DNA of 64,000 bases from NCBI GenBank assembly GCA_028752905.1, contig JAQNBH010000005.1, forward strand, positions 6,498,502 to 6,562,501, read 5' to 3'. The notes under the pieces were generated by a model. It had not been told where the DNA came from and made no database searches. It saw nothing but the letters and a program-made list of their open reading frames with translations. Positions 1 through 64,000 of the stretch are shown piece after piece. Source of the stretch: Cladorhizidae sp. MBARI D1340-BT2 (Eukaryota; Porifera; Demospongiae; Poecilosclerida; Cladorhizidae). Positions within the stretch are counted from its first letter, which is position 1. Each line of letters opens with the position of its first letter. A program made the position numbers and the translations under genes.

Positions 1-17
1 CTTGTTTAAGCAAGCAC

Positions 18-1152
18 CTGAGCAGCAGCATTTGCAGGGGGGTCCTTATTGGTGGATGCCGCTAAACTGGCGATATCAGTGGGAGGCCCCGCCTTGGGAG
101 GTGATTTGGTAGCAACCGAAGTAGTGGGGATTCCCAATTTTGCTGCTTGAGTAGCCCCAATGGAAGAGCCTGTACTTTGAGGCCCCATAACTGGGGGCCT
201 AGCACTTGGAATATCCATGAGAGGAGCAGTGGGAGGGACTGGACTTTGAGGCCCCATAACCGGGGACTTAGCACTTGGAATCCCCTTGAGAGGAGCAGTG
301 GGAGGCCCCATAACTGGGGACTTAGCACTTGGAATCCCCTTGAGAGGAGCAGCGGGAGGCCCCATAACCGGGGACTTAGCACTTGGAATCCCCACGAGAG
401 GAGCAGTGGGAGGCCCCATAACTGGGGACCTAGCACTTGGAATCCCCTTGAGAGGAGCAGTGGGAGGCCCCATAACCGGGGACCTAGCACTTGGAATCCC
501 CATGAGAGGAGCAGTGGGAGGGCCTGGACTTTGAGGCCCCATAACTGGGGGCCTAGCACTTGGAACCCCCATGAAAGGAGCAGTAGGAGGGACAGGACTT
601 TCAGAAGATCCAGTGGTGGTGAGGGGGCTCACGGTCGGAATTCCCATAAATGAGAGGCTTGCACTTGCAGTTGAAAGACCCGCATTGGAGAGTCTTGGGC
701 AAGCAATACTAACACCATGAGCAACATGCTGAAGCGAATGTGGCGGGTTTCCTTGTAACAGTAGTGCTGCTGGTGTAGATGCATGCAGTGGTGGTCCTAC
801 CCCATGCACAGCAGGCTGACCAAGGGGTTGCCCTATTCCACGCCCAGGGGGCTGACTGGAAGGGGGTCTTATTCCATATGCAAGGGGCCAACTTGCAGGG
901 GTTCCTATCCCACACACAGGGGACTGCTTTGTTAGTGTTCCTATCCCTTGCAAAGCAGCCTTGGTAGAGGAGGAGTTTGGAGGGAAATTTGAGGCCTGGC
1001 CCTTCGCAAAAAGACCAGGCAAGCTGGGGGTCAAACCAGACAGTCCAAAGTTAACAACTACACCACTTCCTCCACCAGGCATGGCTAGTCCACTCATTGT
1101 TGAAGTGATGCCTTTGGTTGGTTGGGTGGATGACACATATACTGGAGCGGAC
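18..1152 (-). CDS. Proline-rich repeat exon, probable NUP214 continuation
   Basis: An open frame of about 378 codons on the minus strand, bounded by a plausible acceptor (ATTTAG|G at 1152) and donor (CAG|GTGCTT at 18). A stop follows the donor, so it reads as one internal exon. The product is rich in Pro, Gly, Ser and Ala. It starts with scattered NFG, GLF and GIG motifs and continues into an 18-residue repeat containing PVMGPP and GIPSA. NUP214 has a Ser/Pro/Ala-rich, FG-bearing region after its propeller, and this exon lies downstream on the same strand, so I infer it belongs to that gene. Against this, true FG dipeptides are almost absent, and its open frame does not match the phase of the exon ending at 7243. 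At least one exon is therefore missing between them, or it is another gene. Confidence 0.45.
205..600 (-). repeat. Coding minisatellite, 54-bp unit
   Basis: About seven tandem copies of a 54-bp unit inside the proline-rich exon, each encoding 18 residues with the core PVMGPPTAPL and GIPSA. The unit length is a multiple of three, unlike nearly every non-coding array in this window, which fits selection for an open frame. Some copies carry a short extra insert (PQSPG type). Confidence 0.9.
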
Positions 1153-1347
1153 CTAAATGTTCAAGAGTAGTAATTGGGTATGGTGCAATGTACCTCTATA
1201 ACAGCACATGTTTGGTTAAGTAAACATTTAGCAAGAAATCACACAAACACAGTCAGCGAAAACAGAATCTAACCGACCAGTACAAGTGAAACACTACTAT
1301 AGTAAACTCCCAATGAACTCTCAGTTGACATAATAACATTAAAATCA

Positions 1348-2430
<1,083 letters not shown>

Positions 2431-2580
2431 TGATTTTAAAACTACTCTAGTAATTAGCCATTTGGTAATAAGTCCCTAGTGTACTAAGAATAAGCATTAC
2501 AATATGTGATACCATATAAGAAAATGATCGAATAATCAATTGACACCAGGTCAAAATTATCTACAGTTGAATCAGCTTGT

Positions 2581-2949
2581 AAATACATTTCAAACAATTG
2601 AAAACAGGCATTAGTACTGAAACGTAATACTAAGTCTAATTTGGAACAACTAATCAATAGGGATATTTCTCTCAGGACTTGATCCTATCACATATATTCA
2701 ACTAAATACATTTCAAACAATTGAAAACAGGCATTAGTACTGAAACGTAATACTAAGTCTAATTTGGAACAACTAATCAATAGGGATATTTCTCTCAGGA
2801 CTTGATCCTATCACATATATTCAACTAAATACATTTCAAACAATTGAAAACAGGCATTAGTACTGAAACGTAATACTAAGTCTAATTTGGAACAACTAAT
2901 CAATAGGGATATTTCTCTCAGGACTTGATCCTATCACATATATTCAACT
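2581..2949. repeat. Three exact 123-bp tandem repeats
   Basis: Copies start at 2581, 2704 and 2827 and look identical by eye, so the amplification is recent. No coding frame runs through them. Confidence 0.95.
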
Positions 2950-3119
2950 ACTTGTCACATCTGAAGAGCAGTGCATCCACTCACCCACGTGAAGCTTGTC
3001 CTTGCACACTCCCTGTAGATTGTGTGACACACTTGGCCATCGAAGCCAAGGAAATATCCTAAGCAAAAGTAAAAAGCCAGTGTGTTAAACAGGCATATAG
3101 TGGATCCTCACACTCGGGT

Positions 3120-3614
3120 TGGGTCAGCTTTGCTTAGCTTCCCACCAAAATGTAATTGTCGAGTCAGGAGAGAAACTCTTCAGTGGAGCCTTTTGTGCAT
3201 TCAAAGTCAACAGGTCATTTAAGGTTTGGTCACCAAGAGATGCTCTTTTCTTATCCTTGATGTTGTTTAGCTGAGAAAAAGTTCATTCAAACTAACTGTT
3301 CAAGGAGAAAAGCAGTCTTACAAATTCAGAGGAGTTTGGAGAATTTAACGACCGCCACCAGACAGATTGGTAATCTAAAGTAGATAAGGATATGAACTGA
3401 CCAGCATAGACGGCATGACTTCAAATTCAGGACGGATTTTATCCACTTCAGCATCAGCTCCCTCAAGTGGAACCTTGAAATGCTCCACTAGTCTATCAAT
3501 TGCATCCAATGGTTTCTCCCGGTCATCAGGTGTGACCTCCTCTAGGATTTTTTTGGCCAGCCATGCGTGCCAAGCATAAAGATGGTGCCGTGAATAAGGT
3601 CCAAGTCTAACCAT
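3120..3614 (-). pseudogene. hAT-like transposase C-terminal remnant
   Basis: Two minus-strand stretches. 3614-3375 encodes a segment with HLYAWHAWL and LDAIDRLVEHFKVPL. After a break, 3275-3125 encodes FSQLNNIKD, RASLGD and a WWEAKQ-like end. The second part resembles the hAT C-terminal dimerisation region (the ...FS.LK..K.. pattern), and the first resembles the segment that precedes it in ZNF862/DUF4371-type hAT proteins. It belongs to a different subfamily from the three other hAT copies here. No terminal repeats were found. Confidence 0.45.
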
Positions 3615-4513
3615 GCTAATCTTGATTTTGTACAGGAGGTCACCCTTGAACAGTCATCTACATACTTGCTCAGCTGTTTGCTTCTGAGAATTTCTTCAAT
3701 AGTTGTATTGATAAACTGGCTCTCCAGTAACTTTTTTCATTATAATTATTATTGTAGTGAATATGTAGGCAACTGCTCTCAAGGCTTAGATCATAGCTTG
3801 TTGGTTACTTCATTGTTCTCAGTAATGAGGTAAGAGGATATCTAAGCTGTCACTCTGTATGGACTTGGATAAAATGGCACAAGGTGTGAGAAGGTCCACA
3901 AACTTCCACACCCAAGGAGATACTTAGCATCAACCAGATATCCTGTGAGCTTTGCATGATCACCAGCTCTCAAGGAACATATCAGAACTAAGTGTGGCAA
4001 GATGAGCCGTGTATGCACCATACAACTCTCACAACTCCCTTGATGGCATTTAGTTTGTGGCTTACCCATGCAAGAGTTAACATCTAGGGTGAAAAATAAA
4101 TTCAAGATATCTTTCAGACATTGCATTTCTGAAAAGCTTTTTATCTCTAGTTTATGTGACATATTTTGTTTTTACCCCACGTGCCTAGCACGGTTCAAGA
4201 GTTATTACAATTTGAGGTTAGGAACATTTTACTCTCAGACAAGAAAGATTTGTGACTCGTTAAACCGTGACTTTTAACCTATTAGCATGGGAATAAATTT
4301 CTTTGTGGTTATATAATCCATAAGTGATGGTTCAACAGTTAGAATAGTATAAAAGTCGTTGCATTGTAAAACGTCTTTTTTGTTGGAAATGACAAATTAT
4401 GGTGATGAAATTCCGTTAACTGAAATACCGCTACCACTATTTTCCTTTTTTCCTTCCTGTCACACAAAACCAACTTAGGCAAGAAAGCTGATCTTATCCA
4501 AAAGAAAGTATAT

Positions 4514-4775
4514 TTGTACATACTTACACTGGGTGTATTGGTACATACTTACACTGGGTGTATTGGTACATACTTACACTGGGTGTATTGGTACATACTT
4601 ACACTGGGTGTATTGGTACATACTTACACTGGGTGTATTGGTACATACTTACACTGGGTGTATTGGTACATACTTACACTGGGTGTATTGGTGCATACTT
4701 ACACTGGGTGTATTGGTACCTACTTACACTGGGTGTATTGGTACCTACTTACACTGGGTGTATTGGTACATACTT
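4514..4775. repeat. 25-bp minisatellite, about 10 copies
   Basis: Unit core TACTTACACTGGGTGTATTG. Because 25 is not a multiple of three and the unit has no stop in any plus frame, three overlapping long frames appear; these are artefacts. The array lies in non-coding DNA between the hAT remnants. Confidence 0.95.
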
Positions 4776-4956
4776 ATAGTATTACACAGCAAAGAACAGA
4801 AACATAGTGCTTAAGCTTTTGAGATCGATATATTTTCTTGCCAAAAATCGCCTGCCCCTTATAACCACATTCGATCCCCTGGTCCAGTTGTAAATTGCAA
4901 ATGGAGATGAACTTCTCCAGCAACATGTCAAAGAGGGGCCACAAACTGCTCAGTGC

Positions 4957-6571
4957 ACATCCAAATTTTCTGCAGTGATGCTTTTAGAGGCCATCAATAG
5001 CTGGCTAGATAGGAAGCTAATTGAGAGCTTAAAATCAAGCCCATACTTCTCTGTGTTAGCTGATGAGTGTGTAGATATTAGTACTACAGAAGAGCTGTCC
5101 ATCTGTTGTCGGTGGATTTTAAATGGAAAACCAGAGGAGCACTTCCTTACAGTGCTCCACATATGTGCCCAAGATGCTGCTACCATTTCAGATGCATCAG
5201 CTCCTTCCTTGAGTCGAAGAACCTAGACTATCGTAAACTAATAGGCCAAGGTTATGATGGAGCAGCCACCTTTGCCAGAGAACGCAATGGAGTTCAAAAA
5301 AGGATGCGAACTTTAGCTGCACATTCCTTTTACATCCACTGTGCCTGCCACAGGCTTCAACTAGCAAGCATACAAGCTGCCTAACAGTGTGCCAGAGATC
5401 AAGAAGATGTTTGGAACTATGGGAAATATATGGAAGGTCTTCTTCTACTCACCCAAGAAAGCAGAATCTCTCAAAGCAGTCCAGTCTGTCCTCAAAGCTA
5501 CCTGAGCTTAAGATTGTGAAGCCTAGTGATACCAGATGGCTCTCACACGAACGCTGTGTATGGGCTATTTACCGAGAGCTTCCTGCCCTTATCGTCACCC
5601 TACAACAGCTGTATGAGACATCAGGTGATGCTGAAGCATACGGTATTGGTGCTCTCCTTGCTACTTACACTGGAGTTGCTAAGTATCGTGTTCCTGTCAG
5701 AAGTTCTGGATATCCTGGCAAGGATGAATGTTTCGATGCAAAGAAAGCTACTCGATTTGAGCAGGTTACCGGTACTCTGAAAATCAGGACGGATCAACTC
5801 GAACATCTAAAGGACGAAAGAAGTGTGGTTAGGTTCAGTCGAGTCTGAAATATCTCTGTTGAAGGAAAAATACGATATAACACTCGGCACACATGGATCC
5901 GCACGAAGCCGTTGGTCTTCTATCACAACCACAGCCGAGTATCGAACCCTAGTTGCAATTCCATACGTCAATTCCCTATTCTAAATATTAAGAGTCGATT
6001 TACGGATAAAGCCGTGAAGATTGTTACTGCCATGTCTATATTCAGTCCCTCCCTACTACCCGCTGAAGCATCCTTACCATCATACGGCAGCGAGCAAATC
6101 AAGATTCTTGCCGAGTTCTATGGAAAAGAAGCAGAGGTTGAGTATGCGGGGACGACTTACACCTCACCTCCATTGCTTGATGGCAATGAGCTTCTTTCAG
6201 AGTGGAAGATATTTAGACAGGCATTGCTAGCACTGGAGAAAAAGGCAATAATGGAACGTAAAGAAGAGTCGGTATCTCCTAGCGTGCAAGAAATCCTGGA
6301 CGAGATGAACAAGTCACATACGTACGGAGGGATTTTCCCTGAGACATGGAAGCTATTGAACATTACAATGGCACTTCCTGTTGGCACAGCAACAGTAGAG
6401 CGTTCCTTTAGTCAAATGAAGTTGATTAAAACTCGCCTACGCAGTCGTCTATCTGACTCGAACCTAGAACATTTAATGAAAATTAGTATAGAGGGTCCTG
6501 CATTGACCGATGTGGACTTTAATGCAATTCTCGACATTTTTAAACAGAAAAATAGACGCATTTTACTTTAA
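4957..6571 (+). pseudogene. hAT transposase pseudogene, copy 1 (5' truncated)
   Basis: Transposase of the TTF-finger/DUF4371/hAT-C type, related to the copies at 14-16 kb and 43-45 kb. Pieces in order: SVLADECVDIS with the first catalytic-type Asp (about 5058), GYDGAATF (about 5255, second Asp), CACHRLQLA (about 5340), PSDTRWLSHERCV (about 5525), and the dimerisation domain with [10 protein letters not shown] (about 6395, third acidic residue) ending at 6571. At least three frameshifts break it (near 5200, 5385 and 5780-5910). The N-terminal zinc finger is missing. A 3' terminal motif TGTATGAAACCCTG at 6854-6867 looks like the hAT inverted-repeat end, preceded by long G and C runs. Confidence 0.85.
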
Positions 6572-6786
6572 TTTAGTACTACTGAACTCACTGTATTGTA
6601 ATTTTCACCATACATTATTGTATCTTGGCTTATATAGTTTTGTTCATGCATAATTATTATAATTTTATTACTGTTGATCATCTTTGAATTTGCTATTGCT
6701 TCTACGTTCCCTTCTCTGTACTGCTCTTTTTCCCCGTTACTGTAATGTATTACATAAGAAATTTAAATTTTTATTGTGAAAATTCT

Positions 6787-6867
6787 TGGGGGGGGGGGGG
6801 GGGGAAGAAATCGTTTGGGGGGGGGGGGGGTATCCCAGGGCTTCCCCCCCCCCTGTATGAAACCCTG
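6787..6867 (+). repeat. G/C homopolymer tract and hAT terminal end
   Basis: Runs of 18 G, 14 G and 11 C precede TGTATGAAACCCTG, the likely 3' end of hAT copy 1. Similar G runs sit beside the terminal repeats of the other hAT elements in the window. Confidence 0.6.
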
Positions 6868-7242
6868 CATGTCCTGTAGTTCTCATATGTCACCCGCCTT
6901 TATTTCTCATCTGGAACTGTAGAAGAACGAAATAAACGTCGTTTCATCGTTAGACCATCATCCTGCTAGCTACTACGTGGACTCAATGGTACACGTGATC
7001 GTCAATAAACAAGACTCGCATGAATTAATAATCGCATGCAATGTGTGCACAACCCCACGCCCCCTTGACTCTAGAACCATCATTTGGACAGTACGGCCCA
7101 TTGCAGTGAGTTTTGCTCGGACAAATACAAGAAACGGCCGGAAAAAGTCTGATGTCCGACTGCTATTTCAAGCTCTGAGATTATGAATCAGGGTACAGCT
7201 GTCATTACCATAGCCTTCCTCCCCCTCCTGTTGCGTACATAC

Positions 7243-10200
7243 CTGGGAAGGAATAACAGGCTTGCGTGTAGGTACGGTGGGGAGTGGCTTAGGGGGCACA
7301 CACAGGTTCTGGAGCTCCTCCATTGGCTGATCCATGTTGATGATAACAAAGGGACAGAGGACGCCATGATCGGAGTAGAGAAGAAGAAGAGGGCAAGGAG
7401 GTAGTGTCAACTCATCACCTGCAACAGACATAAGAAATGAGATACCTTTAGGAGGTGCTCAGCAAGTGACACTGAATACGAACATCAAGTAACAATCTCA
7501 ACAAGAATTCTCGCCGCAATAAAGCCTAACGTACTAATATTATCTATGCAAACATACTGATGACAACGGGTTGCTGAGAGGTTCTGTCCACAGCCATGCC
7601 CAGTGCGTAGGTCTCGTTATTAGAGGCGGTATCAATGGGAAACTCAGCCCTCTCTGTTCCATCCAAGTCATACTTCTGCCACACATTACTCCTTTCTGGG
7701 CTCCGTCCAAATACAGCAGTTTCCATAGCATTTGAAGAAGAGGAGATGAGGATACCCCTGTAATCAAGACGACAATCCAAAATTATTAGAGGAGCTACTG
7801 CATGGGTGCCTAGTAAGACAGGAAGGTGATGTAATGAGATTCATCAAGTAATAATCCCACAAGCTGCATACCCAATCAGGGTTTCATTTAGAAAAAATTT
7901 CAAGGGGGGGGGCAACTGGAGGAATCTGGATATTAAGGGGGGGGGGGCATGATGTCAAGCACTTATCAACATCAATAAGAATTTTAATAATACAATATCC
8001 AAAGGGGGGGGGGCAAAAAGGTTCCAAGGTAAACAACTGTACTATACATTATTTTTGGGGTCAACTTGGAGCATGCTGGTGAGAGTCGAGTGCATGCCAA
8101 GAAGAATGATCACAATGACCAAGTAGCAGCTCCAAGTCTAGGGTAGCAGCTGCAAGTCTAGGGAGAAGCTAAGCAGGAAAAATCATGATTGCCCAGACAT
8201 AGAGCGGTACAGTTGGCAAGGTCAGACAGAGGTCACTTAATTTACTTGTCAAGATTTATCTGCATTAGAGCCTTGCTTGGCACTTAGTGGTAGGTGCACA
8301 ACAAACAGCACAAGCTCCCCTTGCAAAATGTACAAGGACTATCATATTCATATATGTTAGTAAAGGATTTCCACACAATCCACATTGGGTAAAGGATATT
8401 CTCACAACAGAGCACAAGTCTTTGCAGTATTGAACATTCTGCTGTGTCATGTGACAATTTTAAGTAACTCGGCCGAAAGACAATCTTGCCGGCTTTAGTT
8501 AACCATACCATTTATCAAGATAAGAGAAATGAAACTTATTCATCTTGGCGCCTTCTCCGCCGTACACATCGTCAGCGGCACTCACACAAGTAGGACCTTC
8601 TTTCTGCAAGAGATGATGGAACAGTCATGTGATAAGTCTAGGATCACGACATAATATTGCATGTCATGTGATAAGTCTGGGATAAACCTGCATGTCATGT
8701 GATAAGCCTGGGATCATGACATAATCCTGCATGTCATGTGATAAGCCTGGGATCATGACATAATCCTGCATGTCATGTGATATGTCGTGTAATCATGTAG
8801 CCATGTGATAGGTTTTACAGAAGTGATCGGGATTATTGCCACGTGATATCGCTGACTGCCTCTTTTCAATCACTTGACATACACACACGGACTACACATT
8901 CCATCCACCAGGGAACATCCCCCTCTCCCCTCCCCCTCCAAATACTCATTCAAATCACGCAAATGCACACCTCTTCACACACACAAGAATAATAGAAGCT
9001 GACTGCAAGTAACACCCTTGAATTGTCATCTCAGGAGCATAAACAGCCACATCCTCCATCAGTGAAATATGGTGGTCACACACCGGAATTGTACACAACA
9101 ACTTTGCCAAGTGAAACTATATCATGAATGTGATAAGCCTAGGATCACAGGACTCTGGCAAAAACACTGAAGGCCAGCCGGCCGGTTCACAATAAGCTGT
9201 CACGCTTCACTCGAATAAATTCTATTTCTATTCCAGTTCCGGTTGCGACGTGTCGGTCAACACGGGTTGGTGTGCTTTATTTGTGTTTCTGCAAAAAAAC
9301 TCCCTTAAGGAAGAGATGAGCAAGAAAAGCAGTGAGAACTTCCTAGTATATGGCTGTATTCTTCAGGGCATTTAGGCTAATTAATTAATGGGTGGAGTTC
9401 TTCATTCAGGGGTGAAAGTATAATCTCAATAGTTCGAAGCAAAGCAGTGTGACCATGATGATGTTGTGAACTTCTCCAAGCGACACAATGCGAAGGCCTC
9501 ACAACATATCGTGAACTAGCCTTTAGGCTGCTGTAATTAGGCCCTAGAGCTGATTCTGGGAACACACTTGAACTGAAATATCGGGAGTATTAACACAAAT
9601 AATCACGTCCTCTTGAAATATTGGTGGTCACTTGCAGGAATAGTGCAACAATTTAGTAAGTGATAGCATATCACTAATGTGCTGCATGACTTACTGAGGT
9701 CGCGAGGAAAACAAAGTTTGGAATCTTCACAATGTTAGACTGAGAGCAGTAGACGATGGAGAAGAAATAGGGAGAGAGCCAGAAGATATCCGATACTTGC
9801 GTGGAGGTACCTTGAAAAATACTTGGACATGCATGCCTCTTCTTCTCCTCAAATGTCTGGGAAAGGTGGTTTACGATGTCAGCATGCATGCACATCTCTT
9901 AGCTTTGCACAGGTGCGAGTGTGTGTGCATCATACCTGAGAGAGTTGAATCACCTCCCCACTCTTCAGACCAACACACACCTGCTTCCCTTTTGGACTCC
10001 AGCATACTAGAGGGAGAGCGCAATCAAACAAATTACATGTTTGGCTGGCTTAAATATATATATATATAAACACACCAAGGAAGTGAACTACTATTATGTT
10101 AGTCTTCTTCACTCAAAAGTTCCTCAACCAGCTGGTGATCACATACACTCCAACCTAACCTGTACACACATACTGCATAAACTAATGTTTAGTGTTAACC

Positions 10201-13200
10201 AATTGACCACAATAAGCACCTACAGGCAAGAACTTAGGACTTCATTTCACAACAAATATATTTAAAAATGAATCGCACACGCTGAACACCAGATAGAACA
10301 TTTATCTGCATATATGGCCAGTAGACATTATAAAAATTACAAAAAATATATACTTCCTGCTCGAGAGGGTGAGCGAGACTTAAATGGCTGACTACTGCAA
10401 CCATGGACCACCTCTTCCAGGCCTTTGCTGCTGTTTCTAGAAGCTTACATGCCGAAGAAGGCTTACAGCACCTATGCTTACCGGAACTATTCTGAATCAC
10501 TTCACTCTTGAGAAAGTAGGCACTCTTGGATGGTTATCTTTGCTCTATGTTTCATTGAAGGCACAACACAATGTGGCACTGCATGGCTTTAGTTTGCTTA
10601 CCTCAATGGAACCAATCCATATTTCAAACTACACCTTATTGTATTCGGTTATTAAAAAATAGTTTAAAAAGATCATAGCCACAGAATAAGTAGAGGGGCA
10701 ATCGGTTAATTAAATGCTCATCTTGAGATGGAGTGTCCCACGTAAACTTAATGTGTAGTGCCCCTCCCACCTTGCTGCTAGCTATGTGGTGATTCTGGTG
10801 AATAGTGTTTTATGCCCAACTGAGTTATAATCACATAAGGCCCTAGCAAGCTCACCTGAGGTGGCATGCATTGAGCTAATGGAGGCAATCACTGCCACAC
10901 TGTCCTTGATGGAGATGAGTTGCAAGAGGCCGGTGGAGAGGCTGAACACAAGCCGGTCAGAGTACTGCAGGTTTGGATTCCACTGTAGACCACACAAGTC
11001 AGTACCTATAACCAGAACAGGGACAGTTCGTTCATGACAGTTTGGATAACTATGCTCGCTAAGTACATGCCAAGGCTAAGGGGCTAGAGTTAGACCTAGC
11101 ATTCTCTACACATATCACTTCACACACATCCCATTCTGCACCCTTCACGACACTCCTCGACAACTTCCATGCTAACCCTCCCCCCACATGCCTCCCCACC
11201 CCCTCCAACCTACGTATATCCCCACTACACCCCTCCCTCCCTCACCTGGCTCTGTGGATAAAGGGAAGTCACAAAATGGCAGTCTGTTGGCATTCTGAGA
11301 GAGAGAGAGATATCACAATACGTGTACATAAGTACACGGCATGATATTATACACAAACAAGGTTACATGTTCTTATAAGACACTATCTGTGCTAGTAATA
11401 CATATATTGTATACGAAAAAATTTGACAGGGTAATACTTGGCAAAAATACTGAAATAAATTACAAGAAGAAAGTTCGCGGCTGCTGAATTTCCGAACAGG
11501 AAAGCACATCTGCCACTGTCTTGGTAGCTGTAGTTAGTGAGAGCACAGCGCCTACTTCTCTGTAGTGATTCTTCAACAGAGTGCATGTCCAGTAGAAGCT
11601 GCAACCCCAGGAAGAACATCTTCAGGTTAAGGAAGAACATCGTTTCTCTGTCTAAATCACTAAAGGATAGAGAGTGACCGTCTACTCGAGCTGCAAATAT
11701 TGCTAGTCATAAACCACGTGTTCCACCTTACCCACAGACCAATAAAGTGCCGGAACAGTGAGTATAAGACCTGCACAGGAGCCATGAGAGTGATCTTAAT
11801 GGCACACTCAGAGAACCACAACCTCCTGCCCAACGTACAAAGAGCCCAAAGGAGAGGTGTACGAGGATGTCTGGACTTTGCTTTCTCTTTGCATACCCAC
11901 AGGAACACAAGAGGGACTTGGCAGTAGGTGGGGTCGATTATCTGAAGGCCTTCAACCTGACACCCACAAATGGGTCAAGGATATGCTCAAAACCACAAGA
12001 AATAATCTGGAGGATGGAGGTGGTGGAAGGGGGGTGCGGCATGCATACCGTTCACCACCAAGAAGGGCCTCTTCCGAATATAGAATGGATGAGGGGGACC
12101 TGGGCAGCCATTTTGTTTAGGGATGCGACTTGACCAATGAAGGCTAGAGCATTTAGCCGAAAGTCAAGCGAGTAGATTTGGATTATTATAGTTGTTTGGG
12201 ACATTTTTTTCCTGGGTAGTTCCTGGGTTTTGAGATTACTAAGAAGGGGTGTGTCTAGCTATAGAACTACGGTTCGACTATGGCTATATATAGGGCATAG
12301 AGTAAGTATATGGTGAGGCTATAGATATAGCAGGACACTGACAGAGAGGGAATATGGGTAGTGGTGCAGCTAGGCCTAGAGGTCCCTGACTGAAAGTAAT
12401 TGCAGATTTCTCCTTTCATATATATAGATGCTGGTGAAGCATTTGATGCCGATATAGGGGTCCAGAGTAGTGTGGCTGCTGCACCTGCTCATCCTTCTGT
12501 GTCAATGGTATTCCCTCCAGGCCCTACATTAGCTCAGTATGCACCAGGCCCTTCTACATCATATTGTGTGTGTATGGCATCTCCCACTACCTCTCATCCA
12601 TCTATTTCCTCTGAGGAATCCTCAGAAGATGAGTTTGTTATCACACCTGCAATTCATACAATTCAAGGGCATGGTCAAGGACAGATTCCTAGATGTCAGC
12701 ATAGACCTAGAAATACTGGTAGATCTCGAGGCAGAGCTCGTAGTAGAAGTAGAGGTATTGGATGTAGACGTGGAGGGCATGCTTCACTTTCTGCTGCTGG
12801 TTCATCTGCTTCAGCTCTAGGTCCATCAAGTGTTAGGTCTACTGGCGTTGATGTTCCTGTAGGTGCATGGAGCCTCCACTTGGGTCCACATGTACAGTCA
12901 AGAGGCACACAACTACTGGTGCCCAGGAAGACAAGCCTTGCCCTCCCTGCTTACCTGATTACCAGTGCTTCATGAGGGGAGTAGATCGCAATGATCAAAT
13001 GGAGCAGTATTACAATATAGGGAGACGTAGTATAAAGTGGTGGAAGCGTATTTTTTTATTACTTTAAAAAAAGTTGAATCCTCTATATTGAATAGTTTCA
13101 TCATGGAGTCACATGTTAGGACATCTGAGCACACACAAGTTTCAGCCAGGAGAGACTACCTCACCTTTCGCCTTGTACTTGCCAGTGAGCCCATAGGCAC

Positions 13201-16200
13201 ATTTACTTCGAGGAAGCGCTTAGGACAGCCTCAAAGTGATGATTAGGACGGCCTCGAAGTGATGATTAGGACGGCCTCGAAGTGATGATTAGGACGGCCT
13301 CGAAGTGATGATTAGGACGGCCTCGAAGTGATGATTAGGACGGCCTCGAAGTGATGATTAGGACAGCCTCGAAGTGATGAGCATGCCGAGCATACCCGCC
13401 TGAACCATGACCTTGACCACTATCCTCGTACAGTGGCCAAGGCCAAGCGTTGCGTCATGTGTGAGGGTACAAGGCGAAGGAAGCAGCTTCCAGAGCGTGG
13501 CAACAGATATGAATCGCGGACTTTGTGCTCGACCTGTCAAGTTCACCTCTGCACTGACGACGAGCGTAGGTGTTTCGAAAAATTCCACACGCATGTGGAT
13601 TACTGCAGCTGAATACCTCAGCCCTGCCTTGTTAGAAAGAAACATATTTTCCTTTGTAAAATAACTGCTATGTGCATTGCATACATCTTTCATAGAGTAG
13701 AGTTTGTCTCTTTCTGTATAGTAGTTTACATCTAAACATTGGCTGTGTTTGATTAGCTATAATCAGGCCTTCATTTAGGAATTGTTCTCAGGTGTGGCAA
13801 ATGTAATTAATATAAAGAAGTGGTGGGGCGAAGCCCCGGCACGTGTGCGTAAGCACACCCTGAAGGGGGCTGGGTGCACCCCCCCAGATTTTTTTTTTGA
13901 TCATTGTATTGTACGAGGTCGCCTCTGGTGCATTTTCAGTCACTTTTAAAACCATAAATGAATACGAGGCTCTCAATCATGCATTGAGTTTATAATGGCT
14001 ATTCGATCTTTTTGGGGGAGCTCTAGTAAAGCAGCTGCTAGTACTAGTAACATAAGTAGTAGTGAAGCCGAGTCTGAAGAGGAAATAGAGGTTATTCCAA
14101 GCAAGACACCTTCTACTAGTTCACCAACACTACCCAAGAAACGTACCAGTTCTATGCCATACTCAAGTACTAGAAAATACCGCAAGAAGATTATCCTTGG
14201 CTACAATATGATGCAGATGCTGAAGCCTGAAGGTGCATTTTGCAAAATCGGCAAAGTTTCTGGGAGGACAGTTCAACAAGCAGGTGGCATTTGGACAACA
14301 AAGCCATTCATAACTGGAAAAATGCTGCTGCCCGGATGAAAGCTCATGCTAAGAGTGATGGTCATATCATAGCAAGTCAAGCGGTTTTGGCTACCCAACT
14401 TGGAGGATCCATCGTTCAACACTTGGAACACAAGAGAGAATGAGGAATAGGGCTGCTATCAAATCTTTGATACGTTGTACTCACTTCCTCGCCCGCCAAC
14501 ACATTGCTCATACTACCAATTTTAGCAAGTTGGGTGACTTGGTTGTATCTTGTGGTGGTGAAGATTTGAAGTACTTCATGGAGAAGACAAGGAGGAATGC
14601 AATGTACACATCTCACGTAGCCGTAGTTGAATTTGTCCAAGCTTTAGGAACATGGGTTGAAGAGTCCACGCCTTCAACAAGCCTCTCATTACAGCATAAT
14701 GGCAGATGAGTGTACAGATATCACTACAGTGGAAGAGATGTCAGTATTTTGTCGCTGGGAGGAAAAGGGTATACCTGAGGAGCATTACTTGGAGATTGTT
14801 CATTTATGTCAAGCAAATGCAGAGAGTATTTTCTCTGCTCTCGTTGAGTGTTTGAAGGAGAAGAAACTTCAGATCAACAGAACTGTCGGGATGGGCTTTG
14901 ATGGAGCGAGTACATTTTCAGGGGAAAAAACTGGAGTCCAAACTCGAATGAAGACGCTTGCACCCCATGCTTTCTTTGTGCACTGCCACTGCCACTTGTT
15001 ACAGCTAGCTTGTGTTCAGGCTGCAAACTCTACTAAAGGAATCAAACATGTGTATGTGACCCTGATGGCTCTTTGGAAATACTTCCACTACTCCCCTAAG
15101 AGAGCAGAATCTCTCAAGGCGGTCCAGAGTGTGCTCGATTTACCAGAGTTGAAAATTGCTAAACCATCCGATACACGCTGGCTGGCACATGAGCAATGTG
15201 TAAAAGCAGTGAAGGCAAGCTATGGTGCGATCGTAGTGGCTCTCAACAACATCCATGAGACTACACACGAGCCAGAAGCACTTGGACTTAGCAAAGCTCT
15301 CAGCAAGGTCTCCACAGTCGCAGCTATGTACATGCTTGACTACATCCTCCCACAAGTTGCTAAACTCAGCAAAACACTCCAAACCGAGCATCTCGACTTG
15401 TCCATCATACCTAGCTTAGTCGATTCCACCCTTTTGATGCACTTGATGACACAGTTTTACCAGCTGCAAATTGGGTACTCGAGTTGTTAGATGAAGCTGA
15501 AAATCTAGAAAAAACAGCTGACATCGAAGTTTCTCTTGAAGACATCAACACCTTCCAGGCGAATGTAGCTAAGCCATTCATTGCACATTTGAAAGACAAC
15601 ATTTCCTCTCGATTTGCCTCGTCTAGTGATGTTGTGTCAGCAATGAGCATCTTTGATCCAAAGAAAATGCCTAGTTTTGATTCGCCTGATCTTCCTCAGT
15701 ATGGCAAAACCTCCATTGGAACACTTCTCTCTCGCTACGGGACAGACAAACCTTACCAGACATTACTTGGTAACCCAAACCGTTAAGAAAGCACTTATCT
15801 CCTCTGAGATCCACACTGAGTGGATAACATATCGACGACATATGGCGAAACAACCCAAAGATAATATGAAGTCACAGCTTGAAGATTTGGTTTCGAACGA
15901 CATGTTGGCAAACATGTTTCCAAACCTGCACACTATTGCAAAGATCAGTTTGTCCATCCCAGTGGCTACTGCCTCCGTAGAGAGGAGCTTCTCTCAGATG
16001 AAGCTTATTAAGACAAGGCTACGCAGCAGTTTGAACGGTTACATCTGATGAAAATCGCTATTGAGTCACCGGACCAACTAACAGATGGTAATCTTGACGA
16101 AATAGTCGAAGTTTGGGCGAGAAAAAACAGAAGAATAGTAAAATGAACTTATGTTATTTTGCATATTACATATTATTAAGTACTTACTTATTATATTACT

Positions 16201-19200
16201 TATTATTATTACTCACACATTGATTTATCTATTATTATATACTCATTATATTACATATTATTATTACTTACACATTGATTTATCTCTACACTTAAAAAAA
16301 ATCGAAAGCTCACTAATCATTATTTTACATGACTAGTGAACTTCTCAGGTGAGGCGAGATTGCACTCAGGTGGGGCACTCGCCCCACCCTAAATGCTAAA
16401 TGAAGCCCAGCTATTATTATAGGTGTATGTAATATAAATGCTTATTATATCATTTTTGTTGTTGCTGAATTCAGTATTATATATATCCAAATATAACAAA
16501 CTGTAACATGTAAAATACAGTACAAAATGGTGTTAAACACATTATAATGATATTCACGGCACTGTGGTTTGTTGCTTAGCAACCATGATTGGGTGCAAAA
16601 TGATCCTCAAAGCAGGGGCTTTCTCATAGACTATGGTTGCTAGGTACTTCATTGCTTTTCTGAAAAGATATGATTTTTTTATAAAACCCTGTGTAAAGTT
16701 ATCCATGAAAGGGTTAAGTTGATTATCGAGAAAGTCATTGCATCTAAACTGAGAGTTGTTTGAAATTGTAATAACAACACAACAATATCTGTTGGTAACC
16801 CTGCAAGTCAAGGCAGATATTTTCTCAGAAAAGTTATTTCATGCCTACTCCTGTCATTATTCAGCCAGCTGGCTATCTACACTACATCAACCCGGAGAAC
16901 CACCTTACAATCATGGATGACCACACATAGGCTTCCCTCAATAACAAAAACATATGTTATGGGTAGTAACTACTACTACTACTGGCCATACTACTGGCCA
17001 TGTGTATAGTGCATGTATTGACAGCCTGGGGGGTACAGCATTGACAGCCTGGGGGGTACAGCATTGACAGCCTGGGGGTGACAGCATTGACAGCCTGGGG
17101 GTACAGACGAGAGCAAATGGCATAGCCAACAACTCAGTATTGAATTTCAAGTCGGCACAAAAATCCTGGAGCATTTTAAAAGCCCCCAGGAAACCCTCAA
17201 CATCCAACATCAGCCAGCATTATTTTTAAATTAAGCAGTAAAAGCAACAATAGCAACCAACACTACAAAAGAGGGCTAGTAGGTGTCTTCATCATTCCAG
17301 TAGAAATGTTCAGCTAATACTACTCACAGTATCAAGTCATTCTGTGCCCCATAGCAAATGTTCTACCATTCATGATTTTGAGCACTTCATCTTCATTATC
17401 CCATATGAGTACTCAATCTGCCTGTGCACTTTCACTGGATTATCCAAGGGAAGTAGATGTTCCTGATGGGCATGAGCCTTGTCTAATGAGCTCAAGCACT
17501 TGCAACAATTAGGAAGGAGCAACAATTAGGAAGGAGGATCTTGTGAAATAGTACTAAGTAGGCATGTTCATAGTTACTTAGCTACCAAGACTGACAGTAG
17601 CACTCACTACCTGGACAATCTTCTATAGATAATGAGCATTGTGTGACCACATTGGTGATGGTGGCAACACTGGGATCCAGAAGATTGTATATCGTGGTAC
17701 ACCTGTAACTCCTATATCCATCTCGGTGACAGTTACATCAGATAAGCCCTCGAGTTCCACCTACTTTCACTCTATTAAAAGCAAGTAGTGTGGAATAGGA
17801 TGAATATGAACCCTCTCTACAAACTCGAGACAAGGAGAGAGAAAAAACGCGAGGCCAACCAGTTTGGTATCTGGTCACGTGTACAATAAATCATCTTTAT
17901 TCCAGGTTCTATTCTGAGCAAGGCATCTATCAATGAACGTCATTATCTCGTAAACGGTCGGCCAAAAGCAGTGCATGCCTACGGATTATGTGCTACAGTA
18001 TGAGAAGGGCACAGCAATCTGGACGTTACAACTTTGGGTCTTGTTATCATCTCATCCTACTTGTAATCTTCTTGGAGCTAGTGCAGATGTTTATACGACC
18101 CAGAACCAACTAATGAAATTTGTTCCTTTTTGCAAGTGGAGGGAGAGAGAGAAAGGATTGGCTTGGAAACGACTTATGTTTATAAATTTCCACAAGTCAC
18201 ATATGCTCCACTCCATTTGAAATGACATACGTTGATAAAATTCTATGTATGCTCCACTCCCATTTTCCAACCCCAAAAGAAACATTTGAGTGGTCGTTCC
18301 ATGATAGCAAGCAGCTTGTACATTCATGTACAGAAACTATACCTCATCTTTCAATTTCTTCTTCGAGGGACAACTCTCATTTCTCTCAGACCAATGCTAC
18401 GCTCTTGGGACCTAGTGGGTGTGATAGGAGGAAACCCATGCCACCAAGCTCAATAAGTCCACATTCCTGCGTCATTGTCTTGAAGGATGTATGCCCGCAG
18501 ACAAGAACATGTCACAAATCCCCACAAGACATTTAGCAGTGCTGTTGCTCTTGTAGGAGGAATGATGCTTGAGCAAGGAACGGAAGATGTTTCATAGACA
18601 GGTCATGACAGTGACACGAGTGCTAAGATAGCGAGCCTTAAAACAAGCAAGCAGTGCTTCTGCTACAACTTCCCTTGAAGAGATAGCCGTTTTGAAGAAA
18701 ATCGTAGAAACTTATTTAAGTGTCATAATTGGAAAACCTGTATAGATCTTGATAACATCCACTACTTGCAAAATGTTGGAGAACAAACGGATGACACAGA
18801 GTCGTCTTTTCATGCTTAGTATTCCAAAGAAACACCCCCACCCCCCAAAAAAACTAATTAAAAATAAATTAAATTATATATAATGTAGAGCATGTCAGAA
18901 GATTCAGTCTTCTTTGGGGGCCTAGGTTTGCTGAGGTAGTAGCAGGAACATCAGTATCATCTTGTTGTTATCACAATGAAAATGCCATGAACATACACTT
19001 CATAGCATTTACCCACGCCCTCTCTCTCCCTAGGAAACTCATGACAGCTCTGTGTCTCTTGGTGTTGGAAGAGTGTCCAGGCCCACAAATAGCTTACTCT
19101 AAAAGACTTAGATTCACATTCAGTCTCCACCATAGAGCTGCAGCAAGAACTAGCAAGCCATCACCCCACCATGCACATACACAATGTTGCCACCCAAGCC

Positions 19201-20840
19201 AACAGAATGTCATCACAAGCCGCCCTACATTAGATGATCAGGTCAATCATCAGTCTGTGTAGCCAAGCAACTAGTCTATGTGTCTGGCCACCATTTCACA
19301 CGATTCTTCTTCGTAGTTGTTGTAGCACCTCTGCACTTGCACCAGCGCTCGAGGCTCATGCCCATTTAGTGATGCTCCAGGAACATCTTCTCTTGGATAA
19401 ACCAGTGAACTACTGCCATGGCTATGAGAACTGGCAGCAAGCTTAGCACCAACAACACCCTGACTTCACTTGCCATATCCCCATAGCAATCATTCAAGTA
19501 AACACGAAGAAAATGTGCATGTTTTTCAGTCCAATAATTGTCCTTCATGAGAACAATAAACTTTCTGACCAAGCGTAAAATTATTGATACAGTAAGTAAG
19601 CAATGGCTAACAATCACCATAAGCCATCTTGCCTGATCATAGAGGCTGAAGATAAAAGACACACCCTCAATTGCACTCATATGCAGTAAAAATTCACATT
19701 ACCAAAAGGCCATTGTCATTAGCTACTGCTCAGATATTTGCAGAAACTGAGTTGTGGTTTTCAAGCTTGACGTAGAAATACAACTAAACTCCACCCATCG
19801 TGACACATGAAAAGGTCTTGCGATTTGTGACGCGCATCATGAACCAGCTGGAGTCATTTTAATTAATGACAAATAGCCTAAGGCAACCAAATACGCACTC
19901 ACACTTAGTCTTCACTCGACTTGGACACCTGAATATTTTGATGACTATGGAGAGCGTTTCAATACCTGAACATCCAGGAGTACTGTGTCGAAGAACAAAC
20001 ACCGGAGCATCCCCTTTTCCTTCAGGCAGACTGAGAGGGTGAGGCTGTCACGCGACAAACTGACATCCACAGGCGGGGAAGGAGTAGGAACCAAAACAGA
20101 CTTCAACATGTTCAGATCAACTGCACAAACAAAGGCAATGATGTAACTATGCAATGGTAGTATCGAAATGCATGAGTCAAGTATGGCAACGCAACTTTTA
20201 AAAGGTGCTCTTATCACAAGGTGCAGCCAATACTCTGTATACCCTCTCCACAACCCTCCAGCTACACATAAATAGCTTGAATATCTCAAGACAGCTCAAG
20301 ATAACTCGTGCACAGAATAAGAAGGCACACCTGAAGTAACGTGGTTCATTCACTAAGGTATAATTGCTGCTAGGAGTTGTTCTTACTTCACCTTTACTTC
20401 ACCTGTACTACAGGTACTTGGGTATTGGAATGCAACTGGTACCTCTATAACAATTCCAATACTGGTAGTGCCATGGAAACTGGACAAAACACTTTTAATG
20501 GTGTACTGGTGTTGTACTCAACCAGGAATATGGCCTGCTTGCCTTTGTTTTTCATAGACTCATCTTTGTGAAGTGTAAACAGCATGGCAGTCTTGAAGAC
20601 ATGGACACCTGCACAAAATCGAACTATCAGTACCACCCTATGACAATACAAAATACAAAAATTCACCTTCTTTGGTGCCCACAAATGTCAGTCCAAACTC
20701 ATTAGATACACACAGAAGAGAATATCTCGCATCTCCATAATCAGTTGCCTCCCCTATTTGCACGTTGCTCAGATGCCTGAATTTGAAATTCTGTAGAAAT
20801 TCGTTCACTTCAGCTTTGGGCTTTCCCGTAAGTGTACTCT
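7243..20840 (-). CDS. NUP214: NUP214-like nucleoporin, N-terminal beta-propeller (10 exons)
   Basis: Cytoplasmic-face nuclear pore protein; in known animals it docks the DDX19/DBP5 mRNA export helicase and helps CRM1-dependent export. Exons on the minus strand: 20840(5' end unresolved)-20667, 20608-20543, 20120-19966, 11294-11246, 11005-10856, 10006-9936, 9856-9695, 8603-8509, 7757-7558, 7418-7243. Each has an AG acceptor, and reading phase is continuous through all junctions. The translation follows vertebrate NUP214 blade by blade: NFKFRHL at the start, LQWNP, CWSPKGKQ, FEEKKRHAC then VSDIFW, a YLDKW segment, RAEFPI, and DELTLPPCPLLLL near the end. Exon 2 appears to use a GC donor (AAG|GCAAGC at 20543), since only that choice keeps frame. 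Exon 1 lacks a clear in-frame ATG: an upstream ATG near 20,869 is in a different frame, so an upstream exon or a sequence error is likely. The 8.7-kb intron 3 hosts a piggyBac derivative and a hAT element. Recognition is from remembered family sequence, not a search. Confidence 0.88.
7877..8020 (+). mobile_element. Possible hAT-derived short element end
   Basis: CAGGGTTTCATTTAG at 7877 matches the type of terminal repeat seen on the other hAT copies and is followed by three long G runs. No matching opposite end was found nearby, so this may be a truncated non-autonomous copy. It sits in the NUP214 intron between the exons ending at 8509 and starting at 7757. Confidence 0.4.
8622..8792. repeat. 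About 39-bp tandem repeat, 4-5 degenerate copies
   Basis: Units built on CATGTGATAAGCCTGGGAT followed by CATGACATAATCCTG. They lie in a NUP214 intron just upstream (in gene orientation) of the exon 8603-8509. Confidence 0.85.
11295..12399. other. NUP214 intron 3, 3' part: no gene seen
   Basis: Intronic sequence between the 49-nt exon at 11294-11246 and the piggyBac derivative. Frames here have no recognisable motifs. It holds a degenerate hammerhead-like motif at about 12,131-12,175. Confidence 0.6.
12400..13620 (+). pseudogene. piggyBac transposase, internally deleted
   Basis: N-terminal acidic, Ser-rich leader from 12,400, then an Arg/Gly/Ser stretch. It jumps straight to the C-terminal part: MRGVDRNDQMEQYY, SIKWWKRIFFYYF and NSFI (12,970-13,105), typical of PGBD4-like transposases. 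The RNase-H-like catalytic core between them is absent. A zinc-binding C-terminal domain follows at 13,450-13,617 (CVMCEG, CSTCQVHLC, CFEKFH). Frameshifts occur near 12,900-12,970 and 13,060, and a 23-bp minisatellite interrupts the frame at 13,220-13,380. This is a dead, deletion-derived copy inside a NUP214 intron, opposite in strand to that gene. No terminal repeats were recognised. Confidence 0.85.
13220..13382. repeat. 23-bp minisatellite inside piggyBac coding sequence
   Basis: Seven copies of a 23-bp unit (GATGATTAGGACGGCCTCGA plus AGT). The first copy still reads as transposase (RLGQPQSDD), and the frame resumes after the array as DEHAEHTRLNHD. The array therefore grew from the coding sequence itself, and its unit brings a TAG stop and a shift. 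Confidence 0.9.
13764..16410 (+). mobile_element. hAT element, copy 2, with terminal inverted repeats
   Basis: Left end CAGGCCTTCATTTAG (13,764) and right end CTAAATGAAGCCCAG (to 16,410) are inverted near-matches. The flanks GCTATAAT (left) and GCTATTAT (right) differ at one base, consistent with the 8-bp duplication hAT elements make, allowing one base of uncertainty at the right boundary. The element lies in NUP214 intron 3. Confidence 0.8.
13995..16146 (+). pseudogene. hAT transposase pseudogene, copy 2
   Basis: Reads from MAIRSFWG at 13,995 with a Ser-rich leader. A degraded TTF/BED-like zinc finger (GAFCKIGK, then HAKSDGHI) follows. The DUF4371-like core has MADECTDIT (about 14,700), GMGFDGASTFSG (about 14,890), [11 protein letters not shown] (about 14,985) and [13 protein letters not shown] (about 15,165). 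The hAT C-terminal domain has [12 protein letters not shown] (about 15,970). Frameshifts near 14,215-14,340, 14,430, 14,660, 15,440 and 15,770, plus a short deletion near 16,045, break it into about six frames. It is closely similar to copy 3 (43-45 kb), which shows how the pieces join. Confidence 0.88.
16411..19965. other. NUP214 intron 3, 5' part: no supported gene
   Basis: No recognisable exon or element. It contains a short 21-23-bp tandem repeat at 17,018-17,105 (core ATTGACAGCCTGGGGG, four copies) and a minus-strand 104-codon frame at 19,680-19,366 with two hydrophobic stretches that I could not assign. Confidence 0.5.
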
Positions 20841-20869
20841 TTTCTTACCTTATGTTCCACTTCTTCCAC

Positions 20870-22990
20870 CATCTTTTTTTTAAATCTTCTGTACCACAGA
20901 CACGGTAGCGAGACAGCGTAAAAGAAACGGTCGTCATCCATACAAATCACACACGTGTACAGCACTAAAGCGCGGCAGTCGTCAGGCGGAGCGAGCTGGC
21001 ATTTGGCAGTAAACCCCAAACCGAAAAGCACTACCTACGTATCTACTCTTGGGAGATTTGAGGCATGATTCAGTTGGTAACACTAATAGTTCTCTCCAAA
21101 TAACTTTAGGTAAGAGCGCTCCTCTTATTAGCTACGTCATTATGAGACATGACTCTTTTATGTGATAGGAAGAATAAAAAGTACTGGCTCACAAAACTAT
21201 ATCAGTTATACGCTTAGGGACGAGGAGGCCTGTTCTTTCGTTACAAACTTTGTTCCAGATACTTTTTCCTTTTCAATCTTGTTTCTTTGCATAATTTTAT
21301 GGAGATTTCAGAACCATTAATCCATGAACCAACCCAATTTGAGCTTAGCATGTGTTAACTTAAAACACTGTTAAATGACAAATAAGCCTATTAGTCTAGC
21401 TAAAAACTCTATTTTGGTCGAAATGTTTCCCCTCAGATTTTGTCAGTGGGCTTGTTTCGAGGTGGACTTCCTCCCCACAGATATTTGCAATTCATGCCCA
21501 AACATTAATCAATCATAAATGGGCTGTTGCCAAACGATTGAGTGAGCTCTGGGGTGGACCAGTGCAACTTATTGTTTTTTATTTTAATTTATTTTTTATT
21601 TTTTGCTCGGTCAAGGCCAGCCCATTTTAAGCACTGGCCAACCGGGCATTTGCCAGTCCGGGCCTGAGCATTCCAATCCACATTAAAAAAAAAAAAAGTG
21701 GGGGTAAAAAAAAAAACTCGTCCATATCTCGGCTAAAATTCTAATTGGCTGCCTCATAGCTTCCTAAATGCTGGTTTTCATGGCAATTAGCTCCAATATA
21801 TGAAAAATTCATCTTCCAGGATCTATTGAGAGTGCGATAGCATTCCGGTTTTTAAAATGGCGGAAAAATAAAACAATTGGTCTCGGCAAAAACTCACTTG
21901 GGCAGCTTCTTATAGACCAATGGCCAAGATGAGCGGACTAATCAAACACTTAAGGGGGCACTGTCCAAGTATACAAACGATGCTAAATCTGACTGGAACA
22001 AGTAAGCTCCCAATATTTAATAATTATTTTTCAAGATGACAGTTTGTTAATAAATAGAGAGATTTCTACTCTTATATAGTACTTATCCGGTAATTTTGGC
22101 AAATTTTAACCCCCCAAAACACTTCATGTTTGCATGTAGGGGGGAGGGGGGGGGGGGGGAGGGGGGAGAAGTACATATATAGTTTTCGCTGAGATATAAA
22201 CTTTTTTTGCCATTTAAAATAGCGGTCAAACTAAGATCTTGAAGATGGATTTCACTTTTTTTAATGGCTGTTTGGACTGCCAGTTTACTTCCTTCGCAAA
22301 CGTCTAATACATTACAGAACCCACTCAACATCGCAAGTTTCATATGGCGCTCTGAGTTTTGTTATAGTTTATGAGCAATCATAGTTTATGAGCAATCATT
22401 TTTTATATCATAAAGAAGCTCATTTATCCACCTAATTTCAAGTTTGTCACTACCTGGTAACTAAGGTAGAAACATACTGTTAACGATTTTGATGACCCAA
22501 AATATGACTAGGCAACTAAGTCTAGCAGAAGTCTGCTTCTCGTGGCAGTCGGTACTCTTGACTTGTCTGAAGATGACTAGTGAGAGAGAAGATTGTGGCA
22601 TCTTTTCTTTCTTGGGTGAGCCTTCTTGCACATAACTTGCCTATATGTCCATTCGTCATAATTTTAACTCAAACTCTTCAGCAAAACAGCTAGAAATTGT
22701 TGAAGGTCGTCGATATGCTTGTGTACATGCGACTACTTCAGCAAGCAGTTGTACATTTGAAGTGATACGTTTGTTTCCTCTTCAGTTTAGTCTTGTGGCA
22801 ATAGTTAACAGCATAGACCTTCAGGTACCTACCTATGATGCATGTTACATAAATACGTAGCATATAATAATATAGGTTAGTTTTGGTGAGTTCTGGTGTT
22901 GTACTAAGAAACTTCTTGTAGCTTGACTTTGGAAGAAAGAAACTGATCACTTCATGATATCAAAATGTTAATTACTTGCTGAACCAGCTC
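20870..22990. other. Intergenic region upstream of NUP214: nothing assigned
   Basis: Likely holds the NUP214 promoter, but no motif is convincing. An A-rich run near 21,685-21,715 follows a GC-richer stretch and might be a short retroelement tail. A G/A run lies at 22,141-22,167. Confidence 0.4.
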
Positions 22991-23159
22991 ATTTAGATTA
23001 ATAATAATAATAACAAAAAATAATAATAATAATAAATAAAATAATAATAATAATAAACAGCAAACACAACATACCAAGTTCATTAACACCTAATTAACAC
23101 ATACTTATATAATAATCAATTACAAAAATACCTAAATAATACTGAAATAATAACTAATT

Positions 23160-23650
23160 AATAAATAACTAAAAAGCTAACACGTTCAACTCCCGACTGA
23201 GACTGACCCCAAAACAGACAAGGCATTCCCCCGCTGGACTGCCACTGAGAGACGCTGAAGGAGGTAAGCACGGGCATTCACCTCCCCAGTTCTTTGCCTT
23301 ATCCTGAGGCTGAGCTCCTTCAGGAAAGCCATCGACCTGTTCCCGATGACCCCCAATGACTCGATGGCCACAGGCACAAAAAAGTGGCAAGGATCTAGGC
23401 TGGCATACTTGGCCACTTTTTCCCCCTCAGCCATAGCAGCCACAGCTCCAGGACCACTCACTGCTGCACCCCGATACGACTGGGAAAATGTATCTGGACA
23501 GGTTGCATCCCATACCAGTTGCCTGCCATTCTTCCATGGCACCATGGTTACCCCATCAGGTCTTTTCCCGTCGGAACGAAAGAGACCCGACGGTTCCAAC
23601 CTGGAAGGGGCCCCGGCAGATGACAATGCCCGGAAGATGATGTCGTTCAT
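23160..23650 (-). pseudogene. Retroelement polyprotein C-terminal fragment
   Basis: A minus-strand frame of 154 codons with ALSSAGAPSRLEPSG, DGKRPDGVTMVPW, LVWDATCPDTF, VAIESLG and QRLSVAVQRGNA. This is the tail found after the reverse transcriptase in a family of invertebrate retroelements. The RPDG...WDAT spacing recalls a PD-(D/E)XK-type nuclease fold, which is inference. The reverse transcriptase is absent. A TAA-rich repeat at 22,999-23,056 lies beyond its 3' side, like the simple-repeat tail of a non-LTR element. Confidence 0.6.
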
Positions 23651-24029
23651 GGAATGATCAAAAATGGATGAAATGAAGATGAAATGAATAATAATTTACC
23701 AATAGATATCAGAAACATTTACAAGGACCTAAACCATTAATATAATGGAGACCAATATTATGCTGCTTTTTTAAGTTATTCGTTACTAGCAGGTAAAGGA
23801 TCCTACATTTGTAAATTCTCGTTTCATTTATTATTTGACCAGTCCTTCCAATATCTACTTAAAATAAACCCCGTGAAGAACTTCCATACAATGTCCGTTG
23901 ATTGATAATCAGAAGGCTCTAAATCTTCTATTTACATCAACGACTCTATCAGTTACTTGTTGCAGTAAAAAGGTATAGTTAGCAGTGGTTGTCGCTGTTC
24001 TGCTCTATAATCAAATTGGGCCAAGCATA

Positions 24030-24335
24030 TCATTCACATGGCTCAAGCTATGCTATATACACTATGCAGCTCAAGCTATGCTATATACACAGCTCAAACA
24101 ATGCTATATACAAAGCTCAAGCTATTTTATATACACAGCTCATATGCTATATACACAACTCAAGCTATTCTATATACACAGCTCAAGCTTTTCTATATAC
24201 ATAGCTCAAGCTATATATACACAGCTCATGCTATATACACACCTCAAGCTATTTTATATACACAGTTCAAGCTATTCTATATACACAGCTCAAGCTATGC
24301 TATATACACAGCTCAAGCTATGCTATATACACATG
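24030..24335. repeat. About 23-bp minisatellite, about 12 copies
   Basis: Unit core CAGCTCAAGCTATGCTATA plus CACA, with length variation that shifts frame. The Tyr/Ile-rich frames across it are artefacts. Confidence 0.92.
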
Positions 24336-24339
24336 TTAT

Positions 24340-26440
24340 TGATTTTACAATAATCATTTTTAAAAACAATAATAAGTGCAAAACAATAATAAGTACAACT
24401 ATACAAGTGATAAATACATTATGGACTAAAAGTTACTGATTCAAGGCTCGCTCGCTCTCTCTAATACTAGAGCAACAAGATATGGTAGTGCCGACTTGTA
24501 TATTGTTCAACAAGGAAAAAGGTTTTATTTATTTCCAGGGTTTGTCTGGGTGGAAGGAAAGAAAGGTCTGGAGGAAAAAGTGTTTTTTTTGGCACTACCT
24601 TGTCAGCAGTCTCTTCATGACAGTTCTCTGCATTGTGGAGTAGAAATGATTCTCTACGATATCTAAATAGCCCCTCTCTCGCATTGACATCAGTCCTTCC
24701 ATTGCCACAACTCAATCCAATTAGAACAGATAGTAATTACATTCCAACAGAACAAATGCTAGCGTTCGCAGATCGTTCAATGGAGGGAATGGTCAGCAGC
24801 AAATGCCAGACTATTCTGGGAAGTGGGGGTGGGAGAACCTGGATTTGCCAAGAATAGTCTGTCCAACCATACATTTGTACATAATATTATATATATTGAA
24901 AATTGGAGAGATAAATTGGAGAGATAAAATAAAAAAATTGGATTGGAAATGCTTAAATTGCAAATTATTCTGTATTGGCCATAATGTTTAGGCAAAGAGG
25001 AATGTTGAGACACCATTACTACCACACTAGAATTTAACTTTCAGTATATATTTGAAACTAGGACGTCCGTTTCATCTGACAATAATTAGCAGACAAGATA
25101 CCGGAGGAAGTGAAATCAGGATAGGAGAAGAACTGAAAGCAAGATAATCAATTAACAAGTTGAAGTTGTGGGCAGGAAACTTCATGAGTATCCTCCTGCA
25201 GGAATGAAAAGATTTATTGATGGCTATTGATGTTCCCACGACACAGATTTCTTGTGGAGCATGGAATCATAAGATAATATTAATGCAGAATATATATATA
25301 TATAGACACTAGGATAAAATAAAAAATAATAAAAAATAAAAATAAATGTTTTTAGTGATTCCCCGATTCCCTATGATTTTTGCCCGCTTATGATTTATGC
25401 CACTGAAACTGAAGAGTATTTCAAGCTCTGATGTTTAACTCTACAAACAGAAAATGGTGCTCCCCAAGAGCTTCTGTTGAAGATAGTAGACCTATGATAA
25501 ACTATTTTTGGTTTTACAACCGGTAGATATTAAAGTAGTTTACATAACCAGAGCATAAACATAGCAGTCCTAACTACTTTCAATATAGTCCTTAACTACT
25601 TTCAATATTTATATAGGCCTTCTTGGTCATATGAGTTTTCCATTGTTCTTCTCTCCATTCTTCTTGCCCTTACCGTCATCTCAAGTGTGGTTGTCTTGTT
25701 CTCGCTGATACTCACTTTCTTGTTGCACCAAGCTTTTAGGTCCAGAAAGGTGTTGTTTTGGATGCTACACTTGTTTATATAGTTACCCCGATAACCAATT
25801 TTATACAAAACCTTGTACGCTTTCAATCACAAGTGTATACAGTACATTGATACCAGGTCATCCATAAGAAATGTGTGCTAGATCACTGATACCTGCACAA
25901 CGTAAGTAATCCCGTCTTGAGGGGGAAAAACTGCAGCCCTCAAAAAAATATATAATAATAAAAATATAAAAAATCACTGAAGTTCACTTCATTCTAGCAT
26001 GAGGAGAGTAAGTCCAAACTCCAAGGTAAAAGACCATCTATGGTAAGATATACTAATTCATTGGTGACAGTTTCATGACCTGTAGTGAATCACTGATTCC
26101 CAGTTTTGCATTTCTTTATCTTTGGCATGTGCTCTGAGCCACCGAAATGTGGACGAGTAAGCCGGGATGCTGTTGCTCTCTCTATATATACATATATAAG
26201 GTTAGTGTACGCTTTTCTAACTCGGTCCAGCTCGGTATAAAAAACTAATTTTTGTATGTTTCGTGCGACACCAGGGTGCTTCATCTCCCGACACCAGCAT
26301 TCACACTCGTGTCTAAGTCGGCTGCTACTTGGAATTTGTTGCTGGCTTGTGGTGCTAATCAGGCTCTCGGCTTTTTGCTGTTCATCTGGTGCTCTCATTT
26401 GATCTCAATTTTTTCCTTGCATTTCCCAGGGCAGTTCAGC
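24340..26440. other. Intergenic, no gene recognised
   Basis: AT-rich sequence with short frames only and no domain motif seen on either strand. Confidence 0.5.
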
Positions 26441-26442
26441 TG

Positions 26443-26772
26443 CTTTATGCTGGCTGCTCCACTGCTTTGTGCTGGCTGCTCCACTGCTTTGTGCTGGCTG
26501 CTCCACTGCTTTGTGCTGGCTGCTCCACTGCTTTGTGCTGGCTGCTCCACTGCTTTGTGCTGGCTGCTCCACTGCTTTGTGCTGGCTGCTCCACTGCTTT
26601 GTGCTGGCTGCTCCACTGCTTTGTGCTGGCTGCTCCACTGCTTTATGCTGGCTGCTCCACTGCTTTGTGCTGGCTACTCCACTGCTTTGTGCTGGCTGCT
26701 CCACTGCTTTATGCTGGCTGCTCCACTGCTTTATGCTGGCTACTCCACTGCTTTGTGCTGGCTACTCCATGG
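26443..26772. repeat. 22-bp minisatellite, about 15 copies
   Basis: Very homogeneous unit GCTGCTCCACTGCTTTGTGC plus TG, with a few A/G changes clustered toward the right end. Open in several frames because the unit lacks stops, but not a gene. Confidence 0.95.
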
Positions 26773-26868
26773 TTTCATATAGCACAGTCTCTTTTACTTT
26801 GTGTGTGTGTGAAAATGAGTGGCTCATGGCTGATAGTGAAACTTGCTTACCATAATCTAGACAGACTC

Positions 26869-27403
26869 AGGGGCGGATCCAGGATTTTATTAAGGAGGAG
26901 GGGGGGCTTCACTTCTGGTTAAATATAAAAATAAGTATTTGCATGCTATTGCAAGAGTTTGCATGACCACCCACACTTTCTCATGACTCGTTCAATTGAT
27001 GATATATATGTACTGTATATTTTCTCCACAGGTATGGCTAACCTCGTCCTGTAAGTAACATGGTATATACAGCTTACTGGTAAACTAGTAGCTAAGCTAC
27101 CCTATATAGCTAATAACATTAATTAAGCAGGCTAAAAATTATAGCTAGACAGCTTTACTCTAGCTAAGCTAGATGTTGCAGCAGGCTAATAGCTAGCTAG
27201 CTACATAGTCTGGAAAATTAGGCTAACTATGGCTTTAGCTATAGCTGACTACTTACCTTTTGTCCTTGAAAAGTACTCTTTTATTCCACACTGTTTAAGT
27301 TGCTTTGTGGCACAGCCAGAAACACCATCGCGGCACATTCTCTTACTTTCCATATGGATGGTGTGCAGCATTTTTTTTTAATGGGGGGGCTTGAGCCACC
27401 TGA
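26869..27403. mobile_element. Possible non-autonomous hAT-like element
   Basis: Left end CAGGGGCGGATCCAGGA at 26,869 followed by a G run; a G run then a degenerate inverted end (GAGCCACCTG) near 27,390-27,400. No coding capacity. The right boundary is uncertain. Confidence 0.45.
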
Positions 27404-27991
27404 CACGATATAGTTACGATTCTGCTATGGGAGATTTTCCCCTCTCAGTTGTGGTAATAAAATTTCGAAGTCCCAAGGCCTGCAGAATATAAATTATGGC
27501 TTACACCAACTTCTTGGGGCTAGAGTGGACATGTCTTGACTTATCCTGTGTATATACTCCTCTCCCTACGAATTATTTGTTATGGAGTAGTGGTGAAATG
27601 GGAGGGGCTTGTTTGAAAGTCTATGGTCACAGCCTGAGGCCATCATCAGGATTGTTGGAGTCCACTCAACTCTACCCTAAAAATGAGGAGATGCACTTGC
27701 ACCCCATCCTTCAGAAAGGATGTAAAGCCATGGGTCTCGGGGGAGGGGAAATGGCTCATTAGCCAACAGGGTACCCACTGGAGGTTATCACACACCATGC
27801 ACACACTAACAGATGCTACCACACTCCACCCAGCTTCATGCAGACATGGTACAGGGAAAATAGTTACTCCATTGTCAGCATCAGATCAGATAATCCCAGG
27901 AGCCCAGTGGTATATACAACATTCTATATCCATCCACATATATACACATTTATACATTATTGACAATGGCTAAGTTCAGGAAATTAAAATG
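27404..27991. other. Intergenic, nothing assigned
   Basis: Short frames only. This is the sequence downstream of the inverted RRP12 copy. Confidence 0.4.
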
Positions 27992-30600
27992 TCATCTTTT
28001 CTTGTTGGCACCAGCTAACAAGCCTCTGATAGCCCCACCCACTATGTGTTTGAATTGCCCTGAGAGTTTAGCCTTCTTCCTCCTGTTTAGCTTCTGTCTG
28101 TTCAGAGGAATGTACGCATAAGGATCAGGAGCTCCTTTCTTCTTCACATCACCCTTAGCATGCTGGGGGAAACACAAATAATTATTATATTAGAAGTGTT
28201 GATCCAGTGCGTTCAGTGTTATTGTCAACCCATCTTAACCTAGTGCGATGCTGGTCCAGTGCCTGTCCCCATAGAGCAATTGTCAACCTACTTCACTACA
28301 CTGTGATATTGGTCCAGAGTGAGTCTCTATAAACAATTGTCAACCCTCCTCAACCGAGTTGTTGGTCCAGTGTGTTACATCCCAGGGAGGTGTGGTCTCA
28401 CCTTGGCCTTGTATTCCGTTCCATAACTTGAAGTCTTGCATTAGTCTGATGAATGCCAGACCCACTTGACAAACCCTCAGGGCAGCCAGCATACATATCC
28501 TCATCGTCCTCTTTCTTCTGCTTCCTCCCAACTCGACCCGAATCCTGGATATGCAATAAAATGGATTACTCTGTGTACAGTCCACAGCAGCTGCACATTA
28601 TACCTCATCCACAGCTTCCATCAGACTGCTTCTTGAAGACTCTGGTAGAGCTATTACCAACCTGCCTCAAGCTGGTGAGATGGTGTTACAGGCTCATTGC
28701 ATATCAACATAAATGTTATTGGCAAGCAGAGCAAGCCCTCAGTGGGGGAACCTCAGTGGGGAGTTGATGGAAAACGATGGAAAACGTTGTGTTGCTGCGT
28801 ACTGAATGTATGTGTTTTATCTTATCTATTTATCTTATCATGTGTATTCACCATACATACACTCACTCTTACAATTATGAACAGGGCACCTGCCTTAATA
28901 ATGTGGGCTTATGTAAACGGGAATGGTTGTCATAATGAAGACGGACAGCAGAGTTGAAAAAGGAGGAAATAAAATGGCTGCACAGGTAAGTGTGAATGGG
29001 CTGCACAGGTAAGTGTGAATGGGCTGCAATAGTTAATAGCTGTCAGGAGAGAATAATTCAATTTTATTCTGACATAGCTACTCAATTCAATAGTGTGCTC
29101 TAGCTATGGAGGAGTGATACTGGGTTTGGTACTAAACAGGAATGATGGTCTCTGTGAATCTGGAGAATATCTGAGCGGGCTCTCGCCTCAACCATGCACA
29201 AATTCAGAATCTGTAAGGAATACATACAATTCGGTCCTATCCTTATCGTAACTTAGTAGATGACATCAATAATGTGAAGACATTAAAAGCTTCAGCTCTT
29301 GAGGACAATATCTGGCAATGCAATGATAAGATTTCAAGTTTTATCCAATAGGGTACCAGGCAAAAATAATATATCTCCCCCTTCCCGCTCCCGTCTCCAT
29401 CGCACTCACTCATCACTCAATACCTTGCATATATTGCTCGTAGGCTCGTTGCATATCATGTTCACATAGCTATTCAACCTATTCAAAATCTAGTGTGGTT
29501 TTGATCCAGTATTTCCCCCCCATAGAGCTATAGTCGACCTGCCTCAACAATTGTTATGAAGATCCAGTGTGTATCCCCAAACCAACTTGAGCCTGCCTCA
29601 AGCCAGTGTGATGTTGGTCCAGTGTGTGCTCTTATCAACCTTCAACCTAGTGTGCGGTTGATCCAATGTGTGTCCCCGCATAGAGCACATCAACCTTCAA
29701 CCCAGTGCGAGTTTGATCCACAGTTGGTACGTGTCAACACTGACCGATACTACCTCGTTAAAACGGTGACAACACACCTTGGTTTATGGTGCTTTATTCT
29801 TCTGTGCTCAAGCGTTTCTTCACCATCTGTGTACCTCTCTCGCTCAAGCAACTTCTTCCTCCTCCGCCTATATACTGCTCATCCTTTGTATGTGCATCAT
29901 AAGCTTTTGGTGTTTCTTGGGTACGAAACTTGCCACCATAATTAAGCTTCCTCACCAACCTCTCCAGCACAGTTTGAGACTTGAGGCGAAAGTGATTCCG
30001 TCTATTGCCCCCCCAACTCAACACATTCTTCACCTGGCGATGAAAATGAATTGTTAAGTAAAAAATAAAAGCAAGCACACTTGAGGACATCTCGACTTCC
30101 ATATTTTGCAATTGAATTCTCCTGTAATGAAATCCAAATGCCATCAGCGTGAAACATGACATGTTTGTTGCCAAAGGTCCATAATGAGATTTTCACTAGC
30201 ACCATTGCCGGACCCTTAAAGGATAACACACATTTACTCCACTGGTGTTTTTAGCCAAAAGAAGTTTTGCCAAGCAATCCCCGATACAAAAGGCTAGCTT
30301 CCCCTCATAACACTAGAGTGTGACCATCACTAAACCACAAGACTCTGCTGGCTACACTCTGCACTACACCATAAGACTCTGCTGGCTACACTGCACTACA
30401 CCATAAGACTCTGCTGGCTCCACTCTACTACACCACCATAAGACTCTGCTGGCTACACTGCACTCCACCATAAGATTCTGCTGGCTACACTGCACTCCAC
30501 CATTAGACTCTGCTGGCTACACTGTACTGCACCATAAGACTCTGCTGGCTACACTGCACTACACCATAAGACTATGCTGGCTACACTGTACTATACACCA
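27992..30600 (-). pseudogene. RRP12: Inverted, decayed copy of the RRP12 3' end
   Basis: The minus strand repeats the sequence of the last part of the RRP12 gene found on the plus strand at 59.8-64 kb, introns and flanking minisatellites included. Matching parts: array 30,600-30,318; exon like exon 26 from 30,033 ([23 protein letters not shown]); exon like exon 29 at about 28,540-28,402; terminal exon 28,162-27,992, intact through [20 protein letters not shown] and a stop. Damage: a 5-nt loss and 4-nt gain in the exon 26 copy shift the frame. About 470 nt spanning exon 27 and most of exon 28 are deleted, with a short shared sequence at the breakpoint. An 8-nt loss sits in the exon 29 copy. 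The terminal exon is useful because it shows what follows the window edge in the real gene. Confidence 0.9.
30318..30600. repeat. 32-bp minisatellite, inverted counterpart of the 59.8-61.0 kb array
   Basis: About nine copies of a unit containing AGACTCTGCTGGCTACACTG, the reverse complement of the much larger array in RRP12 intron 25. Confidence 0.93.
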
Positions 30601-31432
30601 TGCACTGGTACGGTTTGATAGCCCTAGAATGACCTCATGATGTACGGTTTGAACTGTCCTAGAATGACCTCATGATGTACAGTCAGTTGACTTTATTAGG
30701 GAAGTCCTGGGATAGTCCCTAGTGTTCAGGGAATCCCGGAATATCCTAGGAAAGATTGTAGGGGTATTGGACATTATGAACGTTGGGGCCAGTTGACTTC
30801 CTGTGTTGTTAATTTTCTGTCATTTCATGCCTTACTACGGAGATATCTACAACTTCCCATCTACTGCATTTGAAAAGGCCCTTGAAGAGGAGGAGTTGGA
30901 GGAGGAGGAAGAAGAGGTAGTGATAATAACCATATGGATGCAGGGGAGGTTGTGCATGCATCACTCCAACCTGCTCGAGTCCCATGATGAAGATGTGTAT
31001 CAAGTGCATGCAATGTCTGTTGATGCATGCATATCCTTCTCTGCTGTGCAGGAGTATCTATCATCATCTAACTTTGTTTGCGATTAGGATGAAGAGGAGT
31101 GTCCTCAAGTACGTGGCTGAAGACAAGATAAAAGGAAAATGATCTTGACTGGATTGGTCGGGAGGTGTGGACAATCACATAGTAGAAGGTACTCCTAAGT
31201 GAGGCAGAGTTAGGAGGAGAGTGGTACTTGGGAAAAGAACAAGACTTCGTGCTCATTGTTGAGATTGAATGTGTGTTGAGATTGAATGTGAAACTGAACC
31301 AGAAGTTTGAACCAAACTGAGGGCATAGTAATGTAGTGTCCCATCATTCTCGTGTGAAAGTGTGCTGTATGAATTTTATCCGGTAAAGGATCGTCACCAA
31401 TAATACCTGCACACGTGGACTAACTCTAAAAG
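30601..31432. other. Region upstream of RRP12
   Basis: Should hold the RRP12 promoter. No clear core motif. A short acidic Glu-rich frame at about 30,860-30,917 has no supporting exons. Confidence 0.4.
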
Positions 31433-34400
31433 ATGGGGAAAGTTGGGGTAAGAGTAAGGATGAAAGGAACTAATAAGGGGGAAAGGTGGGCAAAGGGACA
31501 GAGCAGCAGTAGTAATCCTCAGACTAAAAAGCATCGCCTAGCTGCTCAAGGGAAGTTTGGGAACCACTTGGCTCAAGCTAGCGTGCCGCAAAGTCTGGAC
31601 AATGGAGTGACTCTCACCAGAAACGCTTTGGCCTCTCATAATGCCTGCCAGGGAGTAGGGGCCAGCGATGAAATAACTAGGTGAGGGCCCTCGTTAATGG
31701 CAGGAACCTCTTGTAACTTTTATGGGCTGTTCCAGTGAAGTGTTGTCAGATGTGGCAGTGGAAGGAGAGACAGAAACTGAGGAAGAGGTGGAGGATGCTG
31801 TGTCTTCGTCTACCACCACAGCCAGCACAGCATACAGTCTGATAGAAACAGCTCATCCTGTGTTTGGCAAAGTGAAGCGATTTTGGAATTCTCCCATGGA
31901 AAGTCATCGAGAGGTTTGGGTCATAAAATGAGGTTTAAAATTTTCCTGATAATTTTCTTGTCATCCAGATATGTGCTGTGCTTGCTGCTGTCTCGGATGT
32001 GAGGCTATTTTTATCAGTCTTAGCTCCACTGTGTGTTCTAACGTGTGTGCTGTCTTGTGCACTTTTATTTCCAGGTTATTAAGTCCAAGGAAGGCAAGGA
32101 TACTGTCACGGAGTACTTTGGAACATTAGTAAGTCGGTGTTCGTGTAGTCCTAGCAGAAAACTGTGAAGTGGTGCACTGATAAATGTTTGATGTGGTTAA
32201 ATCAACACTTTTGAAATGATTATCAGCTGGCTACTTGATTTGCAATCTCTTAATCGATTAAACCTTCTTCGGAAAGATTGTGATGTGAATGACCCAATGC
32301 TTGTGTGGTAGAGAACTTGGTTACTTCTCCACATCTTTACTTAACTTTTCAGTTGTGAGTCCCCTGTGGACATGCACAATTGTTACTGCATTTAATCGTT
32401 CTTGGATCTTGTATAAGATTTGAGTTTTGTCTCTTAGTAGAAAGGGAATGCTCACTTACAGCTTTGGTCGTTGGTGTCAGAAGAAGGAAATAAGAACTTG
32501 GAATCTGTAAATGTCAGCTTCTTTCTGCCTTTGAGTGTACTTGGAGTTTGGAACTCTGTGTACTTTGTCTAGACAATGATGCAAACTAATGACATCTTTG
32601 ATTGACAGGTCTGTTCCAACAACTGCTAGAAACTAATCTTCTCTGTCTCTCCTCTTGTTCCTTCTATGTCTTCTCTTGAAGATTAGATCGTCCTACCTGC
32701 TCTTTTCAGAGCCGGACCTTCTTCCCTCTTCTGGAATTACTTCATTTGTATTTGTTTCTTGTCGGCCGTCTCTCTCTAACTCATGGACGTTTCTTCTAAC
32801 GCTCGTCGTCATCGTTTATCCTCTCCTAGTTTAGCTAATGTAGGCTGCCTACTGCTACTTGTGTCTGGTGACGTGGAAACTAACCCAGATCCTAGTACTG
32901 CTGATGTCATCAAGTGTGTGTGTAGTGTTAGTTCTGATGAAGGTGATATGATCCAATGTGAAATCTGCTCCTGTTGGTCTCACTCCACCTGTGTTGGTAT
33001 CCCCATCACCCATCACGTTTGCACAATCTTATCCATTTGTCTGCCCCCACTGCGTAAAGGATTCTGTCTCTCTCTTCTGGTCACCCAATTTCGGATGCTG
33101 GAAGACAGCTTCCAAGCCCTTAGCACACCTCAGTGGACGCATCACCCACCACTGTTCAGGCTGAATTGAATACCTTGCAAGAGTCGAATTCCTCCTTTTC
33201 ATCAGCCATCCCAGCTTCTAATTCTCCACCCAATCCCCCCCCCCCCCCCCCCCCCCCCCAAGTAAGTGTTGATATAATCCAAAATTGTCTGTTTCTCCCA
33301 TTTCCTCCTCCTGTTGCCCTTCCAATATTCATTCCTCATCAAATAATTTTTTATCGTCTCGCCTTCCTCCAAAGCCTCCAAACATAGCTCACCATGCTCG
33401 TCGTACTCCTTACAAACCTCCTCTACTACCTACTCCCATTTATCCCTTTCCACCTCAAGGGCTCTTCCCTCATCTAAGAGATCAATCCCACTCTCCACTC
33501 AACCCTCCTCTACTGCCTACTCCCATTCGGTTCTACCCAAGGGTTTCCCCCTCATATAAGAGATTGGCACCCTCCACCTGGCATCAACAATGGATGTCCC
33601 CAACAAAACCATTTGCCTCCAGGCCCACCACAAAACACATTCCCCCTCTCTCTATCCCAATCATCTCCCCATCAGTCCCCAGCAACTCTCCTCCCATCTT
33701 CATCCTGCCCTCCCTCTTCTGGGTCTACTTTTATCTCTTCTTTCACCTCTCCTGCCCTTCCCCCCCCCCAGCTATCAACCCCATCTAAAGAAACCACGAA
33801 TGACCTAAACCAAAGTCCAAAATCTCTCTTAAAACCTCTCCTCTTCTGTATAATTCCACCTCTCTAAGCTGTTTTCTTTCAATGCCCGCAGTCTAATTAG
33901 GTGAGCTGTCTCTACTCTGTAACACTTATCTTCCTGACCTTGTTTGTGTGAATAAGACTTGGCTCTCACCAGACATTATTGATAGTGAGATTTCTTTACC
34001 TAATTTTCAACTGTATCGCCTAGATAGAAATCTAGCATGTAAGAAAAGATTGTGACGTTTTTAAAATTTGTTGTCAAAGGCTATTTTATCAATTCAAGGG
34101 TGGCAAGAAGAGGGTGGGATAAATTTAGAGGGGACACACAAGCTGATGACTTCTAATATATATATATAGAAAAAGATTACACTCGATAGCCAAGAGGAGA
34201 GTAAAAAGTCAACAAATACATGGAGGAATATATTATGGTCAAGTAGTTAAAAGTCTAAGTGGTGATAAGGGGTGTTGAATATAGTGCTTAAATTATCCAA
34301 GTTAATTTTAATGTTGATATCACATAAAACGGTCTAAGTCAGTCAAATTTTATCCTTGGTAAATAATTTTTATATAATCTGAAAGCTCGAGCAGTGCTCT

Positions 34401-37400
34401 CTATTTTGAATGTGTAATTTTCTAATCCAGTCCTTTTCTGATGTGATATAGTCGGTCACCTGACAGCAGAAATGAAATTGGTGAATTAGTTCTGTAATTG
34501 GGAGAGAGTTCCAGAACCTAGTACAGTATACCCTCACTAATCCGAATAGCCTGGGGATCTGAGTAGTTCGGATTAGTGAAATTTCGGATTAGTGAAATTT
34601 ATGAATATCATTATATTGAACTCTGAATTGGTTTATTTTTTTCAGGTGTGGGTTGAATACTGACTGGGTGGTGGGAGTGCAAGTTATTTTTAATCATTAT
34701 GATCCCTTCCCGTCCTCATTCTTAGCAGATCTCCGGAATCACATCTCAGTCATCTTCCTTTTGCATCCTCACAACTCGCTGCCCTTCTTCTTTATGTCTG
34801 AGATAGTTGAGACTCCAACTCGCTTTACATGAGAAGTTGGTACAAGTATATTTGCTTTACATGAGAAGTTGGTACAAGTATATTTGCTTTACATGAGAAG
34901 TTGGTACAAGTATACTTGCTTTACATGGGAATCATCCTAGTAAGAGTCTAAGCCACCTGGAGCATCAGGTAAGAGTCTAAGTACCAACTTCCATGTAAAG
35001 CAAGTATACTTGTGCCAACTTCTCATGTAAAGCAAGTATACTTGTACCAACTTCCATGTAAAGCAAATATACTTGTACCAACTTCTCATGTAAAGCGAGT
35101 TGGAGTCTCAACTATCTCAGACATAAAGAAGAAGGGCAGCGAGTTGTGAGGATGCAAAAGGAAGATGACTGAGATGTGATTCCGGAGATCTGCTAAGAAT
35201 GAGGACGGGAAGGGATCATAATGATTAAAAATAACTTGCACTCCCACCACCCAGTCAGTATTCAACCCACACCTGAAAATAATAAACCAATTCAGAGTTC
35301 AATATAATGATATTCATAAATTTCACTAATCCGAAATTTCACTAATCCGAACTACTCAGACCCCCAGGCTATTCGGATTAGTGAGGGTATACTGTACTAG
35401 GTTCTGGAACTCTCTCCCAATTACAGAACTAATTCACTTGGATAATTTAAGCACTATATTCAACACCCCTTATCACCACTTAGACTTTTAACTACTTGAC
35501 CATAATATATTCCTCCATGTATTTGTTGACTTTTTACTCTCCTCTTGGCTATCGAGTGTGATCTTTTTCTATATATATATTTAAAAAAATATATATTTAA
35601 GAAATGCTTAAAGCAGTTCTTCCTTATTAAACCAGATGAATCAAAGAACAGTAGGAAGGAAGAAGTGTTAGTACAAGCATGACCAATCCACAAGCCATGC
35701 ATGTTTCAAACTTGAACTTTTCTTCCCTCTCTGCCAACAGGTCACAAAGGTAAAGGGATATTTACGTCCTGTCCTGTGAGGGCCAGAGATATTCTCTTTT
35801 TGATGTGCTAGCTACCAGATATATGATTGTAGAAACAGATAATTTAGCTGAGAAACGAACTTCAGTTACATGTGAGTTTGTCCTTCCTCTCCCATTTTTA
35901 TATTGGTGCTGCAACTTGTGGTTCTACACCTAGATTCCCCATGCACAAACACAAGTATATCTCATACACACACAGTTACCATGCTTACTAACAGTATACA
36001 TTGTGTATGTGTGTGTGTGTAGGTGACTGCATTAGAGTCCGCAGAGGATGAGAAGTCATGCTCGGCCATCTCTCACCTCCTCAGCATCGTCATGCCAAAG
36101 TGTGTCACCAGTATGCATTTTTTTCTACTTGTTAATTAAGTGGTTGTGTTGAACTCGACTCACCCAGGACTCCAGTGCAAGCTTTGCAAGCACGATACAG
36201 CTCTGTGTGCAAGGTCATAACCGACAAACTCTCGACCTACGAAATGTCAGATTCTACATCACTTCAGAAAACGGTCAGTAATATTATATGCATCTTTTCC
36301 GCGCTGTTTGCCTTGTGTCTTCTTCACCTTCTCTATATTTTTTTAATACTCTGTGTTTCTCTCCTTGTCCATAGCTCATTAGCTGTCTGACATCACTTCT
36401 TGGTGCTCAGGGTGGCTCTGTTTGGGATGAAGGTTACACTCAGAGAGTGTTTCAGCTGCTATTGAATTACACCATCCACCCCAAGCCCAAGGTGAGCCAT
36501 CCCCACCACGCAGTAATTTATATTGCAATAATCTTCTCAATAATCAACTTGAGTTTGTATTCTCTCAACATTTCGACCAGATGCTCTAGTCCTTCGACTA
36601 GATGCTCGAGCCTTTATTCCTTCGACTAGATGCTCTAGCCTTTATTCCTTCGACTAGATGCTCGAGCCTTTATTCCTTCGACCAGATGCTCTAGCTTCAA
36701 CCATTATTCCTTCAACCAGATGCTCTAGCCTTTATTCCTTCGACCAGATGCTCTAGTCTTCATCAGGAATAATGTAACACATCTTGAGTGTACAATTTTA
36801 ATGTTGGGTGTGGTTAATTATTTATATTATTATTTTTCATTTTGTCATGAAGCCCTGCGAACATTCACTCAGTGTATGACCAAACATCCTTGCGAGATAG
36901 AAGTTTTCCAGCATGTCTGCTGAAATTCAATTCCCGAATTATTTCTCACTTCAGAATTACCTGCTTGCCAGTGTTAACACAAACGTTGGATTTAACTCCT
37001 TTGTGGCTACCATAATATTTTAACCCACGGTTTTTTCAACTTTAACCCCTTTGTAGCTGCCATAATGTATGTATTTAATCCTACAAAGACTGCATAGTTT
37101 TTCAAAAGTAATTTTCTCGCATTTATACAAAAACCCTTCCACCCCACACTTCTGCAAGAAAACAGGCGCTTAATTGCAAATAGCCGCTTACTAAACACTA
37201 TTGCTAAACAGCCAGCACTCACAGAAAACTAAAGGAATGTTGCCCGTGATTTTTTAGACGGAGAACTGAGGAGCTAATCTCGTGAGCTAATTGAAGAAGG
37301 AGCTAGTTTCTCGAAGCTGATTAAGCAAGACTTACTATCTCAAAGCAGATGATGAAGGAGCAAATCTCTCGAGGTAACTAAGAAGGAGCTAGTGATGGCC

Positions 37401-40400
37401 TCTCAAGCAAACTGTGTTTGACTTTTACTCCTCGGAGCATATTCAGTCTATTTAAGTATTCCTTGTGAGGAAAAGCTCCTTTTAGCCAATGATGAGACCA
37501 ACTCTTGCAACAGGCTCACTATTGGCATCCTTCACAAACCAGAAGTACAATCATTGGGTACGTCATGGAACTTCATAGGTCGTGGAGGAGTTCCCTGTGC
37601 TACTAGAAGGCTTGGTAAAGGGTTACATGTTCCCTGATAATAAGCAGCAGAACATTGTCTGGAAATTGCGGACAACAATATAATTGCTAGCTAATAATAA
37701 ATGTAGTCCTGCACTCAAACTCCCCTCATCTGTTGCCACGTCTTGTCTACCGGCCTCCTTTGCAATGCAAAACTGTGTCATGTGTGTTGTGCGCTCACCT
37801 CGAGCTCGTGGAAGTGAAACTCGTTTGACAGTAGCACAGCCAGTTTCTTGTCGACAGAGAGCGATTCTTGCTTAGAATCTAGCTAGTTTCTCTTCTATAG
37901 TTATACCTGAAGATGTCTAAGACTAGAATAACCCGTGAGGCTGCCCGCAACAGTGATGATGAGAGCGAAGGGGAGGTGGCCATGGAAGACTGTCATTCAA
38001 TCACAACCGGTCAAGCTCCAGAAACCTCACACTTGAAATCTTCTGAGCGAGAAAAAATGGCAACTCGGGTGAGATAGGAATCACCGAGGCAACCCCCCAT
38101 CATTTCATATTTTAACGAGCGTGTTCTTGTAGTTTCCAGGCAGTGCAGTGTGTGCATGTACTACGATGTGCATGCACTTAATATTGTAGGGCTGTAGAAC
38201 TAAAGGCAAGTCATCAATATACTGGGCAAAATGGGGAGTGTTCCCAGATACGATCATTTCTGAGTTATATTAAAATTCTTCCTCAATGTTTTGTTGAAGT
38301 ACGTTGCCTAGGCAATGAAGCTAATATGTATCTGCCTAACCGGTATTTCTCCCCTCCCCAACGACATCGAGACCAGCGCTACACAGGGAGATACCGTAAG
38401 GATGCCTAGAGGCTGGTTCAGAAATGACGCAATGTTCCGCTCGGCCAGCATCGTGTGTCAATTGACCTTTGAACTATTCGTTTCGAACCGCGCGTAACAA
38501 AATGGACAGTACTGACAGCAGCAGCGAAGACGAGTTCGATTTAGTCGCCAATAGCAGGAGGTGAAGAAAGCGGAAGAGAAGGATGTGGGTACGCCCTATA
38601 TTCGCTTGCTGTACCCTGCATGGAGATAGAACAATCTCCTACAAGAGATGAGGCTGTCTGACCCCGAGTCATTTCCGATTTTTGAGGATGTCAAGTGAGC
38701 GGTTTGACTCTCTTTTAGTATAAGTAATAAAAGTTACCTAATTATATATATATAGGTCAGTCCATACCTGACCAACCAGAGTCATGACAGCTCTGTCAGA
38801 GCTGATATTACCCCAGGGGAAAGGTTGGCACTCACTCTGAGTTTTCTTGCTACAGGCAACTCACAAGTATAGTGCTGAAGAAATTAATTTGTTAGGTCTC
38901 TCTGTCATGAAGCATACCTCTATGATTTTGCTAGACCTCTCTCTCATTCAGCTTCCGTATGGGACGATCAACAGTCTGTACCATCCTGAAGGAGACTTGT
39001 GAGGCGATCTGGAATGGCTTGCAAAGAAAAATATGTGAAGGCTCCTTCAAGTGCTGCTGAGTGGGTGGGGATCAGCAAACATTTTGAGCAGATGTGGAAC
39101 TTCCCAAACTGCATAGGTACATGTATACTAGAAGTACATGTATACTAGAATAATTTTTTTTGCAATGAACGAACATGTATGTATACATACAGTGGCAGTC
39201 GATGGGAAGCCGATAGTCATCCAAGCACCCATCAATGCCGGCTCGCTATACGATAACTACAAGGGCACCCACTCGATTATGCTTCTTGCAGTGTGCGACG
39301 CCGTGATCTAACCATTTGATTGATGTCATTTATTATTTATTCAATTATTTTTTAGGTTCACATTAGTGGACGTGTAGTGATGTGGGTCGCCATAGTGATG
39401 GGGGAGTCCTTTCGAATTCTTACTTTGGACAGGCGTTGGAAAGTGCCTTTCGAATTCTTACTTTGGACAGGCGTTGGAAAGTGCCTCCCTCTCTATTCCT
39501 GATCCACGTCCTCTCCCTGGCATCACACAGCCAGACCTCCCAGCCATTGTTGCTGATGAGGCAGTCCTCTCCCTGGCACCACACAACCAGACCTCCCAGC
39601 CATTGTTGCTGATGAGCTCCCTGGCACCACACAGCCAGACCTCCCAGCCATTGTTGCTGATGAGGCAGTCCTCTCCCTGGCAGCACACAGCCATACCTCC
39701 CATATGCCATTGTTGCTGATGAGGCAGTCCTCTCCCTGGCAGCACACAGACAGACCTCCCAGCCATTGTTGCTGATGAGGCAGTCCTCTCTCTGGCACCA
39801 CACAGCCAGACCTCCCAGCCATTGTTGCTGACGAGGCAGTCCTCTCCCTGGCACCACACAGCCAGACCTCCCATATGCCATTGTTGCTGATGAGGCATTC
39901 CCTTTACGGTGCAACATGATGCGGCCATACCCTTGGAAGAAACCTGCCTGGTGTGTTTTAATTGCCTTATTTTATGGGTCACAGGTATATTTTTTGCAGA
40001 GAATAATGCCATCTTCAATTATAGGCTAAGCAGGGCACGCCGGATTATTGAAAACAGTTTCGGTATCCTGGCAGCTATGTGGCATGTCTTCCGGAGACCA
40101 GTCCTAGCAGAGCCTGAACAGGTTGTGTCCTTCACAAAGCTGCAATAGCTTTACATAATTATTTAAGATCTACAGAGTCTGCAGTGTACTGCCCACCTGT
40201 TTACATTGATGGGCAAGACGAGGCTGGCAACATCATCAATGGAGGGTGGAGGACAGACGAGAAGCCATGTACTGGCATGGAGTCCCTATCACGTGCAGGA
40301 AGCAACAGGTTTTTTCCTTTTTTATATACCATTCCTTGTTCATTATATCAATTTTTAGGTATTCACAATCCGCTGCTTCCACGAGAGATGCCTTCAGGGA

Positions 40401-43400
40401 CTACTTCTCAAGTTCAGCTCGAGAAGTCCCCTGGCAATACAACTATGTTTGCCTACATAAACACAATGCTACTAATAATTTATGTAGTAGGCTGTAGTTA
40501 ATATTTTCCAACATGTCAGTTCACAAAATTGATATTATTTTTATGTAAATTCGTGTGCTCATAATAATTGTTCGGTGGGGAATAGGGTTCACGGGGAAAC
40601 TCGATATTCACAAGAACCTGCCATATTTGCAGCTTTGCCATGGCATTCTGCCTCCTATCCAGCCTACGCAGGTTTGCTGCCAGCTGCACGGCGCAGTGGT
40701 ACACCTCATCCTTGTCCTCCTTTTGAGCCCGCCTTTCTCGTCGGTCCTTTAAGCTCTCGATGATAGGCTCATCCACCTCAGTGCCCCCCCCCCTACCAGT
40801 ACGTTGTCTCTTAGCAGACATCCCAACAGCACATGGGGATGCCACAGTTGAACTGGTTGCCACCGAACACAACTCCAACTGAGATGCCACTGAGACATCA
40901 GGCTCATCCAGACGACATAAAATCATGTGATTAAAGACGATAAAATAACAAACCATCGCGTACTTGTATAGGCTTACCTTGCCTTCTCCAATAGAGACAG
41001 CTCATCAACTGATTGGTGCAGTGTTTTCCAATGTGGTTGCCTCCTTGGAAATATTTGAGCATGTTCTATATATATGTAGAGAGAGAACATACTCATTCAT
41101 GACTACAAGTCAATATAATAATATACTCATGAACTATGCTTTACCAGTCTCCTGTAAAAAGGATAAGATGGAAAACAATGGCCAGCATGAGATCACCACG
41201 GGGCCCTGCATCGCCACTCTTGGGCTTCTTCTTCAGTTCGCGCACATACCTATTCCTCGGAGTCTTCCATTTTTTGGAGCATTGTTCTGCGCTTGCTCCT
41301 TACCCAACCTATCATATTAATATGTGAATAATTGTAGTCACTCTAGAAACTAGACATAGCTAGGCCATTCTTTCTATAGCTAGTTATAGCTAGATCTTCT
41401 TACCTGACTTGCCACTGCCTTCCAGGCATTCTCTTTGGCACGAATATCCGTAAGATTTTTCAGTCACCAGCCACAAACAGGGAAAGTTCCTGACAGGTTC
41501 AGCCAACTGCTCTTCATCGATAAACATCTTGGGATAGTGGCTAAAGTACAGGTCAGCGGCACGTGATAGATTATAGCCTTCTGATTGGTCTGATGCTGCG
41601 TTTCAGACGCTGGATTAGCTAATTGAGAATACAGCTCTGTCGCATTGCGCTCCGTTGCATTTCAGGTTCACAACACGATGCAACGTCACGCTCGGATGCA
41701 ACGCTCCGCTTAGCCAGCGTCGTGTTGTGAACCAGCCTTAAGAAAGACAGTTTGTAATGACAATGGAGAAATCCCTTGACACCCTTTTGAGTGCTAAACA
41801 ATGAGACGCTTAAATAACCAGAGTTTATGGTCAGTGTGTAGGAACTGGTATTAACCCCACTAGCAACTAACTATGCAGTTATCATTAACCCTACTTATTC
41901 TCAATTCCAACCGCACATCATTGGTATAGAACAAGCCCGTGCACACTGCGCTCCTAATGTGCTTTAGATGTGCACATCTACACTGAATTCAAATTAGGGC
42001 ATTACATCCCAATGCACCTCATGAAGTGGTTTGAACTGATTCAAAGTGATTCAGAGCAATGGATGTAGGCACTACAAGTGATTGTGTGAGTGTGGCTTAA
42101 ATAGGGTTTGTGTCTGGCCGCTGGTCCGAACATTGAGGAGACTCGAGTGGATTACTTCCTAGAAACTGTTTGTGGGGCAAAGGCTGGGTAGATTTAGACG
42201 AAAAAGCTTGTACACAATCCGATGCTTGCCGGGAGTATCGTGTAGTCGTATTGTATCCTCTGATTGTGCACGGTTCATAAGATATCGTTGCTGAAGCGAT
42301 CTCGAACTCCTGACTCTGCATTAATGGACGACAGCCACAGCAGATCCAGCTCGAGTAGATGTGGATGAGAAATTATTCTGCTATAGCAGTCTAACACTAC
42401 TAACTAATCACACCAGCTAGCAACACTGCTACTAAACAAGCCACACCTCTAATAAACTAACTATCGAGGGTTACATGCTAGTACATACCTCAACTGTCAA
42501 CTTCTAGCTATCCGGTTGCTATAGTTGATCTATGCAATACAGGCGTGCATCAGGTCGGTGGATATGCAACGCCTCCAACCTCACTTTCCACCTATTTCTA
42601 GGCGTTGTCCTTTGCATGTACACTTTAGTAGATACCTGCCCACAAGCTGGGGGAGAGCTTGTTAATGTCCACAAACTCCATAATGTTTACTTGAAGCTAA
42701 ACAGCTGATGTTGCAGTCCATGACGTGCTAAATTCTCGCATTTTGATTGGTCAGACACTCGGTAAATCTTTTCCTAATGTTGCTGGTTAAGTTCTCTGAG
42801 CAGCACATTGTGAATCATCCGTAACTTGCGCTGTGGCTATTATTGTGATGGCAAGTGTATTCCTTGTCTGGATACCTTTGATTATTAATGCTTCTAGCAG
42901 GGGTGTATTTAGGGGGGGGCGGGGGGAGGGGCATTCGCCCCCCCTTGTATCATTCTCGCCCCCCCCCCCCTTGAAATTAGAGATATTTTTTAAAATAATG
43001 TCAAGAAAGGTGTAATAAGCTTATGATATCAGGTTCAAATGATAGGAATGTCAAACTGAGGTTCTTCTTGGTTTTCTCTGCCATACGTCCACAATCTCTT
43101 CAAGGTCGCTCTCAGAGAGTACTTCTGGTGCCTCTATAGCAATCCTCATAAGGTGAGAAAGGCTGCAGTCACTTAGAGAATTACGCAAACGAGTCTTGAT
43201 CATCTTCATCTGTGAGAAGCTTCTCTCCACAGAAGCAGTAGAAACTGGAATCGATAAGCAGATGGAGGCAATCTTGTGCAAATTGGGAAACATGGCCTTG
43301 AGCATGTTGTTTGAAACAAGTTCTTTCAGCTGTGATGCAGTAGTATCCCGTGGTTGCTTGACTAACAGCTGGCGGAATGTTTTCCACTCTGTAAGTATTT

Positions 43401-46400
43401 CAGTGGAAATCATGGCTGTCTTCACTGTTTCTTCTCCATCCAATGTTTCTGCATCTCTATCTTCTCCGTAGTGAGCAATCAGTTTCTCAACAGACGTGTC
43501 TCCATAAGTGGGAAAAGATACTGAATCTGGTTTTGGAACTTTCCGTGGATCGAATATAGACAATGCTGATACAACAGCGTTGGATGAAGAAAATCGGCTT
43601 GTTATGTTGGCCTTTAAATCAGCAACAAAAGGCTTACCAACAACATTCTGGAACGAAAGTATTTTATCAGCGTCAATAGACACCTTTGTAGATGTCTTCA
43701 ACGTTTTCAAGAAGCTCCAACACCCAGTTCGCTCCAGGCAAAACTGCATCATCCAAGGATTTAACAGTAGCATCAACAAGGAATGATATCAACGAGAGGT
43801 CAAGCTGCTCTGCCTGAAGTGCTTTGCTGAGCTTGGCTACTTGTGGTAGAGTGAAATCAAGCAAATATATAGCTGCAATCGTAGACAATTTGCAGAGGGC
43901 ACCATGGATTCCAAGAGCTTCTGGCTCGTGGGACGTCTCGTAGATGTTCCCAATGGTGATTACAATTGCAGAATAACTTGCTTTGACAGCTTTGACACAC
44001 CTTTCATGTGCCAGCCAGCGTGTGTCAGATGGCTTGATCACTTTCATTTCTGGAAGTTCAAGAACGTGCTGTACCTCCTTCAGACACTCTGCTCGCTTGG
44101 GGGAATTGCGAAAATGCTTCCAAAGAGTAGTCAATGTTCTGTAAACATGAGCAATTCCAGGAGTTTTATTGGCAGCTTGCACACAAGCCAACTGCAGTAA
44201 GTGACAGTGGCAGTGTATAAACAGAGCGTGAGGAGTATGTTTCTTGATACGTGCCTGAACCCCGGTCTTTCGTCCAGAAAAAGTTGCAGCTCCATCAAAT
44301 CCCAATCCAACTATTCTTCCGACTTGTAGACCTTTCTTCTTTAAACAATCGATGAGATTAGAATAGATGGTCTCTGCATCAGCCTTCTTCAATGGAATAA
44401 GCTCCAGAAAGCACTCTACTGGTACACCATCTTCCTCCCAGCGGCAAAACACAGACAATTCTTCTACGTTGGTGACATCTGTGCACTCATCTGCCATGAG
44501 GCTGTACATAGGTGCCTTTTGAAGTCGCTTCAGAATCGACTCCTCCACCCATGTCCCCAATGATTCGATGAATTCAACCACAGCCACTCTTGATGTGTAC
44601 ACAGCATTTCTTGGTGCAGTTTCTAAGAATTGCTTCAAATGTTGGCTGCCACATCGAACCACCACGTCAACCAGCTTCTCAAATTTAGTCGAATGTGCAA
44701 CTTGTTCTTTCGTAAGAAAATGAGTGAGTAGGATCAGGCACTTCACTGCAGCTCTGTTCTGAGCTCTTTTGCGAGCTAAAACATTCTGGAGTTGCTGTAC
44801 AACTGTTCCACCTTTGGCTGCTCCTTTAGCTGCAAAAAGAGCTTGAGTTGCATGGATATGGAAGTCACTTCTCGCATGAGCTTTCATTTTTTCAACAGCT
44901 TTCTTCCAATTTCTGCAAGGTTGTGTGACCCACACTCCTCCAGTACGCTGCAGACCAGATTGCTTGCAAACCTTGCAAAAGGCACCATCGCTATCCTCGT
45001 CATAATAGAGCCAACTGAAATCTTTCTCCCAGCTCTTAGAGTATTTTCTCTTCGTGGATACAGAAGAGCGGTGTTTGTTTTGCTTGCTTTTCTTTGAAGG
45101 TGGAGGACTAAGGCTAGGACTAGATGCCTCGACATGCTCAGAGCTATCTGTTCTGCTATCTTCGCTATCGCTGCTATTAGCATGAGAAGAGGCTTGAGAA
45201 GTACTTGCAAAGTATGAGCGAATATCCATATTAATATGAAGAGAAATCAGCTAGTAAGGTTTCTTTTATAGAGACTTTAAGACCATGACATAATGGACTG
45301 AGTTAAAAATACTGAGAGAGAGTGGGAAAGAAGGAGGGAACTGAAGAAGTGACAAACCTACAAAGGAGAACACGTGGTGGCGTGTGATGACATCATGTCT
45401 AAGATTAGACTTGAAGACCATGACATAATGGACTGAGTTAAAAATACTGAGAGAGAGGGAGTGGGAAAGAAGGAGAAACAAAAGAAGTGACAAACCTACA
45501 AAGGAGAGCACGTGGTGGTGTGTGATGTCATCGTGTCATGACACATGCTCTCCTTTTTCCAAGCAGCTACAATATCATGAGAAATATATACAGTCTAGCC
45601 ATAGTTCGGTATAGCATAATGCCATTGGTAGTCAGTCAAAATAGCTATCCTCAGACATTGTAAAAGCAAAAAAATATATGGGGGGATCTTCCCCCCAGAC
45701 CCCCCTTTTACGACTTATGAACATGTTAAGAAAATATTAACAAAAATTAGGGCACCAAGTGACCAACCATTTCCACCCCCCCCCCCCCCTAGAGAACTAG
45801 AGAAAAATTGTGTATGAAACCTGTTGTCCATGATTTTGTAAGAAAATGCATGGAATGCAACATATTTCACAAAAGCCCACCTCCATTATACGAGTGACAA
45901 GTGACTATATCTAATCTATATATGCTGATTGCCGTAGCATGCAACTTCAGCAAATATTTAAGATGGAATGTTGTACTAAAGATTTTAGAAAAAGTGCATG
46001 CCATCATAAGTAGCAGCTATATATACAGTTAGTACTGCAAAAATACCTGTGGGTAAAACACTTTCGTACTCCACGCGGAAGCCCAGGGTGCACGTCCCCT
46101 TTCTGCACCATCCAGGCTCTCCGCCCCCCCTTATTTTTCCATATCTCAAGTTCGCCCCCCCTTGGCAAAATTTCTGTATACAACCCTGTTCTAGGGAAGC
46201 TGGATGAGTAGCAGACTTTGGTATGGGTTCCACTCTGATTTCCTCCCTCCCCCATCTCTTGGGTGATCATGGGGGTGTCATCCTTCAACGATACAGCCTT
46301 TCTCTTAGCTCTATCCTCTGCTGGGTGGATGACACCAGTGTACGTAGATTCAAATTCAGGTTTTGTGCTTTTGATCACTTGGATTTCGGCATGGTGTGGA

Positions 46401-49400
46401 CAGGTCATTTTCAAGTTTCAACTCAAGGCAGCCTTGCTCATGATCAAGTGGGCCTTTTCGTGTCTGGAAGAGTCTTCATCATTGTAGCCACTTGCTATCA
46501 CTCCAGTTGGTTCTTCGCTGTCCCAAGCTCAAAGACGTCTTCCTCAGCGTAGCTTCTTCTAGCCATCAATTCTCATGGAGAGTAGCTTGCTAACCACTCA
46601 ATTCTAAAACACATGACATAATCACTCCCACTCTCCCCTCCACATATCATTCACTGTACTGACATTCGATATATGCAGCATCAAAATATGAAATGACCCA
46701 GACATGCGTTATGCACCCTATATCATCCTAGGGTTTACACAAGTGTTTAACTCCTTTGAAGCTGCATAAGGCTACTCTTAGGTTGACACAACTGCTGAGT
46801 TTTAACTTTAACCCCTTTGTAGCTGCGTTTTAACTTTAATCCCTTTGTAGCTGCGTAAGTCTGCACAAAGCGGTGTTGTGTCCATTTTGCGAGAGGGGAC
46901 ATTGAGCGGTGACTTCCATTCTGCGGCTAGACTTACTGCAGTGCACTGCTCCCACTTGATGGACAAGGGCAGCGCGGAGACCTCTGTACTGCACCTGCTG
47001 GGCATGCTCAAGGATTGTCTGCCTAACATGAGGACCACTGTGAGTTGCTATGCATGTTCATGAGGACCACTGTGAGTTACTATGCATGTTCATGAGGACC
47101 ACTGTGAGTTGCTATGCATGTTCATGAGGACCACTGTGAGTTGCTATGCATGTTCATGAGGACCACTGTGAGTTGCTATGCATGTTCATGAGGACCACTG
47201 TGAGTTGCTATGCATGTTCATGAGGACCACTGTGAGTTGCTATGCATGTTCATGAGGACCACTGTGAGTTGCCATGCATGTTCATGAGGACCACTGTGAG
47301 TTGCCATGCATGTTCATGAGGACCACTGTGAGTTGCCATGCATGTTCATGAGGACCACTGTGAGTTGCTATGCATGTTCATGAGGACCACTGTGAGTTGC
47401 TAGGCATGTTCATGAGGACCACTGTGAGTTGCTATGCATGTTCATGAGGACCACTATGAGTTGCTATGCATGTTCATTCATGAGGACCACTGTGAGTTGC
47501 TATGCATGTTCATGAGGACCACTGTGAGTTGCTATGCATGTTCATGAGGACCACTGTGAGTTGCTATGCATGTTCATGAGGACCACTGTGAGTTGCTATG
47601 CATGTTCATGAGGACCACTGTGAGTTGCTATGCATGTTCTCATGAGGACCACTGTGAGTTGCTATGCATGTTCATGAGGACCACTGTGAGTTGCTATGCG
47701 TGTTCATGAGGACCACTGTGAGTTGCTAGGCATGTTCATGAGGACCACTGTGAGTTGCTATGCATGTTCATGAGGACCACTGTGAGTTGCTATGCATGTT
47801 CATGAGGACCACTGTGAGTTGCTATGCATGTTCATGAGGACCACTGTGAGTTGCTATGCATGTTCATGAGGACCACTGTGAGTTGCTATGCATGTTCATG
47901 AGGACCACTGTGAGTTGCTATGCATGTTCATGAGGACCACTGTGAGTTGCCATGCATGTTCATGAGGACCACTGTGAGTTGCCATGCATGTTCATGAGGA
48001 CCACTGTGAGTTGCTATGCATGTTCATGAGGACCACTGTGAGTTGCTAGGCATGTTCATGAGGACCACTGTGAGTTGCTATGCATGTTCATGAGGACCAC
48101 TGTGAGTTGCCATGCATGTTCATGAGGACCACTGTGAGTTGCTATGCATGTTCATGAGGACCACTGTGAGTTGCTAGGCATGTTCATGAGGACCACTGTG
48201 AGTTGCTATGCATGTTCATGAGGACCACTGTGAGTTGCTATGCATGTTCATTCATGAGGACCACTGTGAGTTGCTATGCATGTTCATGAGGACCACTGTG
48301 AGTTGCTATGCATGTTCATGAGGACCACTGTGAGTTGCTATGCATGTTCATGAGGACCACTGTGAGTTGCTATGCATGTTCATGAGGACCACTGTGAGTT
48401 GCTATGCATGTTCTCATGAGGACCACTGTGAGTTGCTATGCATGTTCATGAGGACCACTGTGAGTTGCTATGCATGTTCATGAGGACCACTGTGAGTTGC
48501 TAGGCATGTTCATGAGGACCACTGTGAGTTGCTAGACATGTTCATGAGGACCACTGTGAGTTGCTATGCATGTTCATGAGGACCACTGTGAGTTGCTATG
48601 CATGTTCATGAGGACCACTGTGAGTTGCTATGCATGTTCATGAGGACCACTGAGTTGCTAGGCATGTTCATGAGGACCACTGTGAGTTGCTATGCATGTT
48701 CATGAGGACCACTGTGAGTTGCTATGCATGTTCATGAGGACCACTGTGAGTTGCTATGCATGTTCATGAGGACCACTGTGAGTTGCTATGCATGTTCATG
48801 AGGATCACTGAGTTGCTATGCATGTTCATGAGGACCACTGTGAGTTGCTATGCATGTTCATGAGGACCACTGTGAGTTGCTATGCATGTTCATGAGGACC
48901 ACTGTGAGTTGCTATGCATGTTCATGAGGACCACTGTGAGTTGCTATGCATGTTCATGAGGACCACTGTGAGTTGCTATGCATGTTCATGAGGACCACTG
49001 TGAGTTGCTATGCATGTTCATGGGGACCACTGTGAGTTGCTATGCATGTTTATGAGGACCACTGTGAGTTGCTATGCATGTTCATGAGGACCACTGTGAG
49101 TTGCTATGCATGTTCATGAGGACCACTGTGAGTTGCTATGCATGTTCATGAGGACCACTGTGAGTTGCTATGCATGTTCATGAGGACCACTGTGAGTTGC
49201 TATGCATGTTCATAAAGGATTACGATATCATGTGGCCCGGGTTATGGCTAAGGTACTGCATCGTATAGCTAGGGTTAAGGGAGTGAGCGCTCTATGGAAG
49301 TAGGTGGATGAGTGGTACATCAAACTTCCCTCTCATAATTAAGAGGGGATGCCTAATGTTGCCATGTTCTTTCATAGGACATCCCTGGCTATCCCTGGTG

Positions 49401-52400
49401 ACCTGGTGGGGGTGACCAACTATGCAGAATTGATCCCTAAACTCTTGCCCCTTCCCTATCCACTAGAATACCCCCTCACCAGAGCCCTAGAATACCCCTC
49501 GCCAGATCCCTAGAATATCCCTCACCAGAGCCCCTCGCCAGAGCCCTAGAATACCCCTCGCCAGAGCCCTAGAATATCCCTCACCAGAGCCCCTCGCCAG
49601 AGCCCTAGAATATCCCTCACCAGAGCCCTCACCAGAGCCCTAGAATACCCCTCGCCAGAGCCCTAGAATACCCCTCGCCAGAGCCCTAGAATACCCCCTC
49701 ACCAGAGCCCTAGAATACCCCTCACCAGAGCCCTAGAATACCCCTCGCCAGAGCCCTAGAATACCCCTCACCAAGCCCTAGAATACCCCTCACCAGAGCC
49801 CTAGAATACCCCTCACCAGAGCCCTAGAATACCCCTCACCAGAGCCCTAGAATATCCCTCACCAGAGCCCTAGAATACCCCTCGCCAGAGCCCTAGAATA
49901 CCCCTCACCAGAGCCCTAGAATACCCCTCACCAGAGCCCTAGAATACCCCTCGCCAGAGCCCTAGAATACCCCTCACCAGAGCCCTAGAATACCCCTCAC
50001 CAGAGCCCTAGAATACCCCTCACCAAGCCCTAGAATACCCCTCGCCAGAGCCCTAATACCCCTCACCAGAGCCCTAGAATACCCCTCACCAGAGTCCTAG
50101 AATACCCCTCACCAGAGCCCTAGAATACCCCACGCCAGAGCCCTAGAATACCCAGGGGTGTATTTAGGGGGGGGCGGGGGGGGGCATTCGCCCCCCCTTG
50201 TATCATTCTCGCCCCCCCCCCTTGAAATTAGACACCACCCTTATACATTACATACACCATCATTGTATCATTCTCGCCCCCCCTTATTTTTCCATATCTC
50301 AAGTTCGCCCCCCCTTGGCAAAATTTCTGTATACAACCCTGTTATACCCCTCGCCAGAGTCCTAGAATACCCCTCGCCAGAGCCCCCATAACCCTAGAAT
50401 ACCCGTAGCCATGCCCTAGAATACCCGTAGCCATGCCCTAGAATACCAATAGCCAGAGCCCAAGAATACCTGTAGCTAGAGCCCTAGAATACAGCCCTCT
50501 CACCAGAGCCCTAGAATATCCCTCACCAGAGCCCTAGAATGCCCATAGCCAGAGCCCTAGAATACCCATAACCCTAGAATACCCGTAGCCATGCCCTAGA
50601 ATACCCCTCGCCAGAGCCCTAGAATGCCCATAGCCAGAGCCCTAGAATACCCATAGCCAGAGCCCGTAGCCATGCCCTAGAATACCCCTCGCCAGAGCCC
50701 TAGAATACCAATAGCCAGAGCCCAAGAATACCCCTCGCCAGAGCCCTAGAATACCAATAGCCAGAGCCCAAGAATACCTGTAGCCAGAGCCCAAGAATAC
50801 CTGTAGCCAGAGCCCTAGAATACCCCTCACCAGAGCCCTAGAATACCCATAGCCAGAGCCCTAGAATACCCATAGCCAGAGCCCTAGAATACCCATAGCC
50901 AGAGCCCTAGAATACCCATAGCCAGAGCCCTAGAACACCAATAGACAGAGCCCTAGAATACCCCTCGCCAGAGCCCTAGAATACCCATAGCCAGAGCCCT
51001 AGAATGCCCATAGCCAGAGTCCTAGAATACCCATAGCCAGAGCCCTAGAATGCCCATAGCCAGAGCCCTAGAATACCCCTCGCCTGAAAATACCCTTAGC
51101 CATGACCCTAGAATACCCCTGGCCATCTTCAGCACTTCTCCCTACATCTACGACATTATGAATAGGCAGACCTCTGACCCTAGAATACTCTGGCCATAGC
51201 TTTAGAATACCACTGGCCATAGCCCTGGAATTCTCCTGACCAAATCCAAGGAGATGGTCCTTCTGGGGTGCTTGTCAGTGGATTCTGATAAGAGTCCCAA
51301 TGGTTGCCACTTGTCCTCTTCAGAAACATCATCTGATTTGACTACAATTCTTTGCATTTCTCTCTGCAGCATGTGAAGTCTCTCTGTGAGCAGATCCTGA
51401 AGCTCATCTCCTTAGGCAACTCAGTCAGTCTCGCTTACTTTCTCTCCTAATGCCATATCGAGTTGTTTTACTTGTGCAATAACCCTTTCTTTCACAGGTT
51501 ATGCGATCGACTGCCTACAAGGCGTTGCACGGGCTCTTCTCGTCAGTGGCCGGACCGCAGGGGCTAACCCCTCAGCTCAATGCTAAACTGATTACCGTAC
51601 GGTTATGTCTAATTTTTATTTTTGTTGTTTTGTTTCTATTTGTTGTTGTTGTTGTTGTTGATACACACGTGTGCCCTCAGGCTCTTTACGACTACCAACC
51701 CAGCCTTGTGGATGTGCAGCTGTTGAACGCATGGCTGATAGTAATGGAGGCAGCACACCAAAGACTCCTGACCTTTGACCAAGACCTTGGGCTGGCACAT
51801 CTTCCTAAGCTCTTCTCCTACACCTTGGAGTGCTTCATGGCTAACAGAGACTTTGTGAAGAAGACAGCCACATCTCTGATGGTGGTGCGTACTTAGAAGC
51901 TTAGCTTGCTGCAGTGGTTTAGTTGGTAGTCTCTATTTTTAGGGCATCACGAAGAAATTGGAAGGCAGTCTTCCTACTCACTCAGAAAAGGACAGCACAG
52001 GTAAAAGTTATGCTATTATTTTCAGCCATGCCACCTAGCCCTGGCCCTCAAATATTCTGTGGGTTTCTCTTTCAATCAGCATATTGCCAATGTTTCAACC
52101 GAGTACGCCTGATGAAGACGAGTCTATTTCGGTTTGAAACGTTGGAATAGGTTGATGATAAGACAAATCTACAGAAAGGTAAAAGTTATCATTTCCTTTC
52201 ACTTCTTGATTCTCCAATCTCCTGATTTAGTTCCGCGTCATGCAACTCCCACTCTCCCTGAGGTGTATGGTATCCCCGTACCCGGACATGCTGACAAGAA
52301 CTTGTTCCAAGTGATTGGGCCAAGGCACTACTCCTTTGCAACCTTGCTCCTGGGGGAGGAGGGTGGAGAAGCTAAGATGGAGGCCATTGAGCGCAGACTC

Positions 52401-55400
52401 GGGGAGAAAGGTGCTGATGATGATATTGCCTGTGCCGTGTTCCAGGAATGGGTGGCTGGGGAGGGGAGGACGCCCGTCTCCTGGGACACTCTGGCTAGCG
52501 TACTCCAAGACATGAATCTCAAGTGGCTGGCTGAGTGTGTGAGGAAGATGAAGTGTGACAGTGCATTCAAAACAACAACAGCCAGGAATGCTGTGGTCGC
52601 TAGTTTTGAGCACATGTTCAAGTAAGAGCCGTTTTGTCTTGTATTAGCTTTGAGATTGTTGCTGTTGGAACTGTTTGTTGTCTTGTATTAGCTTTGATAT
52701 TGTTGCTGTTGGAACTGTTTGTTTTCTTGTATTAGCTTTGAGATTGTTGCTGTTGGAACTGTTTGTTGTCTTGTATTAGCTTTGAGATTGTTGCTGTTGG
52801 AACTGTTTGATGTCTTGTATTAGGTTTGAGATTGTTGCTGCTGGAAGTGTTTGTTGTCTTGTATTAGCTCTGAGATTGTTGCTGTTGGAACTGTTTGTTG
52901 TCTTGTATTAGCTTTGAGATTGTTGCTGTTGGAACTGTTTGTTTTCTTGTATTAGCTTTGAGATTGTTGCTGTTGGAACTGTTTGTTGTCTTGTATTAGC
53001 TTTGAGATTGTTGCTGTTGGAACTGTTTGTTGTCTTGTATTAGCTTTGAGATTGTTGCTGTTGGAACTGTTTGTTGTCTTGTATTAGCTTTGAGATTGTT
53101 GCTGTTGGAACTATTTGATGTCTTGTATTAGCTTTGAGATTGTTGCTGTTGGAACTGTTTGTTGTCTTGTATTAGCTTTGAGATTGTTGCTGCTGGAACT
53201 GTTTGTTGTCTTGTATTAGCTTTGAGATTGCTTTGCTGTTGGAACTGTTTGATGTCTTGTATTAGCTTTGAGATTGTTGCTGCTGGAACTGTTTGTTGTC
53301 TTGTATTAGCTTTGAGATTGTTGCTGTTGGAACTGTTTGATGTCTTGTATTAGCTTTGAGATTGTTGCTGCTGGAACTGTTTGTTGCCTTGTATTAGCTT
53401 TGATATTGTTGCTGTTGGAACTGTTTGATGTCTTGTATTAGCTTTGAGATTGTTGCTGCTGGAACTGTTTGTTGTCTTGTATTAGCTTTGAGATTGTTGC
53501 TGTTGGAACTGTTTGTTGTCTTGTATTAGCTTTGAGATTGTTGCTGCTGGAACTGTTTGTTGTCTTGTATTAGCTTTGAGATTGCTTTGCTGTTGGAACT
53601 GTTTGATGTCTTGTATTAGCTTTGAGATTGTTGCTGCTGGAACTGTTTGTTGTCTTGTATTAGCTTTGAGATTGTTGCTGTTGGAACTGTTTGATGTCTT
53701 GTATTAGCTTTGAGATTGTTGCTGTTGGAACTGTTTGATGTCTTGTATTAGCTTTGAGATTGTTGCTGTTGGAACTGTTTGTTGTCTTGTATTAGCTTTG
53801 AGATTACTTTGCTGTTGTTGCAGGGCAGTTGAGCTGGGCCTCAAGTACAAATTCTTTTCCTCATGGAAGTATGTTCTCCAAGTCTTCACTACCTTCTATG
53901 AAGTATCTGGGAAGAACAGATCCTGTCAAGACTTCATGAAGGAAGTAAGTCTCTCGACAGTCAGGCAGAATAATAATCTTGCTGTTTGTTATATCTGACA
54001 GCTTATCTTTCCCTTGTGCTGCAATCAAAAGTATCCTCCTTCCTCTCTGTTCTTAGTCTCTGATTTCTCTCGGCGAGCTAAGAAGTACCCCCGACTTTCC
54101 ATGCTGCACTGAACTGGACTCAGCTTTTGGGGCTGCTATCAGAACCATGGGGCCAAGGTAAGCTGAACGGTGTTTAGCCTGACAGGTTAATCATTCCATC
54201 CTGACCATTTCTATTTGTCCTTCCTTCTCTCTCTCTTGTTGTCTCACACACTCGATCACCATGGGAATGCCGGTTGTTGTACACATATAGAGTTGTTTTA
54301 GCAGCTGTTCCTCTGGAGCTAGACACTCATAGATCATCACTTGACTTCCCTAGAAGCTGGATCTTGCCTGTACTGAAGGATCATGTCCGAGAGACTGAAT
54401 TAGGCTATTTTGCTGAGACCATGCTGCCTCTTGCTATTAAGCTCAGATCCAAAGGTGCGTGCATCCACGTAGCTTAGAGTGACAATTACTCCATGGTGCC
54501 ATAACCCCACCAGGGATGCAGTTCCTTCAGGCAAGGCGTCCTTTGGAAGCAAAACTCTATAGCACTTTGCAGTTTCAGGTGAGAAAGATCTAAAAGAACA
54601 CAATCTTGTTGAATTTTGTTGTTGATGTTTTGTAGGTGTGGTCTCTGTTGCCAGGGTTTTGCATTGACCCCGTGGACCTCACCAAGGCCTTCCGTCCTTT
54701 AGCTCGCATCCTGGGAACAGCCCTCAAGGAGAAGACAGAACTTCAGCCATTGGTCTGCCAGGCCTTGAGGCAGCTGATCAGCAGCTCTACAAAACATGGT
54801 ATTGCACCTTTTATTTCTTCTTTTTTTCTTTCCCCCCTTTTTCCCCTCTCTTTTTTTCCCTCTCTTTCTTTCTTTTTTTCCTTCTTTTTTTCCTTTTTCC
54901 TTTTTCCCCCTTTCTCTCTCTCTCTCTCTTCCCCTCCCCCCTCCTTTCCCTCCAGCTTTCCCTCCGGCTTTCCCTCCGGCTCTCTAGAAACCTCTACATG
55001 TCGTTTATGATGGATAATCTGCTCCACTCCCCCTCCTCTTCCTCAATTTTTCCTCGCCATGTTGTGTAGATGAAGAGAGAGCGGTGTTAGCTTTCTTTTC
55101 AAAAAACTTCCTCCCCGTTCTCTTCAATCTCTACACCACGCCCCCCAAAGTGGCGGGAGAGGGAAGTGATAGGCGTGCTCTGCTGCTGGACTGTATCAAG
55201 GCCTACTTCTCCATCACCGGTGAGATGTTCAAGATATGAGGTGGGCATGATGAGAATTTCCTTTCACTATTGCATCTTCTTGGCAGATCAAGATCTGATA
55301 GCCACGTTCTTCTCGAGGCTGATGAGCAGATTGAGAGAAGGCTCCCAATCCTCCAGGAAGCACTTGCTGTTGGACTTGACCCTGGCCCTTTCTCCTCACC

Positions 55401-58400
55401 TCCCCAAAGAATCCCTCGCTTCTCTATTTCACTTCATCTCTCCTCTTCTCGACGTGAGTAGCCTTTTCATCTTCAGGCGCAAACTCGGGCATCACTCACA
55501 CAAAAAAATTTTTTTTTTAAATGAACTGTTATGTCTTGACCAGCAGATTTTCCCTGTGCGTGGCCAATAGTCTGCACAATCATTAGAAAATAGTCAGAAT
55601 ACTTCCAGTTTGACACAGAGTGAGCAAAAAGTGTTTAGGAGTGAATTGTATCAGTAATCTTGATCAACCCTTTCACTCCAGTTATTAGCTTTTCACATAT
55701 CTTAAAATGTTGGTTGTTAAGCACAGGTTGACTCCACCCCCTCCCCCCCCCCCCCCCCCCCCTCGACTCCCTACCCCGACATCCAAGTAGTATTTCCTTG
55801 CCTTCCCCACCCCCTCCCCTGTGCTGATTTTCTTTTCCTTCTTTCTCTGCCTACCAGTGCTAGTGGCAAGAAGACATTGAAGAAGCAATTGCACCAACAG
55901 TGGAAACCCTCAGCAACTGCCCCTCCCCCCTTGCTGGTGATGTTGGTGTCTTGATGTCCCACTGCTTGCCATCTGCACTCTCTCTCTCTGACCTTGCCTC
56001 CACCCACATTCTCTCTGCTCTGTTTTTCTCTATCTGATACTTGCTATTTCTCTCATCCTCATCCTCTAGCTGAAGTTGTGAGGCAGTAGCGCCCCCACTC
56101 TCTTTGTGCGAGAGGATGATTCTGTTTGAGTGCGTTATGCATCTTTGCCGTTGTCCTTTCTCTAGAGTGCTGAGTGTCCAGTGCAGAAGAAAGCCTACAG
56201 CTGCCTCGAAGTATTGCTCTCTGGCTCCACTGCAGAGCACCAGGCATTCCAGCAAGACCATCTGGAACCTTTGCGAGGGATGTTGGTCGAATCGCTCTCC
56301 ACAGTCAGTGCTGCCTCCAAAAAGGTTTGTCTGGCCGTCTTTCTCCAATTTTTGAGGTCTCATTTTCTGTCCTCACATTCCATTACATGTGTAAAATGAG
56401 AATATTGCCTGAGGCATCTCCTTCTTTGCTGCTGCTGCCTTTTCTTGTACCTTCATCTCTCTCGCTTATCTTCCTCTATCCTCCTCCATCTTCCTCCTCC
56501 CCCCACCTTCCTCCCATCCATCCAAAGCCTCGTTTGCGGTGCCTCCTTCACATCGTGGAGCAGCTGTCCGAAGAGAGTGCCGACTTTGTCACCAGCATTG
56601 TGCCCGAGGTATGCAGCGTGACCAGTGCCTGTACATGTATCACTTTGTTCGCTCTATTACGACTTGTGAGAAAAGTTTTCGTTCAAGACAACAAAAGAAT
56701 GAGACAACAAAAGAATGGAATGCCTCACAAAAAAAAAAGAATGGTCCAGGCTAAAAAAAATTTTGTTCAAATCTCGTCTGCCCAGCCCTTGCTGTATCTA
56801 GCTAGAGGTAGCACCCAGCCCTTGCTGTATCTAGCTAGAGGTAGCACCCAGCCCTTGCTGTATCTAGCTAGAGGTAGCACCCAGCCCTTGCTGTATCTAG
56901 CTAGAGGTAGCACCCAGCCCTTGCTGTATCTAGCTAGAGGTGACTGACTCCTACCTATGTTGTGCTTCCAGGGAACTGAGCTGGTACATAATTGTGAGTG
57001 GCTAGGCCCTGCTTCAACTGCTAGAGTCCAACACCTTGGCACCCAGTAGTAGCACTCATTTTCGTTCATATTATTCCCCGGATCACTTTTGCCGTAACTG
57101 GAGCTCCTGGAAAGGAGGAAACCCAACACCAACTCAAAGCATGTTTAATATAAAGCATGTTTAGTAAAAGATGTTTAGTAGTATAAAGATGTTTAGTGCT
57201 ATAAAGCATGTTTAATACTATAAAGCATGTTTAATAACTATAAAGCATGTTTAGTACTATAAAGCATGTTTAATACTATAAAGATGTTTAATACTATAAA
57301 GCATGTTTAATACTATAAAGCATGTTTAATACTATAAAGCATATTTAATACTATAAAGCATGTTTAGTACTATAAATACTATAAAGCATGTTTAATACTA
57401 TAAAGCATATTAAAAACTATAAAGCATATTTAATACTATAAAGCATGTTTAGTACTATAAAGCATGTTTTATGCTATAAAGCATGTTTAATTTAATGCTA
57501 TAAAGCATATTTAATATAAATACTATTTCTTGTTCATCTAGATCATCTTGTGTACCAAGGAGGTGAATGAGAAGGTCAGAGTGCTTGCTTACAAGCTGAT
57601 CATAAACCTCGGCCATGCTTCTCAGTGCTGGTTTGGAGGGAATGCAGAAGGTAAAGACTATAAAAAAAGATGGCCTTCCTGGGTGACATTATCATGGGTT
57701 CCTTTTCTTTCAGAGTCGATGATGAAGTACTTCACCTTGGTGTTGGCTGGTCTTGCTGGTTCTTCTCGGATGGTTTCTTGCACTCTCCTCTCTCTCTCAA
57801 AACTAGTCTACGAGTTCCATGGTGAGCACTTGGTAAAGGTCTTGATTCAATTCCTTGACGTTGGACGTCTAGCAGATGTGTGTGTATTTTTAAGTATGTT
57901 CTGCGAGTGAAGGGACTTGAGTATGTACCCATATTTAATACACATGATCTCTCTTCACCATGAAATATAAATGTTTGCATCTTTCCTCCCTAATAAGATG
58001 GAACTTTGTGTCTTCTTCCCTAAAGAGTGTGTCTTTGGGACTCCTTCCCATCCTCTCAAGAAATGGATATTTGACTCTCCCTTCCCCCAAAGACCCAAAG
58101 AAATGATTTATTGTCCCCCTGGGGGCGGGGGGGGGGGGGGGGGGGGCACTTTTTATTTTTAAAGTATCTAAAATTTGTTTAGTTATTCCTGAGAAAAAAG
58201 ATTAGCTTTTTTTTCTTCAAGAGCTTTGCAATGATGAAGGGCTAGTAGCTAGAAGATGCCTACACTCTCTTTAAAACAGTAACCTGATCACCTTTACAAT
58301 CCTCTATAACCACCTCCCCATACGCAGGTTGTGTAACACAACAACAAAAGCACGTTATGAGTGGGGAATTTCCCCCCAGAATACAACACAGAAGGGAAGT

Positions 58401-61400
58401 CGATGGTCAATAAAGTTTCAGCAAGAATCACTGGCAAACACTGATGTGTGACTTCTCACTGGTGGGAAGTGGTTACAAGCCTGTGATTATAAGAGGATTT
58501 TCCGGGTACAGTTTTGAAGAGCGTTCTTCAGTGTAAAAGAGTTTTCATAAAGTAGATCATTGCAAAGCTCTTCGGGAAAAAATCGTTTTGCTACCGGAAA
58601 GACCTGAAAACAAATAAAAAATACCTGTAATAACAACCAAAAACAAAAAAGTAAATTTTCAAGTTGTTTTTAAGGGGTGACGACTCTATTTTTTTATCTT
58701 TTTTTTTTTAACCTGTGGTTACAACTTTAGAGCTCCGTAGATTCTGCAAACTTCATGGTATGGACTTGATATATAGCTCAAAAGATAGGTCTCTCTGTGT
58801 GCTCTCTTTTGATACTAAAATATGTTTCATAGGTATAACTATAGCAAGTTACTAGACCCTAAAGCGGAGGGACCTCAAAAACCTGAATGCTCCAACCGGC
58901 GGCAAAAACCACTCTGGGTTGCGAAGTGCAAAAAAATTGAAAATGGTACGAGTGGCTAGAGGAAGCTCTAGCGCATACAATGACCGTTTTGAATAGGCGT
59001 TAAAAATTTATTACCTGGTCAAAATTGAGGGCGTTGATTTTCAACGCCCTCAATTTTCCACCCGCGCGTTTGACCAGGTAATACATTTTTAACGCCAATT
59101 CAAAACGGTCATTGTATGCGCTAGAGCTTCCTCTAGCCACTCCTTCCTCATAAAGAAACGAATCCGGACATCTCCCTCCCATGTCCACTTTGGTCTGCTT
59201 CCCCTCTAAAGAAATCTATCATTGTGACTCCCTTCCCCATAAGAAAATGAATCTTTGTGTCTCTGTACTCCCCCCCCCCCCAAGCTATTTTCATTTCGTT
59301 TAGTTTTTCCCCTCTACCTCTTCTTCCTCGTAGATCTTCTGGGTACAAGTCTGGTCCAGAAGTTATTTTCCAGCACTTTGGTGTTCCTTTCCTCCAGGAA
59401 GAGGGAAGTGGTGAGGGCTACTCTAGTCCTAGTCCGTGTAGCCATTGGTATCTTGCCATCACAAGACTTGCAGCCACAGCTGGAACCATTGGTAAGCGAG
59501 GTCTTTCACCTCTCAGTTGGCTTCCCATCTTTGTTGAAGGGCTTCAGTCCAGCTCATAAATGTGTGTGCCAGGGACCAACCTTATGGTCCTCCAATAACT
59601 CTCCTATTAATTATTATTATTAAGTCCTCCAATAACTCGCTTATTATTATTATTCCCTCCAAGGGGGGGATCAACCCAAAACATTGACACTAGGAGGGGG
59701 AAAAGACATCTTAGGATTGGTAAAGGTGCTTATTTGTTAGGTGGTTAGATTACTTGAGGGCATAGTCACGAGAAGTACAAATCTGACCTCAGGACGAAAA
59801 GGAAAGGTGAGGTGTAGTCAGCAGAGTCTTGTGGTGTAGTACAGTGCAGCCAGCAGAGTCTTATGGTGTAGTGCAGTGTAGTCAGCAGAGTCTTGTGGTG
59901 TAGTACAGTGGAGCCAGCAGAGTCTTGTGGTGTAGTACAGTGTAGCCAGCAGAGTCTTATGGTGTAGTCAGTGTAGCCAGCAGAGTCTTATGGTGTAGTG
60001 CAGTGGAGCCAGCAGAGTCTTATGGTGTAGTACAGTGTAGCCAGCAGAGTCTTATGGTGTAGTCAGTGTAGCCAGCAGAGTCTTGTGGTGTAGTGCAGTG
60101 TAGCCAGCAGAGTCTTGTGGTGTAGTGCAGTGGAGCCAGCAGAGTCTTATGGTGTAGTACAGTGTAGCCAGCAGAGTCTTATGGTGTAGTCAGTGTAGCC
60201 AGCAGAGTCTTATGGTGTAGTACAGTGTAGCCGGCAGAGTCTTATGGTGTAGTGCAGTGGAGCCAGCAGAGTCTTATGGTGTAGTGCAGTGGAGCCAGCA
60301 GAGTCTTGTGGTGTAGTGGCAGTGTAGCCAGCAGAGTCTTATGGTGTAGTGCAGTGTAGCCAGCAGAGTCTTGTGGTGTAGTGCAGTGGAGCCAGCAGTC
60401 TTATGGTGTAGTACAGTGTAGCCAGCAGAGTCTTATGGTGTAGTGCAGTGGAGCCAGCAGAGTCTTATGGTGTAGTACAGTGCAGCCAGCAGAGTCTTAT
60501 GGTGTAGTGTAGTGGAGCCAGCAGAGTCTTGTGGTGTAGTGCAGTGGAGCCAGCAGAGTCTTATGGTGTAGTACAGTGTAGCCAGCAGAGTCTTATGGTG
60601 TAGTCAGTGTAGCCGGCAGAGTCTTATGGTGTAGTGCAGTGTAGCCAGCAGAGTCTTATGGTGTAGTCAGTGTAGCCAGCAGAGTCTTATGGTGTAGTAC
60701 AGTGTAGCCAGCAGAGTCTTGTGCCGTAGTACAGTGTAGCCAGCAGAGTCTTATGGTGTAGTCAGCAGAGTCTTATGGTGTAGTACAGTGTAGCCAGCAG
60801 TCTTGTGGTGTAGTGGCAGTGTAGCCAGCAGAGTCTTGTGGTAGTGCAGTGTAGCCAGCAGAGTCTTGTGGTAGTGGCAGTGTAGTCAGCAGAGTCTTAT
60901 GGTGTAGTGCAGTGTAGCCAGCCGAGTCTTATGGTGTAGTACAGTGTAGCCAGCAGAGTCTTGTGGTGTAGTACAGTGTAGCCAGCAGAGTCTTGTGGTG
61001 TAGTGCAGTGTAGCCAGCAGAGTCTTATAATGTAGTAATGGTCACACTTTCGTGTTGTGAGGGGGGGGGGGGGGGGAGCTCTGTTGCTGAGTGGCGTAAC
61101 TGTTGTGTTCCACTTATTGGGACGGGTCATATGCTACTGCTGTGTGAAAATCTCATTATGGACCTTAGGAATTGAGCACAACAAACATGTCATATCGCTG
61201 ATGGTGTTTGGATTTCTTTACAGGTTGAAAAATATGGAAGTTGTGATGTCCTTGAGTGCACTTGCTTTTACTTTGTGCTTAACAAAAATACCTTCATTTT
61301 CATCGCCAGGTGAAGAGTGTGTTGAGTTGGGGAGATAATAGACGGAATCACTTTCGCCTCAAGTCTCGAGCTGTGCTGGAGAGGTTGGTGAGGAAGCTTG

Positions 61401-64000
61401 ATTATGAGACGGTGGCAAGCTTCGTACCCAAGAAACACCAAAAGCTTATGATGCACATACAAAGGATGAGCAACAGGCGGAGGAGGAAGAAGTTGCTTGA
61501 GCGAGAGAGGTATACAGATGGTGAAGAAACGCTTGAGCACAGAAGAATAATGCATCATAAACCAAGGTGTGTTGTCACTGTTTTACAAGGTAGTATTGGT
61601 CAGTGTTGACACGTACCAACTTTGGATCAACTGCACACTGGGTTAAAGATTGACAAGAGCTATATAGGGAAGCACACACTGGACCAACATCACACTGGGT
61701 TGAAGTAGGTTGACAATGGCTATATGTGGACATGCACTGGATCTTCATAACAATTATTGAGGCAGGTCGACTATAGCTTTATGGGGGGAAACACTGGATC
61801 AAAACCACACTGGATTTTGAATAGGTTGAATAACTATGTGAACATTAATGTTGATATGCTACGAGCAGTATATGCAATGTATTGAGTGATGGAGATGGGA
61901 GCGAGAAGGGGGGGGATAAATTTTTTTGCCTGGTACCCTATTGGTTGAAATCCTATCATTGCATTGCCAGACATTGTTCTATGAGAGCTGAAGCTTTTAA
62001 TGTCTTCACATTATTGATGTCATCTACTAAGTTACGATAAGGATAGGACCGAATTGTATGTATTCCTTACAGATTCTGAATTTGTGCATGATTGAGGCAA
62101 GAGCCCGCTCAGATATTCTCCAGATTCACCGAGACCATCATTCCTGTTTAGTAGCAAACCTGTTTTATTTTAAGACAGTGTCACACATCCATAGCTAGAG
62201 CACACTATTGAATTGAGTAGCTATGTCAGAATAAAATTGAATTATTCTTTCCAGACAGCTATTAACTATTGCAGCCCATTCTCACTTACCTGTGCAGCCA
62301 TTTTCTTTCCTCCATTTTTTATTCTCTTGTTAGATGACACACATTCCCGTTTACATAGCCCACATTATTAAGGCAGGTGCCCTGTTCATAATTGTAAGAG
62401 TGAGCGTTTGGTGAATACATACAAGATAAGATAGACACATACATTCAGTACGCGGCAATGCAAAGTTTTCCATCGTTTTCCATCAACTCCCCACTGAGGG
62501 CTTGCTCTGCTTGCCAATAACATTTATGTTGATATGCAATGAGCCTGTAAAACCATCTCACCAGCTTGAGGCAGGTTGGTAATAGCTCTACCAGAGTACA
62601 TGATATCGTAATGTAAAAAGAATGTTAAGTAACAAAGCAGGTGAAATTCTGTTTGCATAGTTATGAAGAATTGCTCGAGTCCAGTGATGAGGAAGAAGAC
62701 GAGGAAAGCTCGAGGATGAACGAAAGAGCGAAGCCAGGTCTCTCTAGGAAGACACCAAGAGGTATGCAAGGAGGAGGAAGGCGGGTCAGGAAAGATGAAG
62801 GTAAGGCATGGATCAAAGAAGGTCCCGAGGATGAACCTGTCAACTTCATGGATCCTACGGTGGTAAAGAAAGTAGTAGGTGAGTGAGGAAAGATGGTAAG
62901 GAGATCTGTGTGGCTGACTTAGTCAAATCCATCGTTATCCTTTTGCAGCCACGGATCCTGCTAAGATAAAGAAGTCTTTGAGGGATGGTAAGAGAGGTGG
63001 CATGTTTGCAACGGACAGTCATGGCAGGCTCCTCATCAGTGAAGAACAACAGACAGGGAAAGAGTCTTCCAGAAGCAGTCTGATGGAAGCTGTGGACGAG
63101 GTATATAATGTGCAGCTGCTCTGGTCTGTTTGTACACAGAGTAATCCATTTTATTGCATGTATGTGCGTGTGTATGCAGGATTCGGGTCGAGTTGGGGGG
63201 AAGCGGAAGAGAGAGGACGATGAGGAGGATATGTATGCTGGCTGCCCCGAGGGGTTGTCAAGTGGGTCTGGCATTCATCGGACTAATGCAAAGAAACAAG
63301 ACTTCAAGTATGGGATGGAATACAAGGCCAAGGTGAGACCGCACCTACCTGGGATGTAAGTGTGTGTGTATTGGATCAACATCATACTGTGTTGAAGTAG
63401 GTTGACAATAGCTCATGGGGACACACACTGGACCAACAACACACTGGGTTGAGGCAGGTTGAAGTAGGTTGACAATAACTCATGGGGACACACACTGGAC
63501 CAACATCACACTGGGTTGAAGTAGGTTGACAATAGCTCATGGGGACACACACTGGACCAACAACCCACTGGGTTGAGGCACCCTGGGTTGAGGCAGGTTG
63601 AAGTAGGTTGACAATAGCTCATGGGGACACACACTGGACCAACATCACGCTGGGTTGAGACAGGTTGAAGTAGGTTGACAATAGCTCATGGGGACACACA
63701 CTGGACCAACATCACGCTGGGTTGAGACAGGTTGATAGGTTGACAATAGCTCATGGGGACACACACTGGACCAACAACACACGGGTTGAGGCAGGTTGAA
63801 GTAGGTTGACAATAGCTCATGGGGACACACACTGGACCAACAACACACGGGTTGAAGTAGGTTGACAATAGCTCATGGGGACACACACTGGGTTGAGACT
63901 GGTTGACAATAAGGCTGGTTGACAATAACACGGAACGCACTGATCAACACCTCACTGGGTGCCAATATATTTGTGTTTTCCCCAGCATGCTAAGGGTGAT
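31433..64000 (+). CDS. RRP12: RRP12-like ribosome biogenesis/export HEAT-repeat protein (30 exons, 3' end cut by window)
   Basis: RRP12 is a karyopherin-like HEAT-repeat nuclear protein (NUC173 family) needed for maturation and export of pre-ribosomal subunits. Exons: 31433-31680, 31736-31913, 31969-31998, 32075-32128, 36023-36099, 36168-36273, 36375-36491, 46851-47039, 51370-51423, 51498-51596, 51681-51881, 51943-52000, 52231-52621, 53824-53944, 54057-54157, 54291-54454, 54514-54578, 54636-54798, 55070-55219, 55287-55453, 56166-56324, 56528-56608, 57542-57650, 57714-57821, 59334-59491, 61310-61509, 62661-62878, 62949-63100, 63180-63332, 63986-end. Phase is continuous throughout (4,071 nt before the last exon). 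Hallmarks: [10 protein letters not shown] near the N-terminus, [78 protein letters not shown] and [11 protein letters not shown]. The start at 31433 matches the family N-terminus. Without the 117-codon insert in exon 13 the length is close to human RRP12, about 1,300 residues. Confidence 0.95.
32620..34055 (+). mobile_element. CR1-like non-LTR retroelement 5' fragment with 2A-like and PHD-like sequence
   Basis: A frame from ATG 32783 begins with a short leader and [17 protein letters not shown] (about 32,843-32,893), which is a 2A StopGo-type sequence except that the usual NPGP is NPDP. A PHD-like zinc finger follows (CVC...[19 protein letters not shown], about 32,918-33,002), then a Pro/Ser-rich tract with 20 C in a row at 33,235-33,260. 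At about 33,905-34,040 the start of an AP-endonuclease domain is readable ([20 protein letters not shown], then [12 protein letters not shown]). The rest of the endonuclease and the reverse transcriptase are missing. 2A peptides at the N-terminus of CR1-type elements are known from several marine invertebrates. The fragment is in RRP12 intron 4, sense orientation, and is broken by frameshifts. Confidence 0.8.
34150..35585. repeat. 1.4-kb imperfect palindrome in RRP12 intron 4
   Basis: The left arm (34,150-34,935) is repeated in reverse complement in the right arm (34,985-35,585), with a spacer of some tens of bases near 34,955. The arms share the outer stretch with AAAAAGATTACACTCGATAG, the pogo-like ends, and an inner block with three to four copies of a TTTACATGAGAAGTTGGTAC unit. 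About 180 bp present at 34,300-34,480 is missing from the right arm. It would fold into a very long hairpin in RNA or single-stranded DNA. Confidence 0.9.
34524..35394. mobile_element. Fold-back element with pogo/Tigger-type ends
   Basis: The ends are inverted CAGTATACCCTCACTAATCC sequences flanked by TA on both sides (34,522-34,523 and 35,395-35,396), as for Tc1/mariner-pogo elements. No transposase. The palindrome extends beyond these ends, so the element was caught up in, or triggered, a larger inverted duplication. Confidence 0.7.
36530..36782 (-). repeat. Array of Penelope-type hammerhead-like units
   Basis: Just 3' of RRP12 exon 7. The left part matches the end sequence of the Penelope-like remnant (CTCAATAATCAACTTGAG). 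Then come about six copies of a roughly 29-bp unit containing CTTCGACTAGATGCTCTAGC. On the minus strand the last unit (36,738-36,775) has an intact CTGATGA core, a 7-bp stem with a GCA loop and CGAA. The first unit has CGAAATG. See also 1,348-2,430, 12,131 and 52,109. Confidence 0.65.
37913..38068 (+). CDS. Possible coding exon, unknown product
   Basis: ATG at 37913 opens a 52-codon frame starting [13 protein letters not shown] and then acidic (DDESEGE). It ends at a possible donor CGG|GTGAGA, with a stop two codons later. It lies just left of the Harbinger element inside RRP12 intron 7. It could belong to another mobile element. No homologue recognised. Confidence 0.22.
38560..40148 (+). pseudogene. 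Harbinger DDE transposase, decayed
   Basis: Blocks in order match HARBI1-like transposases: [10 protein letters not shown] (about 38,647), [17 protein letters not shown] (about 38,805), [20 protein letters not shown] (about 38,953), [17 protein letters not shown] (about 39,063), [11 protein letters not shown] and [20 protein letters not shown] (about 39,200-39,300, with two acidic catalytic-type residues), [11 protein letters not shown] (about 39,409), LPAIVADEA (about 39,540), then after a minisatellite [13 protein letters not shown] (about 39,898) and [20 protein letters not shown] (about 40,003). Intron remnants and stops separate the blocks, and the internal array at 39,523-39,900 disrupts the frame, so it is unlikely to be functional. 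Confidence 0.85.
39523..39900. repeat. 56-bp minisatellite inside Harbinger transposase
   Basis: About seven copies of a 56-bp unit (core CCAGACCTCCCAGCCATTGT then TGCTGATGAGGCAGTCCTCT). The unit comes from the transposase sequence encoding [11 protein letters not shown], with coding on either side of the array. 56 is not a multiple of three, so the growth destroyed the frame. Confidence 0.9.
40590..41540 (-). pseudogene. Harbinger MADF/Myb-like accessory protein, broken
   Basis: The N-terminal MADF part is readable at 41,540-41,405 ([14 protein letters not shown], then after a shift [15 protein letters not shown]). The C-terminal BESS-like tail is at 40,830-40,600 ([15 protein letters not shown], then [20 protein letters not shown]). 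In active elements this DNA-binding partner helps the transposase enter the nucleus and bind the ends. Frameshift in the MADF domain. Confidence 0.75.
41739..42897. other. RRP12 intron 7 between Harbinger and hAT: nothing assigned
   Basis: No motif-bearing frame seen. Confidence 0.5.
43051..45229 (-). pseudogene. hAT transposase, one frameshift from intact
   Basis: Starts [10 protein letters not shown] at 45229. A Ser-rich acidic leader and a basic KKSKQNKHR stretch (likely nuclear signal) come first. Then a TTF/BED-type zinc finger (residues about 85-150: [29 protein letters not shown]), a DUF4371-like catalytic region (MADECTDVT about 245, [12 protein letters not shown] about 305, [11 protein letters not shown] about 335, [13 protein letters not shown] about 400), and a C-terminal hAT dimerisation domain ([12 protein letters not shown], acidic residue in [17 protein letters not shown]). 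A single one-base shift near 43,690, after LELLEN, splits it into a 518-codon frame and a second frame ending at 43051. Copy 2 has the continuous reading at that point. The rest is clean, so loss of activity is recent. Confidence 0.9.
45271..45535. repeat. Two about 137-bp direct repeats upstream of the hAT transposase
   Basis: Both copies contain GACCATGACATAATGGACTG and end with AGCACGTGGTGGTGTGTGAT or a close variant. They lie just 5' of the transposase start, so they may be promoter or transposase-binding sequence of the element. Confidence 0.8.
46189..46850. other. End of RRP12 intron 7, with duplicated acceptor
   Basis: Contains a minus-strand frame (46,414-46,190) of unknown meaning. 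Immediately before exon 8, the acceptor tract with the first exon bases (CCCTTTGTAGCTGCGT) occurs twice in tandem (46,812-46,827 and 46,841-46,856), and a degenerate third is near 46,753. Confidence 0.6.
47028..49213. repeat. 32-bp minisatellite built from the RRP12 exon 8 splice donor
   Basis: About 68 copies of a 32-bp unit. The unit is the last 12 nt of exon 8 (ATGAGGACCACT) plus the first 20 nt of the intron (GTGAGTTGCTATGCATGTTC). The first copy is the real exon edge at 47,028-47,039, so the array is continuous with the exon. Almost every copy retains the full donor ACT|GTGAGT. Variants (TAGGCATG, CCATGCATG, an extra TTCA or TC, a TG loss) recur as blocks, showing higher-order duplication of several units at a time. 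Confidence 0.97.
49470..51115. repeat. 23-bp minisatellite, about 60 variable copies
   Basis: Unit AGCCCTAGAATACCCCTCGC plus CAG, with alternative endings (CTCACCAG, ATAGCCAG, GTAGCCATG) that fall into domains along the array. It fills the rest of RRP12 intron 8 up to exon 9. A short hAT derivative is inserted at 50,153-50,341. Confidence 0.95.
50153..50341. mobile_element. 189-bp deletion derivative of the 42.9-46.2 kb hAT element
   Basis: The left about 78 bp match the left end of copy 3 and the right about 65 bp match its right end, with a short unrelated middle. It has no coding capacity and sits inside the 23-bp minisatellite. Flanks are imperfect (GAATACC / TTATACC), as expected if array units have since changed. 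Confidence 0.92.
52012..52177 (+). mobile_element. Short insertion with hammerhead-like motif, duplicating a splice donor
   Basis: A 166-bp segment flanked by an exact 12-bp direct repeat GGTAAAAGTTAT (52,000-52,011 and 52,178-52,189), which looks like a target-site duplication. The left copy is the RRP12 exon 12 donor (AG|GTAAAAG). Inside, CTGATGA at 52,109-52,115 and GAAAC at 52,136-52,140 have hammerhead-core spacing, with CAATGTTTCAACC upstream complementary to GGTTTGAAACGTTG. This fits a Penelope-type terminal fragment. Confidence 0.7.
52231..52581 (+). CDS. Death-domain-like in-frame segment within RRP12 exon 13
   Basis: 351 nt (117 codons) with no counterpart in RRP12 proteins known to me. 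The translation has features of a Death fold: a helix-like [20 protein letters not shown] stretch, then [20 protein letters not shown] and [19 protein letters not shown]. That matches the family pattern W..G.G..PVTW.TL..VL....L..LA..I covering helices 4-6. Upstream is a strong acceptor (pyrimidine-rich, GATTTAG|TT at 52230). At its end a second acceptor (ACAACAG|CC at 52581) also continues RRP12 in the same phase ([13 protein letters not shown]). Either splice keeps frame, so the gene could make RRP12 with or without it. The second acceptor has a poor pyrimidine tract, which favours inclusion. Death-domain identity is from pattern memory. Confidence 0.7.
52636..53815. repeat. 44-bp minisatellite filling RRP12 intron 13
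   Basis: About 27 copies of a 44-bp unit with GTCTTGTATTAGCTTTGAGA and TTGTTGCTGTTGGAACTGTT. A long block including the TTGCTTTGCTG variant occurs twice about 354 bp apart (53,160 and 53,514), so several units were duplicated together. The last unit merges with the pyrimidine tract and acceptor TTGTTGCAG of exon 14. Confidence 0.95.
55454..56165. other. RRP12 intron 20, pyrimidine-rich
   Basis: CT-rich sequence with a long C run (55,740-55,762). No coding signal beyond the flanking exons. Confidence 0.5.
56788..56942. repeat. 32-bp minisatellite, five copies
   Basis: Near-identical units of CAGCCCTTGCTGTATCTAGC plus TAGAGGTAGCAC in RRP12 intron 22. Confidence 0.95.
57138..57515. repeat. About 19-bp AT-rich minisatellite, about 19 copies
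   Basis: Unit ACTATAAAGCATGTTTAAT with length variants, in RRP12 intron 22 shortly before exon 23. Confidence 0.92.
57822..59333. other. RRP12 intron 24
   Basis: Holds a 20-G run (58,126-58,146), a hairpin element at 58,952-59,140 and otherwise unassigned sequence. Confidence 0.5.
58952..59140. mobile_element. 189-bp hairpin (fold-back) element
   Basis: The left arm beginning GTGGCTAGAGGAAGCTCTAG is repeated in inverted form to 59,140, with GAGGGCGTTGA / TCAACGCCCTC at the centre. The arms are about 90 nt with a small bulge (CCACCCGCGCG) on the right. No coding capacity. Resembles a miniature inverted-repeat element, but the family is unknown. Confidence 0.85.
59812..61030. repeat. 32-bp minisatellite in RRP12 intron 25
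   Basis: About 38 copies built on CAGCAGAGTCTTATGGTGTA plus GTGCAGTGTAGC, with 28-, 30- and 33-bp length variants. The reverse complement, in nine copies, lies beside the inverted 3' copy at 30,318-30,600, so the array predates that duplication and expanded or contracted since. Confidence 0.95.
63362..63960. repeat. Tandem repeat of about 60-77 bp in the last RRP12 intron
   Basis: About eight units with GGTTGACAATAGCTCATGGG and ACACACTGGACCAACA. Related single or few copies occur at 61,615-61,830 and, inverted, at 28,195-28,375 and 29,560-29,730. The array ends just before the exon 30 acceptor. Confidence 0.9.

Follow-up and report, generated by a model that had tools for sequence, protein, structure and literature searches.

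The window (the whole 64,000-nucleotide stretch of DNA analysed here) is part of contig 14 of an assembly of 857 Mb in 325 contigs. Within it, 20 exons between 31433 and 55453 on the forward strand splice to one open frame of 912 residues in a hand-built gene model, whose exon borders are all GT-AG and were picked by eye. Thirteen of the 19 introns measure 55–133 bp, and the gene runs on past 55453, the end of exon 20. The protein belongs to the RRP12 family by full-length homology to human RRP12, which is known from pre-40S structures (PDB 7WTS and related entries): the human protein matches residues 14–911 of the model with an E value of 1.7e-164 and is the same protein along 900 residues, 19 of the 20 model exons being purely RRP12-coding. 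The match falls into two blocks, query 14–454 to human 13–442 and query 569–911 to human 441–780. A query of 240 residues from downstream of the insert described below found one RRP12 locus in the assembly. The gene model is as follows.

31433-31680, 31736-31913, 31969-31998, 32075-32128, 36023-36099, 36168-36273, 36375-36491 (+): RRP12 exons 1–7, hand-built model
46851-47039, 51370-51423, 51498-51596, 51681-51884, 51943-52000, 52231-52621, 53824-53944 (+): RRP12 exons 8–14, hand-built model
54057-54157, 54291-54454, 54514-54578, 54636-54798, 55070-55219, 55287-55453 (+): RRP12 exons 15–20, hand-built model

Upstream of the gene, at about 28148–30601 on the reverse strand, lies an inverted partial copy of the RRP12 3' end, which resembles about 59800–63990 at 77–92% DNA identity, exons and intron repeats alike. 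Several introns are rich in repeats. Intron 8 starts with a 32-bp tandem array of 68 copies (47027–49213), the unit of which includes the last bases of exon 8 together with the donor; the junction ATGAGGACCACT/GTGAGT occurs 64 times in exact form in 46851–49300, and the exon-8 splice donor is thus present dozens of times. The same intron contains a degenerate, 23-bp-based tandem array of CCCTAGAATACCCCTCGCCAGAG-like units (49463–51084), and a 44-bp tandem array (52634–53805; 26.5 copies, 95% matches) nearly fills intron 13. Stretches of introns 4 and 7, at about 32600–34000, 38500–41600, and 43060–45230, resemble mobile-element coding remnants, as judged by eye.

The segment that sets this RRP12 apart is a 117-codon insert (hereafter the cassette), which opens exon 13 and spans 351 bp.

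51943-52000 (+): exon 12, ending in phase 1 at GACAGCACAG/gtaaaag
52231-52621 (+): exon 13, predicted Death cassette plus native RRP12 segment, an arrangement also found in the database sequences P0001, P0002, and P0003
52231-52581 (+): the 117-codon insert, read from 52233 (model, human alignment, splice scoring)
52582-52621 (+): native RRP12 segment, its last codon split by the intron (gene model, human alignment)

Exon 13 is entered in phase 1 behind the AG at 52230. Exon 12 ends within a codon, so that the reading frame begins at 52233; translation begun at 52231 itself meets stops. When the bases of the insert were shuffled 20,000 times, 113 of the resulting sequences had no stop in its frame. 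The cassette (model residues 472–588) is absent from human RRP12 and passes without an intron into the native segment, the donor following 52621. The human blocks stop at 442 and resume at 441, a place where the human protein has many Ser, Ala, Gly, and Thr residues. The 117 residues between the two RRP12 blocks are the novelty and play no part in the family assignment. An earlier note on this DNA had described exon 13 as carrying 117 extra codons before a conserved segment, and this description holds: the 351 bp are open, and human RRP12, which lacks them, aligns on both sides.

Splicing of exon 13

Acceptors were scored with a weight matrix built from the gene's other 18 acceptors, each of which was left out in turn for its own score. 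The acceptor at 52230 scored 3.4 bits and that at 52581 scored −7.3 bits, with the 18 references ranging from −1.1 to 11.7. The number of pyrimidines in the 20 bases before the AG was 15 at 52230, 8 at 52581, and 11–19 in the references. Of the 4,474 AGs on the strand, 11% equal or exceed the score of 52230, and 85% that of 52581. Three other AGs in 52000–52625 outscore 52230: with two of them the intron would be 25 or 38 bp long, and the third, at 52445, would disrupt the frame. Intron 12 measures 230 bp, and it is long only because of an insertion, without which 52 bp would be left, ending at 52230 and near the size of the neighbouring introns. Nine partial copies of this insertion (36–68 bp) occur at other places in the genome.

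52000-52189 (+): insertion of 178 bp in intron 12; direct repeat of 12 bases, GGTAAAAGTTAT, on both sides (at 52000-52011 and 52178-52189)

Because 52230 alone among the in-phase acceptors scores like the others of the gene, the inserted domain would be expected in every RRP12 molecule, and on these splice-site scores the insert is probably constitutive. The earlier note had instead proposed two phase-keeping 3' splice sites and an optional insert. Position 52581 does keep phase, with an AG directly before the native segment, but as an acceptor it falls below all 18 references in score and in pyrimidine content, so that the optional status of the insert finds no support. It is accordingly quite improbable that an isoform joining 52582 leaves the domain in only part of the RRP12 pool, the more so as skipping the whole exon (391 bp, phase 1 in and phase 2 out) would break the frame. 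The nearest relative, P0015 (1056 residues, on a 3.2-kb contig), does lack the cassette, as such an isoform would; however, its linker differs, and the record therefore seems to come from a different species that has no insert.

A predicted Death fold

The cassette alone matched no Pfam family at E ≤ 10 and nothing in the PDB by phmmer, and a three-row cassette profile retrieved from the PDB just a beta-lactamase (E 0.96). However, a profile of the cassette and its relatives linked significantly to a wider family, P0004–P0014, in a search in which the best-scoring 7,996 candidates were scored and which reached P0003–P0014. Some members of this family match the Pfam Death family PF00531 (best E 9.1e-6), and the family profile found the Fas Death domain as its best match in the PDB (E 1.7e-5). 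Outside RRP12, the sequences most similar to the cassette are these EWLAG-type Death exons (29–38% identical), which, unlike it, have no RRP12 segment behind the Death exon.

AlphaFold2 predicted a Death fold, a six-helix bundle with a pLDDT of 82, and Death domains took ranks 1–9 when this model was searched with Foldseek. The best fold matches were FADD and RIPK1, which are 13–15% identical to the cassette in the fold alignment; like Fas, the top profile match, they represent Death domains of apoptosis receptors and adaptors. A control AlphaFold2 model made from the three RRP12-type rows only was poor and of low confidence.

52254-52556 (+): predicted six-helix Death-fold core, model residues 8–108 (AlphaFold2 and fold searches)

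The insert is thus predicted to fold as a Death domain, which we call divergent because the sequence alone matches no Pfam family and the three-sequence model is poor. We assign it to the Death-fold superfamily, on the predicted six-helix bundle and on the sequence link through P0004–P0014 to PF00531 and Fas, and not to PF00531 itself, because the exon of the window gave no direct Pfam match. The Death-domain-like character read from the sequence in the earlier note is therefore borne out through relatives and structure prediction, whereas direct Pfam membership is not. That the segment is a small helical bundle of another kind, peculiar to these RRP12 proteins, would agree with the missing direct Pfam and PDB matches and with the low-confidence model from RRP12-type rows, but is very improbable given the significant profile link onward to Pfam Death and Fas and the unbroken run of Death domains at the top of the Foldseek ranking.

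Relatives and origin of the cassette

A search of the protein database with the cassette returned two records, P0001 and P0002, the profile of which added P0003. In all three (59–76% identical), the cassette is followed by the same RRP12 segment ending in EHMFK; given this shared junction, the fusion is old and kept. P0001 and P0002 terminate right behind the RRP12 segment, where we infer that a GTAA donor was read as a stop codon. Identity over the cassette is 78/105 for P0001 and 67/94 for P0002, and over the native tail 12/14 and 11/14; P0003 is 59% identical across 63% of the query. Invariant positions of the three rows amount to 52 of 73 within the predicted helices vs 8 of 21 outside (Fisher p = 0.009). 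This helix-weighted conservation would fit selection on a folded domain, for which three rows are modest evidence.

A search with the spliced protein, in which the best-scoring 7,989 candidates were scored, found 203 RRP12 relatives, 120 of them full-length among the matches listed. None of these 120 carries the insert: human RRP12 and the other listed relatives have 15–49 residues between the anchors, compared to 149 in the window protein (32 if the insert is left out). The expectation that RRP12 elsewhere is free of a Death cassette was thus confirmed in 120 of 120 listed relatives. Non-coding debris, that is, a Death exon fragment within intron 12 that is normally spliced away, would account for these 120 relatives and for our finding no spliced sequence that carries the segment, but is extremely unlikely, since the segment shares its frame, continuous with that of the RRP12 tail, and about three quarters of its residues with P0001 and P0002, since conservation is concentrated in the predicted helices, and since the acceptor needed for removal is poor.

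In a phylogenetic tree, the window protein groups with its nearest three relatives, P0015, P0016, and P0024, on one branch (100/100), apart from fourteen other rows, twelve of which are named and all bilaterian; sponges and cnidarians are not represented among the named rows. Because these four share a branch yet P0015, P0016, and P0024 lack the insert, the insertion likely took place within this group, which we infer to be the sponges. Neither the RRP12-type exons nor the Death-exon family had a relative in the scanned prokaryote-genome and viral contigs.

The genome itself has at least 45 PF00531 matches at E ≤ 0.001, and its Death-domain exons cluster (C13, 29.5–31.4 Mb; C1, 26.4–26.7 Mb; C11, 19.4–19.6 Mb). 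This wealth of Death-domain matches, together with the nearest RRP12 rows, makes a sponge the probable source of the DNA. It holds no close copy of the cassette, the next best matches having E values of 0.007 (with a stop inside) and 0.027; therefore, the capture event would be old. With splice sites predicted by a matrix built from the RRP12 gene alone, the best-scoring listed upstream acceptor was in phase 1 at 11 of 15 other Death-exon loci (L002, L003, L007, L008, L013, L015–L018, L021, and L022), several of which are near-duplicates; L001, L004, and L006 were in phase 0, and L014 had no acceptor. Donors in phase 1 were predicted as well at L002, L007, and L013. The cassette is in phase 1 on its 5' side and has a length that is a multiple of 3, with no intron on its 3' side. 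A 1-1 Death exon may have landed in the phase-1 intron 12 of RRP12, keeping the frame, and the intron following it may then have been lost. Judging from these phases, exon shuffling is the likely route of the cassette into RRP12. The capture of a Death exon, as proposed earlier, thus fits the acceptor phases, although the genome search yielded no close donor.

Possible roles of the domain

Death domains act through homotypic contact, and Death folds are as a rule interaction modules, of the sort from which complexes of cell death and immunity are assembled. For the former reason we favour a docking-site model, to which we give a probability of roughly 0.55: the exon 13 segment, a predicted Death domain and likely a shuffled exon, would dock a Death-fold partner on the pre-40S particle. 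RRP12 has been described as an ARM-repeat protein whose 44 central helices form an almost closed ring, as the coordinator of the step in which the head of nucleoplasmic pre-40S matures, and as one of several reported export adapters (PMC9723619). The Death domain would stand out from this ring, displayed on the particle, and would recruit a Death-fold partner by homotypic contact. Maturation and export of the 40S subunit would thereby be coupled to a cell-death or immune adaptor, by analogy with THOC1.

The main rival to docking, somewhat unlikely in our view, is that the Death fold has been retained for a structural purpose within RRP12 (as a spacer, a stabiliser, or a contact to rRNA or another assembly factor) and no longer binds Death partners. 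The usual role of Death folds as interaction modules speaks against such a decoration, while the divergence of the cassette from the other Death domains of the genome (E 0.007 and 0.027; 4.4% by direct hhalign) speaks for it, as does the description of the RRP12 ring as already touching many factors (PMC9723619). The conservation of the cassette nearly equals that of the native tail, which suggests more than a spacer but is still compatible with a structural role.

A precedent for the docking model is THOC1 (p84N5), an RNA-export factor of the nucleus that carries a Death domain; this domain came third in both fold searches of the cassette model. The two differ in that THOC1 serves mRNA export (THO/TREX) and RRP12 serves ribosomes, and the Death domain of THOC1 sits at the C-terminus. 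Induction of apoptosis by way of this domain has been reported for THOC1 (PMC5095910).

A further-reaching and unlikely reading is that an early-animal lineage wired a pre-ribosome hub directly into Death-fold signalling. With a Death domain in each RRP12 molecule, nucleoplasmic pre-40S would serve as a scaffold or sensor and, once ribosome assembly stalled, would recruit, store, or trigger an adaptor of cell death or immunity, which would amount to an inbuilt switch from nucleolar stress to death.

RRP12 and the Death domain are each known; judged by titles and abstract openings, none of the papers retrieved by a full-text literature search for both terms deals with a link between them. With RRP12, a signalling-type module would have been fixed, in one animal lineage, in a central hub of 40S assembly and kept in relatives. 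If this is true, a physical link between ribosome production and cell-death or immune assemblies could be tested with a single domain, and RRP12 would become, after THOC1, the second nuclear RNA-export factor to carry a Death domain.
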